This document shows positions 1-64,000 of a DNA stretch of 64,000 nucleotides, one piece after another; positions within the stretch are counted from its first letter, which is position 1; every line of letters starts with the position of its first letter. Origin of the DNA: Dyella lipolytica (lineage in GTDB: Bacteria; Pseudomonadota; Gammaproteobacteria; Xanthomonadales; Rhodanobacteraceae); contig NZ_BSNQ01000002.1 of assembly GCF_030160075.1 (NCBI RefSeq), positions 62,001 through 126,000 on the forward strand, read 5' to 3'. A program made the position numbers and the translations under genes. The notes beneath the pieces are model-generated. The model was given only the letters and a program-made list of their open reading frames with translations, did no database searches and was not told the origin of the DNA.

Positions 1-235
1 TGGCGCCGGGCACCTCACCGACCAGTTTGCCGCTTTGTGTGTCCATCACCATCACGCGATTGGCGCGCGCTATGTAGAGTCGATGTGCATCGGCATCAAG
101 GGTCAGATAATCCCATTTGCCCGAACCGCCAAGCACGTGCCGCTGCAGCACCGTGTAGTTTGGCGAAGACGCAACGGCTAGGCAGGCGGCGGCGGTCATC
201 AGAAGGCCGACCAGCGTGAATGCAATTCGCTTCAT
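1..235 (-). CDS. YncE-like beta-propeller protein, N-terminal part (runs off the left edge)
   Basis: Only the first 78 codons are in the window. The ATG is at 235, and the translation begins with a signal peptide (MKRIAFTLVGLLMTAAACLA) followed by a stretch reading GKWDYLTLDADAHRLYIARA and VMVMDTQSGKLVGEVPG. This is the first blade of a YncE/YVTN-type seven-bladed beta-propeller, normally a periplasmic protein of about 330 residues. It lies 121 bp downstream of the TonB-dependent receptor gene on the same strand. YncE-like genes often accompany such receptors, which suggests, as inference only, a shared role in uptake of an iron complex or other ligand. The C-terminal part cannot be judged. 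Confidence 0.8.
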   Translation of the reverse strand, partial: MKRIAFTLVGLLMTAAACLAVASSPNYTVLQRHVLGGSGKWDYLTLDADAHRLYIARANRVMVMDTQSGKLVGEVPGA

Positions 236-356
236 ATACGTTTTCCTTTTCGTTTTTTTGAAATGCAGTGGAATCTAGATCGACGTCAATGCACTGCCGT
301 TCGCTGCACGGTCGATGGGCCCGTGTGGCGAACGGCGTGTCTTTGATTGGAGCGGT

Positions 357-3245
357 TTACAAATGGATGCGAACGCCGGCCGTAAAGGTTTGGTCGTAGA
401 ACTCGCGTTGGATCGGCCGGTTGTTGGCCGCCGTTTCGGTGAACCGAAGCTTGGTGTTGGTCAGGTTCTTGGCGCCGAAGTACACCGACACCATGTCGTT
501 AAAGGCGTAACTTGCGCCGAAGTCCAGCGACGTACGTGCTGACGAATACTGGTCGGCATAGACGTTCGTGCCATCTGCATTGGTATACAGCAGGCCACCC
601 ACGGTGAAGATGTTCTTGCTCTCGTAATAGGCACCGAGATCCAGACGCAGACCCAGGTAATCGTAGGTCAGCGAGAAATTGGCGGTATCGCGCGATGTGG
701 ATGGCAGCGAGGAGTAGACCCCTGGATGAATCTGGATGCGTGAATCCACGTAGGTGAAGTTGGTATTTACGCCAAGGCCACTCAGCGCGCCAGGGAGCCA
801 GCGGAATCGATCCACGTATACCAGCTGTAGGCCGCGCGCCCAGGCCGAAGAAATATTCTCGTAGCTGCTAAACGTCACCTGAGTACCAGGTGCGAAGACG
901 TCGAGGATGCCGGTGGGATTGGTGACCGTCTGGATGGTGCCGGTCTGCACGATGTAGTTGGTGAGCTGCTTGTCGAACAAGCCTGCGTACGCCAGACCGC
1001 CTTCCGGTAGGTAGTACTCCAACGACAGGTCGAAGTTGTCGCTGTAGGTCGGCTTGAGCGCTGGGTTGCCCTGGGACACAACGTTGTTCACGTCATCGAC
1101 CTGTGTCGACGGCGTGACCTGCTGGAAGCCCGGTCGCGCAACGGTTTTCGAGTAAACCGCGCGACCGATCAGATCGGTATCGAAACTGTATTTGGCCTGC
1201 AGCGATGGGAATACATTGCCGTAGTTACGGTTGATGATATTGGGTGAATAGTTCACCAGCGTGCCGTTGCTGGTAACGATATTCAGCCCTTCGTATTGCG
1301 CATTGGTCAGTTCGTAGCGCACGCCGCCCAGCAGGCTCAGCTTGTCCATCGGCTGGAATGCGTATTCGCCATAACCGGCATAGATGTTTTCGCTGTCGTG
1401 GCCGAAGGATTGCAGATTGGCCAGGAAATCGTTGGCGCTGTTTTCGACGAACTCGCCGGGGTTGGCGTTGAACAGATTGATGACCGCTTGCGGATTGATG
1501 TTGTAACCGTTGTTGTAATGGCCGTCGTAAAAGACGATGGGTTGCCCCGTCATTAACTGAGAGAGCGGGGCCGCCGGCGGGTTGTAATCGAAGTTTTGCT
1601 GGGTGTTGTTGCGCGTACGCAAGCGCGAACTGACGCCGAACTTGAGGTATTCGTCGCTGCTTTGCGTGAAGAAGCTGGTCGGAATGGTAACGTTGTCGCC
1701 GAAGCTGTATTCCTGATCGTGATCGTGCTCGCTGCTGTTGCTGAAATCATTCAGCGTATAGCCACTCGGATTGGTCGGATTCTGGCCTTGTAGGACGGAA
1801 TAACTCGGATAGTTTGGGTTGCTGATGTTGTCGTAGGAAACGACGGAGAGACCTGACCCATCGGGATTCGCCGGATTGGGCGCGCCATTGGCGAAATTGA
1901 TGCCGTAGTCGTAGGGCTTGTTGTACGAGCCGATCGACAGCGACAGATGATAATCCGTGCGCCAACTGCCGAAGTTGTTCTGGCCGCCGAGGATGGCGAC
2001 ACGCGAGTCGATCATCTCCTTCTCGTGCTCCGTCGATTTGACGTAACTGGCGTCATCGACAAGGCCATTGGGATTGTTCGGATCCGCCACCGGTGCCCCG
2101 GCGAACTCCAGCGTCAAGCTCTGGCGACTTTTCAGTTCGGTATATCCCGCATCGAAGTAGCGTGCGTACCACTTGTCGTTGTCGTCAGGCTGGAAATCGA
2201 ACTCGAAGCCGTAACCGTGACGTGTGCGCTGATAGTTGTAGTAGCGCTGATCGATATCGGTGAATGCCTTGTCTGGCACGCCTGCACCCTGTTGGTCGAC
2301 GTAACCGGCCTCGACGTCGTCGATAGCGCGCCGGTCTTGGTAATACTCCACCGTGCCAATGAAGGAGAAGGGTTTGTAGTTCTTGTCGGGACCGAAGCGA
2401 AAGCCACCGGTGAGTTCGTAATCCTTCACCGGTGTATCGCGCAGGTTTTCCAGGCCAGTGCCGAGCTGCACGTCGAGGAACTGATCGCGGTCTTTGGGTA
2501 TGGTCTTGGAGCTGATCTCGATGGTGCCACCGAGCGCTTCGGCATCCTGCTCGGGCAGATTGGTGTTGGTGACAGTGAGCGCGCCGACCAGTCCCGCCGG
2601 GATTGAATCGAATGCCACTGCACGACCACCGCCCGTAGGTGTGGAGACATTGGTTGGCATCAGGCGCACACCATCGAACGTGGTGCTGTTGAGATCGGCG
2701 TCCAGACCGCGAATGTTGACGAAGCGGCCTTCGCCAGTATCGGTTTCCAGCGAAATACCCGGCAGACGTCGCACGGCTTCGCCGGCGTTGACATCCGGCA
2801 GGCGTTCGATCGCTGCGGCAGGCTGTACGAAGATCATGTTTGGTGCCTGCTGCTGCAAGGCTCGCGCCTCGACATCGGCGGTGACCGGCGCATTGACATT
2901 GACCGAGTCGAGCGACTTGACGTCGGCGCCGAACACGAAGTTCTCGACGACCGGGCTGGTCTCATCGACCGTCACTTTGCGCTGCAGAGTGTGCTGCCCT
3001 TTCACATTTACGATCACGGTATAAACGCCGGGCGCGACGTTCGGCAGCATGTAGTCGCCGTTTGCATCGGTGATGGTGGACAGGTTCGCTTCGCGAACCA
3101 CGACGCGGGCGCCCGCGACGGGTTGATGATTGGCGGCAACCTCGACATGTCCACTTAGCGCCGTTGGCGCGGCAGCCACGGTCAACGCAGGCATCGCCAG
3201 CACCATCAAACCCAATCCAATCCTACAAGCCTGTGCAAGTGACAT
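357..3245 (-). CDS. TonB-dependent receptor with carboxypeptidase-regulatory-like N-terminal domain
   Basis: Outer-membrane active-transport receptor; the ligand is unknown. The frame is open to 3314, but I take the ATG at 3245: it directly begins a signal peptide (MSLAQACRIGLGLMVLAMPA) and has a GAGGG-like ribosome site. Domains in order (962 residues): signal peptide; a carboxypeptidase-regulatory-like beta-sandwich at about 28-105 (GHVEVAANHQPVAGARVVV, then NGDYMLPNVAPGVYTV); a plug at about 140-250 (ERLPDVNAGEAVRRLPGISL, then RFVNIRGLDADLN); then the 22-strand barrel to the C-terminus. This arrangement fits the Xanthomonas/Caulobacter TonB receptor subfamily. The response-regulator/kinase pair lies immediately upstream on the same strand (171-bp gap) and a YncE-like gene downstream, so this may be one signal-responsive uptake unit. 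Confidence 0.93.
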   Translation of the reverse strand: MSLAQACRIGLGLMVLAMPALTVAAAPTALSGHVEVAANHQPVAGARVVVREANLSTITDANGDYMLPNVAPGVYTVIVNVKGQHTLQRKVTVDETSPVVENFVFGADVKSLDSVNVNAPVTADVEARALQQQAPNMIFVQPAAAIERLPDVNAGEAVRRLPGISLETDTGEGRFVNIRGLDADLNSTTFDGVRLMPTNVSTPTGGGRAVAFDSIPAGLVGALTVTNTNLPEQDAEALGGTIEISSKTIPKDRDQFLDVQLGTGLENLRDTPVKDYELTGGFRFGPDKNYKPFSFIGTVEYYQDRRAIDDVEAGYVDQQGAGVPDKAFTDIDQRYYNYQRTRHGYGFEFDFQPDDNDKWYARYFDAGYTELKSRQSLTLEFAGAPVADPNNPNGLVDDASYVKSTEHEKEMIDSRVAILGGQNNFGSWRTDYHLSLSIGSYNKPYDYGINFANGAPNPANPDGSGLSVVSYDNISNPNYPSYSVLQGQNPTNPSGYTLNDFSNSSEHDHDQEYSFGDNVTIPTSFFTQSSDEYLKFGVSSRLRTRNNTQQNFDYNPPAAPLSQLMTGQPIVFYDGHYNNGYNINPQAVINLFNANPGEFVENSANDFLANLQSFGHDSENIYAGYGEYAFQPMDKLSLLGGVRYELTNAQYEGLNIVTSNGTLVNYSPNIINRNYGNVFPSLQAKYSFDTDLIGRAVYSKTVARPGFQQVTPSTQVDDVNNVVSQGNPALKPTYSDNFDLSLEYYLPEGGLAYAGLFDKQLTNYIVQTGTIQTVTNPTGILDVFAPGTQVTFSSYENISSAWARGLQLVYVDRFRWLPGALSGLGVNTNFTYVDSRIQIHPGVYSSLPSTSRDTANFSLTYDYLGLRLDLGAYYESKNIFTVGGLLYTNADGTNVYADQYSSARTSLDFGASYAFNDMVSVYFGAKNLTNTKLRFTETAANNRPIQREFYDQTFTAGVRIHL

Positions 3246-3416
3246 GTCCCGAGCCCTCGAATCCGATGAAGTGTCGCGCTGATGGCAAGGTTCTCGATGC
3301 CGCGCGTACTCCATCGAAACTAGGCGCAGGGGATGACAGCGAGAATGCAGCTGCTATACGAATCGGTAAGCTTTCTTCGTGGGCGGCGGCGCACCGCCGT
3401 CGGTGGGGTGTCGTCC

Positions 3417-4766
3417 CTAAGTAAATCGCATCTCGATCGCCAGGCCCGGCCTGCGGTCGAACAGGACGATCGGTATGCGATGGAGATCGGCAATAGCCGC
3501 TACCAATGCCAGTCCCAGGCCGCTGCCGGGCGATGTGCGACTGCTGTCCAAGCGTACGAAGCGTTGAAAGACGCGTTGGCGTTCGCCCGTCGGTATGCCT
3601 GGACCGCTATCTTCGACACAGCCGATCACGCCCTCGATGGTGTTAATGAGTGACAGCGTGATACGCGTTCCCACCGGCGTGTGATGAATCGCGTTTTCGA
3701 TGAGATTGGACAACATCTGCGTCAGCAGCGCGCGATCTCCCTTGAACGCAAGCCCGGGCTGCACGCGTGCGCTAACGGAATGCCCCGTATCTTCGGCCAC
3801 CGGGCCATAGGTATCGGCCATCGACGCAAACAGTTCGGATAGGTCCACTGGCGCAAAACCTGCTTGCCGTTCCCGCGCCTGGATGCGCGAAATACGCAGC
3901 AGCGCGGCGAAAGTCGCGAGCACGCCATCGACTTCGGCGATCGATTGTTCGATGGCGATACGCTGCCTGACCGGCTCCTGCTCGATGGTGGCTGCCGTTT
4001 CCAATCGCTGGCGTAATCGCGTCAGTGGTGTGCGCAGGTCGTGCGCTATATCGTTGGAAACCTGGCGCATGTTTTCCATCAGCGCATGCATTCGCTCCAG
4101 GATGCGGTTGAGGCGTCCCGCAAGCCGTACAAACTCGGCGCTGCCCCGCTCCAGCCGCAAAGGCCCGGATTCCTCGCCAGCGACGATACGCTCGGCGCGC
4201 GCACTGAGGCGGTCCACCGATTTGACGAAGATGTGGCCGGCGATGCCGCCCGACAACAAGGCAAAGAGCATCGCTATGCCGACGCTGAAGAAGAAGAAAC
4301 GCGAGAGATCTTCGTCGAGCTCGCCGATGTCGCGGTTATCACGCCCCACGGTCAACCATTTTCCGCCGTCGAGTCGGCTGACATAGAGATCGACCTGATT
4401 CGCATGTCCTTTGTGCCGGCCATAGGCACCGCTGATCGGCACACGCTGCCAACCTTCGACCTGCGGACGATAAATCAGATTACCGGCGATGTGACTCCCG
4501 TCCGCATCGGAAAGAAGGTAATAGTCGTCGCCTTCCTGCGGGACCTCGAGGCGCTCGCGTATCTGCGGCTCGAGCGTACCGGCATGCGCCGCACCGAGCA
4601 GGCTGGCAGTCTCCACTTTCACTGCGTTGAGCAGCTGGTCTGCCACGTACTCGTGAATCTCACGCCATACAAAGCCAAATAGCGCCGCGACGATCACGGC
4701 GAAAAGCATGGCCTGCAACACCGCCATGCGAAACGTTGCGGTTTGCAGAAAATTAATCGGGCGCAC
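3417..4766 (-). CDS. Sensor histidine kinase (HAMP, HisKA, HATPase)
   Basis: Inner-membrane sensor partner of the response regulator at 4753-5430. I place the start at the GTG at 4766, because the gene then overlaps the regulator's stop by 14 bp, which is typical translational coupling. The frame is open further upstream only as an antisense-like extension. Seen in 449 residues: TM1 about 13-34; a periplasmic sensor loop about 35-155; TM2 about 158-180; HAMP about 181-233; the H-box with SNDIAHDLRTPLTR (phospho-acceptor about His242); an N-box NLIENAIHH; a G1 box EDSGPGIP; and a G2 box GSGLGLAL. All catalytic boxes are intact. The signal is unknown. The gene directly precedes the TonB-dependent receptor, which is a plausible target. 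Confidence 0.93.
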   Translation of the reverse strand: MRPINFLQTATFRMAVLQAMLFAVIVAALFGFVWREIHEYVADQLLNAVKVETASLLGAAHAGTLEPQIRERLEVPQEGDDYYLLSDADGSHIAGNLIYRPQVEGWQRVPISGAYGRHKGHANQVDLYVSRLDGGKWLTVGRDNRDIGELDEDLSRFFFFSVGIAMLFALLSGGIAGHIFVKSVDRLSARAERIVAGEESGPLRLERGSAEFVRLAGRLNRILERMHALMENMRQVSNDIAHDLRTPLTRLRQRLETAATIEQEPVRQRIAIEQSIAEVDGVLATFAALLRISRIQARERQAGFAPVDLSELFASMADTYGPVAEDTGHSVSARVQPGLAFKGDRALLTQMLSNLIENAIHHTPVGTRITLSLINTIEGVIGCVEDSGPGIPTGERQRVFQRFVRLDSSRTSPGSGLGLALVAAIADLHRIPIVLFDRRPGLAIEMRFT

Positions 4767-5430
4767 GCAGGCAATATCCTGTCCCGCGCACGGTGTGCAG
4801 CAGTGCCATGCCATAGCCGCGATCGATTTTTGCGCGTAGCCGGCTGATATGCGTTTCGACCAAGCTGGTCTGCGGATCGAAATTGAATTCCCAGACATGC
4901 TCCAACAGCATCGAGCGCGTCACCACTTTGCCGGCTTGCATCATCAAGTATTCGAGCAGACGAAATTCGCGCGGTTGCAGCTCGATGACGTGCTCCCCGC
5001 GACATACTTCGCGAGCAATCAGATCCATATGCAGATCACCCACGCTCAGCCTGGTGCGTGGCTCCGCCATGGGCGGTCGCCGCGCCAACGCGCCGACGCG
5101 CGCCTTGAGTTCGTTGATGGCGAACGGCTTTCCGAGGTAATCGTCCGCGCCTGCATCGAGACCCTCGACACGCGAGTCGGCCTCGCCCAATGCCGAGAGC
5201 ATCAGCACGGGCATCTGCTTTCCCCTCGCGCGCAGATTCCGGATCAGGGAAATGCCATCCGTATGCGGCAGCATGCGGTCGACGACCAGCAAGTCGTATT
5301 CCCGCGTCGTGGCCATATTCCAGCCGGCAGAACCGTCGGGCGCGCATTCCACGTAGTGCTCGGCGCCAGATAGGCTGGTCTTCAGGTAACTCGCGGTTTC
5401 GACATCATCTTCCACCACCAGGATCTTCAT
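4753..5430 (-). CDS. OmpR/PhoB-family response regulator
   Basis: Transcription factor of 225 residues, phosphorylated by the downstream kinase. The ATG at 5430 is preceded by a strong GGGAGGG Shine-Dalgarno, which decides the start over a GTG/ATG five codons upstream. The receiver domain occupies 1-115, with the acidic pair Asp8-Asp9, phospho-acceptor Asp51 (LLVVDRMLP) and Lys101 (GKPF). A winged-helix trans_reg_C domain follows (about 130-222), with LQPREFRLLEYLM and the recognition-helix region LVETHISRLRAKID. The 186-bp gap upstream likely holds the promoter of the regulator-kinase pair. The regulon is unknown; the adjacent TonB receptor or the RND operon upstream are the obvious candidates. 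Confidence 0.93.
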   Translation of the reverse strand: MKILVVEDDVETASYLKTSLSGAEHYVECAPDGSAGWNMATTREYDLLVVDRMLPHTDGISLIRNLRARGKQMPVLMLSALGEADSRVEGLDAGADDYLGKPFAINELKARVGALARRPPMAEPRTRLSVGDLHMDLIAREVCRGEHVIELQPREFRLLEYLMMQAGKVVTRSMLLEHVWEFNFDPQTSLVETHISRLRAKIDRGYGMALLHTVRGTGYCLRAPD

Positions 5431-5616
5431 GCGCCCTCCCGCCATGACCGGGACAATCAGGACCGCCGTCTATCGTCCAGCCGGCCACGAGAGCCGGATG
5501 TCGCACGGCGTATCGCGGAGTTTCGCCCCGGCTATGCGGCAATCTGATGACAGATAGGGCGAATCGCCGGCCGACGATCGGTGATGTGACGTCGGTCCTG
5601 AATGGGTTCGGGCGTC

Positions 5617-5799
5617 TTAGCGCGGGGTGCGCAGCGCCGAATCGCGCAGTGCAGCGTCGTGCTGCACTTCATCGTGGGCCGCGATGTCGGCCATGTCCTG
5701 GTCGCTATGATGCGGGCGATGCATGGTGCCCGGGGAAGCCGGCACGTCGGAACTTCCATCCTTGTTGATGCTGACGTCCGCAACGGGCTTCGTGGTCAT
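5617..5799 (-). CDS. Small hypothetical protein downstream of the RND operon
   Basis: A 60-codon frame starting MTTKPVADVSINKDGSSD, with a GAGGA Shine-Dalgarno six bases before the ATG at 5799. It begins 38 bp after the outer-membrane-factor stop and reads in the same direction, so it could be the last gene of the efflux operon. The protein is hydrophilic and rich in Asp, His and Ala, with no signal peptide, membrane segment or motif I recognise. The good ribosome site and operon position support it; its short length and lack of a known family argue for caution. Confidence 0.4.
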   Translation of the reverse strand: MTTKPVADVSINKDGSSDVPASPGTMHRPHHSDQDMADIAAHDEVQHDAALRDSALRTPR

Positions 5800-5837
5800 G
5801 CGCGGTCCTCGGTGTTTCACCTATTTCCGCATGAGTC

Positions 5838-7265
5838 TCACCGGCGCGCAAGCTGGTCCGACGACCAACCGCCGCCGAGGGCACGGATCAGCTGCACGCT
5901 AGCGCGCAACCGCTGGGTATCCAGTTGCAGCAACCCGCGCTGTTCCTGCAGCGCCACGGTTTGCGCCTGCACGACGTCGAGATAGCTCACCGCACCGTGC
6001 TTGTATTGCGTCATCGACAGATCCAGCGCGTGTTGTGCGGCATCCGATGCGTCTTTCTGATCGGTGCTGGCGGTGCCCAAGTGATCGAGCAATGCGAGGT
6101 TGTCCTGCACCTGTTGGAACGCACCTAGTACCACGCCGCGGTAAGTGGCACCGGCCTCGTCTGTCTGGGCCTTGGCCACGACGATGGTGGCCTTGCGGTA
6201 GCCACCATCGAACAGGTCCGCGGCAAGCATGGGACCGATCGCCCAGATCCGATTCGGCGCGGTAAGCAAATTGGCCCAACCGGTGCTCTGGTAACCACCC
6301 TGCGCATTGAGCGTGAGTGACGGAAACCATGCAGCGCGCGCCACACCGATGCCTGCATTGGCGGCGGCGACGCGACGTTCCGCAGCTGCCACATCGGGGC
6401 GGCGCTGTAACAACGCCGAGGGCACAGCGAGTGGAACCGCTGGCACGGATATCGCGGCGGTTTGTTCGGGCAGGCTGAAGTTGGACGCATTTTCGCCGAC
6501 CAGTACGGCGATGGCGTCTTGCATCAAGGTGCGTTGCGCGACGGTCTGCGACCACTGCGAGCGCGCATCGGACAGCTGCGTCTTGGCGCGAGATACGTCT
6601 AGACCCGAGACGATGCCACCAGCATGCAGGGTCTCCGTTAGCTTCAATGCTCTCTCGTAAGCTTGGATGGTCTGCTGCAACAGTGCGATCTGTTGATCGA
6701 GGCCGCGCAACTGCATGTAGCTATCTGCGAGCTGCGCTTGCAGGCTGAGTTGTGCAGAAGCGAGATCTGCTTCGGCAGCCAGCGCATTGTCACGACCAGC
6801 TTCGACCGTATTGCGCACGCGCCCCCATAGATCGACTTCGTAGCTGGCCTGCACACCGACCGTGTAGGTGTTGTAGTCAGCGGGTGCAGCAGGATTGCGC
6901 AGCGGCGGCGCGGTATCGGATTGCCGCTGGCGCTGCGCGCTGGCGCCAAGTCCCACTTGCGGGAACAGTTCGGAGCGCGCCTCGTTACTGAAAGCCTGCG
7001 CTTGCGTGTAATGCGCCAACGCGGCGGCAAGGTCGGCATTGTTCGCGAGCAGTTTCGTCTGCAGCGCATCAAGCTCGGCGTCGCCGTAGAGCTGCCACCA
7101 GTTATTGCGCGGCAGTTGATCCGACGGCTGCGCCGCGACCCACGGCCCGACATCCCGATAGGCTTGCGCCACGGGCGTCGCCGGCGGTTTGTACGCGGGT
7201 GCCAGCGAACAACCGCCGAGCACCGCAGCGACAGCAACAGTGAGAGCTAACTCAAGCTTTTTCAT
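5838..7265 (-). CDS. NodT/TolC-family outer-membrane factor of an RND efflux system
   Basis: Outer-membrane channel lipoprotein, third gene of the pump operon. The N-terminus has a lipoprotein signal ending at LGGCSLAP, followed by the NodT hallmark of a mature start with YKPP and a NWWQLYGD segment. Two outer-membrane-efflux repeats follow, including ALLQRRPDVAAAERRVAAANAGIGVA in the middle and YLDVVQAQTVALQEQRGLLQLDTQRL near the C-terminus. The length of 475 residues is usual for the family. The ATG at 7265 overlaps the adapter gene by 14 bp, so translation is probably coupled. The partners are the permease at 8435 and the adapter at 7252. Confidence 0.93.
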   Translation of the reverse strand: MKKLELALTVAVAAVLGGCSLAPAYKPPATPVAQAYRDVGPWVAAQPSDQLPRNNWWQLYGDAELDALQTKLLANNADLAAALAHYTQAQAFSNEARSELFPQVGLGASAQRQRQSDTAPPLRNPAAPADYNTYTVGVQASYEVDLWGRVRNTVEAGRDNALAAEADLASAQLSLQAQLADSYMQLRGLDQQIALLQQTIQAYERALKLTETLHAGGIVSGLDVSRAKTQLSDARSQWSQTVAQRTLMQDAIAVLVGENASNFSLPEQTAAISVPAVPLAVPSALLQRRPDVAAAERRVAAANAGIGVARAAWFPSLTLNAQGGYQSTGWANLLTAPNRIWAIGPMLAADLFDGGYRKATIVVAKAQTDEAGATYRGVVLGAFQQVQDNLALLDHLGTASTDQKDASDAAQHALDLSMTQYKHGAVSYLDVVQAQTVALQEQRGLLQLDTQRLRASVQLIRALGGGWSSDQLARR

Positions 7266-8434
7266 GTGGCTTGGCCGCCGTGTCCTGGCTCGCGATCTTC
7301 ACAGCATCGCCGTCCTTGATGCCGTCGGGCGGGCTGTCGATCACACGGTCTCCCGCGGTTAGGCCGGAACCGATTTCGACCGTCTTGCCGTAGTCGTACA
7401 AAATGCTGACGTTCTTGAAGGCGACTTTGTCGCCCGTGCCCACCGTGGCCACGCGCAACCCGGCATTGTCGAAAATCAACGAGCTGGCGGGCACGCGCAA
7501 TGCGGCGGCATCGACCGGCAAGTTGAAATGCACGTGGGCGAAGCTGCCTGGTATTAGTTTGTTGTCAGTGTTGTCGACCAGCAGTTGCACAAGCGTCGTG
7601 CCGGAGGTGGCGTTGACGGCGTTGGCCGAAGCGACGACCTGCGCGTGGAATTCGCGCCCCGGATATTCCGGTACCACTAGCACGGCATCGCTGCCCGGAT
7701 GGATGGATGGACCGTAGCTCTGTGGCACCTGCACGTACACGCGCAACTTGTGAACGTCCGAGACCACGAATAATTCTGGGCCGGTGCCGCCGCCCGAGTT
7801 GATCAAGGCGCCGACGTCGGTATCGCGCGCCGTGACCACGCCATCGAACGGTGCCACGATGCGCGCGAATGCTTTGGTCGCTACGAGACGATCGACATTG
7901 GCTTGCGCAGCTTTCATCAACGCCACTTTGGCAGCGTAATCGCCACTGCGTTGGTCCACGTCTTGCTGCGCAACGGAGTCGCTGCCCAGCATCGCCTGCC
8001 AACGCTTGGCAGTAATCCCGGCGAGATCGGCGTTGGCCTTGGCGCTGGCGAGATCGGCGCGCGCCTGCAACAGTTGCTGGTCGATTTCCGGCGTGGAAAT
8101 TTCACCGAGCAGCTGACCGGCTTTCACCGGCGCACCGATATCGGTCTTCCACTCTTTCAGATACCCGCTGACTTGCGCGTAGATCGGCGCGCGCGTGAAC
8201 GCTTCCAGACGCCCGGGCAGATCCAGCACCGGACCAGTTTTGCCGGGCTCGGGAACGATCACACTGACCGTAGGTACGGCCTGCTCGTTAGTCCAGGTTT
8301 TCAGGCTGCTCGCCTGCGTCGCGCGAGTGATCAGGCCGATCACCACGACAGCGACCAGCACGACGCCAACGACGAGCCCGGTCAGACGCAATCCGTGCTT
8401 CGACGGCTTCTGAGTGGAGTGAGTAGTAATGACT

Positions 8435-8445
<11 letters not shown>
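7252..8445 (-). CDS. RND efflux membrane-fusion (periplasmic adapter) protein
   Basis: HlyD/AcrA-type adapter joining the inner-membrane permease to the outer-membrane factor. I use the ATG at 8445 (MSSEVITTHSTQKPSKHG), which overlaps the permease stop by 11 bp; an upstream extension of the frame lies inside the permease gene. A single N-terminal membrane anchor lies at about 22-42. The lipoyl half-motifs are RAPIYAQVSGYLKEW and ARIVAPFDGVVTARDTDVGAL, separated by an alpha-hairpin (about 115-190). Beta-barrel and membrane-proximal domains follow (VYVQVPQSYGPSIHPGSDAV, SSLIFDNAGLRVATV). It has 397 residues, a normal length, and lies in the same operon as the permease and channel genes. Confidence 0.93.
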
Positions 8446-11638
<3,193 letters not shown>

Positions 11639-11746
11639 GTGGACGACTCCAGGGATTGGGGACGGAGAATCCAGGTCGCATGCCGCTCGATGGCATCCAT
11701 GTAGCGAACCAAGCTCTGGGTGCAACCGGGGTAGCGGCCGCATGCT

Positions 11747-11771
11747 CCGCTTATATGCAACAACCGCTTAT
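11747..11771. promoter_or_regulatory. Direct repeat in the LysR/RND divergent intergenic region, possible operator
   Basis: The 232-bp region between the divergent LysR and RND genes contains two copies of CCGCTTAT, at 11747-11754 and 11764-11771, 17 bp apart. The spacing and position would suit a regulator site, but the classic LysR T-N11-A dyad is not clearly formed here. Binding is inference. Confidence 0.25.
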
Positions 11772-11870
11772 GACAAGTCGGCCGACGCATGGGGAAGGCG
11801 TCAGCCGATAGCGGAGCTTAGTTGTGCGACTTGCTAAGATCGATACAGTACCGCGAATGGCTCGATACGT

Positions 11871-12776
11871 ATGACGAATGAATACCTGGAGCTGCGGCAC
11901 CTGAAATATTTCGTGACGGTGGCCGACGAACTGCATTTCGGGCGCGCAGCGGAGCGTCTTGGCATCTCGCAGCCGCCGCTCAGCCAGCAGATTCATGCGC
12001 TGGAGCTGCGCCTGGGCGTCAAACTGTTCGAGCGCAAAGGCCGCGGTATCGTGCTGAGCAACGCCGGTAGCGCATTGTTGCCGCGGGCACGCGGCATACT
12101 CATCCAAGCCGAGCGCGCTGCCGAATCGGTGGCACGTTCGCAGCGCGGTGAGCTGGGCGAGCTGCATCTGGGCCTGATGTCGTCCGGGCCGTTCACCTTT
12201 GTGGTGCCTCGCGTGCTGGCGCGATTCCGCGAACGCCTTCCCGACGTGCGCCTGGTGATTCACGAGATGGCGACTTCGCAGCAGATCGAAGCGCTGGAAC
12301 AGGGAGTACTCGATGTCGGCGTGATCCGGCCGGATGCTCTGCCCGACAGCATTAAGTCCATCGAGCTGTTCAAGGACTCACTGACGGTGGTGATGCATTC
12401 CAGCAATCCGCTGGCAGCGATCCCCGGGCCGATCGATGTCGCCGAACTGGCGCACGAAGATTTCATCTTCTACCAGCGAAACCTGGCGGTGCGCCTCTAC
12501 GACGAAGTGATCGCGTTATGCACCAAGGCTGGATTCAATCCGCATATTCTTTATGAAGTTCGCGAGCTTCCCACCATCATCGGGTTGATCTCCGGCGGCT
12601 TCGGTGTCGCCGTATTGCCAGGCTCGGTGCAGAGAATGACGGTGGAGAACGTGGTGTATCGTCCAGTGATAGGCATGGAGGCCGCTACGGCCGTGTGGGC
12701 GATCTACCGCAATGGCGAGGATCCGATGGTGCGCGCCTTCCTGGAGATTGCGCAGTGTCTTGCTTCCAAAAAATGA
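11871..12776 (+). CDS. LysR-family transcriptional regulator
   Basis: A 301-residue regulator. The N-terminal winged helix-turn-helix (about 7-67) reads LRHLKYFVTVADELHFGRAA, then LGISQPPLSQQIHALE, a textbook LysR pattern. A LysR-substrate domain (about 92-295) with two Rossmann-like lobes follows; GFGVAVLPGSVQ is the usual effector-pocket segment. The BenM/CatR-like opening (ELRHLKYFVTVADE) is shared with regulators of aromatic-compound genes, but no ligand can be assigned. It is divergent from the RND pump with a 232-bp gap, the usual arrangement for a LysR protein activating the neighbouring operon in response to a pump substrate. The DMT exporter gene follows 12 bp downstream. Confidence 0.93.
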   Translation: MTNEYLELRHLKYFVTVADELHFGRAAERLGISQPPLSQQIHALELRLGVKLFERKGRGIVLSNAGSALLPRARGILIQAERAAESVARSQRGELGELHLGLMSSGPFTFVVPRVLARFRERLPDVRLVIHEMATSQQIEALEQGVLDVGVIRPDALPDSIKSIELFKDSLTVVMHSSNPLAAIPGPIDVAELAHEDFIFYQRNLAVRLYDEVIALCTKAGFNPHILYEVRELPTIIGLISGGFGVAVLPGSVQRMTVENVVYRPVIGMEAATAVWAIYRNGEDPMVRAFLEIAQCLASKK

Positions 12777-12788
12777 AAGTTGCGTGAT

Positions 12789-13856
12789 GTGAACGAGATC
12801 GGGCGCAGCCATTCCAAAGGCATTCTGCAGGCGCTGGCCGCTGCCGGCCTGTTCGGGATCAGCACGCCTTTGGCCAAACTGCTGCTGGGTACTGTCGCAC
12901 CAGGGATGCTTGCCGGTTTGCTGTACGGCGGATCCGGCATCGGATTGATGTTGTGGATGCTGTGGCGGCGCCGGTCGTCTGCGTCGAACGAGGCGCCGCT
13001 GGTGCGGCGCGACCTGCCCTGGCTGGCCGGTGCCGTGCTGTTCGGCGGCGTACTCGGCCCACTGTTGCTGATGTTCGGTTTGACACATACGCCCGCTTCC
13101 AGCGCGTCGTTGCTATTGAATATGGAAAGCGTGCTTACGGCTGCGCTGGCCTGGGTCGTATTTCGCGAAAACGTGGACAGCCGCATCCTGCTGGGCATGC
13201 TGGCGATCGTTGCCGGCGGCGTGCTGCTGTCGGTGCAGCCGACCGGTTATGGCGCTTCTGCTCTAGGCGCGCTGGCGATCGTGGGTGCCTGTCTATGCTG
13301 GGCGATCGACAACAACTTTACGCGGCCGATCTCGGGGAGCGATCCGTTGCAGATCACCGCCATCAAAGGCAGCGTGGCCGGCTGCATCAATATGCTGATT
13401 GCACTGACGATGGGTTATCGCTTCCCTGCCCCTTCCATGCTGGTGGCTGCGGGATTGCTGGGGTTTGTCGGTTACGGCGTAAGCCTCGTGCTGTTTGTGC
13501 TGGCGCTGCGCTCGCTCGGCACCGCGCGCACCAGCGCCTATTTTTCCACCGCGCCGTTTCTCGGCGCGTGCGTGTCCCTACTGCTTTTCGCAGAACATCC
13601 CGGTCTGATTTTTTGGCTCGCGGGTGCTTTGATGCTGCTCGGTGTATGGCTGCACGTCAGCGAACGCCATGAGCATGAACACGTGCACGAGGCGCTGACC
13701 CACAACCATCGCCACCGTCACGACGAGCATCATCAGCACGACCACGATTTCCCCTGGGACGGCAAGGAACCCCACACCCATCCGCACACCCACGAGCCGC
13801 TGTGCCACAGCCATCCGCACTATCCGGATCTGCACCACCGCCACCCGCATCCGTAA
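12789..13856 (+). CDS. DMT-family (EamA) transporter with a histidine-rich C-terminal tail
   Basis: Inner-membrane exporter of about 355 residues with ten predicted helices in two EamA repeats (first about 10-145, second about 155-290; NMESVLTAALAWVVFRENVD marks the end of repeat 1). The tail after the last helix holds about 24 His in roughly 65 residues, in HxH and HH patterns (DEHHQHDHD, HTHPHTHEP, HPHYPDLHHRHPHP). I recall similar tails in other proteobacterial EamA proteins, so it is a family trait rather than an accident; metal binding is a reasonable inference. The start is uncertain: GTG at 12789 or TTG at 12780, both with weak ribosome sites. It begins 12 bp after the LysR gene and may be co-transcribed with it. 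Confidence 0.88.
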   Translation: MNEIGRSHSKGILQALAAAGLFGISTPLAKLLLGTVAPGMLAGLLYGGSGIGLMLWMLWRRRSSASNEAPLVRRDLPWLAGAVLFGGVLGPLLLMFGLTHTPASSASLLLNMESVLTAALAWVVFRENVDSRILLGMLAIVAGGVLLSVQPTGYGASALGALAIVGACLCWAIDNNFTRPISGSDPLQITAIKGSVAGCINMLIALTMGYRFPAPSMLVAAGLLGFVGYGVSLVLFVLALRSLGTARTSAYFSTAPFLGACVSLLLFAEHPGLIFWLAGALMLLGVWLHVSERHEHEHVHEALTHNHRHRHDEHHQHDHDFPWDGKEPHTHPHTHEPLCHSHPHYPDLHHRHPHP

Positions 13857-14070
13857 GGCACCCGTAAGGCACCGTTTATTTGCATCCGCGGACGCGGATC
13901 TAGCCTTGCGTGTCAGGTTTTCCCCACCATATAACGCGTCTCGTGCGTACTCCTTTCCAAGCAACAGCGAGTTGCAGGAAATGACTCAAAAGTGGCTAGC
14001 CATAGTCCCCAAACATTAGTAAACTTAAGAGTACATAAACAATAAATTCCCTATCCGCATAGGTACTCGA

Positions 14071-14592
14071 ATGCGCATTCATCCTCTCACCCGCGGCGTG
14101 GCAGCTGTCTTGATGTTTGCTTTACCAGCCCTGCCCGCTATGGCCGCACGTTTTGAACTGCAAGTTGGACGTAGCTACATGGATAACTACGGCACCAACG
14201 CGGCATTCGGCGAAGTGATCTTCGATGCGAACCAGATCGGCAGCAGCAATTTCACCTGGGCGCCCGACGTCACCGCTGGCTGGATCGAAGGTCGCGATCT
14301 TGCGCGCTACAACCACTACCGTTACACCACGCGCGACGATATCGGCTTGGTTTCAGGCGGTGTGCGCTTCCACTACGGGCCGGCCGGTTCGTGGTATCAG
14401 CCGTTGTTCTTGAGCTTCCAGCCGACCGTGCACACAGGTCGCACCGAGGCGCTTAGCAGTGTGTATGAGTTCGCCACCACGGTCGGCTACCAGGGCAATC
14501 ATTGGAGCGTCGAGGTGCGTCACATCTCCAACGGCGGCTTCCACGAACCCAATCGCGGCGAAACGATGGCGCTGGTCGGCATCGCGTTCTGA
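14071..14592 (+). CDS. pagL: PagL-like lipid A 3-O-deacylase (acyloxyacyl hydrolase)
   Basis: Outer-membrane eight-stranded barrel enzyme that removes the 3-O acyl chain from lipid A, thereby altering envelope recognition and permeability. The 173 residues start with a signal peptide (to about Ala25) and continue as alternating beta-strands. The C-terminal active-site strand reads VRHISNGGFHEPNRGE. By analogy with Pseudomonas PagL, His151, Ser153 and Glu164 are the catalytic triad, all present with near-normal spacing. The protein ends in Phe as outer-membrane barrels do. It is a single gene followed by a strong hairpin terminator at 14616. The A/T-rich upstream region (about 13980-14060) likely holds the promoter. 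Confidence 0.85.
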   Translation: MRIHPLTRGVAAVLMFALPALPAMAARFELQVGRSYMDNYGTNAAFGEVIFDANQIGSSNFTWAPDVTAGWIEGRDLARYNHYRYTTRDDIGLVSGGVRFHYGPAGSWYQPLFLSFQPTVHTGRTEALSSVYEFATTVGYQGNHWSVEVRHISNGGFHEPNRGETMALVGIAF

Positions 14593-14615
14593 TTCGAGCT
14601 TTCTGCTTCACTCAA

Positions 14616-14642
14616 AACAACGGCCCCGATGGGGCCGTTGTT
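14616..14642. terminator. Hairpin terminator between pagL and emrB (convergent genes)
   Basis: A perfect 12-bp stem (AACAACGGCCCC / GGGGCCGTTGTT) with a 3-nt GAT loop, between the two convergent stops. The A/T-rich ends allow it to work in both directions. There is no long U tract. Confidence 0.75.
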
Positions 14643-14663
14643 ATTTGCGAAGCTGCCAACGTT

Positions 14664-16184
14664 TCAGTGTCCACCACCGCCGGCGCCGGCTTTGGCCGCA
14701 AACGGCGGCTTTGCCATCCAGATCACCACGATCAGGGACAGGAAGATCCAGCCCAGCATGTGGAAGACTTCATTGAAAGAAATCTGGAGACCTTGCAGCG
14801 TGATGGTTTGGTTCAACACGGCAACTGCCGCCTGCGAATTACCTGTCTGCGCTATCGCTTGTTGCACGTCGGGATTGTAAGGCGTGATCTGCTCAGTCAA
14901 ATGCGCGTGATGCAGGATGCCGCGATGCTGCCACAGGAAGGTGGTGAGCGATGCGGCGAAACTGGCGCCCATAGTGCGGAGGAACGTGGCCAGGCCACCG
15001 CCCGCGGCGATTTCATGAGGCTGCAGGTCCGACAACAGGATCGTGGTGACCGGCATGAAGAAGAACGCCACGCCAAGACCTTGCAGCAGCTGCACCAGGG
15101 CAACATGTTCGAAGTCGATTCCGATATAGAAATTCGAGCGCAGGAAGCAGGTCACGCCCATCACCACGAAGGCACCGCTGGTCAGTAGACGCAGATCGAA
15201 TCGTGTCGCGTATTTGCCCACCATGAAGGTAAGCAACACCGGTATCACGCCCAGCGGCGCCGTCGCCAAACCTGCCCAGGTCGCGGTGTAGCCCAGATTC
15301 AGCTGCAACCATTGCGGCACGAGCAGGCCAATGGCGAAGAACGCCGCGTACGCCAACACCAGCGCAATCGTGCCCATGCGGAAGTTGCGGTGCCGGAACA
15401 GTTTGAGATCCACGATCGGATCTTTGTCGGTCAACTCCCAGATCAGGAAGATCAGGATCGCGATGGCCGAGACGATCGAGGTGATCACGATGAACGTGGA
15501 GTTGAACCAGTCCTCGTCATTGCCCTTGTCCAGCACCACCTGCAGCGCGCCGACGCCGATGACCAGGGTGATCAAACCCACATAGTCGATTTTCGGCATC
15601 TGGGTGACCACTTCGCGCAGACGCATCTGATTGGCCACCACCATGCTGGCAAAAATGCCGATCGGCACGTTGATGAAGAAGATCCACGGCCAGGAATAAT
15701 TGTCGGTAATCCAGCCGCCGAGGATGGGGCCGGCGATCGGCGCCACCACGGTCACCATCGCCAACAACGCGAGCGCCATGCTTCGTTTGGCGGGTGGATA
15801 GATCGAGATCAGCAACGCCTGCGTGATCGGATACATCGGACCGGCCACCGCGCCCTGCAGGGCACGGAAACCGATCAGCATGCCCATGCTTTGAGCGATG
15901 CCACATAAAAACGAGGCCATCGAAAACAGAATGGTCGCCCACACGAACAACTTCACCTCGCCGAAGCGACGGGTGAGGAAGCCGGTGAGCGGCAGCGCGA
16001 TGGCGTTGCTCACCGCGAAAGAGGTGATCACCCAGGTGCTCTGATCCTGACTCACGCCGAGGTTGCCGGCGATGGTCGGCAGCGACACGTTGGCGATCGT
16101 GGTGTCCAGCACCTGCATGAACGTGGCCAGCGACAGACCGATCGTCGCAAGAACCAGGTTGGGTGGACGGAAGTGGGTGCTCAT
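14664..16184 (-). CDS. emrB: EmrB/QacA-family MFS drug exporter (DHA2, 14 TM)
   Basis: Proton-antiport inner-membrane exporter of 506 residues, the last gene of the marR operon. Seen: the N-terminal TM1 motif LATFMQVLDTTIANVSLPTIAGNLG (motif D of DHA2 exporters), SQDQSTWVITSF, motif A LTRRFGEVKLF, and the antiporter motif C AIAGPILGGWITDNYSWPWIFFINVPIG. The number of hydrophobic stretches fits 14 helices. It works with the EmrA adapter (16301) and the outer-membrane factor (17504) as a tripartite system. A 116-bp gap separates it from emrA. Induction is probably through the MarR protein at the head of the operon. Confidence 0.93.
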   Translation of the reverse strand: MSTHFRPPNLVLATIGLSLATFMQVLDTTIANVSLPTIAGNLGVSQDQSTWVITSFAVSNAIALPLTGFLTRRFGEVKLFVWATILFSMASFLCGIAQSMGMLIGFRALQGAVAGPMYPITQALLISIYPPAKRSMALALLAMVTVVAPIAGPILGGWITDNYSWPWIFFINVPIGIFASMVVANQMRLREVVTQMPKIDYVGLITLVIGVGALQVVLDKGNDEDWFNSTFIVITSIVSAIAILIFLIWELTDKDPIVDLKLFRHRNFRMGTIALVLAYAAFFAIGLLVPQWLQLNLGYTATWAGLATAPLGVIPVLLTFMVGKYATRFDLRLLTSGAFVVMGVTCFLRSNFYIGIDFEHVALVQLLQGLGVAFFFMPVTTILLSDLQPHEIAAGGGLATFLRTMGASFAASLTTFLWQHRGILHHAHLTEQITPYNPDVQQAIAQTGNSQAAVAVLNQTITLQGLQISFNEVFHMLGWIFLSLIVVIWMAKPPFAAKAGAGGGGH

Positions 16185-16300
16185 GAGATCCGGATCTAGA
16201 TGATGATGCGCTGCAAACGTTGCCGTGATGAGGAATGTGCTGCGGGCCTGCTAAAGCGCTCATCCATGCGCCCGTGACCCGCTTGCTCATCCCTAGCCCA

Positions 16301-17494
16301 TCAATGCTGTCCCGCCATGTTCGCGTGAATGATCTGCTCGATCTGCTGGTCGGCGTTGACCAATTGCTGCTGATAGACGTCGGTGCTGAAACGCGCTTCG
16401 GTGCGCGGCGTCTGCGACAGCGCCGGGCCGTTCTGATCGTGCAGGTTCACTACGGTATCGAGCGACATGCCGATGCGCAGCGGATACTTATCGAACTGTG
16501 TCGGATCGGTGAACACGACGCGCACCGGAATACGCTGCACGATCTTGATCCAGTTGCCGGTGGCGTTCTGCGCCGGCAGCAGCGAGAACGCGCTACCCGT
16601 GCCTACGCCCAGGCTCTCCACCTGGCCCTTGTACTTCACCGAGCTGCCATAGACGTCGGAGGAAATTTCCACCGACTGGCCGATGCGCATATGGGTGAGC
16701 TGCGTTTCCTTGAAGTTGGCATCTATCCACACCTCGTGCAGCGGCACGACCGCCATCAACGCTGCGCCCGGCTGCACGCGCTGGCCCACCTGCACCGTGC
16801 GCTTGGCCACGTAGCCGGTCACCGGCGCGACCATCACGGTGCGCACATCGTCAAGATACGCGGCGCGGTACTGCGCGGCGGCAGCTTTCACATCGGGGTG
16901 CGAGGCAACGATGGTGTCGTCCACCAGCACCTTGTTCGTCTGCAGTTGCTGCTCGGAGGTCGTCAACGCACTCTGCGCGGCGGTCAACGCATCCAGCGCA
17001 TGCGACAACTCTTCCGAGGAGATCGCACCGCTCTTGGCCAGATCACGGCGGCGGTTGTAGTCGGCTTGCGCCTTTTGCAACGCTACCTTCTCCACGGCGA
17101 CCTGCGCTTGCGCACCGGTCACGGTGCTGTACAGGCCGCGCACTTTGCGCACGGTGTTGGCGAGATTCGCGGCGGCACTCTGCAGTCCGACATCGGCGTC
17201 CGACTTGTCGAGCTTCACCATCACGTCGCCCTGCTTCACCAGGTCGCCGTCATCGGCACCGATGCTGATGACGGTACCGGCGATGCGTGGCGTGATCTGC
17301 ACGATGTTGCCATTGACGTAAGCGTCGTCGGTACTTTCGTACCAGCGGCCTTCAAGGAAGTACCACACCGTCCATGCGATGACGGCGAGCACGATGACGA
17401 CGGCGAGCAAACGCAGCAGGAAGCTGCGCCGGTTGTTGGCCGGAGGCGCCTGCACAACCGAGCTGTCGGCGGTATTGGGATTCGGGCTGGACAT
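16301..17494 (-). CDS. emrA: EmrA-family HlyD membrane-fusion protein
   Basis: Periplasmic adapter for EmrB, 397 residues. After a short cytoplasmic N-terminus comes a single helix (about 25-48, SFLLRLLAVVIVLAVIAWTVWYFLEG). The EmrA signature of the family follows: ESTDDAYVNGNIVQITPRIAGTV and VMVKLDKSDADV (first lipoyl half), a long coiled-coil hairpin (about 105-215), and APVTGYVAKRTVQVGQRVQPG (second half). The start ATG at 17494 is 9 bp after the outer-membrane-factor stop, with TGAGG upstream, so the genes are clearly co-transcribed. Confidence 0.93.
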   Translation of the reverse strand: MSSPNPNTADSSVVQAPPANNRRSFLLRLLAVVIVLAVIAWTVWYFLEGRWYESTDDAYVNGNIVQITPRIAGTVISIGADDGDLVKQGDVMVKLDKSDADVGLQSAAANLANTVRKVRGLYSTVTGAQAQVAVEKVALQKAQADYNRRRDLAKSGAISSEELSHALDALTAAQSALTTSEQQLQTNKVLVDDTIVASHPDVKAAAAQYRAAYLDDVRTVMVAPVTGYVAKRTVQVGQRVQPGAALMAVVPLHEVWIDANFKETQLTHMRIGQSVEISSDVYGSSVKYKGQVESLGVGTGSAFSLLPAQNATGNWIKIVQRIPVRVVFTDPTQFDKYPLRIGMSLDTVVNLHDQNGPALSQTPRTEARFSTDVYQQQLVNADQQIEQIIHANMAGQH

Positions 17495-17503
17495 GGGGCT
17501 GCC

Positions 17504-18958
17504 TCAGGAACGATTGGAATTATTGGAAGAAAGTTCAGCATCGGCCTGCGGACGGAAGCCGCCGCCGAGTGCCTGGATCAGTTGTACGTTGAGATCCGTT
17601 TGTTGCGCATGCAGCGTGGCCATGCGCTGCTCGGCCGCCAGCAGTTCCTGACGCACGCTGAGTGCTTCCAGGTAACTGCCGATGCCCGATTTGTAACGCT
17701 GCTCGGAGAGTTTCCATGCATCGCTGGCAGCATCGAGCGCGCGTTGCTGCGCGTCGATCTGTTGCTTCACGGAATTCAGCGCATCGTAGTCGTCGGACAC
17801 TTCGTTCACTGCCGACACCAGCGTCTGGTTGTACTGCGCGACGGCCATGTCGTACTGTGCATCCTTGCCGCTGAGGTTCGCGCGGCGGCGGCCGCCGTCG
17901 AAGATCGGCAGGCTGATCGCCGGCGCCACTTCGTAGAAGCGGTTCGGCAGCTTGAAGAGATTGCCGCCACCCAAGCCGACCAGGCCGACCATCGCGCCGA
18001 TATTCACGTTCGGCAGGAACTCGGTCTTGGCCGACTTGATGTCTTTGCTCGCAGCTTCGACACGCCAGCGCGCTGCAACCAGATCGGCTCGATGACCGAC
18101 CAGCTCCACCGGCACATCGGTCGGCACAGTCAACGCAGTCGGCGTCAGCAATTGCGGCCGGCCGATATCCAACCCGCGATCCGGGCCCTTGCCGAGCAGT
18201 ACAGACAAGGCCGAACGCGCAGCGTCGATGGAGCGATCGGCCAGCGCCGTCTGCCCTTCCGCGCTGGCGACTTCCGAATCGCTCTGCTTAAGCTGTATTT
18301 GGTTGTCGATACCGGCGGCGACACGCTGACGCGTCAAATCGCGCGCTTCGGTGGCGCGCTTTAGTTCGGCCGTAGCCACGTCCTGTTGCACATAGGCGTA
18401 GCCCAGTTGCACATAAGCGCGCGCAATATTGGTCGATAGCTCGATGCGCGCGGCCTGTGCATCCACCTCTGCCGCACGGAGCTGGCCCAGCGCAGCTTCC
18501 CAAGCAGCGCGCTGACCGCCCCACAAATCCAGATCCCACTTGAAGCTGCCATACACATATTTGGCCGCCGCCACGTGTCCGGTACCGAGTACCGGGATGG
18601 ACGTGGGAATACGTGCTTCGGCCACGCTGGCGCCCACACCGACGCTCGGCTCACGCGCTGCGTCGGCCGAACCGGCTTCGGCTTGCGCTGCGCGCGCGCG
18701 CGCATCGGCGACAGCGAGGCTCGGGTTATCGTGCAGCGCTTCGGCGATCAACGCATTGAGCTGGGGATCGCCCAGGCCGGTCCACCAATCGTCCTTCGGC
18801 CAAGCCGCATCGGACACCTGCACGTTCGCCAAGCTGCGTTCGGCCTTGAGCGAAGACGGATCGATCGAGCTACCGTTCGGATGAATGCCGCCGCTGCTAG
18901 CGCAGCCAGCAAGCGCGAGTGTCAGTCCGACCGCAGCCGCAAGAATATGCAGACGCAT
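17504..18958 (-). CDS. NodT/TolC-family outer-membrane factor of the EmrAB system
   Basis: Outer-membrane channel lipoprotein of 484 residues. The signal peptide MRLHILAAAVGLTLALAGCASSG gives a lipobox (LAGC). Two outer-membrane-efflux repeats follow (PLSN-like segment KDDWWTGLGDPQLNALIAEAL; VGHRADLVAARWRVEAASKDI; IGSYLEALSVRQELLAAEQRM). I chose the ATG at 18958; a TTG three codons upstream (18967) is possible. It lies between marR and emrA in one operon, an order (regulator, channel, adapter, pump) common in Xanthomonadales and Burkholderia. Confidence 0.92.
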   Translation of the reverse strand: MRLHILAAAVGLTLALAGCASSGGIHPNGSSIDPSSLKAERSLANVQVSDAAWPKDDWWTGLGDPQLNALIAEALHDNPSLAVADARARAAQAEAGSADAAREPSVGVGASVAEARIPTSIPVLGTGHVAAAKYVYGSFKWDLDLWGGQRAAWEAALGQLRAAEVDAQAARIELSTNIARAYVQLGYAYVQQDVATAELKRATEARDLTRQRVAAGIDNQIQLKQSDSEVASAEGQTALADRSIDAARSALSVLLGKGPDRGLDIGRPQLLTPTALTVPTDVPVELVGHRADLVAARWRVEAASKDIKSAKTEFLPNVNIGAMVGLVGLGGGNLFKLPNRFYEVAPAISLPIFDGGRRRANLSGKDAQYDMAVAQYNQTLVSAVNEVSDDYDALNSVKQQIDAQQRALDAASDAWKLSEQRYKSGIGSYLEALSVRQELLAAEQRMATLHAQQTDLNVQLIQALGGGFRPQADAELSSNNSNRS

Positions 18959-18988
18959 GGCTTTCAAGTCTCGAAGTAAAGGGGTATG

Positions 18989-19447
18989 TCAGTTTTTGTC
19001 GCGGAGCGCGTGCAACACGCGCCCCAGGTAGTCGTGCAGGTGCTTGCTTTCGGTTTCGGTCAAGGAACGCTGGGCTGCTTGTAAGACGCGCTCGTTACAG
19101 CCGGTCAGTTGCTGCCATAACTCGGTGCCGGCGTCGGTGAGCTCGATGCGCAAGGCGCGGCGATCTTGCTCGTGCGGGCGGCGACGTAAATAACCCTTGC
19201 CTTCCAGTTGGTCGAGCTGGCGTGTCATGGCGCCACCATCCAGTTCCACGGCGCGAGCGAGCTCGGTTGCCGACATCGGGCCCAGCAAGGCGAGCCGCTT
19301 GAGAATAAGGAACTGGGTGAAGCGCAGATCCAGGCCCTTGGCGGCGATTTCCGCTTCCAGAGAGCGCACCAACTCCGCACGGACCAGGCCGAGCAACACG
19401 CCAAGACTCTCCTGGCTGGTAGGGGTAATGAAGGGGCCGGTATTCAT
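18989..19447 (-). CDS. MarR-family repressor of the emr operon
   Basis: A 152-residue dimeric winged-helix regulator. Seen: helices around LGVLLGLVRAELVRSLEAEI, the DNA-binding region FLILKRLALLGPMSATELARAVELDGGAMTRQLDQLE, and the wing LRRRPHEQDRRALRIELTDAG, which is the DxRxxRxxLT signature of the family. It is the first gene of the operon that continues with the outer-membrane factor, emrA and emrB. An inverted repeat overlaps its own promoter (19474-19493), so autorepression relieved by a phenolic or drug-like ligand is the expected control. The 5' untranslated region predicted from the promoter is only a few bases. Confidence 0.92.
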   Translation of the reverse strand: MNTGPFITPTSQESLGVLLGLVRAELVRSLEAEIAAKGLDLRFTQFLILKRLALLGPMSATELARAVELDGGAMTRQLDQLEGKGYLRRRPHEQDRRALRIELTDAGTELWQQLTGCNERVLQAAQRSLTETESKHLHDYLGRVLHALRDKN

Positions 19448-19456
19448 GGGAGCCCT

Positions 19457-19493
19457 ATTCTATTGCTCCCGAAATATTTGTCAAGGCAAATAT
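19457..19493 (-). promoter_or_regulatory. Sigma-70-like promoter overlapped by a MarR-type operator
   Basis: On the minus strand there is a perfect -35 TTGACA (19479-19484) and a -10 TAGAAT (19457-19462) with a 16-bp spacer. The -35 box lies inside the perfect inverted repeat ATATTTG-N6-CAAATAT (19474-19493), whose core resembles MarR-family operators. Transcription would start about 19449-19451, within a few bases of the marR ATG at 19447. Confidence 0.7.
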
Positions 19494-19534
19494 AGTTTAC
19501 GCACCTATTGTTTCAGCAAATGGTCAGCCCTGCG

Positions 19535-19792
19535 CTATCGCTGGGGCATGGCGGTCAGTTCGGCCAGTTCGTCGCCCAGCCAGGTGCGCAGGGCCGGGTC
19601 GCGCAATTCGAACAGTTCGAACACACCCAACGCCCGCAACGCGGGCAGCTGCGCCAGCAACCGGGGTTCCATGGCCTGGCGTAAGGCCTCCGGCGTGGCG
19701 GGGTCGAGCATCTGATGGGCGCAGGCGACGAAGGTCTCCAGCGGGGACTTGGACACTTCGGATTTCAGGGTAAGCAACTGGATCGGAGACAT
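19535..19792 (-). CDS. Hypothetical protein (85 aa)
   Basis: A small, probably cytosolic helical protein beginning MSPIQLLTLKSEVSKSPLETFVACAHQML. An AAAGGA ribosome site about 10 bases upstream supports the start at 19792. It has a conserved-looking central part (PALRALGVFELFELRDPALRTWLGDEL) but no motif I recognise and no signal or membrane segment. It is divergent from the AraC gene at 20063. The 270 bp between them contain no further gene I can support. Confidence 0.6.
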   Translation of the reverse strand: MSPIQLLTLKSEVSKSPLETFVACAHQMLDPATPEALRQAMEPRLLAQLPALRALGVFELFELRDPALRTWLGDELAELTAMPQR

Positions 19793-20062
19793 GGGGGAAT
19801 CCTTTGAATCAGCGTCGCTATGGGGCTCTGAATGAGCTTCTTACTTACTAGACGAATGGTCTCGCTCTAAATGGACGAACAAACCGCTCGGGTTGTGACA
19901 TGGGACAAGCGCACGCGAGCACCGGCCAGGTGTCGGGTGGAGAACCGCGGGCGGCGGCAGCGGCATGGGGAACCCGGCGTAACGGCCAGGTACCGGAAAG
20001 CTTAGGCAAATCCCGTGTCAACCTGATAACGTTATTTGGTCAAATAGTGTCGAGAACCGGCC

Positions 20063-20872
20063 ATGCCGCGATCCAAGCAAGAGTTCTACGACTTCATCGA
20101 GACCACCGACGGCCCCCCCGTTATTGCGTACTGGAATGAAGGCGAAGCGACCAGCGAGTACAGCCAGGAGACCCAGCAATACGACTGGCACAGCCATCTG
20201 CGTGGACAGTTTTGGTGCGTCGAAAGCGGCCTGGTCCATGTACACACCGCACGCGGTTCGTGGCTGCTGCCGCCGCATCGCGCGGGCTGGATGCCGCCGG
20301 GTGAAATGCACACCGTCACCATCAGCGGCGTGATGAGCGGCTGGGGCGTTTTCCTGACGCCGGAGATCAGCAGCTGCTTGCCGGCGCACCCCTGCGTGAT
20401 CGGCGTGAGCTCGCTGATGCGCGAACTGGTGCATCGCGCCAGCTCCTGGACCTGGAACGCAAAACTGGACGACCAGCAAGAACGCGTCATGGCCGTGCTA
20501 CTGGACGAAATGCGCGACGCCACCCACGAGCCACTGCACTTGCCGATGCCGATCGATCGGCGACTGCTTCGCATCGCCCACGCCGTGCTGGAACGCCCGC
20601 AGGATAACCGCGGCCTGGAGGAGTGGGCTGCGTGGGCAGGCCTGTCTCCGCGCAGCCTCAGCCGATTGTTCCGCGCCGAAACCGCACTGAGTTTTGCGCA
20701 ATGGCGCCAGCAGGCGCGGCTCAGCCGGGGGCTCGAGCAGCTCGCCGACGGCATGCCGGTGGCTGCAGTGGCCGATGGGCTGGGTTATGCCAGCACCAGC
20801 GCCTTTATCGCGATGTTCCGGCGCAGCTTCGGTCATTCGCCGGCACGCTACTTCGGGCAACGGGCTGCCTGA
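20063..20872 (+). CDS. AraC-family regulator with N-terminal cupin domain
   Basis: A 269-residue transcription factor. The N-terminal cupin (about 30-115) has YDWHSHLRGQFWCVESG and GWMPPGEMHTVTISG, with histidines at the usual ligand or metal positions. The C-terminal AraC double helix-turn-helix (about 165-265) reads GLEEWAAWAGLSPRSLSRLF, then VAAVADGLGYASTSAFIAMFRRSFGHSPARYF, the canonical second HTH. This layout resembles NimR/YdeO-type regulators that control a neighbouring exporter. The marR-emr operon and the small divergent gene are the nearest candidates; no target is proven. Confidence 0.9.
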   Translation: MPRSKQEFYDFIETTDGPPVIAYWNEGEATSEYSQETQQYDWHSHLRGQFWCVESGLVHVHTARGSWLLPPHRAGWMPPGEMHTVTISGVMSGWGVFLTPEISSCLPAHPCVIGVSSLMRELVHRASSWTWNAKLDDQQERVMAVLLDEMRDATHEPLHLPMPIDRRLLRIAHAVLERPQDNRGLEEWAAWAGLSPRSLSRLFRAETALSFAQWRQQARLSRGLEQLADGMPVAAVADGLGYASTSAFIAMFRRSFGHSPARYFGQRAA

Positions 20873-21013
20873 TCGGTGGGGCGTCTCGCCCCGTGAGACA
20901 ACTGCACCCGAGGATGTAAAACCGCGGCTAGCCAGGGCAGGCCTTTACCGCGCCGCAACCGGGCCCTATGTATGATCGACGAACCGTTCCCGCGCCCAAG
21001 CGGGCCATCGACG

Positions 21014-25549
<4,536 letters not shown>

Positions 25550-25667
25550 TTCGACGTGCGTAAGACAAACGCCAACGACAGGCCCCATCGTGGCGTCCCG
25601 GGTGCGGCATAGCAGTTCGTGCACCGCGCGCCACTTTATTTAGGCCTTAACTAGCGGAGGTCACTAA

Positions 25668-25961
25668 ATGAACTTCCCAGCCACGATCAAACTGCCAAGC
25701 GCGTTTCTCCCGCTAGCAATGTCAATCGCCGCCATTGTCGTGGTGCTTGGTGACGTCGCTCTATTCGGTGTTCCCCACGACGTCGACGAGGGTGCTGCTG
25801 CTCATCTTTGGCAGTTGCTCGTCGCCGGGCAGATACCATTAGTCGCGTACTTCGCAATCAGATGGCTACCGCGGACTCCGCGGTCTGCTTTGCCAGTATT
25901 GGCGCTTCAAGTTATCGCTGTCCTCGCCGCGCTTGCGCCCGTCTACTTTCTCCATCTGTAA
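25668..25961 (+). CDS. Small membrane protein (97 aa)
   Basis: Starts MNFPATIKLPSAFLPLAM after a good GGAGG ribosome site. There are three hydrophobic stretches (about 12-32, 45-65 and 75-96), so it is an inner-membrane protein. No family recognised. It is the first of a run of small genes on the plus strand after lhr, whose compositions and functions differ from the core genes around them. No attC-like site was found immediately before or after it. Confidence 0.65.
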   Translation: MNFPATIKLPSAFLPLAMSIAAIVVVLGDVALFGVPHDVDEGAAAHLWQLLVAGQIPLVAYFAIRWLPRTPRSALPVLALQVIAVLAALAPVYFLHL

Positions 25962-26037
25962 CTGGAGCATTCGTATGAAGTCGCCGCTTCCTTCCGCACA
26001 AGAATATTCGGCACGGACTGTCTGAAGAGGGCAAAAA

Positions 26038-26388
26038 ATGATTCTTGGTGCTCATGTCATTGTCTATAGCAAGAACGCCGATGCGGATCGGGCGTTTTTG
26101 CGAGATGTCCTGGGGTTCAAATCCGTAGACGCCGGTCATGGCTGGCTGATCTTTGCGCTGCCGCCGGCGGAAGTCGCAGTGCACCCGTCCGATGAGAATG
26201 ACGTGCATGAGCTTTATCTCATGTGCGACGATCTGAAAGCCGAAATAGCGTCACTTACAAGAAAGAATGTCGAATGCTCCGAAGTGCAGGAGGCACGATG
26301 GGGTTCGATCACGAAGATTCGGCTTCCGGGTGGAGGCGAGGTCGGGCTTTATCAGCCGAAGCACCCTACGGCCTTGGGCTTGAACTGA
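26038..26388 (+). CDS. VOC-family (glyoxalase/bleomycin-resistance fold) protein
   Basis: A 116-residue single-domain VOC protein: VIVYSKNADADRAFLRDVLGF is the standard first beta-alpha-beta unit and EVGLYQPKHPTA the end of the second module. Candidate metal ligands are His6, the mid-chain HELYLMCDD and Glu in GGEVGLYQ. The Shine-Dalgarno is GAAGAGGG. Only 7 bp separate it from the next VOC gene, so the two are co-transcribed. The substrate is unknown; members range from glyoxalases to antibiotic-binding proteins. Confidence 0.85.
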   Translation: MILGAHVIVYSKNADADRAFLRDVLGFKSVDAGHGWLIFALPPAEVAVHPSDENDVHELYLMCDDLKAEIASLTRKNVECSEVQEARWGSITKIRLPGGGEVGLYQPKHPTALGLN

Positions 26389-26395
26389 GAAAGCT

Positions 26396-26776
26396 ATGCA
26401 TTACTCCCGCCTTTGCGCAGTACTCATCGATTGCAACACGCCCGATATCGACAAGGCCGCCAGCTTCTGGGCCGACGCATTGGGGCGCGCGATCGACGTC
26501 GACCATCCGGGTACTCGCGGCAATTACCGGATGCTGGATACGCCAGAGGACGAAGCTATCGTTCAAATTCAGCGCGTTGAACACGAGAGCAGGGTTCATA
26601 TAGATATCGAGACCGATGACATCCCGGCCGAGGTGGCCCGCTTGGAGAAGTTAGGTGCTCGTGTAGTGAATCGCCTAGAGCGTTGGGTCGTGATGCAGGC
26701 GCCCACGGGGCAACGGTTCTGTGTGGTTCGAGTACAGCGTCCGGGATTCCCCAAGAATGCCAACCGTTGGGACTAA
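26396..26776 (+). CDS. VOC-family protein, second copy
   Basis: A 126-residue VOC-fold protein (glyoxalase-like domain): CAVLIDCNTPDIDKAASFWADALGR, then HIDIETDDIPAEVARLEKLGARVV and the closing VVMQAPTGQRFCVVRVQ with a PGFPKNA tail. The tail and the VV-APTG-FCVV pattern are typical of the glyoxalase_6-like subgroup. It is not a recent duplicate of the preceding VOC gene, as the sequences differ widely. Its stop codon lies inside a degenerate attC-like R'' box (26771-26777). Confidence 0.87.
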   Translation: MHYSRLCAVLIDCNTPDIDKAASFWADALGRAIDVDHPGTRGNYRMLDTPEDEAIVQIQRVEHESRVHIDIETDDIPAEVARLEKLGARVVNRLERWVVMQAPTGQRFCVVRVQRPGFPKNANRWD

Positions 26777-26836
26777 CGTCTGTTGTGGCGGATTGGTAGG
26801 ATCAACGCCTGTTCATTTGGAAGTACGGTGTTCACT
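26771..26836 (+). other. Possible degenerate integron attC site
   Basis: GACTAAC (R''-like, containing the VOC stop codon) at 26771-26777 and GTTCACT (R'-like) at 26830-26836, just before the next ATG at 26838. Between them an imperfect stem forms (GGCG-ga-TTG against CAA-CGCC). R' departs from GTTRRRY at one or two positions. Position relative to both genes fits a cassette boundary; sequence alone is weak. Confidence 0.3.
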
Positions 26837-26837
26837 C

Positions 26838-27062
26838 ATGCAAGAAGCCATCGTTCTTTCCTCAACGCTTACTTGTCCGGTCTGCGGTCACTGCAAGACC
26901 GAAACGATGCCTACCGACGCGTGTATCTATTTTTACGAGTGTGAGCATTGCAAAGAACTGCTTAGCCCACTGGTCGGTCACTGCTGTGTGTTTTGTTCTT
27001 ATGGCAGCATCAAGTGCCCTCCGGTCCAGGCTGCAGGTTCGACAGCGGGTTGTTGCGGCTAA
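26838..27062 (+). CDS. GDCCVxC-type small cysteine-rich protein (variant GHCCVFC)
   Basis: A 74-residue protein with a probable zinc-ribbon-like N-terminus (CPVCGHCKTETMP and YECEHCKELL) and the family motif GHCCVFCSYGSIKCPPVQ. In the GDCCVxC family the motif is usually G-D-C-C-V-x-C, and some members have selenocysteine at the first Cys. Here Asp is replaced by His and both cysteines are ordinary TGC/TGT codons. The function of the family is not established; redox or metal handling is inferred. The TAA stop overlaps the start of the attC site at 27057, the normal layout of an integron cassette gene. Confidence 0.75.
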   Translation: MQEAIVLSSTLTCPVCGHCKTETMPTDACIYFYECEHCKELLSPLVGHCCVFCSYGSIKCPPVQAAGSTAGCCG

Positions 27063-27111
27063 CTAATTGTCCAAGCGGGCGCGTCTGCGCCGCTTAACTC
27101 AGGCGTTGGGC
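27057..27111 (+). other. Integron attC-like recombination site 1
   Basis: A 55-bp site: R''-like GGCTAAC (27057-27063), a central stem AAGCGGGCGC / GCGCCGCTT with one bulged base and a GTCT loop, the typical TTAACTCA run, and R' GTTGGGC (27105-27111), which matches GTTRRRY. The arrangement copies class-1-type attC sites (AAGC-stem-GCTTAACTCA-GCGTTRGGC). It separates the GHCCVFC gene from the GNAT gene, whose ATG is only 3 bases further on. Confidence 0.8.
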
Positions 27112-27114
27112 ACC

Positions 27115-27597
27115 ATGACCGTTTCAGACATTGTGTTGCGGCAAGCGGACAGCCCGGAACTTGTCGCTATCGCTAGGCAACTCTTCGATGAGTACGCCAC
27201 TGCCATCGCCACAGATCTTGAATACCAGGGCTTTTCGGCGGAGCTCGCGAGGCTGCCCGCACCCTATGTGCCATCACGAGGCGCGCTACTTATCGCGTTT
27301 ATCGGTACAGAGGTAGCAGGTTGCGTCGCCATGCGACCTCTTGATAGCGACATCGCCGAAATGAAGCGTTTGTACATCCGTGCGGCTCATCGCGGCCTGG
27401 GTTTGGGCAAGCAGCTGGTCGAGGCCGTGATTCAAGCCGCTCAACAAGCCGGGTACCATGAGCTTCGCCTGGATACGCTTCCCAGCATGGCATCGGCGCA
27501 AGCGCTTTATCGGCAGCTCGGATTCGTTGAGATTCCACCGTACAACAGCGCACATTTGCCCGGCACTCGCTTTTATTCACTCAAGCTGGCCACCTGA
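27115..27597 (+). CDS. GNAT-family N-acetyltransferase (integron cassette gene)
   Basis: A 160-residue acetyl-CoA-dependent acyltransferase: IVLRQADSPELVAIARQLFDEYA, AGCVAMRPLDSDIAEMKRLYIRAAHRGLGLGKQLVEAVIQAA (acetyl-CoA motif A with RGLGLG), then LRLDTLPSMASAQALYRQLGFVEIPPYN (motif B). I use the ATG at 27115, directly after attC site 1; an in-frame TTG at 27067 lies within the attC. Flanked by attC-like sites at 27057-27111 and 27592-27651, it forms a complete cassette of about 540 bp. Acetyltransferases are frequent cassette cargo. The substrate is unknown; nothing points specifically to aminoglycosides. Confidence 0.9.
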   Translation: MTVSDIVLRQADSPELVAIARQLFDEYATAIATDLEYQGFSAELARLPAPYVPSRGALLIAFIGTEVAGCVAMRPLDSDIAEMKRLYIRAAHRGLGLGKQLVEAVIQAAQQAGYHELRLDTLPSMASAQALYRQLGFVEIPPYNSAHLPGTRFYSLKLAT

Positions 27598-27651
27598 CAA
27601 TTCGTAGAAGCCGATGCCATCTTGTGGCGCGACTTTGCTCAAGTGTTAGAC
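27592..27651 (+). other. Integron attC-like recombination site 2
   Basis: A 60-bp site beginning ACCTGAC with the GNAT stop codon inside it, then CAATTCGT, an imperfect stem (AAGCCGATGCCA against TGGCGCGACTT), GCTCAAG and R' GTTAGAC (27645-27651), a perfect GTTRRRY. CAATTCGT and CTCAAGTGTTAGAC are near-copies of mobile-integron attC ends. It closes the GNAT cassette. Confidence 0.8.
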
Positions 27652-27677
27652 AGCATCCATCAACTTGGGGGAGATCG

Positions 27678-28109
27678 ATGAAAGCATCTACTTTCCTTCG
27701 CATTGCATCCGCCATCGCCTTCTTGTTTGCTATCGGCCATACAATGGGTGTGCCATGGACACCCGCTACCGACGCACCGGAGAGCGCCCTCCTCGCATCG
27801 ATGAAATCTCTTCATTTCCCGGTGATGGGCACGGACCGAAGCTACTGGGATTTCTACGTTGGCTTCGGCGTGAGCATTAGCGTTTACCTGTTCACACAGG
27901 CCATTGTGCTTTGGCAGATGGCCAGCCTGGCCAGATCGGACGCGAAGCGCGTTCGCCCGCTGATTGTCACGTTCTTCGTTTCCTATCTTGCTATGGGCGC
28001 GATTACGTTGAGATATTTTTTTGTGGTCCCGATCGTTCTGACCGTTGCCATGTGTATTTGCCTTGCATTGGCATGTTTGTCGGCATGGCGGCGTGATGCC
28101 GGCATGTAG
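27678..28109 (+). CDS. Four-helix membrane protein of unknown function
   Basis: A 143-residue protein starting MKASTFLRIASAIAFLFAIGHTMG after a strong GGGGGAG ribosome site. Hydrophobic helices lie at about 5-24, 60-80, 93-112 and 115-133, with the loop containing YWDFYVGFGVSIS between helices. It resembles small four-TM proteins often annotated LIC_13387-like, but I cannot confirm that. It begins 27 bp after attC site 2, so it may be the next cassette, though no clear attC follows it. Confidence 0.75.
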   Translation: MKASTFLRIASAIAFLFAIGHTMGVPWTPATDAPESALLASMKSLHFPVMGTDRSYWDFYVGFGVSISVYLFTQAIVLWQMASLARSDAKRVRPLIVTFFVSYLAMGAITLRYFFVVPIVLTVAMCICLALACLSAWRRDAGM

Positions 28110-28171
28110 CAATGCGGGATATGCTGTCGCCTGACCAACGTCAGCGACGCACGATTCATAGGGGGTCCTCC

Positions 28172-28921
28172 GTGAACGCCACTTCTTCAGGTATTCCAGC
28201 CGTACCGACACCAGCACCGGTCTGGGCGGCAACGATGCGCCGGTTTACCGACTACCTGGTCGGCGATTTCCTTGGTGGACCGCGGCCGTGGACGTTGGCC
28301 TGGGTGATCAATTTTCAGAAGGCCGGTACGTTTTTCTTCCTCGGCCTGCTCATTTGGTATTACCACAACACCTCCACCGCAGCCTGGATCTATCTCGCCA
28401 TGCACGGTAGCTATGGTCTGGTGTGGATTCTCAAGGACGTCGCGTTTCCCGATCCGGGCTGGCAGAAAAAGGTCACGATCGGTGGCGGTATCAACGCCTT
28501 TGTGGGTGTGCTCGGCTGGTACTGGGTGTTTGGCTGGCTGCTGATTTCGCGCACCGTGCAGCCGCATTACCCATTGCCGGACTACGCGTGGTATTGCCTT
28601 TGCATCAGCCTATGCATGCTTGGCAGCGTGATCATGATCGCTGCCGATGCGCAGAAGTATTTCACCCTGCGGGTGAAGCGTGGCCTGATCACGGATGGCA
28701 TGCATCGTTACATCCGCCACCCGAATTATCTGGGTGAAATGATGATCTACGGCAGCTTTGCATTGATGGTTTGGCATTGGCTGCCAGTGTTGGTGCTGGC
28801 CTGGGTTTGGCTGGGGCTGTTCGCCGTGAACATGGTCATGAAGGAAGCCAGCATGTCGCGGTACCCGGAGTGGGCCGCGTATAAGAAGCGCAGCTGGTGG
28901 CTGGTTCCGGGCGTTCTCTGA
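28172..28921 (+). CDS. Isoprenylcysteine-methyltransferase-like / DUF1295-like membrane protein
   Basis: An integral membrane protein of about 249 residues with six or so helices. The C-terminal part has the ICMT/PEMT-type SAM-binding pattern: YIRHPNYLGEMMIYGSFALM followed by a conserved acidic segment and SRYPEWAAYKKRSWWLVPGVL. This fits the broad ICMT-like methyltransferase or DUF1295 steroid-reductase-like superfamily. The substrate is unknown; bacterial members methylate or reduce lipids. The start is unclear: GTG at 28172 has GGGGG upstream, and an ATG at 28112 is in frame. Confidence 0.75.
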   Translation: MNATSSGIPAVPTPAPVWAATMRRFTDYLVGDFLGGPRPWTLAWVINFQKAGTFFFLGLLIWYYHNTSTAAWIYLAMHGSYGLVWILKDVAFPDPGWQKKVTIGGGINAFVGVLGWYWVFGWLLISRTVQPHYPLPDYAWYCLCISLCMLGSVIMIAADAQKYFTLRVKRGLITDGMHRYIRHPNYLGEMMIYGSFALMVWHWLPVLVLAWVWLGLFAVNMVMKEASMSRYPEWAAYKKRSWWLVPGVL

Positions 28922-29009
28922 TTGATCTATCGGCATAACCATTCTTTCGCTTAGTAGCGCGTACCCTGCGTTGCTCATGCGTCGGCATGCGCGTTGAGGA
29001 GACCGTGCG

Positions 29010-29531
29010 ATGAAAGCATCCGTGTTTGTCGGAATCAGCGTCGACGGGTTTATGGCCAGAGCCGATGGCGCCCTCGACTTTCTGCCGCCGGGCGGAGGCG
29101 AACCGCATGGCTATGACGCTTTCATGGCATCGGTAGATGCGTTGGTCATCGGCCGCAAGACCTATGAGACCGTGCTGGGCTTTGATGCGTGGCCCTACGG
29201 GGAAAAGCCCGTGTTTGTACTCAGCAGTCATGCGCTTGCGCCGCCGCCTGCTGGCGCTGTCATGGAGCGTATGTCAGGAGCACCGAAAGACATCGCATCG
29301 GCGCTTGCAGCCCGAGGCATTCGACACATCTACGTGGATGGTGGCATCACCATTCAAGGGTTTTTAGAAGCGGGACTTATTCAGCGACTGATTATCACCC
29401 GCGTACCGGTGCTCATTGGCACCGGGATTCCACTCTTTGGCGCAACGGCGCGCGACATCGTGCTTAAACATATTGGAACGCGCCAATACGCCAGCGGGCT
29501 TGTGCAAAGCGAGTATGAAGTGATCGTCTGA
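29010..29531 (+). CDS. Dihydrofolate-reductase-fold (RibD C-terminal-like) reductase
   Basis: A 173-residue cytosolic protein of the RibD_C/YwjB type: KASVFVGISVDGFMARADG, then DALVIGRKTYETVLGFDAWPYGEKPVFVLSS (NADPH-binding region), YVDGGITIQGFLEAGLIQRLIITRVPVLIGTGIPLFG. Members reduce pteridine- or riboflavin-like substrates, but most are uncharacterised. A GAGGAG site precedes the ATG at 29010. It stands alone, convergent with the NTF2-like gene, whose stop is only 2 bp away. Confidence 0.88.
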   Translation: MKASVFVGISVDGFMARADGALDFLPPGGGEPHGYDAFMASVDALVIGRKTYETVLGFDAWPYGEKPVFVLSSHALAPPPAGAVMERMSGAPKDIASALAARGIRHIYVDGGITIQGFLEAGLIQRLIITRVPVLIGTGIPLFGATARDIVLKHIGTRQYASGLVQSEYEVIV

Positions 29532-29532
29532 A

Positions 29533-29904
29533 CTAATCGCTGTGATCGGCGATATGGATCAGCAAACCGTCGCGCTCCCGGAATTCGCTGCGACCGTTCA
29601 TCACGATGCTTTGCCCCGCCCGCACGCCATTGGGAAGATCGATGGCGAACGTGCCTTCGAACAGAATCTGCACATGGGCTGTGCCAACTGCCTCGCTATA
29701 ACCGGTAATGGTTTGGCGGCGTGCTGAAAACAGATGTCGCGAGCTCTCAGCCAGATGGCGAAGTTCGTCGATGCCTATGGTGCGAACGGTCAGCGTGCCA
29801 CCGGCGTAGTTTTCGAAGATGACCTCGCGATGCATCGTTGTCAGCATGGCGGCGACGTCCATGCGGTTGTAAGCGTCGATGTAGCGGTCGATCAGGGCAC
29901 GCAT
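29533..29904 (-). CDS. NTF2-like (SnoaL-type) protein
   Basis: A small alpha+beta cone-fold protein of 123 residues (from the ATG at 29904; a GTG at 29919 adds five codons). The helix MRALIDRYIDAYNRMDVAAMLTTM and strand VIFENYAGG are characteristic of the NTF2/SnoaL_2 superfamily, and the end has the usual sheet (FEGTFAIDLPNGVRAGQSIVMNGRSEF). Function can be enzymatic or ligand-binding; none is assignable. It lies 62 bp upstream of the S10 peptidase gene's stop, on the same strand. Confidence 0.75.
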   Translation of the reverse strand: MRALIDRYIDAYNRMDVAAMLTTMHREVIFENYAGGTLTVRTIGIDELRHLAESSRHLFSARRQTITGYSEAVGTAHVQILFEGTFAIDLPNGVRAGQSIVMNGRSEFRERDGLLIHIADHSD

Positions 29905-29966
29905 AAGGGTCTTCGCCACGGGGGAGGTATGACAAGCATAACCTCCCCGTGGACACGTCGCTGCGC

Positions 29967-31547
29967 TCAGCGTTTTACGTTATCGGTCTGCTCGATGAAG
30001 CGCGCCACGTTGTCGTGCAGCAGTTTCAGCGACTCTTCGTGCGCGTACACCATGTGGCCCGACGGGTACCAGGCATAGCTGACGTTGTTCATCAACGCCG
30101 GCTGGACGGGCATGTGGTGCATTTCGTAGTCGGCGGCGTAGAACGGGGTGGCGAGATCGTAGTAGCCACCGTTGAGCAGAATCTTGAGATTCGGATTGGT
30201 CTTCATGGCCATTGCCAGGTCGGGCATCACGTTGACGGCACCGTCGTGGTTGTTGTGCTTGAAGTCCCACTCCTTGATGTCTGCGAATTCGCGGTAATTC
30301 TGCTCCTGACCGAACTTGAGATCTTTGCGCACATAGTCGTTGAAGGCGGCGATATAGGCGGAGCTGATCGATGAGGATTGCGGATCGTATTCGGCTTCCT
30401 TGCTTAGCGGGTCGAGCGACGGGCCGGCGAAACGCGTATCCAGGCGGCCGGTGGTGTCGTTGGTGTCGCCCAGCAGTTCGTGCTCGAACATGCCGCCGGT
30501 GACACGCAGGTTGGCTTTGATCAGATAAGCCACCGGTAGGCCGGTGTATTGATGCAGCTTTTCCGCAACGGCTTGCTTGCGCGCGTCATCGAGGCGCGAA
30601 CCGGCCATCAGCGCTTGTGCGTAATCGCCTAGCGCGAACTGTTCCACTTCCTGCAAGAAAGGCTCCAGGTCCGCCGGCGCCTGTGGCAGCTTGTGGTGGT
30701 AGTACGCCGTGGCGGCGTAGGTGGGCAGCGCCAGTTCGTAGGGCAGGTCGACACCGGGGTTCTGGTCGGGGCCGTCGATGCTGGTGTCGAAGTTGAGAAT
30801 CTGCGACAGCAAGATCACGCCGTTGAGATCGACGCTGTTTTCGTTTTCCAGATCGTTGGCCACCACGGCAGAGCGAGTGGTGCCGTAGCTTTCGCCGAAC
30901 AGGTATTTCGGCGAATTCCAGCGGCCGTAGCGCGACAGGAACTGGGTGATGAATTGTGCGAAGGCGTGCCCGTCGCCGTCGACGCCGTAGATTTCCTTGC
31001 GGCGATCCTTCATCTGCTCTTCGCGCTTGCTTGCGTCCGATTCGTTGGCAATCAGGCGGCTGAAACCCGCACCCGGCGCGTCGATGAAGACGAGGTCGGA
31101 GGCGTCTAACAAGCTGTAGTCATTGTTGACGAGCTGGTAAGGCGCTGCGGGCGTGTGGCTGTCGTCCTTGGTGATCACGCGGCGCGGACCGAACGCGCCC
31201 ATGTGCAGCCACACCGTGGCTGAGCCCGGACCACCGTTGTAGATGAAGGTAATGGGGCGTTTGGTTGCATCGTCGCTTTTCTTGAAATAGGCGACATAGA
31301 ACATGCTGACGGTGGGGTCGTTCTCTTTGTCGTCTTTGCCATGCAGCACGATGGTGCCGGCGACGGCCTTGTATGCGATGCGCTTGCCTTCGACGGAAAC
31401 CGAGCCTTCGCTGGTGGAGGCCTGCGGCTTCAACAGCGCAGCTTCGGGTTTTGCTTCGTCCGGCGGTGTTTTGTCTTTCTTGTCGGCGGCGGCGGCGTTG
31501 CCGAGCAGCATTACGGCAAGGGCTATAGCGAGCGGAAGCTTGCGCAT
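29967..31547 (-). CDS. Secreted S10-family serine carboxypeptidase
   Basis: An exported peptidase of 526 residues. The ATG at 31547 follows GGGGAAC and starts a signal peptide (MRKLPLAIALAVMLLGNAAAA); the longer frame to 31619 is unlikely. S10 landmarks: oxyanion region NGGPGSATVWLHMGAFGPRRV, FIDAPGAGFSRL, the nucleophile serine in LFGESYGTTRS, Asp in LNGGYYDLATPF and His in YPSGHMVYAHEE near the C-terminus, so the Ser-Asp-His triad is complete. Xanthomonadaceae make several such enzymes for acid-active peptide degradation. It is transcribed alone or with the NTF2-like gene. Confidence 0.92.
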   Translation of the reverse strand: MRKLPLAIALAVMLLGNAAAADKKDKTPPDEAKPEAALLKPQASTSEGSVSVEGKRIAYKAVAGTIVLHGKDDKENDPTVSMFYVAYFKKSDDATKRPITFIYNGGPGSATVWLHMGAFGPRRVITKDDSHTPAAPYQLVNNDYSLLDASDLVFIDAPGAGFSRLIANESDASKREEQMKDRRKEIYGVDGDGHAFAQFITQFLSRYGRWNSPKYLFGESYGTTRSAVVANDLENENSVDLNGVILLSQILNFDTSIDGPDQNPGVDLPYELALPTYAATAYYHHKLPQAPADLEPFLQEVEQFALGDYAQALMAGSRLDDARKQAVAEKLHQYTGLPVAYLIKANLRVTGGMFEHELLGDTNDTTGRLDTRFAGPSLDPLSKEAEYDPQSSSISSAYIAAFNDYVRKDLKFGQEQNYREFADIKEWDFKHNNHDGAVNVMPDLAMAMKTNPNLKILLNGGYYDLATPFYAADYEMHHMPVQPALMNNVSYAWYPSGHMVYAHEESLKLLHDNVARFIEQTDNVKR

Positions 31548-31679
31548 GGACGGACGTTCCCCGGGGACTGGCGCAAGGCGCCGACCGCCCAGCTTAGGCA
31601 GATGGTAGGTGGGTTTCACACCCCAGAAGTCACGGCTATAGCCTCGATGCCGGCGACCAGAAAAGGAGACTCGATAGCG

Positions 31680-33131
31680 CTACTTCAACGCTTCCGTAAG
31701 CGGTGCCTGCTTTGCGTCCGGCAAGGAGACGTCGAGGATCTTGGCGATGGTGGGCGCCACGCGCAGGTTGGTGATGGCACCGAGATCGACACCGCGGCGA
31801 ATATGCGCACCGGAAGCGATGAAGAGCGCCTCCATGTCGGCGTTGGTATTGAGATAACCGTGCGCACCCCGCGCTGGGGCGATGTCGCGCATCATGGGCG
31901 CGTCCGTGCCGTCTATAAAGGCGTAGCCCGGCTTGGCGACCAGGTACACATCGGATGCCTGGTCCGTCGCCTTCAGCGAAGGAATGCCGAACTGTTGCGA
32001 CTCCTCGTTGGTATAGACATGGGCAATGCCGGGCACGCGCTCGAAGTAGGCTTTCAGCTTCGGCACCAGCGCTGCGCGCATGGCCTTATCGCGAATGAAC
32101 AAGGAGGCTTCGCCACCTTCGGGTAGAAACCACACCTTGCCTTTGAAACTACCGCCCTGCATTCGCAGTAGTCCTTGTTGCACCAGGGCAACGTTGGGAC
32201 GAATCGTATGCGTGTAGCTCGCGAAGCCGTGATCGGAAGCAATGATAAACGTGATGCGATCGAGCAGCCCTGCAGCGCGCGCGGCGTCGATCAGCCGTGC
32301 GATAGACGCATCGGCGGCAGCAAAAGCGGCATAGGCGGCCGGTGAAAGTGCGCCGTATTCGTGTTGAAGCGTGTCGGTCTGGAGCAGATGGAACAGCAAC
32401 AGATTGGGCGTATGCCGGGTCAGGATATCGATCGCGGCATCGGTCCAGATCTGGTCTCGCCATGCCGGGCTGTCGTTGCTGCCAAACGTGGCGATGTCGT
32501 TCTGCGTGACGAGCCCCTGCGCCACCAGGTCCCGCGCGATCGGGCTCTCGACGTCGGGCCGTTCGGCGAATGACCAGCGGATGTGATTCGCGCCGTAGAT
32601 CGCGACCCAATCCACTTGTCCGGTCGACATGCCTTTTTCAGCGAGGGCGTCGTACAGCGTGCGCGCGTGCACGAGTTCGTCCTTGGGCACCCAAGGCTTC
32701 ACTTCGAGCGCGCTGCCATCGGAAGGTGCGGTGATGAGCCCGTTGGCCATCACGTGATGCCCACTGGCGTTGACGCCGGTGATCAGCGCCGTGTGGTTCG
32801 GCCAGGTCACCGTGGGGTTGATCGGCTGCATCGCTTCGGCGTGCGCGCCGTTGGCCTCCAGCATGCGCAACGTGGGCATCGGCAATCGCGGATCCTGAAG
32901 CGCGCGCGCCGGGAATCCATCGATCGTGATGAGCACGACGATCGGCCCACTGGTGGCGGCCGTGCCATCATTCGTTGGGAGCGACGTTGCACTGCGAACA
33001 TCAGCAGTGTGAGTAGTTTCGCTGGCGGCGTCGGATGTGTCATGCCCGGCTGCGTCACCGATCAACAGCGCTGTAACGATAAAGGCTGCAGCAACGAGCT
33101 GACGCGCGAAATCGATCAACGTCCTAGCCAC
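31680..33131 (-). CDS. Nucleotide pyrophosphatase/phosphodiesterase (NPP, alkaline-phosphatase superfamily)
   Basis: A probably exported metal-dependent phosphodiesterase of 483 residues, with an N-terminal hydrophobic stretch LVAAAFIVTALLIGDAAGHD as signal. Metal site and nucleophile: VVLITIDGFPARAL (Asp), NPTVTWPNHTALITG (catalytic Thr in VTWPNH), IASDHGFASYTHTI (Asp-His) and ARGAHGYLNTN (distal His). It starts with GTG at 33131, overlapping the eda stop by 8 bp, so it is translationally coupled and the last gene of the zwf-pgl-edd-eda operon. A role in scavenging nucleotide sugars or phosphodiesters for carbon is inferred. Confidence 0.9.
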   Translation of the reverse strand: MARTLIDFARQLVAAAFIVTALLIGDAAGHDTSDAASETTHTADVRSATSLPTNDGTAATSGPIVVLITIDGFPARALQDPRLPMPTLRMLEANGAHAEAMQPINPTVTWPNHTALITGVNASGHHVMANGLITAPSDGSALEVKPWVPKDELVHARTLYDALAEKGMSTGQVDWVAIYGANHIRWSFAERPDVESPIARDLVAQGLVTQNDIATFGSNDSPAWRDQIWTDAAIDILTRHTPNLLLFHLLQTDTLQHEYGALSPAAYAAFAAADASIARLIDAARAAGLLDRITFIIASDHGFASYTHTIRPNVALVQQGLLRMQGGSFKGKVWFLPEGGEASLFIRDKAMRAALVPKLKAYFERVPGIAHVYTNEESQQFGIPSLKATDQASDVYLVAKPGYAFIDGTDAPMMRDIAPARGAHGYLNTNADMEALFIASGAHIRRGVDLGAITNLRVAPTIAKILDVSLPDAKQAPLTEALK

Positions 33132-33780
33132 CCTTCACGCCGCGCAGATGCGCGGCCTCACGCGCCAGCTGTTCAATACCTGCCCAATCGCCGCTGTTGA
33201 GCTTGTCGTTCGGCGTTAGCCATGAGCCACCGACGCAGAGCACGTTGGGCAACGCGAGGAAATCCGGCGCGCTCGAGAGCGTAATGCCGCCGGTGGGGCA
33301 GAAGCGCAGTTGCGGAAGCGGACTGGCCCAGGCACCCAGCAATTTCGCGCCACCTGCCGGTACAGCGGGGAAAAATTTCAGATGGCGATAACCGCGTTCG
33401 AGCAGATTCATCGCTTCACTCGCGGTCGCAACACCCGGCAGCAGGGGCAATGCGCTGTCGTCTGCCGCTGCAAGCAGGTTCGGCGATACGCCCGGCGAGA
33501 CCGCAAAGCGCGCACCGGCTTGCTCGGCGGCATGAAAATCTTTCGCCGTGAGTACGGTGCCGACGCCGACCACGGCGCCTTCCACTTCAGCAGCGATCGC
33601 GCGAATCGCATCGAGTGCGGCCGCGGTACGCAAAGTCACCTCGATCGCGGGAATACCGCCAGCTACCAGTGCGCGCGCCATCGGCACGGCGTGTTTCGCG
33701 TCATCGATGATGACCACCGGAATCACCGGTGCCAGGCGCATGGTGGCTTCGACGTGTCGCTGCTTTTCTTCGATGTTCAT
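33124..33780 (-). CDS. eda: 2-keto-3-deoxy-6-phosphogluconate aldolase
   Basis: Splits KDPG into pyruvate and glyceraldehyde-3-phosphate, the last step of the Entner-Doudoroff pathway. 218 residues from the ATG at 33780, which has GAGGAAG upstream (the frame extends nine codons further). Active site: the general acid/base Glu in AIEVTLRT, the Schiff-base Lys in RHLKFFPAVPAGG and the phosphate loop FCPTGGI. All are intact. It begins 23 bp after edd in the same operon and overlaps the NPP gene at its end. Confidence 0.95.
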   Translation of the reverse strand: MNIEEKQRHVEATMRLAPVIPVVIIDDAKHAVPMARALVAGGIPAIEVTLRTAAALDAIRAIAAEVEGAVVGVGTVLTAKDFHAAEQAGARFAVSPGVSPNLLAAADDSALPLLPGVATASEAMNLLERGYRHLKFFPAVPAGGAKLLGAWASPLPQLRFCPTGGITLSSAPDFLALPNVLCVGGSWLTPNDKLNSGDWAGIEQLAREAAHLRGVKGG

Positions 33781-33803
33781 CAAGCTTCCTCGTGATGTGG
33801 CGA

Positions 33804-35615
33804 TCACAGCACACCGGCGCCGAGATCGGCGGCCATGGCGTTGCGGCGGAACATACCGAACAGTTCGCGGCCCATGCCGTGCTGGTGTTTCGAAAGATCT
33901 TCGATGGCTGGCGTGCGTGCGGCGAATTCAGCGGCATCGACCAAGACATCGAGCTTTCCGTGCTCGGCATCGAGACGGATGATGTCGCCGTCGCGGATTT
34001 TTGCAATGGGACCACCGTCGTCCGCCTCTGGTGTGACGTGAATCGCCGCGGGCACGCGTCCGCTGGCACCGGACATGCGGCCGTCGGTCACCAATGCGAT
34101 GCGATGGCCACGATCCTGCAACACGGCCAGCGTGGGTGTGAGCTTGTGCAGTTCCGGCATGCCGATGGCACGCGGGCCCTGGAAACGCACGACGGCGATG
34201 AAGTCGCGGTTGAGTTCACCACGGTCGAATGCGCGCTTGATCTCGTCCTGATCATGAAATACCACCGCAGGCGCTTCGATCACCAGGCGGTCATCCGGCA
34301 CCGAGGACACTTTGATCACGGCGCGGCCGATATTTCCGTGCACCATGCGCAAACCGCCGTCGGCGCGGAACGGCTCGCTGACGCCGCGCAGCACACCGCG
34401 GTTGCCGCTTTCCTTCAGCACCGGCGTCCACATCAGCTCACCGGATTCGGCGAGCGTGGGCACTTTCGTGTAGCCCGCCAGATTCGTGCCGGCGATAGTG
34501 AGCGCATCGCCATGCAACAGGCCCGCGCTCAACAGTTGATCGATCAGGAATGCCATGCCGCCGGCTTCGTGGAACTGGTTCACGTCGGCATAGCCATTGG
34601 GATAAACGCGCGCAAGCAGCGGTATCACCGACGACAACGCGTCGAAATCTTCCCAGCGCAACGCAATGCCGGCCGCCTGCGCGATCGCTACCAAGTGCAA
34701 CAAGTGATTGGTGGAACCGCCAGTAGCATGCAGACCGATCACGCCGTTGATAATGGCGCGCTCGTCGATGATGTGACCGATGGGCAGGTTTTCGCCCCGC
34801 TTGCCCAGCGCTGCGCAGCGACGTACCGCTTCCGCGGTGAGCGCGTCGCGCAACGGCGTGTCGGGCGCGACGAAGCTGGCGCCGGGCAAGTGCAGGCCCA
34901 TGATCTCCATCAGCATCTGGTTGGAGTTGGCGGTGCCGTAGAAGGTGCAGGTGCCGGGCGCGTGATAGGAACCCGCTTCGGCTTCCAGCAATTCGGCGCG
35001 GTTGGCTTTGCCTTCCGCGTAGGCCTGGCGCACTTTGGATTTCTGTTCGTTGCTGATGCCGCTGGGCATGGGACCGCTCGGCACGAATATGCCAGGCAGA
35101 TGGCCGAAGCTCAGCGCGCCAATCAGCAGGCCCGGCACGATCTTGTCGCAGATGCCCAAATACAGCGCGCCGTCGAACATGTCGTGCGACAACGCCACCG
35201 CGGTAGCCATGGCGATCAGGTCGCGCGAGAACAACGACAGCTCCATGCCGGAGCGACCTTGCGTGACACCATCGCACATCGCCGGCACACCGCCGGCTAC
35301 CTGCGCGGTGAAACCCGCATCGCGCGCGACCTCACGGATGAAGGTGGGATAGCGCTCATACGGCTGATGCGCAGAAAGCATGTCGTTGTAAGCCGTGACG
35401 ATGCCGATATTCGGCGTATGGCCTTCGCGCAGCGCGGCTTTGTCCTGCGTGCCGCAGGCGGCGAATCCATGAGCGAGATTGCCGCAAGAAAGACGTGCAC
35501 GATGCGTGCCTTCGACGGACGCATCATGGATACGGTCGAGATAGGCGCCGCGTGTGTCGCGGCTGCGCTCGCGCACGCGCTCGGTGACTTCGGCTACAAC
35601 GGGATGCAAACTCAT
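33804..35615 (-). CDS. edd: 6-phosphogluconate dehydratase
   Basis: Iron-sulfur dehydratase converting 6-phosphogluconate to KDPG. 603 residues from the ATG at 35615 (GGAG six bases upstream; a TTG two codons earlier is possible). IlvD/Edd family features: [42 protein letters not shown] and [16 protein letters not shown] carry cluster cysteines; GKLDVLVD and [21 protein letters not shown] mark the C-terminal domain. It sits between pgl (90-bp gap) and eda (23-bp gap), the expected Entner-Doudoroff order. Confidence 0.96.
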
Positions 35616-35705
35616 GTTCAACTCCAGATCGCACGAACGGATGCGCGATCGATCAAGAAATCCGGCACGTTTGCAGGATTGAAAAGAGCGGGCGGAAAGC
35701 CTCCA

Positions 35706-36401
35706 TCACGGGCACCAGTAGATTTCCAAATGCTGCGCGCGACGCAGCACACTGGCGATGGGCAGTGGGCTACCGGCTTGCTCGGCCTGCTCCAGCACGA
35801 CGCGCTTATCGGGCCCTTCGATGTGCAAATACAAGGAGCGTGCCTGCAACAGCACCGGCAAGGTGAAGGTGATGCGCGGTTCGCCGGCGCCCGGTGCGCG
35901 CATTGGTACGACCTGCGCGGTATTGGCGATATCCAGCGCTTCGGCAAGACGGTCGCCCCCAGGAAAGAACGATGCGGTGTGACCGTCCGGACCCATGCCG
36001 AGTACGACCACATCGAGCGGCAACCTCATCGCCGCTACACGCGCGCGCACTTCGCCGATGCCCGCTTCCGGCGTGGCCGCTTCCACATACAGCGGCACGA
36101 ATTCCGCATCGGCCGCGTTGTGTCGCAGCAACAGTGCTTCAACCATGCGCGCGTTGGAACGCTCGTCGGTATCCGGCACCCAGCGTTCGTCGACCAGAGT
36201 CACCGTGACGCGCGACCAATCCAGCGTTTCATGCGAAAGACGCTCGAACAGACGCTTGGGCGTGCTGCCACCCGATACTGCGATCGACGCCTCGCCACGC
36301 GCTTCGATCGCCGCGCGCAGATCCTCGGCGATACGTACGGCTAGCGACGCAGCCAATGCATGGCCGTCCTCGAAGGCGTGGATGGATGATGGTGCAGCCA
36401 C
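35706..36401 (-). CDS. pgl: 6-phosphogluconolactonase
   Basis: Hydrolyses 6-phosphogluconolactone to 6-phosphogluconate. The 231-residue DevB/Pgl-type protein has the two family motifs IAVSGGSTPKRLFERL and VTVTLVDERWVPDTDERSN, and VVLGMGPDGHTASFFPG in the second half. It starts with GTG at 36401, sharing one base with the zwf stop (TAGTG), so translation is coupled. The length is normal. Confidence 0.94.
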   Translation of the reverse strand: MAAPSSIHAFEDGHALAASLAVRIAEDLRAAIEARGEASIAVSGGSTPKRLFERLSHETLDWSRVTVTLVDERWVPDTDERSNARMVEALLLRHNAADAEFVPLYVEAATPEAGIGEVRARVAAMRLPLDVVVLGMGPDGHTASFFPGGDRLAEALDIANTAQVVPMRAPGAGEPRITFTLPVLLQARSLYLHIEGPDKRVVLEQAEQAGSPLPIASVLRRAQHLEIYWCP

Positions 36402-37888
36402 TACTCGTTGTCCTCATCCCAGGTGCGCCCGTCGCGTTCGATCAACGCGACCGCCGAACTCGGGCCCCATGTTCCAGCCGTATATGGACGTGGCGCTTCA
36501 CCGCCGGCGGCCCAGGCGGCCAGGATCGGATCGGCCCAGCGCCATGCCGCTTCGACTTCATCGCGGCGCATGAACAGGGTGGGGTTGCCGCGCACTACAT
36601 CGAGCAGCAGACGCTCGTAGGCATCCGATTGTTGTGCGCCGAACGCCTCGGCAAAACTCATATCCAACGGCACGTGGCGCAGACGCAAGCCGCCCGGCCC
36701 AGGGTGCTTGATGGTGAGCCATAGCTTGACGCCTTCGTCCGGCTGCAATCTCAACACCAGGCGATTTTGCGCCAGCGGACCTGCAGAGGCGCTGAAAATC
36801 GAGTGCGGCACGGGCTTGAAGGCCACCACGATTTCCGACACCCGTTCGGCCAGTCGCTTGCCGGTGCGCAGATAGAACGGCACGCCCGCCCATCGCCAGT
36901 TGCCGATCTCGGCTTTCAGCGCGACGAAGGTTTCGGTGTTCGATTTCTGGACTTTCGTCTTGCTGTCGTTGTTCAAGTCCTCGATGTAGCCCGGCACGCT
37001 CTGCCCTTCGGCCACACCGGCGCGGTATTGGCCGCGCACGGTGAGCTGTGCGGCGTTGCTGTCGTCGATGGTCTTGAGTGCGTGCAGCACTTTCAGCTTT
37101 TCGTCGCGCACCGCATTGGGCGAAAGCGATGCAGGCGGCTCCATGGCCACCATACAGAGCAGCTGCAACAGATGGTTCTGCACCATGTCGCGCAGCGCGC
37201 CCGCATGGTCGTAATACGGACCGCGTCGGCCCACGCCCAGCGTTTCGGCGACGGTGATCTGCACGTGATCGATATGTCCCGCATTCCACAGCGGCTCGAA
37301 CAGGGCGTTGCCGAAGCGCAGCGCCAGCAGGTTCTGCACGGTTTCCTTGCCGAGGTAGTGATCGATGCGGAAGGTCTGCGATTCCGCGAACACACTGCCG
37401 ACGTCGTCATTGATGCGGTTGGCGCTCGCCAGATCGTGGCCGATCGGCTTTTCCAGCACCACGCGCGACTCGCCCTTGTTGAGGCCGTAGTGGCCCAGGC
37501 GCTGGCAGATGTCGACGAACAACTCCGGCGACGTGGAGAGATAGAACACGCGCACGTTGTCGGGCTGTTCGGCCATCAGCTTGGCGAAGTCGTCCCAGCC
37601 GTCGTCCTTGCGCGCGTCCAGCGGGCGATAGCCCACCAGCTTGAGGAACGCATCGAGCTTGGCCGGCTGGGAGTCGGCGGCACCGTTGAGCGCGGAGCGA
37701 ATCTGCGCGCGATAACCGTCGTCGTCCAGCGCCTCGCGCGCCACACCAATGATGCGGCTGCCGGCCTGGATCTGGCCGTCAACGAAGCGATGGAACAGGG
37801 CAGGGAGCAATTTGCGCACGGCCAGATCGCCAGTGCCGCCGAAAATCACCAGATCGAAGGTATCGACCGGTTGAGCAGGTGCAGTCAC
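36401..37888 (-). CDS. zwf: Glucose-6-phosphate 1-dehydrogenase
   Basis: First enzyme of the operon's pathway, oxidising glucose-6-phosphate with NADP+ or NAD+. 495 residues, GTG start at 37888 preceded by AGAGGTGA. The N-terminal coenzyme loop is FGGTGDLAVRKLLPALF; the substrate site is FRIDHYLGKETVQNLLALRFGN, with the catalytic His pair region intact. GVPFYLRTGKRLAERVSEIVV and the C-terminal segment GTWGPSSAVALIERDGRTW are standard. It is divergent from the GntR gene; the 193-bp region between them has clustered TGGTA half-sites. Confidence 0.96.
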   Translation of the reverse strand: MTAPAQPVDTFDLVIFGGTGDLAVRKLLPALFHRFVDGQIQAGSRIIGVAREALDDDGYRAQIRSALNGAADSQPAKLDAFLKLVGYRPLDARKDDGWDDFAKLMAEQPDNVRVFYLSTSPELFVDICQRLGHYGLNKGESRVVLEKPIGHDLASANRINDDVGSVFAESQTFRIDHYLGKETVQNLLALRFGNALFEPLWNAGHIDHVQITVAETLGVGRRGPYYDHAGALRDMVQNHLLQLLCMVAMEPPASLSPNAVRDEKLKVLHALKTIDDSNAAQLTVRGQYRAGVAEGQSVPGYIEDLNNDSKTKVQKSNTETFVALKAEIGNWRWAGVPFYLRTGKRLAERVSEIVVAFKPVPHSIFSASAGPLAQNRLVLRLQPDEGVKLWLTIKHPGPGGLRLRHVPLDMSFAEAFGAQQSDAYERLLLDVVRGNPTLFMRRDEVEAAWRWADPILAAWAAGGEAPRPYTAGTWGPSSAVALIERDGRTWDEDNE

Positions 37889-37949
37889 AACTCACCTCTT
37901 ACTGATGCTGGCTGGCCACGGGGGTGCGGCCGCCGGGGGAATCTGGATC

Positions 37950-38070
37950 GTACCAATGACATACCAGGCAATACCAGTCCTTTGTGCAGTGCAATCGTAT
38001 GCAAAATTTTCCTAAGGGGCCGGGACTTGGGCGCAAGCCCCTGTTGTACAAGTGGTTCGGCATTGGTATG
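37950..38070. promoter_or_regulatory. Clustered TGGTA half-sites between zwf and the GntR gene
   Basis: TACCA elements occur at 37951, 37962 and 37972 (GTACCAATG, then two copies of ATACCAG 10 bp apart, about one helical turn), and one in opposite orientation, CATTGGTATG, at 38061-38070, just before the GntR ATG at 38082. The arrangement suits an operator for the UTRA-type regulator that would control both zwf and itself. Confidence 0.45.
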
Positions 38071-38081
38071 GTGCGCTACCT

Positions 38082-38834
38082 ATGCAAAATGCCCTGGCCG
38101 ACGAATACCGGCGCCTTAGCCGCGATACGACCACCCACCAGCCGCTGGCCTACCTGCGGCTGCGCCGGGCTATTCGCAATGTGATCCAACATCGTGACAT
38201 CGAGCCGGGTCAAACCCTGCCGAGCGAGCGGGATTTATCGCAAGCGCTGGGCCTGTCGCGCGTGACCGTGCGCAAAGCCATTGCCGGCCTGGTCGAGGAA
38301 GGTCTGCTGACCCAGCGCCACGGCGCGGGCACCTTCGTCGCCGAACGCATCGTCAAACCGATGTCGCGGCTGACCAGCTTTACCGAAGACCTGCGCGCCC
38401 GCGGCCTGCATCCGCGCTCGGAATTCTTCGAGCGCAGCGTGGGCGAGGTGACGCCGGAAGAATCGATGGCGCTGAACCTGTCGCCCGGCGTGCTCGTCGT
38501 GCGCCTACATCGCGTGCGTTACGCGGAAGACGAACCGTTGGCGATCGAGCGCAGCGTCGTGCCCGCCAGCGTGCTGCCCGATCCGCACGAAGTGCACGAC
38601 TCGCTCTATGAAGCGCTGGAACATCACAACTGCCGGCCCGTCCGTGCATTGCAACGTCTGCGCGCGGTACTGCTAGGGGCACGGCAAGCCCGCCTGCTGC
38701 ACGTGACTACCGGCAGTGCGGGTTTGCACATCGAACGCCGCGGCTTTCTCGATGATGGCCGCGTGGTGGAGTTCACTACGTCGTGGTATCGCGGCGATAT
38801 CTACGATTTCGTGGCAGAACTGCAGACGGACTGA
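38082..38834 (+). CDS. GntR-family (HutC/UTRA subfamily) regulator
   Basis: A 250-residue transcription factor. The ATG at 38082 (MQNALADEYRRL) is preferred over an in-frame ATG ten codons upstream, because the latter overlaps a putative operator. The winged helix (about 27-95) reads LRLRRAIRNVIQHRDIEPGQTLPSERDLSQALGLSRVTVRKAIAGL and then QRHGAGTFVAE; the UTRA effector domain (about 110-245) begins RLTSFTEDLRARGLHPRSEF. UTRA domains usually bind sugar phosphates or amino sugars. Divergence from zwf makes this the likely regulator of the Entner-Doudoroff operon. Confidence 0.92.
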   Translation: MQNALADEYRRLSRDTTTHQPLAYLRLRRAIRNVIQHRDIEPGQTLPSERDLSQALGLSRVTVRKAIAGLVEEGLLTQRHGAGTFVAERIVKPMSRLTSFTEDLRARGLHPRSEFFERSVGEVTPEESMALNLSPGVLVVRLHRVRYAEDEPLAIERSVVPASVLPDPHEVHDSLYEALEHHNCRPVRALQRLRAVLLGARQARLLHVTTGSAGLHIERRGFLDDGRVVEFTTSWYRGDIYDFVAELQTD

Positions 38835-38873
38835 CCCCCGTCGTTTGCCCCCGAAGGCCCCCACCAGCTACAG

Positions 38874-39092
38874 TTCACGCGTTTCGGGTGTCCCTTAGGT
38901 CTATCCAAAAGGGATGAAACGGGAAGCCGGTGCGCTGTTTCGCACAGCAAGGCCGGCGCTGCCCCCGCAACGGTAAGCGAGCGTTTTACGAACGGTTACA
39001 CGCCACTGTGCTGAACGCATGGGAAGGCATCGTTCGACGGTATGCGTTTCGTGCATGCCACTCGCGAGTCCGGAGACCGGCCTGATTCGATG
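38874..39092 (+). promoter_or_regulatory. Cobalamin (adenosylcobalamin) riboswitch
   Basis: All main blocks of the family can be read in order: GGTGTCCC (38887), GATGAAACGGGAAGCCGGTG, GGCCGGCGCTGCCCCCGCAA, GGTAAGC, the B12 box GCCACTGTG (39002), GGGAAGGC, then CGAGTCCGGAGACCGGCCTG at the 3' end. It lies about 145 bp upstream of the btuB-type receptor gene. When bound to cobalamin it should turn the gene down. Confidence 0.93.
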
Positions 39093-39201
39093 GTTCTGGC
39101 GACTCGCGGCGGGCGAGGCTCGGATCGCGTGCTTTGGCCTTTGTCGCCCGCCCGCTATTCCGTTCCTCTTGCATTGCATGGTCGCCGGCTTATTTATCTA
39201 C

Positions 39202-39221
39202 GCCGCGCGGGGCCGTGCGGC
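39202..39221 (+). promoter_or_regulatory. Hairpin just before the btuB ribosome-binding site
   Basis: GCCGCGCG / CGTGCGGC (8-bp stem with one G-U) around a GGGC loop, followed directly by AGGGGAA and then the ATG at 39237. It sits where the expression platform of the riboswitch would be. The region 39093-39201 shows no other gene or clear signal. Confidence 0.35.
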
Positions 39222-39236
39222 AGGGGAACCGACATC

Positions 39237-41150
39237 ATGTTGAAGAAAACATCGCTGGCAGCCGCGCTGCTCAGCCTTGGATTGGCCACTACAGCCTCAT
39301 ACGCCCAGACCGTTGCGACCAATCAAAGCAGCACGCTGGAGCCGGTGATCGTCACCGCGACGCGTACCGCGATCACCGAGGACAATTCCTTGTCCTCGGT
39401 GACCGTGATCACGCGCGAAGATATCGATCGTTTGCAACCGACGTCACTGGTGGATTTGCTTACCGGCCTGCCTGGCGTGTCGATCACGCAGAGCGGCGGT
39501 ATCGGGCAGCTGACTGGGCTGTATGTGCGCGGTACGAACGCCACGCATACGCTGGTGATGATCGACGGCGTGCGCATCGGTTCGGTGAGTATCGGCCTGC
39601 CGGCGCTGGAACAGATTCCGGTGGAGGCGATCGACCGTATCGAGATCGTGCGCGGTCCGCGCTCCAGTCTTTATGGTGCCGATGCGATCGGCGGCGTGAT
39701 CCAGATCTTCACGCGTCACGGTCAGCCCAATGGCGGCATCGCGCCTTCGCTCAGTGTGACGAGCGGTAGCCACGGCTATATCAACAGTCAGGCCGGTATT
39801 TCCGGCGGCGATGCGCACCTTTGGTACAACGCCAGCCTGGGCGGCGAGTACACCAGCGGCATTCCTGCCTGTCGCTTGGGTGCGGCAGAGCTCGGCGTGG
39901 GCTGCTTCGTGGATGATCCGCGCAATGACGCGTATCGCAACTGGAACGGCTTCGCCAACTTTGGCTACCGCTGGGACAACGGCACCGAACTGGCCTTTGA
40001 CTGGCTGCGCAGCAAGAGCGATGTGGAATACGCCGGCAGTCCGTTTGGCGGCAACGATGCGATCGAAGAACAAGAGGTGGCCGGCGCGCGGTTGAGTTTC
40101 GCGCCGCTGGATATCTGGAAAGTGACGTTGAACGCCGGGCAGAGCAGGGACGACGATGTCACCTTTTATCAAGGCACGTATGTCGGTACGTACTACCCAC
40201 GCATGGCGACCGGCTATTTCGATTCGCGCCGCAACCAAGCGTCGTGGCAAAACGACATCACGCTCAGCACCAACCAGTTACTGAGTGTCGGTGTCGATTA
40301 TCAGCAAGAGCATATTTTCAGCGACACGGGTTTCCAGGAGACCACTCGCGGCGACACCGGCACGTTTGCGCAATACCAGGGCACATTCGGTCAGAACGAA
40401 GTGCAGCTGTCGGCACGCCATGACCACAACGACCAGTTCGGCAACCACAACACCGGCGCTGCCGCGTGGGGTTACCACTTCGACCAGGGTCTGGTGCTAT
40501 CGGCGAGTTATGGCAGCGCGTTTCACGCGCCGACGTTCGACGACCTGTACTTCCCGGCGTTCGGCGGTGTGCCCACGGCCAACCCCGACCTGCGGCCGGA
40601 AACGTCCCGCAGCGCCGAAATCGGACTTACGCAACAGCTGACCGGCTGGAACTGGGGCGTCAATGCATACCAGACCCGCATCTCCAACCTGATTACGCTG
40701 AATACCGCCTTCGTGCCGATGAACCTCAGCCGCGCGCTGATTCGCGGTATCGAAGGTCAGTTCGGTTTCAATCTGGACGACTGGCGGGTGCAGAGCTACC
40801 TGACCTTGCTGCAGCCGAAGAACGATGACGGCGGCCCCGACAACGGCAAGCTGCTGCCGCGACGTGCCAAACAAACGGCGCGTGTGGATGTGGATCGCAG
40901 CTTCGGCAAGTTCGCGGTGGGCGCCACGTTCTTCGCTTCTGGCGCGCGCTATGACGACACCGCCAATGTGTACCGCATGGGCGGTTACGCCACCACCGAT
41001 CTGCGTGCCAGCTATGCCTTTGCGCCGGCTTGGCGCGTCGAGGCGCGGCTGGCGAACGCGTTCGATCACAACTACGAAACGGCCTATTACTTCAACCAGC
41101 TGGGGCGTACCTGGTACCTGACGCTGCGCTATAGCCCGGCCAATCGCTAA
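39237..41150 (+). CDS. btuB: BtuB-type TonB-dependent vitamin B12 receptor
   Basis: Outer-membrane cobalamin transporter of 637 residues. I use the ATG at 39237, which follows AGGGGAA and begins a signal peptide (MLKKTSLAAALLSLGLATTA); the upstream extension of the frame lies in the riboswitch. A TonB-box-like EPVIVTATR follows at about 35-43. The plug has LVDLLTGLPGVSITQSGG and RIEIVRGPRSSLYGADAIGG; the barrel runs to the end (RLANAFDHNYETAYYFNQLG, then RTWYLTLRY). These match BtuB closely, and the cobalamin riboswitch upstream independently supports B12 as substrate. Confidence 0.94.
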   Translation: MLKKTSLAAALLSLGLATTASYAQTVATNQSSTLEPVIVTATRTAITEDNSLSSVTVITREDIDRLQPTSLVDLLTGLPGVSITQSGGIGQLTGLYVRGTNATHTLVMIDGVRIGSVSIGLPALEQIPVEAIDRIEIVRGPRSSLYGADAIGGVIQIFTRHGQPNGGIAPSLSVTSGSHGYINSQAGISGGDAHLWYNASLGGEYTSGIPACRLGAAELGVGCFVDDPRNDAYRNWNGFANFGYRWDNGTELAFDWLRSKSDVEYAGSPFGGNDAIEEQEVAGARLSFAPLDIWKVTLNAGQSRDDDVTFYQGTYVGTYYPRMATGYFDSRRNQASWQNDITLSTNQLLSVGVDYQQEHIFSDTGFQETTRGDTGTFAQYQGTFGQNEVQLSARHDHNDQFGNHNTGAAAWGYHFDQGLVLSASYGSAFHAPTFDDLYFPAFGGVPTANPDLRPETSRSAEIGLTQQLTGWNWGVNAYQTRISNLITLNTAFVPMNLSRALIRGIEGQFGFNLDDWRVQSYLTLLQPKNDDGGPDNGKLLPRRAKQTARVDVDRSFGKFAVGATFFASGARYDDTANVYRMGGYATTDLRASYAFAPAWRVEARLANAFDHNYETAYYFNQLGRTWYLTLRYSPANR

Positions 41151-41163
41151 GGCAAGACTTCAA

Positions 41164-41195
41164 CCCGTCGTCCCGGCGAAAGCCGGGACGACGGG
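41164..41195. repeat. Perfect hairpin repeat downstream of btuB
   Basis: A 14-bp perfect stem, CCCGTCGTCCCGGC / GCCGGGACGACGGG, closed by a GAAA tetraloop, 13 bp after the btuB stop. There is no U tract, so it looks like a dispersed REP-type palindrome that could act as a weak terminator or mRNA-stabilising element. A diverged relative lies at 44551-44586. Confidence 0.7.
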
Positions 41196-41222
41196 AAATC
41201 ACCTCGATAGGAAAATCCGCTC

Positions 41223-41261
41223 CATGTCTTCCGGCACGGCCGGACTTCAGGCACATTCGCG
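41223..41261 (+). promoter_or_regulatory. Conserved box upstream of the first leader/RND unit
   Basis: This 39-bp segment matches 44643-44681 at 34 of 39 positions, including the uninterrupted CGGACTTCAGGCACATT. It stands 30 bp before the leader ORF start (41291), and the copy 28 bp before the second leader. It may be a promoter, a protein site or a structured RNA element; the sequence does not decide. Confidence 0.55.
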
Positions 41262-41290
41262 GGGATAGCCCCACAAGGCATAAGGTGCCC

Positions 41291-41389
41291 ATGGATATGC
41301 CCTGCTGTTTTGAAGCGCCGCCGCACGCGCTGGATGCGTGCGTGCGCGGCTTACGTTTGCCTGACGGCGACGCCCCGGTGACGCGATGA
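41291..41389 (+). CDS. Short cysteine-containing leader ORF, coupled to the first RND permease
   Basis: A 32-codon ORF: MDMPCCFEAPPHALDACVRG, then LRLPDGDAPVTR and stop. An AAGGTG ribosome site sits five bases before the ATG. Its TGA overlaps the permease start (ATGA at 41386-41389), and the permease has only a weak ribosome site of its own, so translation of the leader probably sets permease translation. A second leader beginning MDMP, also with three cysteines, precedes the paralogous permease at 44801. Function not known. Confidence 0.6.
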   Translation: MDMPCCFEAPPHALDACVRGLRLPDGDAPVTR

Positions 41390-44300
41390 GCGTCTTCGCG
41401 CCCATTATTCGCCGCCCGATTGGCACCTCGCTGCTGGCGATCGGCCTGACCATCGCCGGCTTCTGCGCCTATCTGCTGCTAGGTGTAGCCGCATTGCCGT
41501 CGCTGGACTTCCCCGGCCTGGTGGTGATCGCCCAATATCCCGGCGCCGATGCACAAACCATGGCGGCCACCGTGGTGGCACCGCTGGAGCGCCAGCTGGG
41601 CCGCATCCCGGGCATCCAGCAGATGACCTCCGACAGCAACGCCGGTGGTACCCAGATCCAGATCCTGTTCGATTTTGGCCGCAATGCGGACAAGGCGGCA
41701 CGCGACGTGCAGGCGGCCATCAATGCCGCCCAGCCGGACCTGCCGGCCGCTATGCAGCCGCCGCAGTATTTCAAGTTCGATACCGCTTCGATCCCGGTGC
41801 TGCTGATCTCGCTGACCTCGACCGGCATGCCGCCGGACAAGCTCTACGATCTCACGGACACGTTGCTGAAGCCGGCGGTGGCGCAGATTCCGGGCGTGGC
41901 GCAGGTGCAAGTGTTCGGTGGCACGCCGCATGCCGTGCGCGTGACGCTGAACAATGGCGCTCTGACGGCCAAGGGTTTGACGGCGAACGATGTGGCCAAC
42001 ACGTTGCGTGCGGCAAACGTTACGTCGCCGCAGGGCATTCTTAGCGACGGCCGCACGCAGATGACCGTCACGGCCAACGATGCGCTGCATACGCCTCAGG
42101 ATTTCGGCGCGCTGGTCATCGCCAACAAGAAAGGCGTGCCCGTACATCTTTCCGACGTGGCCACCATCACCAGCGGCCAGCAGGATGAGTATCAAGCCGC
42201 CTGGTTCAACGGCCAGCGCGCAGTATCCATGCAGATCAGCAAGCGCCCCGAGGCTAACTCGGTGCAATTGGTGCAGGATATTCGCAATCGCCTGCCGGGC
42301 TTGCGCAACCTGGTGCCGGCGGATGTGCAGATCACCCCGATTTTCGACCTCACGCAAGGCACCAAGTCCGCATTGCACGAAGTGGAGATCGCGCTGCTGC
42401 TCAGTATCGTCATGGTAGCGCTGGTGATGCTGGTGTTCCTGCGCCGCCTGCGCCCCATGCTCATCGCCATGCTTAGCGTGCCGTTGTCGCTGGCTGGCGC
42501 GTTTGTGGTGATGTATACGCTGGGGTTTACGCTTAATACGTTGTCGCTGATCGCGTTGGTGCTGTGCATCGGCTTTGTGGTGGACGATGCGATCGTGGTG
42601 ATCGAGAACATCGTGCGCCATATGGAACACGGCATGCAGTCGTTAGACGCCGCGCTGCTGGGCGTACGCGAGATTGGTTTTACGGTGATTTCGATCACCG
42701 TCTCGCTGGTGGCGGTGTTCGCGCCGATGGTGTTCGGCAACAACACGCTGGTGATGCTGATGCGTGAGTTTTCGGTCACGCTAATAGCCACCATCGTGAT
42801 TTCCGCACTGGTGTCGCTGACGCTTACGCCGGCCTTGTGCGGCCGCTATCTTCTGGAGGAGAAGGCGGAGCGCAAGCCCAGCAGACTCGAAGCCTTGGCC
42901 GAGCGATTCGACAACGGCATGCTGCATATTTACCGGCGCGGCCTGGATTGGGCCATGCATCACCGTCGCATCATGCGCTGGCAGCCTCTGATTCTGCTGC
43001 TGCTTACCGTTGGGCTCGCGGTGGTCGTCGCCAAGACGGCCGGCGGCGGCATCATGCCGAAAGAGGACACCGGCATGTTAATCGCGCAGATGACGGCTGA
43101 TGCGAATATCTCGCCCACGAAGATGGCCGAGCGCACCAAGGCCGTTGCGGCGATCATGCAGGCCGATCCCGCGGTGGTGGATGTGACCACGATTCTCGGC
43201 GGCAACAACAACAATGGCGCGGTCGGCAATGAATCCACGCTGTTCGTCGACCTCAAGCCACTGGGCAGGCACCCTGGCGAGCGTCCCGACTCTCTCGAAA
43301 AGGTGATCGAACGCCTGGACAAGCAATACAAGAATCTGCCGGATATGAAGGTGACTATGCGCGCCTTGCAGTTCCTCGGTGGCGGCAACAACAAGGGCGG
43401 CGGCGAATATGCCTTCGATCTTGACAGCACTACGGGCACCCTACTGCAACCGCCCACGCTGCGTCTGGCGCAGGTGATGCGCAAGATGAAACAGTTCAAG
43501 GACGTCACCACCAGTTACGACAGCATTGGCAAGCAACAGTTACTGGAGGTCGATCGCAACGCCGCGTCGCGATTGCAGGTCGGCATGGGTGCTATCGATC
43601 AAGCGCTTACCAATGCTTTCAGCCAGGCTCCGGTGTCGGTCATCTATTCGGATATCAATCAGTACCGTGTCGTGTTGACGGCGGGCAATGCGGATCGGCT
43701 AAGCCCCGACACTTTACTTAACACCTATGTGCGCAATGCACAGGGCAAAATGATCCCACTGTCGGCGATGGCGCGAATCAAACCGTATATCGCGCCGGTC
43801 GAGGTTCAGCACTTCAACCAGGTGGAATCGTCCACGATCAGCTACAACCTGGCCGAGGGTGTCACGCAGGCGGACGGTCTTAAATATATTGATCAGGCGA
43901 TGTTTGCCGCACAGCTGCCGTCGGGTGTAACCAAACGCTATACGGGTGACAACCAAAAGCTGATGGAGGCGCTGGAAAACGCGCTGATTGTTTTCGCCGC
44001 GGTGATCTTGGTGATGTATATCGTGCTCGGCATTCTTTACGAGAGCCTGATTCATCCGCTTACCATTCTTTCCACCCTACCCGCCGCGGGCATGGGCGCG
44101 TTCCTCGCCATGCTGATCACACATACGCAGTTGACCATCATGTCGGTGATCGCGGTGTTGATGCTGATCGGCATCGTGAAGAAGAATGCGATCCTGATGG
44201 TGGACTTTGCGCTAGTCGCCGAGCGCGACGGCGGGCTTACGCCGCCGGAAGCGATCCGCGAGGCGGCGCTGGTGCGTTTCCGCCCAATCACCATGACTAC

Positions 44301-44547
44301 GCTGGTGGCGATGGGCGCCGCGTTGCCGCTGGCGATTGGTTTCGGCATCGGTTCGGAAATGCGCCAGCCGTTGGGTATCGCGATTCTCGGCGGCTTGTTC
44401 GTGTCGCAGCTGCTGACGCTGCTGAGTACGCCGGCGATTTATTTGTGGCAACACGATCGTCGCGAACGGAAGGCGGCACGCAAGGCGCGGCGCGCGGAAA
44501 AGCGACGTTTACGCCAGCTGGGCAAGCGGATCACGGCTGCCAACTGA
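41386..44547 (+). CDS. RND efflux permease (MdtB/MuxB-like), first of a tandem pair
   Basis: Inner-membrane drug/proton antiporter of 1053 residues: TM1 IRRPIGTSLLAIGLTIAGFCAYLLLG, the porter entrance PSLDFPGLVVIAQYPGADAQTMA, TM4 proton relay Asp400-Asp401 in GFVVDDAIVVIEN, and the C-terminal half GILYESLIHPLTILSTLPAAGMGAFLAML and RFRPITMTTLVAMG. It is most like the MdtB/MdtC and MuxB/MuxC permeases that act as mixed trimers with a shared adapter. No adapter or outer-membrane gene is adjacent, so those partners must be elsewhere. Its start overlaps the leader ORF at 41291. It follows btuB by 235 bp. Confidence 0.93.
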   Translation: MSVFAPIIRRPIGTSLLAIGLTIAGFCAYLLLGVAALPSLDFPGLVVIAQYPGADAQTMAATVVAPLERQLGRIPGIQQMTSDSNAGGTQIQILFDFGRNADKAARDVQAAINAAQPDLPAAMQPPQYFKFDTASIPVLLISLTSTGMPPDKLYDLTDTLLKPAVAQIPGVAQVQVFGGTPHAVRVTLNNGALTAKGLTANDVANTLRAANVTSPQGILSDGRTQMTVTANDALHTPQDFGALVIANKKGVPVHLSDVATITSGQQDEYQAAWFNGQRAVSMQISKRPEANSVQLVQDIRNRLPGLRNLVPADVQITPIFDLTQGTKSALHEVEIALLLSIVMVALVMLVFLRRLRPMLIAMLSVPLSLAGAFVVMYTLGFTLNTLSLIALVLCIGFVVDDAIVVIENIVRHMEHGMQSLDAALLGVREIGFTVISITVSLVAVFAPMVFGNNTLVMLMREFSVTLIATIVISALVSLTLTPALCGRYLLEEKAERKPSRLEALAERFDNGMLHIYRRGLDWAMHHRRIMRWQPLILLLLTVGLAVVVAKTAGGGIMPKEDTGMLIAQMTADANISPTKMAERTKAVAAIMQADPAVVDVTTILGGNNNNGAVGNESTLFVDLKPLGRHPGERPDSLEKVIERLDKQYKNLPDMKVTMRALQFLGGGNNKGGGEYAFDLDSTTGTLLQPPTLRLAQVMRKMKQFKDVTTSYDSIGKQQLLEVDRNAASRLQVGMGAIDQALTNAFSQAPVSVIYSDINQYRVVLTAGNADRLSPDTLLNTYVRNAQGKMIPLSAMARIKPYIAPVEVQHFNQVESSTISYNLAEGVTQADGLKYIDQAMFAAQLPSGVTKRYTGDNQKLMEALENALIVFAAVILVMYIVLGILYESLIHPLTILSTLPAAGMGAFLAMLITHTQLTIMSVIAVLMLIGIVKKNAILMVDFALVAERDGGLTPPEAIREAALVRFRPITMTTLVAMGAALPLAIGFGIGSEMRQPLGIAILGGLFVSQLLTLLSTPAIYLWQHDRRERKAARKARRAEKRRLRQLGKRITAAN

Positions 44548-44550
44548 ACA

Positions 44551-44586
44551 TGCTCGTCGTCTCGGCCGACGCTGGGATGACGAGCA
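44551..44586. repeat. Imperfect hairpin repeat between the tandem RND genes
   Basis: TGCTCGTC / GACGAGCA outer arms with an inner stem TCTCGGC / GCTGGGA containing two G-U pairs and a CGAC loop, 4 bp after the first permease stop. The same position and related sequence (TCGTC, then TCGGC or CCGGC) as the perfect hairpin at 41164-41195 indicate a shared repeat family. Confidence 0.55.
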
Positions 44587-44642
44587 AGAAGTGCGGGTGC
44601 AAAGGGAACCAAAACGCCCGTCTGTGGACCATTACCTATCCA

Positions 44643-44681
44643 CATGCCTTCTGGCATGGGCGGACTTCAGGCACATTTGCG
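44643..44681 (+). promoter_or_regulatory. Conserved box upstream of the second leader/RND unit
   Basis: Second copy of the 39-bp segment at 41223-41261 (34 of 39 identical). In this copy ATGCC-TTCT-GGCAT also forms a short hairpin. The distance to the leader ATG is nearly the same in both copies. Confidence 0.55.
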
Positions 44682-44709
44682 AGAGCGCCCGTGCGCGTAT
44701 GAAGTGTTT

Positions 44710-44796
44710 ATGGATATGCCCTCGTTTTCATGCAGCCTCTGCGCCCGGAATCCACGGGGCTTTGCTTGCGCCTACCTGACGAGGGTGCGGGGGTAA
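44710..44796 (+). CDS. Short cysteine-containing leader ORF before the second RND permease
   Basis: A 28-codon ORF: MDMPSFSCSLCARNPRGFAC, then AYLTRVRG and TAA. A GAAGTG ribosome site lies four bases before the ATG. The stop is four bases before the permease ATG at 44801. It shares the MDMP start and three cysteines with the leader at 41291, although the rest has diverged, which suggests that the leader was duplicated with the pump and kept. Confidence 0.55.
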   Translation: MDMPSFSCSLCARNPRGFACAYLTRVRG

Positions 44797-44800
44797 TCGC

Positions 44801-47800
44801 ATGAATATCTTCGAGCCCATCATCCGGCGCCCCGTGGGAACCTCGTTGCTGGCGATCGGGCTGGTCATTGCCGGGTTCTGCGCCTATCTGTTGCTTGGTC
44901 TGGCGGCGTTCCCCTCGATTGAATTTCCCGGCGTGGCGGTATTCGCGCAACTTCCCGGCGCCAGCGCGCAGACCATGGCAACGACGGTGGTCGCACCGCT
45001 GGAGCGTCAGCTCGGACGCATTCCCGGTATTCAGGAAATGGACTCCGACACCACGCAAGGCGGCACGCAGATCCAGATCCTGTTCGACGTCGGCCGCAAC
45101 CCCGACAAGGCGGCACGCGATGTGCAGGCGGCGATCAATGCCGCGGCACCGGATCTGCCGGCCGAAATGGCGCTGTCGCCGCCGCAATACTTCAAATTCG
45201 ATACCTCGCAGATTCCAGTGTTGCTGATTTCGCTGACCTCCACCAGCATGCCGCCGGACAAACTTTACGATCTGGCCGACACACTAGTGAGGCCAGCGGT
45301 ATCGCAAATTACCGGCGTGGCGCAGGTGCAGCTGAATGGAGGTGCGCCGCATGCGATACGCGTGTCGCTGAACAATGGCGCGCTGACTGCGAAGGGTTTG
45401 ACGGCGAACGATGTAGCCAATGCGCTGCGCGCTGCGAACGTCACCTCGCCGCAAGGCATATTGAGCGACGGCCGCACGCAGATGACCGTCACGGCCAACG
45501 ATGCGCTGCATACGGCGAACGATTTTGGCTCGCTGGTGATCGCCAACAAGAAAGGCGTACCGGTCTATCTCTCCGACGTGGCGACGGTCACCAACGGTCA
45601 GCAGGACACCTATCAGGCGGCGTGGTTCAACGATCAGCGCGCCGTCACCATGGCGGTCAACAAGCGCCCCGAGGCCAACTCGGTGCAACTGGTGCAACAG
45701 ATCCGCGAGACCATTCCACGGCTGCGCGCCCTGGTGCCGGCCGACGTGCAGATCACGCCGATCTTCGATCTGACACTGTCCACCAAGTCGGCGTTGCACG
45801 AAGTGGAAATCGCACTGTTGATCAGCATCGCGATGGTGGCGCTGGTGATGCTGGTGTTTCTGCGTCGCACGCGCCCCACGATAATCGCGATGTTCAGCGT
45901 ACCGCTTTCGCTCGCCGGCGCGTTCGTGCTGATGTATGCCTTGGGCTTCACTCTCAATACGCTGTCGTTGATCGCGCTGGTGCTGTGCATCGGCTTTGTG
46001 GTGGACGACGCCATCGTGGTGATCGAAAACATTTTCCGTCACATGGAGCAGGGCGCCAGTCGGTTGGATGCCGCGTTGGTCGGCGTGCGGGAGATCGGCT
46101 TTACCGTCATCTCGATCACGCTTTCGCTGGTCGCGGTGTTCGCGCCGATGGTGTTCGGCAACAACACGCTGGTGATGCTGATGCGTGAGTTCTCGGTCAC
46201 GCTGATCGCGACGATCGTGATTTCCGCGGTGGTTTCGCTGACGCTGACGCCGGCGCTTTGCGGTCACTATCTCATCGAAGAAAAGCCTGGCGTGAACAAA
46301 CCGGGCAAGCTTGAAGCGACCGTCGCGCGCTTCGACCGCTGGCTGCTGCATATCTACGAACGCGGTCTGGATTGGGCCATGCACCATCGCCGCGTGATGC
46401 GCTGGCAGCCGTTGATCCTGCTGGTGTTGACCATCGCCGTGGCGATGGCCGTCGCCAAGACAGCCGGCGGCGCGGTGATGCCCAAGAGCGACACCGGCAT
46501 GCTGCAGGCGACCATGACCGCCGATGCAAACATCTCGCCGGATCTGCTCGCCAAGCGTGCGCAAGCGGTCTACGCCGTCATGCTGGCCGATCCCGCCGTG
46601 CTCGACGTCGCCACGTTCCTCGGCGGCAATAACACCAACGGCGCGGTGGGCAATCAGGCGTCGTTCTTCGTCGACCTCAAACCGTTGGGCAGCGGACCTG
46701 GCCAGCGGCATGACTCGATGGATAAAGTGATTGCGCGGTTCACCAAACAATATAAAAAGCTGGCCGACGTGGATGTCGTCGTCACCAGCCTGGGCTTTTT
46801 CGACGATGGCGGCGGCACCAAGGCCAAAGGCCAATACGCTTTCGACCTGACCGACACCAATGGCGGCTCGCTACAGGAGCCCACGCTGCGGCTGGCGCAA
46901 GTGATGCGCAAGATGAAGCAATTCCGCGATGTCAGTACCAGCTTCGACAGCATCGGCAAGCAGCAGATGCTGGAGATCGACCGCAACGCTGCGGCCCGTA
47001 TGCAAGTGAATATGGGACAGGTCGACCAGGTTTTATTCGATGCGTACGGCCAGACGCCGGTCTCGGTGATCTATTCCGACATCAACCAGTACCAGGTGAT
47101 ACTGACGGCCGACAACGCCGGCTCGCTCAGTCCGGATACGCTGTTGAACATGTATGTGCGCAATACCCAGAACAAGATGGTGCCGCTGTCGGCCATTGCG
47201 CACATCAAACCATTCATTGCACCGGTGGAGGTGCAACATTTCAATCAGCTCGAATCGTCGGCGCTCAACTACAACCTGGCCGATGGCGTCACGCAGGCAG
47301 ACGGCCTGAAGCTGATCGATCAAGCCATGTTCGCTGCGCAGCTGCCGCCGGGCGTGGGCAAGAAATTCACCGGCGACAACCAGAAGCTGGTTCAGGCAGC
47401 CACCAATGCCGCCATCATGTTCATCGCCGTGATCCTTGTGATGTATGTCGTGCTCGGCATTCTTTACGAGAGCCTGATCCATCCGCTGACGATTCTCTCC
47501 ACGCTACCCGCCGCGGGCATGGGCGCTTTTCTCGCCATGCTGATTACGCATACGCAGCTCACCACCATGTCGGTGATCGCGGTACTGATGCTGATCGGCA
47601 TCGTGAAGAAGAACGCGATCCTGATGGTGGACTTTGCGCTGGTCGCCGAGCGCGAACACGGCCGCGCGCCGCCGGATGCCATTCGCGAGGCAGCGCTGGT
47701 GCGCTTTCGCCCCATCACCATGACAACGCTAGTGGCGATGGGTGCTGCGCTGCCGTTGGCGATCGGTTTCGGTATCGGCTCGGAAATGCGCCAGCCGTTA

Positions 47801-47971
47801 GGTATTGCGATTCTTGGCGGGTTGTTCGTGTCCCAGTTGCTGACGCTGCTGAGCACCCCGGCTATTTATCTGTGGCAACACGATCGCCGCGAACGGAAAG
47901 CGGCGCGTAAATTGCGCAAGGCCGAGAAACAGCGCTTGCGTGCGATCGGCAAACAAATCAGCGTGACTTAG
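44801..47971 (+). CDS. RND efflux permease (MdtC/MuxC-like), second of a tandem pair
   Basis: 1056 residues, closely similar along its whole length to the permease at 41386 (same TM1 IRRPVGTSLLAIGLVIAGFC, proton relay Asp402-Asp403 in GFVVDDAIVVIEN, same C-terminus QHDRRERKAARK). The two are a tandem duplication that has since diverged, mostly in the central porter region (around 46590-46850). Two different permeases without a local adapter fit a heterotrimeric MdtBC/MuxBC-type pump. Preceded by its own copy of the box and leader. Confidence 0.93.
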   Translation: MNIFEPIIRRPVGTSLLAIGLVIAGFCAYLLLGLAAFPSIEFPGVAVFAQLPGASAQTMATTVVAPLERQLGRIPGIQEMDSDTTQGGTQIQILFDVGRNPDKAARDVQAAINAAAPDLPAEMALSPPQYFKFDTSQIPVLLISLTSTSMPPDKLYDLADTLVRPAVSQITGVAQVQLNGGAPHAIRVSLNNGALTAKGLTANDVANALRAANVTSPQGILSDGRTQMTVTANDALHTANDFGSLVIANKKGVPVYLSDVATVTNGQQDTYQAAWFNDQRAVTMAVNKRPEANSVQLVQQIRETIPRLRALVPADVQITPIFDLTLSTKSALHEVEIALLISIAMVALVMLVFLRRTRPTIIAMFSVPLSLAGAFVLMYALGFTLNTLSLIALVLCIGFVVDDAIVVIENIFRHMEQGASRLDAALVGVREIGFTVISITLSLVAVFAPMVFGNNTLVMLMREFSVTLIATIVISAVVSLTLTPALCGHYLIEEKPGVNKPGKLEATVARFDRWLLHIYERGLDWAMHHRRVMRWQPLILLVLTIAVAMAVAKTAGGAVMPKSDTGMLQATMTADANISPDLLAKRAQAVYAVMLADPAVLDVATFLGGNNTNGAVGNQASFFVDLKPLGSGPGQRHDSMDKVIARFTKQYKKLADVDVVVTSLGFFDDGGGTKAKGQYAFDLTDTNGGSLQEPTLRLAQVMRKMKQFRDVSTSFDSIGKQQMLEIDRNAAARMQVNMGQVDQVLFDAYGQTPVSVIYSDINQYQVILTADNAGSLSPDTLLNMYVRNTQNKMVPLSAIAHIKPFIAPVEVQHFNQLESSALNYNLADGVTQADGLKLIDQAMFAAQLPPGVGKKFTGDNQKLVQAATNAAIMFIAVILVMYVVLGILYESLIHPLTILSTLPAAGMGAFLAMLITHTQLTTMSVIAVLMLIGIVKKNAILMVDFALVAEREHGRAPPDAIREAALVRFRPITMTTLVAMGAALPLAIGFGIGSEMRQPLGIAILGGLFVSQLLTLLSTPAIYLWQHDRRERKAARKLRKAEKQRLRAIGKQISVT

Positions 47972-48037
47972 CGGGCGTCGCGCGCCGCGCGCGGTTATGT
48001 GACACTTGCCGCAGGATGCGAACAGGGGCACACCGAC

Positions 48038-48331
48038 ATGCAGTTTCTGACGCTAGAGCAATTCGCGACACGACTCAATGAGAACTTCTCCGTGGATGTG
48101 GATCAAGGGCGGACGCCGTTCACCCTGGTAGAAGCAAAGCCACTACCGGTTCACGAATTTCACGGCATGATGCGCGCACCTTTTTCTCTGCTGTTCCACA
48201 ACGCATCGCCGGTTCTGTTTCCCCAGCGCATTTATCAGATGGGAAATCCGGGCATAGGCGAGTTCGGCATTTTTCTGGTGCCGGTCGCACGCAATCAGGA
48301 TGGATTCCTTTACCAGGCCGTCTTCAACTAA
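48038..48331 (+). CDS. DUF6916-like small protein next to tail-collar genes
   Basis: A 97-residue protein: MQFLTLEQFATRLNENFSVD, then FTLVEAKPLP and APFSLLFHNASPVLFPQRIYQMGNPGIGEFGIFLVPVA. I recognise the pattern as that of a small family (DUF6916) repeatedly found next to tail-collar (MdpB-like) proteins; its role is unknown. It converges with the GNAT gene, with only 6 bp between the stops. The start at 48038 has GGGGC some bases upstream. Confidence 0.7.
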   Translation: MQFLTLEQFATRLNENFSVDVDQGRTPFTLVEAKPLPVHEFHGMMRAPFSLLFHNASPVLFPQRIYQMGNPGIGEFGIFLVPVARNQDGFLYQAVFN

Positions 48332-48337
48332 GCCCGC

Positions 48338-48892
48338 TCACGCCGACGCGTTCGTCCAGCGCATGCTGATGTACGTGTTTTCGCGCGCCACGTCGGCGAA
48401 TCCGTGCCTGACGTAGAGCCGGTGCGCGGAGTGGTTGTGTTCGTATACGTGCAAATCGATGCCTGCGGCACCGGTCTGTCGCACCTGTGCCTGGGTCCAG
48501 TCGAGCAAGGCGCTGCCGACGCCGCGGCCTCGCCAATCGGGTTCCATCGCAATATCGATGATCCGGTAATACGGCAGTCCGCGTAACAGGTAATAACGGC
48601 CGACAGTACGTCCGTCGTGCTCGACGATCCAGAAATCCGTCGAGGCGTAATGCGTAACGTAATGGCTGTGCTGAAGCGCGAACTGGCTATCCAGAAACGT
48701 CTGCTTGAAGCCATCCGGCCAGTCGACCTGCGCCAGCTCGGCGGCGCGCACCGTGCCGTAAAGCTTTCGAAGATAGGGCAGGTCATCGTCGCGGGCTGCG
48801 CGCAAGCGCAACCCGCCTGCCTGCCATGGCGCGTTGTAAGAAGTCTCCGCACGCGCCGGCGGAAAAGCGAGGGGTTCGCCTATGGCTGGCAT
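48338..48892 (-). CDS. GNAT-family N-acetyltransferase, last gene of the tail-collar operon
   Basis: 184 residues from the ATG at 48892. Motif A is IIDIAMEPDWRGRGVGSALLDWTQAQVRQ and motif B LHVYEHNHSAHRLYVRHGFADV; both are intact. The ATG overlaps the stop of the preceding collar gene (TGATG), so it is translationally coupled. Acetyltransferases are often found at the end of this kind of collar operon, which suggests modification of the collar proteins or their ligand, as inference. Confidence 0.87.
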   Translation of the reverse strand: MPAIGEPLAFPPARAETSYNAPWQAGGLRLRAARDDDLPYLRKLYGTVRAAELAQVDWPDGFKQTFLDSQFALQHSHYVTHYASTDFWIVEHDGRTVGRYYLLRGLPYYRIIDIAMEPDWRGRGVGSALLDWTQAQVRQTGAAGIDLHVYEHNHSAHRLYVRHGFADVARENTYISMRWTNASA

Positions 48893-49428
48893 CAACCGAA
48901 CGATGGATAGACGCCGTACAACGCGATGCCATAGGTGATCGCCAGCGCTGGCTGACGATTCTCATGCGGCTGGTTTTGTCCCGTCGCCGTCGACATGTTC
49001 GGCGAAAAGGTGGTGTTGGGATTGGTGCCGGCCGCTGGAAAAGGCGAGGCTTGAAGCGGTATCAGCAGCGCGTTGCCTGGCGAGGGCTTGTTGCTGCGCT
49101 TGGTTGCATCGGCTTGGTTGTACAGCAGAAACCCATGGTTGTGCCGCGGCATTTCGTTGCCGGTAAGGGTGACGCTGGGATCACCAAAGGGCTCGCCGAT
49201 ATCGCGCTGCGTCAGGCCAATACCTGCGCCTTGGTTGCATGCGGCGCGACTTACCAGGTTGGGTATCTGGAACGTCGATGTGCCATTACCGCCGTAGGTC
49301 GTACCGAGCAGCGAGAACAAGGCGGTGTTCTGCTGGATGCTGAAGGTAGCACCGTTGCATAGCGCCCATTGGTAAGGGGCGAAGTTGAAGCCGAATAATT
49401 GGATTTCACCAACAAAAGGCATTGTCAT
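48892..49428 (-). CDS. Phage-tail-collar-like (MdpB family) protein 1
   Basis: 178 residues from the ATG at 49428 (GGAGC upstream). The N-terminal Tail Collar domain reads MTMPFVGEIQLFGFNFAP, ALCNGATFSIQQNTALFSLLGTTYGGNGTSTFQIPNL; the C-terminus ends ALAITYGIALYGVYPSFG. No signal peptide. Related to the microcystin-dependent protein MdpB, whose function is not settled. One of three paralogues in a row, each about 178 residues, with no other phage gene nearby. Confidence 0.88.
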   Translation of the reverse strand: MTMPFVGEIQLFGFNFAPYQWALCNGATFSIQQNTALFSLLGTTYGGNGTSTFQIPNLVSRAACNQGAGIGLTQRDIGEPFGDPSVTLTGNEMPRHNHGFLLYNQADATKRSNKPSPGNALLIPLQASPFPAAGTNPNTTFSPNMSTATGQNQPHENRQPALAITYGIALYGVYPSFG

Positions 49429-49483
49429 GATGCGCTCCGGCGATGGGGGCGGTGATGAAGTTGCGGCATGTCCTTGCTCGGTA

Positions 49484-50017
49484 TCAACCTTGCGAGGGAA
49501 AAATGCCTGCAAAGGCGATGCAGTACGACACCGTCAACGTTGGCATGGTGTTTTCGTGCGGCAGACTGCCACCCTGAGTGCTCACGGCAGCGGCGGCCAT
49601 CGTGAAATTGGTGGCACCGGTCAGATCCGTGGCGTACATCGTGTCGGTGTTGGTCAACGCACCCGGCATCACCGTGTTGCCTGGCGTGCCGGTACTGACG
49701 TTATTGGTGGTTGCATTGAGCGTATGCGTATGCAGCGGCATCTGCTGTGTCGTCAATGTGACACTTTCGGTACCACCGACTTCGCCTATTACGCGCGGCG
49801 TGAGGCCAAGGCCGGTGCCTTGATGCAGCGGTATCTGGCCACGCATGTCCGGCATGGCGAACGTATTGACACCGTCGCCGCCGTAGGTCGTGCCCAGCAA
49901 CGTGTACAGCGTTTGGTATGCCGAAATGGGTTGCAAGCTGCCGTCGCACGCCAACCAGCCGGTCGGAACGCGCGAAAAGCCGAACAGCCGGATTTCGCCC
50001 ACATAGGGGGTACTCAT
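49484..50017 (-). CDS. Phage-tail-collar-like (MdpB family) protein 2
   Basis: 177 residues, ATG at 50017 after AGGAGCC. MSTPYVGEIRLFGFSRVPTG, WLACDGSLQPISAYQTLYTLLGTTYGGDGVNTFAMPDMRGQIPLHQG is the best match of the three to the collar consensus (PxGWLxCDG, LLGTTYGGDG, PDxRG). The C-terminus is VSYCIAFAGIFPSQG. It starts 39 bp after collar protein 3 and ends 55 bp before collar protein 1. Confidence 0.9.
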   Translation of the reverse strand: MSTPYVGEIRLFGFSRVPTGWLACDGSLQPISAYQTLYTLLGTTYGGDGVNTFAMPDMRGQIPLHQGTGLGLTPRVIGEVGGTESVTLTTQQMPLHTHTLNATTNNVSTGTPGNTVMPGALTNTDTMYATDLTGATNFTMAAAAVSTQGGSLPHENTMPTLTVSYCIAFAGIFPSQG

Positions 50018-50056
50018 GAAAGGCTCCTCGTGAATGCCTGGATGGTCGCGAACGGA

Positions 50057-50590
50057 TCAGTTGCGCGACGGAAAAACGCCGGTCAATGCGATGTTGAAAT
50101 TGATAACGCGATACGGCTGCATGTTGGAATGTGGCTGACTGCCGCCTGCCGCTTGGAGCTGCGAAGCGGCGAGCGCTGTCACACCACTGCCACCATTTCC
50201 GTAAATCGACTCGCTCGACGGCACGCCGTAGATCGTGTTGGTCGGGTTACGGTCTTTGCCTGCCACGGTGGTGGCGTTGATGATGTGCGCGTGCTGGGGC
50301 AGCGTCGTGGGGTCGAGCACCACGTTTTCCACACCGAACTGCTGACCGATCTGATACCCCGGCGGCTGCCAACCCGGATCGACCGAATTGCCTGCACCCA
50401 TCGGTGTCCTGCCTCGTAGATCAGGCAGGCAAAACGTGGATACGCCATTGCCGCCGTAATACGTACCTATCAACGAGAACAAAGCCGCGTTCTGGTTGAT
50501 CGGCAAGGTTTGGCCGTTGCACAGCGCAAACCCGCGTTGAGCGAAATTGAAACCGGTGAGCATGATCTGCCCAATGAAGTACTCGGACAT
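50057..50590 (-). CDS. Phage-tail-collar-like (MdpB family) protein 3
   Basis: 177 residues from the ATG at 50590, with GGGGG upstream; the open frame to 50680 has no ribosome site. MSEYFIGQIMLTGFNFAQRG, FALCNGQTLPINQNAALFSLIGTYYGGNGVSTFCLPDLRGRTPMG gives the collar motifs; the C-terminus is VINFNIALTGVFPSRN. First gene of the four-gene operon. The 194-bp region to the divergent autotransporter gene must hold both promoters. Confidence 0.9.
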   Translation of the reverse strand: MSEYFIGQIMLTGFNFAQRGFALCNGQTLPINQNAALFSLIGTYYGGNGVSTFCLPDLRGRTPMGAGNSVDPGWQPPGYQIGQQFGVENVVLDPTTLPQHAHIINATTVAGKDRNPTNTIYGVPSSESIYGNGGSGVTALAASQLQAAGGSQPHSNMQPYRVINFNIALTGVFPSRN

Positions 50591-50784
50591 CGTTTTGACC
50601 CCCTGTGGCGATGAATGACGGCCTGCCGCCTTTTCTGCCTTCACGCGAGCGTCACATAGCTCACGCCCTGTCAACAACATATCGCGAACGGTGCTACAGT
50701 CCGGTCCTGCTTTGCGGACTGGTTCACACTTATCGCGCGGAGCGCGCCTTTTGTAAATAGGCGCAACGACAGGGGGACAAAGGA

Positions 50785-53700
50785 ATGAGCATTCGTCTGT
50801 ATCAGGCGGCGTTTCGGCGCACGCTTGCGAGCGTGCATGGCAGCGGGCTTTTGTTGCGCTGCTTGCTACTGTGTGTGGCGTTCGTTTGCATGAGTCTGGT
50901 TCCTGCCAGCGCGCGTGCGAACGAATGTCCGAATATGTCGATCACAGTGCCATCGGGTACGACGGATACTTTCGCAGTACCCGCCTGCTCGCCCACGGGT
51001 GCAAACGCCCCAGGCACTGCCGGCATTGCGCAGCAACCAGCACATGGTTCGGCCACTATCTCCGCAAACGACGCGGACATTAGCTATACGAACAACGGCG
51101 ACAGTGCGACGACGGATTCCTTCGCTTGGTTTGACGATCTCGGCGAAGCGATCACTGTAACGGTCACCATCGGCGCATCGACGACTCCGCCAGTTACGTT
51201 GAGCCCGACAACTGCGCCCAATGGTACGCTTGGACAAGCATATTCCCTGCAGTTCACCGCGTCGGGCGGCAACGGAGGGCCGTACACGTTCGTGATCAAC
51301 TCGGGCAATTTGCCAGCGGGCTTGAACGACAACACCAGTGGACTGATTTCGGGCACACCCACGGAAAGCGGGACTTTCAGCTTTACCGAAACGGCCCAGG
51401 ACAGCAGCGGGAATGTCGGCCAGCAGGCCATTACGCTGACGATCAACGGCGGCAGCATCAGCGTGAGCCCGACCAGCCTGCCGAATGCGACGGCTTATGC
51501 AGCTTTCAATCAGACGTTAGCTGCCAGCGGCGGCACGGCTCCTTACACATTTTCACAAGTACCTGGAACCGCACCACCTGCAGGCATCACCATCGGTAGC
51601 AGCGGCAGTATTTCCGGTACTGCAACCAGTCTTGGTTCCACCAATTTTTCAGTCAAGGTCACGGACAGCGTCGGTACGTCGGAGCAGGTGAGCTACACCC
51701 TGCAAGTGGTAGCGCCTACGATCACACTGTCGCCGACCAGCCTGCCGGGCGCTACCGAGAATTCGCCATATCCCACGCACACACTCACAGCGAGCGGAGG
51801 GACAGGGCCCTATACGTTCGCAGTGACATCGGGCGCGTTACCGAGCGGTTTGTCGTTATCGAGCAGCGGTGTACTCAGCGGTACGCCCACGACCAGCGGA
51901 GCGGTCTCTTTCAGCGTTACCGCAACGGACACGCATGGCTTCACCAGTACGGCACAAGCCTACTCGTTCACCATCTCACCGCCGCTCACGTTGGCCGGTT
52001 CCACGCTCAGCGCCGCAACGGTCGGCGCGTCTTACAACACCACGATCAGCGCATCAGGTGGAAGCGCGCCGTATACGTATGCGGTCACATCCGGTGTGTT
52101 GCCTGCAGGGCTTTCTCTCAACACGACGACGGGCGCAGTCTCCGGTACGCCGACAGCGGGCGGCACGTTCAACTTCACGGTGACCGCCACCGATGCGAAC
52201 AGTGCCACGGCATCGGGCAGCTTCAGCCTGACCGTGAGCGCACCGACGATGTCGCTTGCACCGACATCGCTACCGAACGCGACGCAGAATGTGGCCTACA
52301 GCCAGAACATTACGGCCAGCAACGGCACGGCGCCGTACACGTATGCCGTGACGGCAGGGGCTTTGCCGGCAGGCGTGTCGTTGTCATCGGCGGGCACGCT
52401 TAGCGGCACGCCGACCGTGTTCGGCTCGTTCTCCTTCAGCATCACGGCGACGGACAGCAGCACCGGCACGGGGCCTTACACCGTTGCGCGCGCTTATGCG
52501 TTGACGGTGGTTTCCGCCGCGCCGGTGATCACCACCACCAGCTTGCCTGCGGGCACCGTGAGCATCGCTTACAGTCAGACGATCGTCGTCAGCGGCGGCA
52601 ATCCGCCGTATACGTTCGCAGTGACATCTGGCAGCTTGCCCGCGGGCTTGCATCTCAACAGCGGCACCGGCGTGCTATCGGGCACGCCTACCGCCGGCGG
52701 TACGTTCTCCGTCAGCGTGACCGTAACGGATGCCGCGAGCAACACGGGAACACAGAGCTACAGCATCACGATCAATGCGCCGACCATCGTCGTCGCGCCG
52801 ACCACCTTGCCGGTACCGACCGACGGCGTGGCTTATTCACAGGCCATCAGCGCCTCCGGCGGCACCGCGCCCTATACGTTCGCGGTGACGTCCGGCAGTT
52901 TGCCGCCCGGTATGACACTAGCCAGCAACGGCACGCTGTCGGGCACGCCCACTGGCGCGGGAACTTACAACTTCACAACCACAGCCACCGATAGCAGCAC
53001 CGGAACCGGTCCATATACGGGATCGCGGGCTTACAGTTTCACCATTGCCGCGCCCACGCTGACGTTGGCGCCAGCGGGCCTGGCGCTGACTGCGTCTTAT
53101 GCGCAGGCTTACACGCAGACATTCACCGCAAGCGGCGGTGTCGCTCCCTATACGTATACCGAATCAGGCACGTTGCCGGTCGGCGTCACTTGGAACGCCG
53201 CAACCGCCACGCTCTCGGGAACGCCTACGCAATCGGGCAGCTTCCCCATCACCGTGACTGCGACCGATCACAGCACCGGAACGGGTGCGCCTTTCTCTGT
53301 CGCGCAGAACTACACGTTGACGGTAAGCGCGGCGGCGATCTCGATCAGTCCGAGTACGTTGGCGACAGGAACGGTCGGCGTTGCCTACGGCTCATCGCTC
53401 ACCGCCAGCGGTGGCGTGGCGCCTTACACATATGCCGTCACCAGCGGCAGCCTGCCCGCCGGCATCACTCTGAGTTCGTCCGGCCAGCTCAGCGGCACAC
53501 CCACGGCAGCCGGTACATTTAGCGTGACGGTCAAAGCTACCGATGCCAATAATGCATCGGGCTCGCAGGCGTACAGCCTTACGATCAGTGCGCCGACGTT
53601 GGCACTCAGTCCCACAACTCTGCCCACCGCGGCAGCAGAGGTCGCGTACAGCCAGACATTCAGCACATCGGGTGGTACGGCGCCATACACGTATTCGGTC

Positions 53701-56616
53701 AGTGCCGGGGCATTGCCCGCAGGCCTCAGCTTGAACTCAACGACCGGTGTGTTGAGTGGCACACCGACCATCGCAGGCACGTTCAATTTCACGGTGCGCA
53801 GTACAGACAGCAGTACCGGCACGGGCGCTCCCTACGTCACCAGTCGTTCGTATTCGCTGAGCGTGAATGCGCCCACGATCACCATCAGCCCCACTAGCTT
53901 GCCGACTCCGCTGGATGGCGTTGCGTACAGCCAGCAACTCACGGCGAGCGGTGGCAGCGGCGGTTATACCTTCAGCATCACCGCAGGCGCATTGCCGAAC
54001 GGTCTAACCTTGGGTGCGAATGGTTTGCTATCCGGTACGCCCACGACGGTTGGCACTTTCAGCTTTACCGTACAGGTCGTGGACGGTTCGAGCTTCAACG
54101 GTTCGCAGTCTTACAGTGTCACGATCGCTCCACCCACGCTGGCGCTCAGTCCGACGAGCCTGCCCGCGGCTACCGCCGAAACGGCTTATAGCCAAACCTT
54201 CAGCACATCCGGCGGTGATGCACCTTATAGCTATGCGGTGAGTGCCGGCGCCTTGCCGGCGGGGCTTAGCCTCAACGCGTCGACCGGCGTGTTGAGCGGA
54301 ACGCCGACCGTCGCAGGTACGTTCAGTGTCACGGTGCGTAGTACGGACAGCAGCACCGGCACAGGCGCGCCTTTCTCCACCATCCGCACCTATTCGCTGA
54401 TCGTGAATGCGCCCGGCATAACCATCAGTCCGGCCAGCCTTCCCGCTGCGCAGGATGGCGCTGCCTACAGCCAACAACTTGCAGCGAGCGGCGGCAATGG
54501 CAGTTATAACTTCAGCATCAGCGCAGGCACATTGCCGAACGGGTTGAGCTTGGGCGCGAATGGTTTGCTGTCCGGCACGCCCACCGCCGTGGCTACCTAC
54601 ACCTTTACGGTTACGGCGAAGGACGGCCTGAACTTCACGGGCTCGCAGTCCTATACGCTCTCCACCTCGCAGCCCAAGCCGGTGGCGGTCAACGACACGG
54701 CGAGCACACTGGCCAACCAAGCGGTGACGGTTAACGTGACGTCGGTCGATACGGGCCCGATTACCAGCATCGCCATCGGCACGGCACCGGCGCACGGCAC
54801 CGCGGTGACGAGCGGCGTGGCCATCGTCTACACACCGACGCACAATTTCTTCGGCACCGATACGCTGACCTATACCGCAACCGGTCCGGGAGGCACGTCT
54901 GCGGCAGCTACCGTGACCATTACGGTCACGCCATTGTCCGTGCCCACCGCGGCTGCGCAAAACGTCACGGTATTGGCGGGCAATACGGTCGCCATCAATC
55001 CGACATCCGGTGCGACCGGCGGGCCTTTCACCGCCGTGACGATCGTCAAGGCGCCGGCATCGGGCAGTGCGACTGTTAGCGGCAGTGCAATCAACTACGC
55101 CGCCGAAGCGACTGCGTCCGGCCAGGTGAGCTTCACCTATACGCTGACCAATGCGTTCGGCGTGTCGCTGCCGGCCACTGTCACGGTCACGGTCGATCCA
55201 CGTCCGATCGTGGTGTCACAAAATGTTTCGGCGATTGCCGGCAAGTCCGTGCAGGTGAACCTCACGCAAGGGGCCACAGGCGGACCGTTTACGTCGGCAG
55301 CGCTGGTGTCCGTTTCGCCTGCTTCAGCCGGCAATGCGCAGATCGTGCAGGGATCGGGTGGTTATCAACTCGCGTTCACCTCGGCGCCCACGTTCAGCGG
55401 TGCCGCCATCGTGACGTTTACGCTGAGCAACGCCTACGCCACGTCGCTACCCGGCATCGTCACGGTTGCAGTGACGGCACGGCCCGATCCATCCAAAGAT
55501 GCCGAAGTGCTCGGCGTGCTGGGTGCACAGGCCGACGCCACGCGGCAGTTCGCACAAGGCCAGATCGACAACTTCCAGCAACGCCTGGAAAACCTGCATG
55601 GCGGTGGTGGCGGCCAGGGCTTCCAGAATGGACTGACCTTCATGTCGGACACCGGCAACAACGGATTGTCCCCCTCGACGTGGCAGGGCAACGCTTCGCA
55701 AACGCTGCCGGGCAATCTCAACCGCCGTTACCTGGAGAATCCGCAGACACCTGCGAATCCTTCATCGTTCTCCGCGCTGCCGGATGGCTACACGCTATGG
55801 ACAGGCGGTGCGGTGAACTTCGGTTCGCGCGACACGACGGCGAGTGCGAGCGGCTTCGACTTCACTACCGCAGGCATCAGCGCCGGTGTCGATCGCCGGA
55901 TCTCCTCGTCGTTCGCGCTAGGCGTCGGTGCGGGTTATGGCCATAACGACACCGACATCGGCCATAACGGCAGTCGCAGCAATGCCGACAGCTACAACCT
56001 TGCGCTGTACGGCAGCTTCAGTCCAAGCCAGTCGACCTTTATCGACGGGCTAGTCAGCTACCAGTGGTTGTCGTTCGATGCACGGCGCTATGTTACGGCC
56101 GACGGCAATACCGTTAGCGGCCATCGCGATGGCGGCCAGGTGTTTGCATCAATCTCGGCCGGTTACGAATACCGCAGCGACCTGCTGCTGATTTCGCCTT
56201 ACGGTCGCCTAGACGCTGCGTCGGCGCGACTGGATCGCTATACCGAACAAGGCGATGCCACCTATGCGTTGAGCTATGACAGCGCGATGGTCAAGACGAC
56301 CACGACCAGCGTGGGTGTACGCGCGAACTATCTGTTCAAGGAAGACTACGGCACGGTGATGCCGCAGATTCGCCTGGAATACGAGCACGACTTCCAAGGC
56401 TCCAGCGAAGCGACCATGACCTACGCCGATCTGCTTGCCGGACCGGTCTATCGCGCACAAGTGGACCCACTCACACAGAACCACTTCCTGATTGGCATCG
56501 GCGTGAACTGGGAGTTCACCAACCAATTGCTGCTGCGCTTCGAGTATCAAAACCAGATCAATGCCGGCGATCAGAACGATCAGTCGATACTGATCAACGT
56601 GCAGAAGAAGTTCTAA
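50785..56616 (+). CDS. Giant Ig-like-repeat autotransporter
   Basis: A surface-exposed protein of 1943 residues with an ATG after GGGGGACAAAGGA. Signal peptide about 1-43 (LLLRCLLLCVAFVCMSLVPA). A first cadherin-like module (about 47-135) precedes 13 tandem putative-Ig (He_PIG) modules of about 90 residues, each ending in a variant of LSGTPT-x-x-GTF-x-x-x-V-x-x-TD (about 140-1295). Three Ig or cadherin-like modules follow (VNDTASTLANQAVTVNVTS, QNVTVLAGNT, QNVSAIAGKS), then a linker, and from about 1660 an autotransporter beta-domain (GGAVNFGSRDTTASASGFDF, AGVDRRISSSFALGVGAGYGHND) ending with Phe (INVQKKF). Adhesion or biofilm function is inferred from the architecture. Confidence 0.92.
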   Translation: MSIRLYQAAFRRTLASVHGSGLLLRCLLLCVAFVCMSLVPASARANECPNMSITVPSGTTDTFAVPACSPTGANAPGTAGIAQQPAHGSATISANDADISYTNNGDSATTDSFAWFDDLGEAITVTVTIGASTTPPVTLSPTTAPNGTLGQAYSLQFTASGGNGGPYTFVINSGNLPAGLNDNTSGLISGTPTESGTFSFTETAQDSSGNVGQQAITLTINGGSISVSPTSLPNATAYAAFNQTLAASGGTAPYTFSQVPGTAPPAGITIGSSGSISGTATSLGSTNFSVKVTDSVGTSEQVSYTLQVVAPTITLSPTSLPGATENSPYPTHTLTASGGTGPYTFAVTSGALPSGLSLSSSGVLSGTPTTSGAVSFSVTATDTHGFTSTAQAYSFTISPPLTLAGSTLSAATVGASYNTTISASGGSAPYTYAVTSGVLPAGLSLNTTTGAVSGTPTAGGTFNFTVTATDANSATASGSFSLTVSAPTMSLAPTSLPNATQNVAYSQNITASNGTAPYTYAVTAGALPAGVSLSSAGTLSGTPTVFGSFSFSITATDSSTGTGPYTVARAYALTVVSAAPVITTTSLPAGTVSIAYSQTIVVSGGNPPYTFAVTSGSLPAGLHLNSGTGVLSGTPTAGGTFSVSVTVTDAASNTGTQSYSITINAPTIVVAPTTLPVPTDGVAYSQAISASGGTAPYTFAVTSGSLPPGMTLASNGTLSGTPTGAGTYNFTTTATDSSTGTGPYTGSRAYSFTIAAPTLTLAPAGLALTASYAQAYTQTFTASGGVAPYTYTESGTLPVGVTWNAATATLSGTPTQSGSFPITVTATDHSTGTGAPFSVAQNYTLTVSAAAISISPSTLATGTVGVAYGSSLTASGGVAPYTYAVTSGSLPAGITLSSSGQLSGTPTAAGTFSVTVKATDANNASGSQAYSLTISAPTLALSPTTLPTAAAEVAYSQTFSTSGGTAPYTYSVSAGALPAGLSLNSTTGVLSGTPTIAGTFNFTVRSTDSSTGTGAPYVTSRSYSLSVNAPTITISPTSLPTPLDGVAYSQQLTASGGSGGYTFSITAGALPNGLTLGANGLLSGTPTTVGTFSFTVQVVDGSSFNGSQSYSVTIAPPTLALSPTSLPAATAETAYSQTFSTSGGDAPYSYAVSAGALPAGLSLNASTGVLSGTPTVAGTFSVTVRSTDSSTGTGAPFSTIRTYSLIVNAPGITISPASLPAAQDGAAYSQQLAASGGNGSYNFSISAGTLPNGLSLGANGLLSGTPTAVATYTFTVTAKDGLNFTGSQSYTLSTSQPKPVAVNDTASTLANQAVTVNVTSVDTGPITSIAIGTAPAHGTAVTSGVAIVYTPTHNFFGTDTLTYTATGPGGTSAAATVTITVTPLSVPTAAAQNVTVLAGNTVAINPTSGATGGPFTAVTIVKAPASGSATVSGSAINYAAEATASGQVSFTYTLTNAFGVSLPATVTVTVDPRPIVVSQNVSAIAGKSVQVNLTQGATGGPFTSAALVSVSPASAGNAQIVQGSGGYQLAFTSAPTFSGAAIVTFTLSNAYATSLPGIVTVAVTARPDPSKDAEVLGVLGAQADATRQFAQGQIDNFQQRLENLHGGGGGQGFQNGLTFMSDTGNNGLSPSTWQGNASQTLPGNLNRRYLENPQTPANPSSFSALPDGYTLWTGGAVNFGSRDTTASASGFDFTTAGISAGVDRRISSSFALGVGAGYGHNDTDIGHNGSRSNADSYNLALYGSFSPSQSTFIDGLVSYQWLSFDARRYVTADGNTVSGHRDGGQVFASISAGYEYRSDLLLISPYGRLDAASARLDRYTEQGDATYALSYDSAMVKTTTTSVGVRANYLFKEDYGTVMPQIRLEYEHDFQGSSEATMTYADLLAGPVYRAQVDPLTQNHFLIGIGVNWEFTNQLLLRFEYQNQINAGDQNDQSILINVQKKF
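53596..54675 (+). repeat. Tandem 540-bp duplication within the autotransporter gene
   Basis: Blocks 53596-54135 and 54136-54675 each encode two Ig modules (180 residues). Modules 10 and 12 share AGALPAGLSLN and RSTDSSTGTGAP; modules 11 and 13 share LGANGLLSGTPT and GSQSY. Other modules are less alike, so this pair arose by a more recent duplication. Confidence 0.75.
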
Positions 56617-56624
56617 CCGACACC

Positions 56625-56709
56625 CGGTTCCAGCCGTTTAGGCGGAACCGGTAGGTCGGTGGTTGCGCTCGCCGAATACGCCTAAACGGACCGTAGGCGT
56701 CTGGAACCG
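56625..56709. repeat. Interrupted palindrome after the autotransporter gene
   Basis: CGGTTCCAG+CCGTTTAGGCG (56625-56644) pairs with CGCCTAAACGG (56679-56689) and CTGGAACCG (56701-56709), with an 11-bp bulge and a 34-nt loop. It starts 9 bp after the stop codon. No U tract follows, so it is not a standard terminator; it may be a dispersed element. The remaining bases up to 56797 show nothing else. Confidence 0.55.
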
Positions 56710-56797
56710 ATCATCGTTAATGCTGCTATGAGAAATTTTTACCGTCGAGGGCACCCCAAGGGCGCCCTCCAACGGAATCTGCTTCTACGCGACTTGG

Positions 56798-57664
56798 CTA
56801 TTCGTTGTTCTTGATCTTGACGGTATGCATGGGACGACATTGATCGCCATCGCAGTCGATCAATACGCCGTAGGTGCCACACGGTGCTATGAACGTCGAG
56901 GCTCCGTTGGATTGAACGTTACCGCAACCCATGCCAGTTGCAACGGACTGAGCAAGCGCGACGCTGGCAACAGAATCTGCTGAGGAAGTCGTCGTTGAGG
57001 CGACAGGTGCAGACTGTTGAACGGGTTCCGCAGGGACAGCAGGCGGATCAGGCTGAGGCGATGAATCTGCCACGATCGGCGCGGTCTGGGTTACAGCCTG
57101 AGGGGTTGGCGTGTCCGTCGTCGCTACTGGGGTGGCTACTGGGGTGGCTACTGGGGTGGCTACTGGGGTGGCTACTGGGGTGGCTACTGGAGTTGCCGCT
57201 AGCGCTACCTCGGAGGAGCCGTCGCCTTTAACCAGGCCACACTCTTTCACGCCAGCCTCGCCTGTCGCTTCGTCCACTTGATGCAGCTTGGACCGTGCGT
57301 AAAGCACACCCATTTTCACTTCCTGCCACACAAAGTAGGTTTGCCCGGCCACCATATCGATCGTGAGAGAGGCATCGTTTTCGGCCTTTGAGATAATCGT
57401 GTGGCTACCCGCAGGCAAGGTCTTGAAGATGTAGGCATTGGCGACGGTATCGCCGACCGAGACGCCATCGATGAGCACAGGCATCTTGATCGCCGAGCCT
57501 ATGATCTCGTTCCGATAAATATACACATCGGCCATTCCACCTTGCGAAGGAGCGAATTGCTTCGCCTTCGCGTCGGCGTCCTTATTGGCCATGGGTACGC
57601 TGGCACAGCCAGTCATGAGCAACACCGCGGTCAGCGCGACCGCGGCCATCAATTTGCGAATCAT
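56798..57664 (-). CDS. DUF2846-like lipoprotein with a Pro/Thr-rich repeat region
   Basis: 288 residues from the ATG at 57664 (AAAAGGGG upstream). The lipobox is LLMTGC (Cys20). The N-terminal domain (about 40-145) reads GGMADVYIYRNEIIGSAIKM, then DGVSVGDTVANAYIFKTLPAGSHTI and AGQTYFVWQEVKMG, the DUF2846 pattern. A low-complexity linker with six ATPV units (from a 12-bp tandem repeat at 57123-57194) and more Pro/Thr/Ser follows, and a small Cys-containing C-terminal part (GCGNVQSNGAST, CGTYGVLIDCDGDQC) with four cysteines. Probably an outer-membrane lipoprotein; role unknown. Confidence 0.82.
   Translation of the reverse strand: MIRKLMAAVALTAVLLMTGCASVPMANKDADAKAKQFAPSQGGMADVYIYRNEIIGSAIKMPVLIDGVSVGDTVANAYIFKTLPAGSHTIISKAENDASLTIDMVAGQTYFVWQEVKMGVLYARSKLHQVDEATGEAGVKECGLVKGDGSSEVALAATPVATPVATPVATPVATPVATPVATTDTPTPQAVTQTAPIVADSSPQPDPPAVPAEPVQQSAPVASTTTSSADSVASVALAQSVATGMGCGNVQSNGASTFIAPCGTYGVLIDCDGDQCRPMHTVKIKNNE
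57123..57194 (-). repeat. 12-bp tandem repeat in the lipoprotein gene
   Basis: Five identical copies and one imperfect copy of GCTACTGGGGTG (plus-strand reading) in a row, encoding ATPV on the minus strand. A change in copy number keeps the frame. Confidence 0.9.
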
Positions 57665-57864
57665 GTTTTCCCCTTTTTGGTCAGTTTTCATGCGAGCAGA
57701 CGCATGCAAGCCAAGCCAAATATATCGTTGCCATGCCTTCAAAACCATCTGCCGGCGTGCGGTCGATAGGGACGATGTTTACCGCCGGAGGCATCGTGAG
57801 ATGTCCACCGTTTGCCGCAAGAAAACGTCGGTGAGCAAACCTGGAACCGTCGTTTACAAAAAAA

Positions 57865-57898
57865 AGCCGGACTGGTTGCCATGCAATCCAGTCCGGCT
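57865..57898 (-). terminator. Rho-independent terminator of the cytochrome-like gene
   Basis: On the minus strand the stem AGCCGGACTGG / CCAGTCCGGCT (11 bp) encloses a 12-nt loop and is followed by a run of eight T. It lies 26 bp after the stop at 57924. Confidence 0.9.
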
Positions 57899-57923
57899 CG
57901 GTTTACGTTAGATCTCCGATAGC

Positions 57924-59261
57924 TCAGTGCAGCTCATTGAGTGTCTGATCACGCTCGACCTTGAACACCTTGGCCGGCGGCGCGATCGACTTCATAAGTT
58001 TCAGCTGCTTTTTGCCCTGCTCGCAAGCATTGCCACCTGACACAAAGACACCATCCTGCGTGCACTTCCAGTCGTAGAAGTTCTGGATGCCACCGGCGAG
58101 CTGCAGGCTGAAGTCAGTACTTAATGCTGCTGCATCGAATGGCACGCCGGCCTCTTCGTTCTGGAACCAGCGCATCCACTCCTTCGAACCGACCGGTGGC
58201 ACCTTGTCGGGCGCCTGGAAGGTGGGGTTCATCGGCGACAGCTGCGGACTTTCCGCCGTCATGTGGCAACTCAGGCAGGCGCTGACCGGGTTATCCACCG
58301 GGCCGTCTAGACGTCCGTTCCATCCCAGATGCGTCGGCGGCAATTCGGGCTTGGCATTGATCGCCGATTCCATGATGGTCGGGTTGATCTTGGTGACGGT
58401 GGGCTGCGGGTTGGTGTAGTTGTTGCCGGTATTCTCGGGGTCATTGCCCCACATGACGCCAACCGGCACCAGGTTGTCCCAGCCGGGTTTGCCGGTGACT
58501 GCACCGTTGTACTGGAAGGTGCCGAAGATCCAACCCGTACCTGGAATACGCGTATCGCGTACGGCGAAATCCATCTGGATAAGCGCCACGTTCTTGATCT
58601 CGCGATTGGCCGAATTGAAGCTGTCTGTGACATAGGCCTGCCACAACACCGGATTCACGAGGAACGGCACCTGCGTCAGGTCGACATCGGCAAACAAGGG
58701 TTTGCATACCACGGTGCCGTTGTGAAAGCTGTTGGGTTTCGAGGTGACGGACGGATCGGGATTCTGCGGATCCTTCCATACCCGACCGATCGTATAGCCG
58801 CCGATGTCGTTGTAGATGCCGACAGCGAAGGTCTGTCCGGTGGTTGTCTGAGTAGGCGCCAATTGCTTGGACTGAATCTGCGCTTCCTTGGTGAGACCGT
58901 GAATGCCTTCACGCCCCAGCGGCCCGTAGTGCTGCCATGGTGCGTGGTACCACTTGCGCACGGTGTTCTTCTGCACATACCAATCGTTTTCGACGTTGCC
59001 TTCCAGGCAGTACTTCTTCACCGCTTCCACGTACGGCCGCCATTGCTCGAAGTCGTTGCTCAGCTTTGGCAGCAGCTTGAAGAACGCCGGCGTACCGTTT
59101 GGCAGCGTTGCCGGATAGTTTTGGCTCAGTTGGAAGATCGGCCCCGTGTAGCTCGCGGGCGGCTGGTATCCGTAGTCCGGAAAGGTGCCCGCATGAACGG
59201 CACCCGCCATCATCACGAGCGCCGCGACGGCACTCATGATACTGCTTTTTTCGAAAAGCAT
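57924..59261 (-). CDS. Exported c-type cytochrome-like protein with one haem motif
   Basis: 445 residues, ATG at 59261 after AGGGGATAC. Signal peptide about 1-24 (MSAVAALVMMAGAVHA). One haem-binding motif, CLSCH, lies at about 329-333 (NPVSACLSCHMTAESPQLSP). The rest shows no cytochrome fold I recognise: YEAVKKYC-type and AIYNDIGGYTIGRVWKDPQNP segments and a C-terminal CTQDGVFVSGGNACEQGKKQ with two further cysteines. Similar proteins in Burkholderia and relatives are uncharacterised. Periplasmic, probably electron-transfer related; it ends with a clear terminator. Confidence 0.8.
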   Translation of the reverse strand: MLFEKSSIMSAVAALVMMAGAVHAGTFPDYGYQPPASYTGPIFQLSQNYPATLPNGTPAFFKLLPKLSNDFEQWRPYVEAVKKYCLEGNVENDWYVQKNTVRKWYHAPWQHYGPLGREGIHGLTKEAQIQSKQLAPTQTTTGQTFAVGIYNDIGGYTIGRVWKDPQNPDPSVTSKPNSFHNGTVVCKPLFADVDLTQVPFLVNPVLWQAYVTDSFNSANREIKNVALIQMDFAVRDTRIPGTGWIFGTFQYNGAVTGKPGWDNLVPVGVMWGNDPENTGNNYTNPQPTVTKINPTIMESAINAKPELPPTHLGWNGRLDGPVDNPVSACLSCHMTAESPQLSPMNPTFQAPDKVPPVGSKEWMRWFQNEEAGVPFDAAALSTDFSLQLAGGIQNFYDWKCTQDGVFVSGGNACEQGKKQLKLMKSIAPPAKVFKVERDQTLNELH

Positions 59262-59463
59262 GATGTATCCCCTGTTTGTACGTGTGAATCCCTCACACGA
59301 GTGTTACGCCCCTGTGCAAATGGCTCGTCCGACGTAGATAGGACTGACCATTCACGATTCAGCGACGCATAACATCACAGTAGGGGTGTGGGGAGCGCGT
59401 GAAATTCGCGCGAGCTAAGCGTGTAGGCGACCGTCTTGCCGCGGACCTGCCTCGACGAGGTTT

Positions 59464-59931
59464 TCAATCGCTAGGTCCAGTGCACGCGGCATAGCGCTTG
59501 CCTTCCACCTGCAGAACGTCGTGCCCATTCACTGCGACATCGCCGGTGTAATGCTCGGGCGAATCCAGATCGATGTGCCCGCGTCCCGCGCGCTTGGGTG
59601 TAGCGCCGCAACTCACGTTCCACGCCAAGGCCGTGCTCGTGCGATGTTCGCCATGGCGCTCGCACGCAGCATCGGGAGCCATGACGTCCACAAAGGTCGC
59701 CCACGGATCGGCACCGTCATACAGGCATTTCCAAGTCACCTTGGCCTGCCCTGGATGGCCGTCCTTGACCGTGTGCAAGGTGATCTTCCACAAGCCTGGC
59801 ATGGCCTGAAAGTCGGCCGGATCGGCATGCGCGCCGGAACTGATGGTGCTGGACGCGCCGAGCAGCAACATAGCAGCAAGGGGATTGGACCAGCGGTGCA
59901 GGTGACTGACGGATCGTGCGAACAAGCTCAT
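59464..59931 (-). CDS. DUF3617-like periplasmic protein
   Basis: 155 residues from the ATG at 59931 (GGAAAAT upstream; an in-frame ATG at 59970 is the alternative). A signal peptide is followed by DFQAMPGLWKITLHTVKDGH, with the PGLW start of DUF3617, and cysteines at WKCLYDG, DAACERHG, WNVSCGA and YAACTGP, which probably form disulfides. Role unknown. It lies between the phosphoesterase and cytochrome-like genes on the same strand. Confidence 0.72.
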   Translation of the reverse strand: MSLFARSVSHLHRWSNPLAAMLLLGASSTISSGAHADPADFQAMPGLWKITLHTVKDGHPGQAKVTWKCLYDGADPWATFVDVMAPDAACERHGEHRTSTALAWNVSCGATPKRAGRGHIDLDSPEHYTGDVAVNGHDVLQVEGKRYAACTGPSD

Positions 59932-59967
59932 CGTGGGTATTTTCCGATTGGACCGGTCCAGAAACGA

Positions 59968-59999
59968 CATGCCCCGCCCGCCGAAGCGGGCAGGGCATG
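59968..59999 (-). terminator. Possible hairpin terminator after the phosphoesterase gene
   Basis: CATGCCC-c-GCCCGC / GCGGGC-a-GGGCATG with a CGAA loop (one mismatch), 13 bp beyond the stop at 60013. No clear U tract follows on the minus strand, so it may be a structural repeat instead. Confidence 0.4.
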
Positions 60000-60012
60000 C
60001 ATAGCAGGATAC

Positions 60013-62052
60013 TTAGTTCTGTGTTGCAGCAGTGTTTTCGCCAAACCGCCAACCGCGATGGAAGTCGAACATATCCATCAGGTCGCCGATGGCCGGTGCA
60101 TTGACCGGTACATACGGGTTTTTCCAGGATGCGACCGGGTTCGGCAGGTTGTCGCGGCTACGACGCGAGATGGTCTCATCCAGATCCCAGTTCGCTTCCA
60201 CGAATTTGTCGAACGACACGTGATCGTAGTACGTGTGCACCACGCGACCGCCGGTGGAGTACTTGGAGATCACCAGCAGCGGAATGCGTGTACCGTCGCC
60301 GAAGAAATCGATCGGCTGCACGTAACCGGAGTCGTAGTAACCGCCGCCTTCGTCGAACGTCACCATGATGGCGGTGTCATCCCACAGTTCCGGATTGGCC
60401 TTCACCATCTGCACGATCTTCTGCACATAGCCTTCGAACAGTTCCAACTTGGACGAAGACGGATGGCCGTCCAGCAGCCCGTCCGGCTTGGCGATGGAGA
60501 CCGCCGGCAGCGTACCGTTCTGGATGTCGCTGTACAGGTTGTTGATGTCCTGGTTGTTCGCACGCAAGGTCGGGTTGGTCATGACCTGCGTGGAATACAG
60601 GAACGGATCGCAGATGTTGCAGAAGGTACCGGCTTCGCCGGATTCCGTGCCGTTGGCAAAACCTTCGCCGTAGTACTTCCAGCTCACGTTGTGACGCGTC
60701 AGCAGCAACGCGAGGTTCTGCTGCTTGGTGGGCGGAATGGTGAACAGCGTGCTACCCAGCGGCGCAGGCGTGCCATCGCCGAGATAGCCTGGGTTGTAGT
60801 TGTTCACCAAGTAGTACGCGCCCGCTTTGCAATCCGTGCCGTGGAAGGTGTGGTACGGCAGGCTCTTCAGATAGCTGCGCACAGAGGCCACGCCGGGCTG
60901 CGTGTCATCCGCGCAGTTGACGTAGGAGCCGCCGCCGTAACCATCCTGCACCCACCAGTTGTTGGTGCCCGACTGCGAATTCGGATTTTCGATCTGGTTG
61001 GTCGGCGGAACGGCAGGGTTGCCATTCGCGTCGGCGTAATAGATCGCATCGCCGAAGCCCAGCATGATGTGGTTGGCACCCGTGCCGCCCATCACCGACT
61101 GGTGGAAGTTGTCGCTCAACGCATACTGCTCGGCCAGTTGCTTGAAGTAGGGCGCGTCGCCCTGGGCCATGTTGAGGAACTGCATCGAGGTGGAACCCTC
61201 GCCCGTGCTTTCATCGGTGAAACCTGCGGGCTGCGTCTTGCCGTTGTTGCCGGCGCCCATGGTCACTTCCACCCAGGGGAACAGATCGGCGAGGCAGCCG
61301 CTGGGATTTTCGCGCGTGGCGTTGCTGACATTGCAATCGAGCTGCTGCCACATCTGGAAGAAGCGATGCACCGGACTATTGGCGTAGTCGTTGTAGCTGA
61401 TCGAGGCATGCATATCGACCGGCACGTTCGGCAGCGTGGCCGGGAAGCGCGTATCGAGTACATCGTTCGGCAATCCAGTGCCGCCTTCGGCGAGATACGG
61501 GTAATAGGCCGTGGGCAACGCCGGTTCGATGGCTTCCGCCGCCGCCGTCGAAGGCAGATACGGCTGGGTCGGTGCGCCGCCCGTGTTCATCGGCGGCAGG
61601 TTGGTGTAAGCGCTGGTATGCGTAGGAGCAACCGTGTAATCGCCGGATTGAGTGGCCTGCCACTGCTGCGCCTTGGCCATGTTCTTGCCGGGTGTGCCAT
61701 CCGCATTCACGATGCCTTCGGAAAGCAGATTGTTCACCGTCTGGCCGGCCGGCGGCGTGTACGTGGCGAATACGTGGTCGAACGTGCGGTTTTCACCGAT
61801 GAGCAGGATCACGTGCTTGATCGGTGTGCGGGTGTGGTGGCTGTTGTCCCGGTCCGAGCCGGGGCGATACAGCGTCACGACGCCGCCAGGTTGCCCGCTC
61901 CGTGGGATGGCCGCCGACGTTGGCATGTTCGCGCGAAAAGTAGTGTCGTTATCTGGACTGGTGGTCTGCGCGTTGGCCAGGCCGGCGAGGCTGGTGACAA
62001 GCGCGCCTATGGCAAAAGTTTTCAACCGGGTACGGCTGAACTTCGTAAGCAT
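60013..62052 (-). CDS. Secreted phosphoesterase (phospholipase C / acid phosphatase AcpA-type)
   Basis: An exported phosphoesterase-family enzyme of 679 residues, signal peptide about 1-28 (FAIGALVTSLAGLANA). Family motif PIKHVILLIGENRTFDHVFATY (Glu-Asn metal ligands), VSIAKPDGLLDGHPSS, then MVTFDEGGGYYDSGYVQPIDFFGDGTRIPLLVISKYS (Asp-Glu ligands) and the HTYYDHVSFDKFVEANWDL segment (His). The domain fits PF04185, which covers phospholipases C and acid phosphatases; which one cannot be decided here. A Pho-box-like repeat lies 155 bp upstream (62207-62224), suggesting phosphate-starvation control. Confidence 0.9.
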   Translation of the reverse strand: MLTKFSRTRLKTFAIGALVTSLAGLANAQTTSPDNDTTFRANMPTSAAIPRSGQPGGVVTLYRPGSDRDNSHHTRTPIKHVILLIGENRTFDHVFATYTPPAGQTVNNLLSEGIVNADGTPGKNMAKAQQWQATQSGDYTVAPTHTSAYTNLPPMNTGGAPTQPYLPSTAAAEAIEPALPTAYYPYLAEGGTGLPNDVLDTRFPATLPNVPVDMHASISYNDYANSPVHRFFQMWQQLDCNVSNATRENPSGCLADLFPWVEVTMGAGNNGKTQPAGFTDESTGEGSTSMQFLNMAQGDAPYFKQLAEQYALSDNFHQSVMGGTGANHIMLGFGDAIYYADANGNPAVPPTNQIENPNSQSGTNNWWVQDGYGGGSYVNCADDTQPGVASVRSYLKSLPYHTFHGTDCKAGAYYLVNNYNPGYLGDGTPAPLGSTLFTIPPTKQQNLALLLTRHNVSWKYYGEGFANGTESGEAGTFCNICDPFLYSTQVMTNPTLRANNQDINNLYSDIQNGTLPAVSIAKPDGLLDGHPSSSKLELFEGYVQKIVQMVKANPELWDDTAIMVTFDEGGGYYDSGYVQPIDFFGDGTRIPLLVISKYSTGGRVVHTYYDHVSFDKFVEANWDLDETISRRSRDNLPNPVASWKNPYVPVNAPAIGDLMDMFDFHRGWRFGENTAATQN

Positions 62053-62206
62053 GACTGGTTCTCCTGCTGGCGTTCTACCAGAGCCTGCAATCGAGTAATC
62101 CCCCTGATTACGGTCTACGCGTGTTGACCACTCGTAGTCCGCTAGGAAGTGTGGTCCTCGTAGATGACGTAACGTTGGCAGGGGCGCGACATGTCGTCAT
62201 CGTGTG

Positions 62207-62224
62207 ATGACAATGTTGCGACAA
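62207..62224 (-). promoter_or_regulatory. Pho-box-like repeat upstream of the phosphoesterase gene
   Basis: On the minus strand: TTGTCGC-AACA-TTGTCAT, two 7-mers 11 bp apart, close to the Pho-box half-site CTGTCAT-N4 repeat. Position 155 bp before the start is upstream of where a promoter would be. Confidence 0.35.
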
Positions 62225-62260
62225 ATGTGACATCCGCACGACGGCGCATTCACGCACTCT

Positions 62261-63913
62261 TTATGAATGTGCGGGCAAGACCACGTACGGCCGCATCATG
62301 TCGTTGTCTTCGTGCTCGAGGAAATGGCAGTGCCACACATAGCGGCCTGGCTCGCCTTCGAAACGCATGGCGATGCGCGTGACCATGCCTGGGTCGGCGC
62401 GTACGGTATCTTTCCAGCCTGCTTCATGCGGTGGTGGCGGTTCTGCAGGCCCGGTGTATTTCAGTGTGCGATGCGCGTTCCATGCGAACAGATCGAACGG
62501 CCGCCGATCGACGATCTGAAAACGCACCAGATGCAGATGGATCGGATGCGCATCGCCGGTGAGATTGACGAAGCTCCAGGTCTCGATGCTGTTCTGTCGC
62601 GGGTTTTCGGTGATCGGATCGGACCAGTGCTTGCCGTCGAGCAACATCATCATGGCGTTGCCGTTGGCGTCGTCAACTTCGTTCAACGTCAATACGCGAT
62701 CGCGCACAGCGCTGGCAGGATCGATGCGTGGAATGTTGCGCAGCGCCGCGGGTAGTGCGGCCGTGGTGCCGCGGCCGCTATTTTTCACTCGAAATTCCAG
62801 AATGCCTTGCGCCTGATGAAGCAGTTGTACGGATTTCCCGGCCAGGGCGGAGAAATCGATCACGACGTCGGCACGTTCGGCCGGATACAACTCGATTCGC
62901 GCACGCTCGAGCGGTGCGGATAACAATCCTTGATCGCTGCCGATCTGCTGGAACACGTGATCGTGCGATAGCGAGAGATCGAAGAAGCTGGTGTTGGCGA
63001 CGTTGATCAGTCGCAAACGGTAAGGCCTAGGCTCAACCTCGACATACGGGAAGATCTTGCCGTTGCACAGCGGCAGATTGCCGTTGCACTGCATGACCCA
63101 CGGTGCGGAGGGATCTTCCGACACGGGGTAATAGAGCTGGCCATCCTGCGCGAGCAGGCGATCGCAAAGGACCAACGGTATGTCGTATTCACCCGTCGGC
63201 AACCCCAGCGCCTGCTCTTCCGCATCGCGCACGATGAACGTACCGACCAGTCCGGCATAGATATTGAGCCGGGTGATACCCATCGCGTGATCGTGATACC
63301 AGAGCGTGGCCGCGTCTTGCGCGTTCGGATAGTGATAGAGCGCCGAATGACCGGGTGTGTACCAGTCTTCCGGATAGCCATCGGCATCCGCTTGGACACG
63401 TGCGCCGTGTACATGCGTGACCACGCGCACGTCGGGTTTGTCGTGCTCGGCGCCGTGGATGTTGTGGTCGATGGGAAGGAAATGCTGCGTCGGCAGCGCA
63501 TTGACCCATTCGATCAGCAAAGGCTCGCCGCGCCGAGTTTCAAACGTCGGGCCAGGAAACAAACCGTCGTAGCCCCACAGCGGCGTGGGTGGCACGTCAC
63601 GATGAAGACGTGCTTTGAACGCGCGCATTTCCATGCGGTAGTAAGGCAGCTCGCGGCCTGGATACGCCGGATGTGCGCGATGCCCGACGGAACGCGCGAT
63701 CGGCGGAACGGGCAACGGATCGACGAAGCGCGCCAGCGACGTGGGATTGATCAGCGGAACCTTGGGCGCCGCCAGCTTCGGCATGCTGGAACGCATAGGC
63801 ATGCTCATCTGCGCTGGAGCGAATGCCTTCGCCGTACGCCAAACATCGGCAAGCGCATAGGCACCTAACAGGCTGCCGGTGCTGCGCAAGAAGCCTCGCC
63901 GCGTCAGCGTCAT
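62261..63913 (-). CDS. Tat-exported multicopper oxidase (CotA/bilirubin-oxidase-like)
   Basis: 550 residues, ATG at 63913. A twin-arginine signal TRRGFLRSTGSLLGAYALA leads into three cupredoxin domains. Copper ligands: HVHGAR and LWYHDHAMGITRLNIYAGLVG (type 2/3), HPIHLHLVRFQI (type 1/2/3) and VWHCHFLEHEDNDMMRPY (type 1 with the axial Met), so all four coppers can be bound. It is most like CotA/bilirubin-oxidase-type enzymes oxidising phenols, pigments or metal ions. There is a 208-bp gap to the phosphoesterase gene. The last 87 bp of the window (63914-64000) hold only upstream DNA. Confidence 0.93.
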   Translation of the reverse strand: MTLTRRGFLRSTGSLLGAYALADVWRTAKAFAPAQMSMPMRSSMPKLAAPKVPLINPTSLARFVDPLPVPPIARSVGHRAHPAYPGRELPYYRMEMRAFKARLHRDVPPTPLWGYDGLFPGPTFETRRGEPLLIEWVNALPTQHFLPIDHNIHGAEHDKPDVRVVTHVHGARVQADADGYPEDWYTPGHSALYHYPNAQDAATLWYHDHAMGITRLNIYAGLVGTFIVRDAEEQALGLPTGEYDIPLVLCDRLLAQDGQLYYPVSEDPSAPWVMQCNGNLPLCNGKIFPYVEVEPRPYRLRLINVANTSFFDLSLSHDHVFQQIGSDQGLLSAPLERARIELYPAERADVVIDFSALAGKSVQLLHQAQGILEFRVKNSGRGTTAALPAALRNIPRIDPASAVRDRVLTLNEVDDANGNAMMMLLDGKHWSDPITENPRQNSIETWSFVNLTGDAHPIHLHLVRFQIVDRRPFDLFAWNAHRTLKYTGPAEPPPPHEAGWKDTVRADPGMVTRIAMRFEGEPGRYVWHCHFLEHEDNDMMRPYVVLPAHS

Positions 63914-64000
63914 GCCTGGTCCGCCTGACCGCGACGATCGTGAAATAAATGACTCATCCCGGTCACCCTAAGCAGCGGGGATGACAGAATTGTGGCAGCG

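Follow-up and report, generated by a model that had tools for sequence, protein, structure and literature searches.

Short ORFs are usually judged by the conservation of the peptide that they encode. In Bordetella, a cysteine-rich upstream ORF controls copper uptake, with the peptide as the sensor, and in mycobacteria polycysteine leaderless short ORFs located before operons reportedly act as cysteine-responsive attenuators. Copper sensing by a nascent protein has also been described (PMC9973294). Other short ORFs are coupled to a downstream gene, as is integron ORF-11; neither this ORF nor the uORF of Escherichia coli iraD is known to be leaderless. The architecture discussed here has precedents in mycobacteria (PMC4633059) and E. 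coli (PMC4965119). Mycobacterial leaderless small ORFs are joined by RTGA to the next gene, whose ribosome occupancy they may raise, as Shell et al. (2015, PMC4633059) proposed. E. coli mRNAs are described as carrying uORFs whose AUG is located at the 5′ end or adjacent to it, some of which influence the downstream gene; the leaderless uORF of rhaB has an ATGA overlap and knockout of its uAUG was without effect on rhaB expression, and ptrB works without translation of its uORF, for which standby by the 5′-terminal AUG was proposed (PMC4965119). In Mycobacterium tuberculosis, uPPE2-PPE2 works mainly by termination-reinitiation (PMC11260477), and in Sinorhizobium meliloti the 14-aa attenuator peptide peTrpL acts in trans and requires W12 (PMC7298713).

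The window analyzed here, a stretch of 64,000 nt from Dyella lipolytica, carries two RND permease genes with 80% identity, permease 1 (41386..44547, + strand) and permease 2 (44801..47971, + strand). Both exceed the Pfam ACR_tran cut-off (912.8 and 881.5 bits), which identifies them as RND (AcrB/AcrD/AcrF) permeases. Permease 1 is MdtB/MdtC-like by profile scores and falls below the listed NCBIfam cut-offs (927 of 1774 bits for the MdtC model, 895 of 1584 for MdtB/MuxB and 991 of 1250 for RND_permease_2). No RND_mfp match above cut-off, indicative of the adaptor (MFP) gene of an MdtABC-type operon, was found within 20 kb of the pair. A perfect 14-bp inverted repeat with only sub-threshold Rfam matches lies 3′ of a btuB-like gene (41164..41195), and an imperfect (81%) 16-nt inverted repeat lies 3′ of permease 1 (44551..44586), neither assigned to a strand and both lacking a T run by eye.

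Each permease gene is preceded by a short ORF, and the positions, codon counts, ATGA overlap of the first and 4-nt gap of the second were all borne out as initially annotated. Leader ORF 1 (MDMPCCFEAPPHALDACVRGLRLPDGDAPVTR; 41291..41389, + strand) has 32 codons and is predicted to be leaderless, and its TGA overlaps the start of permease 1. Leader ORF 2 (MDMPSFSCSLCARNPRGFACAYLTRVRG; 44710..44796, + strand) has 28 codons and ends short of permease 2, an exception common to one near relative (L043/L220). Its leader 1-like end (LRLPD-x4-V) sits in a different frame, that of an ORF (MQPLRPESTGLCLRLPDEGAGVIA; 44730..44804, + strand) which ends in an ATGA overlap, so that leader 2 is frame-shifted relative to leader 1. 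The claim that an upstream box is kept also stood, as both leaders follow one shared box (GGACTTCAGGCACAT; 41242..41256 and 44662..44676, + strand). Ahead of the box lies a dyad (TGYC-N4-GGCA, 41225..41236; TGCC-TTCT-GGCA, 44645..44656; both + strand), and between the box and each ATG, 6 nt 5′ of the latter, a −10-like hexamer (CATAAG, 41279..41284; TATGAA, 44698..44703; both + strand). In the scan that gave the anti-SD energies cited below, agreement in 5 or more of 8 letters at any point within 22 nt counted as a −10 match, a threshold that comes without a chance rate.

These leaders resemble the mycobacterial RTGA ORFs in their 5′-terminal start (mapped there, predicted here), their shortness and the overlap of TGA with a start codon, and differ from them in belonging to a gammaproteobacterial family and to one transporter clade, while the mycobacterial set is described with mapped starts and ribosome profiling (PMC4633059). 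With the E. coli uORFs they share the AUG at the 5′ end, which is predicted here, and in the single case of rhaB the ATGA overlap; the downstream genes described there have their own Shine-Dalgarno (SD) sequence, unlike here (PMC4965119). As in uPPE2-PPE2, a uORF with an AUGA overlap precedes a gene lacking an SD, although the uPPE2 uORF is SD-led and follows a B12 riboswitch within one mRNA (PMC11260477). The B12 riboswitch of the window precedes the btuB-like gene, 2.2 kb upstream of the leader/permease region; a link to the leaders was rejected because of this location and because no riboswitch was found in the leaders. Like peTrpL, the leaders are predicted to be leaderless and are connected with an RND efflux system, but peTrpL as described is not in front of the pump (PMC7298713). 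The iraD uORF is likewise short and coupled to the gene that follows it, with its coupling controlled by CsrA (PMC5574718).

We compared 191 distinct upstream regions of the permease clade, which were found among the matches listed and represent part of all copies. To these matches we had added 80 stretches taken from listed places without a locus, about 10 such places being left out, and before counting we dropped matches with <56% identity, <150 nt upstream or an identical last 150 nt, as well as L238 (which begins with CTG) and L151 (out of register), whose starts were not read as NTG; the box of L208 is probably mis-assigned in these counts. A leader ATG was present 33–37 nt 3′ of the box in 113 of the 191 regions among these listed matches. 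The frames of the 113 ORFs were distributed 98/8/7, and 95 of the 98 same-frame ORFs stay open to the NTGA overlapping the permease start, compared with an openness of ~46% expected for 29 codons from the off-frame stop rate. This frame is held over 20 different lengths (5–42 codons, 92 of 95 within 21–38). Many of the 95 coupled leaders are related to one another. In a test on edge-disjoint sister pairs from one FastTree tree (89 of the 113 leaders, for which ≥900 nt of permease were available), 20 of the 30 independent pairs with leaders of unequal length differed by a multiple of three (p-value 1.9e-4 vs. 1/3); for copies without the leader ATG, this was so in 3 of 13 sister pairs. Of 111 ATGs at the fixed place, 95 are coupled to the permease, compared with 23 of 196 other ATGs between box and permease, the latter taken from all copies with the box and excluding ATGs in frame with the coupled leader.

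The arrangement is not universal within the clade. Among the listed matches, 69 of the 191 copies keep the box and have no ATG at the fixed place, and 16 leaders with the ATG stop elsewhere, 7 of them after 4 to 9 codons. The TGA overlaps the next start codon in 95 of the 113 copies with the ATG, including window leader 1 and not leader 2. Against the refuting condition set in the initial annotation, random indels or stops in orthologous leaders, the leader holds up, with exceptions in the 16 of 113 that stop elsewhere. The permease start reads NTGA in 190 of 191 copies, including all 69 that lack the leader ATG; as permease codon 2 is nearly always Asn, NTGA alone is no sign of coupling and only the frame is informative. 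In three of the listed copies the ATG of the permease itself occupies the leader-start place, behind a clear GCATAAAG in L048 and behind weak elements in L056 and L067.

The peptide behaves differently from the frame. Substitutions fell on codon positions 1/2/3 as 159/160/163 in 28 leader pairs (the most similar disjoint pairs, not chosen from a tree), in which the synonymous fraction was 0.216 vs. 0.234 in the permuted null; the conserved peptide of an arrest or attenuator leader was thus not found. Leaders diverged by 0.25 and permease third positions by 0.30 in 21 pairs; the mean promoter divergence of 0.27 was not used as evidence, as register shifts in some pairs probably distort it. Judged by these comparisons, the leader peptide is under no visible purifying selection and appears to drift freely. 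The MDMP start was not kept either, as relatives read MNVP, MNAS, MDTL, MIEP, MTAP and others. What the alignments indicate to be conserved is a promoter-like element, the start position and the reading frame, and not the peptide.

Given that start, frame and stop are kept in many related bacteria while the peptide drifts, the most likely role of the ORF is just to bring ribosomes to the pump gene, not to act as a cysteine-based sensor. The best explanation, and a fairly probable one, is therefore a leaderless ORF from which ribosomes are passed on to the coupled permease gene, with the leaderless start and the coupling deduced from sequence. Each permease copy carries its own promoter-like element, composed of the dyad, the GGACTTCAGGCACAT box and GGCATAAAG. 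From the position of the −10-like hexamer, ~6 nt 5′ of the ATG, this AUG most likely forms the 5′ end of the transcript, and ribosomes would start on it without an SD. The short ORF that they would translate can have almost any sequence. Its TGA, part of an NTGA in which NTG is the start codon of the permease, would end translation, and restart on the permease would follow, as the overlap suggests. Comparison among the copies shows that the product of the ORF is irrelevant, while its start and frame matter. In window copy 2, where the exact overlap is lost, restart from 4 nt upstream is still plausible. The ORF would thereby load ribosomes on a permease mRNA whose SD is no commoner than in shuffled sequence (SD core 0.20 in leader-bearing copies vs. 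0.21 shuffled) and whose start codon is GTG or TTG in 44 of the 95 leader-coupled copies. An SD core precedes the permease in 42 of 69 copies without the leader ATG vs. 19 of 95 with the leader (Fisher 1e-7, raw counts), but phylogenetic contrasts were discordant in only 2 of 15, one in each direction, and this difference gives no support to coupling. The idea that the leader replaces the permease SD was therefore rejected.

Alternatively, the ORF may be passive or protective, its AUG being a by-product of a promoter starting at CATGA, with no positive role in ribosome loading; leaderless initiation would be tolerated solely where translation terminates at the permease start and does not cross it in another frame. 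This would explain a kept frame with a neutral peptide, the NTGA stop is present anyway, 69 copies manage without the ATG, and the substitution of the SD is unsupported after phylogenetic correction. In addition, E. coli rhaB has the same overlap and is indifferent to its uORF, which shows that an ATGA-type overlap need not matter (PMC4965119). However, a stop anywhere ahead of the permease would do equally well, and the ATG could simply vanish, as it apparently did in other clades; despite this, one frame is held over 20 lengths by 98 of 113 leaders. We consider this explanation unlikely, though with a chance that is not negligible.

A second alternative concerns the element itself. In a logo of the 95 coupled copies, G is found in 95% at −14, CATAAA at −12 to −7, ~6 nt ahead of the leader ATG, a pyrimidine in 93% at −1 and A at +1. 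The hexamer carries A, not T, at −7, and a conserved good −35 hexamer was not found in this logo. Judged by eye against their consensus sequences, sigma-54, ECF and RpoH promoters did not fit and were rejected. Among the matches listed, all 34 permease copies from 16 genomes of the genus had the element. A box regulon was rejected, the best site outside the permeases having an E of 0.03 in these genomes (150 first-look candidates scored per genome). If transcription started upstream of the dyad, then dyad, box and GGCATAAAG would be either 5′ UTR or regulatory RNA, with the leader started by a weak SD (AAAG/AAGG). The long conserved box, which a −10 alone does not explain, and the AAGG before window leader 1 are consistent with this. 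On the other hand, the region −75 to +5 of 42 copies has a consensus fold of −0.76 kcal/mol, that is, none, with dyad covariation no higher than in shuffles, and Rfam, searched over the whole window, has no match above threshold in the element, which thus shows neither sign of a riboswitch or structured leader. Between −200 and −71 there are no conserved positions to serve as the real promoter, which suggests that the element ends where a promoter for the leader start would end. SD cores are depleted before the leader ATG (0.05 vs. 0.20 in shuffles, 95 copies). The initial annotation had given each leader its own SD, which does not hold: leader 1 has AAGG (−6.1 kcal/mol to the anti-SD) and leader 2 almost none (−0.5). 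Because CATAAA sits ~6 nt before the ATG and SD cores are depleted there, the supposed SD, with its purines, is probably the −10 of the promoter-like element. Hence, a leadered transcript seems improbable to us.

Ribosome standby, in which the 5′-terminal AUG binds 70S ribosomes and aids the permease start without translation of the ORF, agrees with the irrelevance of the peptide but would make frame and openness irrelevant too, and as both are kept we think it highly improbable. The same applies to a sensing leader peptide (cysteine, metal or redox), as first proposed. Short ORFs conserved and tied in frame to the pump gene remain from that proposal, but metal or redox sensing via the peptide is unsupported. 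Each window leader has three cysteines, and a mycobacterial leaderless ORF with a cysteine cluster precedes cysA2 (PMC4633059). However, the cysteines said to be kept occupy codons 5, 6 and 17 in one window leader and 8, 11 and 20 in the other, and conserved or clustered Cys codons were not found over the 95 coupled leaders. Cys is absent from 40 of these and rarer than off-frame (0.031 vs. 0.067 and 0.050 in the other two frames), and amino-acid constraint is not seen; cysteine sensing is therefore unsupported. The leaders thus share with the Bordetella ORF a small ORF before a transport gene, without its constraint on peptide sequence, and they differ from the polycysteine mycobacterial attenuators (Canestrari et al., 2020) in that Cys is neither conserved nor enriched. 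Chance ORFs without function might be expected from short, drifting peptides and the few stops of GC-rich DNA, but the frame test on independent pairs, the other ATGs as internal control and the fixed distance to the promoter-like element make this scarcely credible.

Returning to the leaderless coupling ORF, the comparison of 95 copies, with neutral peptides and a kept frame, also distinguishes the present case from the mycobacterial RTGA ORFs as described (PMC4633059). More speculatively, and we regard this as a rather unlikely extension, promoter and content-free leaderless ORF may travel as one cassette with each pump copy. Synthesis of the pump would then depend on 5′-terminal-AUG initiation and would be favored when ordinary initiation suffers from stress or from compounds that block it; the signal would then be the ribosome's state and not the peptide. 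The 95 coupled leaders, the 69 copies with box and without ATG and the three permease-ATG copies among the matches listed provide a natural set for leaderless initiation and coupling outside mycobacteria. Translation itself as a function of uORFs is given as proposed in a 2025 review (PMC12548453). As start and frame persist in this leader family although the peptide changes at about the pace of permease third positions, the evolution of the family is evidence that a bacterial upstream ORF can have translation as its entire function.

The two short ORFs lie where the initial annotation had placed them: leader 1 (41291-41389) overlaps the start of its RND permease gene, permease 1 (41386-44547), by ATGA, and leader 2 (44710-44796) stops 4 nt short of permease 2 (44801-47971). 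The permeases, 80% identical to each other, are RND proteins nearest to MdtB/MdtC, but they reach the cut-off of none of the NCBIfam models listed for such proteins. A search with RND_mfp found no adaptor gene adjoining them (41386-47971); matches over the cut-off lay at approximately 7294-8268 in the window and about 20.7 kb downstream, outside it. A cobalamin riboswitch (38869-39099) and a btuB-like TonB receptor gene (ORF 39042-41150, likely start 39237) together span 38869-41150, directly upstream of the pump genes. The receptor scores 588.6 bits against a B12 receptor model with a cut-off of 599.7, and a cobalamin riboswitch was also found in 8 of the 9 relatives' loci scanned. One inverted repeat lies behind the receptor gene and another behind permease 1, so each pump gene may form a unit of its own. 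Beyond them are three adjoining similar ORFs of 177-207 aa (48892-50680, minus strand), which we take to resemble tail-collar (MdpB-type) proteins, and a gene (50785-56616) whose 1943-aa product carries an autotransporter barrel and 13 putative Ig (He_PIG) stretches.

The two window copies of upstream element, leader and permease resemble each other at the box, at the ATG and in a block close to where the permease begins. This block, LRLPD, belongs to the leader frame of copy 1 but is read in a different frame in copy 2. Considered alone, this pair is misleading, as the two copies would cast doubt on the ORF; the relatives settle the matter. The near relative L043/L220 has the same frame and stop position as window leader 2. 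We searched 61 genomes, 233 of the family and 23 of one further genus, plus named genomes (65 loci); the named relatives were Dyella, Rhodanobacter, Luteibacter and near genera. Matches at the cut-off used occurred in 146 of the 233 family genomes, and genomes with any permease of this clade carried 1-3 copies among the matches listed. All searches yielded 191 distinct upstream regions, with family loci taken among the matches listed. In 95 of these, an ORF opens at an ATG that follows the box by 33-37 nt and ends at an NTGA overlapping the permease start. Another 69 have the box without an ATG at the fixed place, 16 have a leader ORF with its stop elsewhere, 6 lack the box, 3 have the permease ATG itself at the fixed start place, and 2 are fused or open. 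Among the 16 ORFs with other stops, 5 stops begin at most 7 nt before the permease start, including that of window leader 2, and 7 ORFs have only 4-9 codons.

In L193-L215 (genus g11, probably Luteibacter) the box and -10-like element are retained, and the leader ORF is replaced by a short GC-rich stretch and an AGGA-type SD, followed by a GTG start. Loci that are probably from Rhodanobacter (L098, L133, L180, L244 and similar) share a recurrent TATGCTTGCG...CAGGGAG block immediately ahead of the permease start; this block may be a second promoter that includes an SD. In one Rhodanobacter copy (L238 3001) the permease seems to begin with CTG (CTGAAC), and in L058 9354 the leader ATG is in the permease frame, with a possible N-terminal extension of ~21 residues.

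A logo of the 95 coupled copies (effective number 37) revealed a conserved dyad region around -70 to -52 from the leader ATG, GGACTTCAGGCACAT at about -48 to -34, G at -14 (95% of copies), CATAAA at -12 to -7, a pyrimidine at -1 (93%) and A at +1; no conserved sequence was found from -200 to -71. The spacing of CATAAA fits a -10 element whose transcript would begin with the leader AUG. SD cores before the leader are rarer than in shuffles (0.05 vs 0.20). We rejected the idea that the -10-like element is simply the leader's ribosome binding site, since it occurs, by a loose match, in 56 of 59 ATG-less copies with a good box. The permease ATG occupies the start place behind a clear GCATAAAG in L048 and behind weak elements in L056 and L067. 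The upstream element yielded neither a consensus RNA fold nor covariation. A sequence model of the element, partly built from the same permease copies, matched 34/34 permease copies among the matches listed in 16 genomes of the genus (E <=5.6e-7), and no other site among the candidates scored in those genomes was better than E 0.03. In the window the dyad and GGACTTCAGGCACAT box lie at 41225-41256 and 44645-44676; in the genus, among candidates scored, they occur before this permease clade only.

Sequence comparison shows that the leader frame is kept. The permease start carries NTGA in 190 of the 191 regions (101 GTGA, 72 ATGA, 17 TTGA; the remaining one is ATGT). We did not accept this tetramer by itself as a sign of coupling, since it is also present in every one of the 69 ATG-less copies. 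ATGs at the fixed place are coupled to the permease in 95/111 cases, vs 23/196 for the other ATGs between box and permease across all copies with a box. The 113 ORFs with a fixed ATG are distributed 98/8/7 among the frames, and leader lengths take 20 different values from 5 to 42 codons. When 89 leaders were compared as 44 edge-disjoint sister pairs on the permease tree, length differed in 30 pairs, by a multiple of three in 20 of them (binomial p 1.9e-4), whereas in copies without the ATG (46 copies, 23 pairs) this was so for 3 of 13 length differences.

The peptide itself, judged from its substitutions, is neutral. Across 28 disjoint equal-length leader pairs, codon positions 1, 2 and 3 had 159, 160 and 163 substitutions, and 74 codon changes were synonymous and 269 were not, a synonymous fraction of 0.216 vs 0.234 (95% 0.194-0.272) in a permuted null. 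Over 21 pairs, leader divergence (0.25) came close to that of permease third positions (0.30), with 0.10 and 0.06 at permease first and second positions, respectively (first 100 codons of the permease). Cysteine accounts for 3.1% of residues in the leader frame vs 6.7% and 5.0% in the other two frames, and 40 of the 95 leaders have none.

Comparison of the copies shows a promoter-like element that is conserved, an ATG at a fixed position, maintenance of the frame and neutrality of the peptide. We infer that transcription begins at the leader AUG, where ribosomes would initiate without an SD, terminate at the NTGA and then restart on the permease. An SD comparison was discarded as support for a ribosome-loading role, as it was not robust to phylogeny.

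Small ORFs that are leaderless and coupled by RTGA have been described in mycobacteria, where they are over-represented (PMC4633059), and termination-reinitiation at AUGA driven by a uORF has been demonstrated for uPPE2 (PMC11260477). 5′-terminal uAUGs are known in E. coli, one with an ATGA overlap; one E. coli gene with this overlap, the same as in the coupled leaders here, does not need its uORF (PMC4965119). Ribosome delivery has been proposed as a short ORF's sole function (PMC12548453), and most newly found M. tuberculosis ORFs are without sign of purifying selection (PMC9094748). We found no prior report on these leaders in the open-access literature searched. Coupled leaderless ORFs are therefore of a known kind; for this lineage and this gene family no report on them was found in that literature. 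The leaders described here add clear evolutionary evidence for the peptide not mattering.
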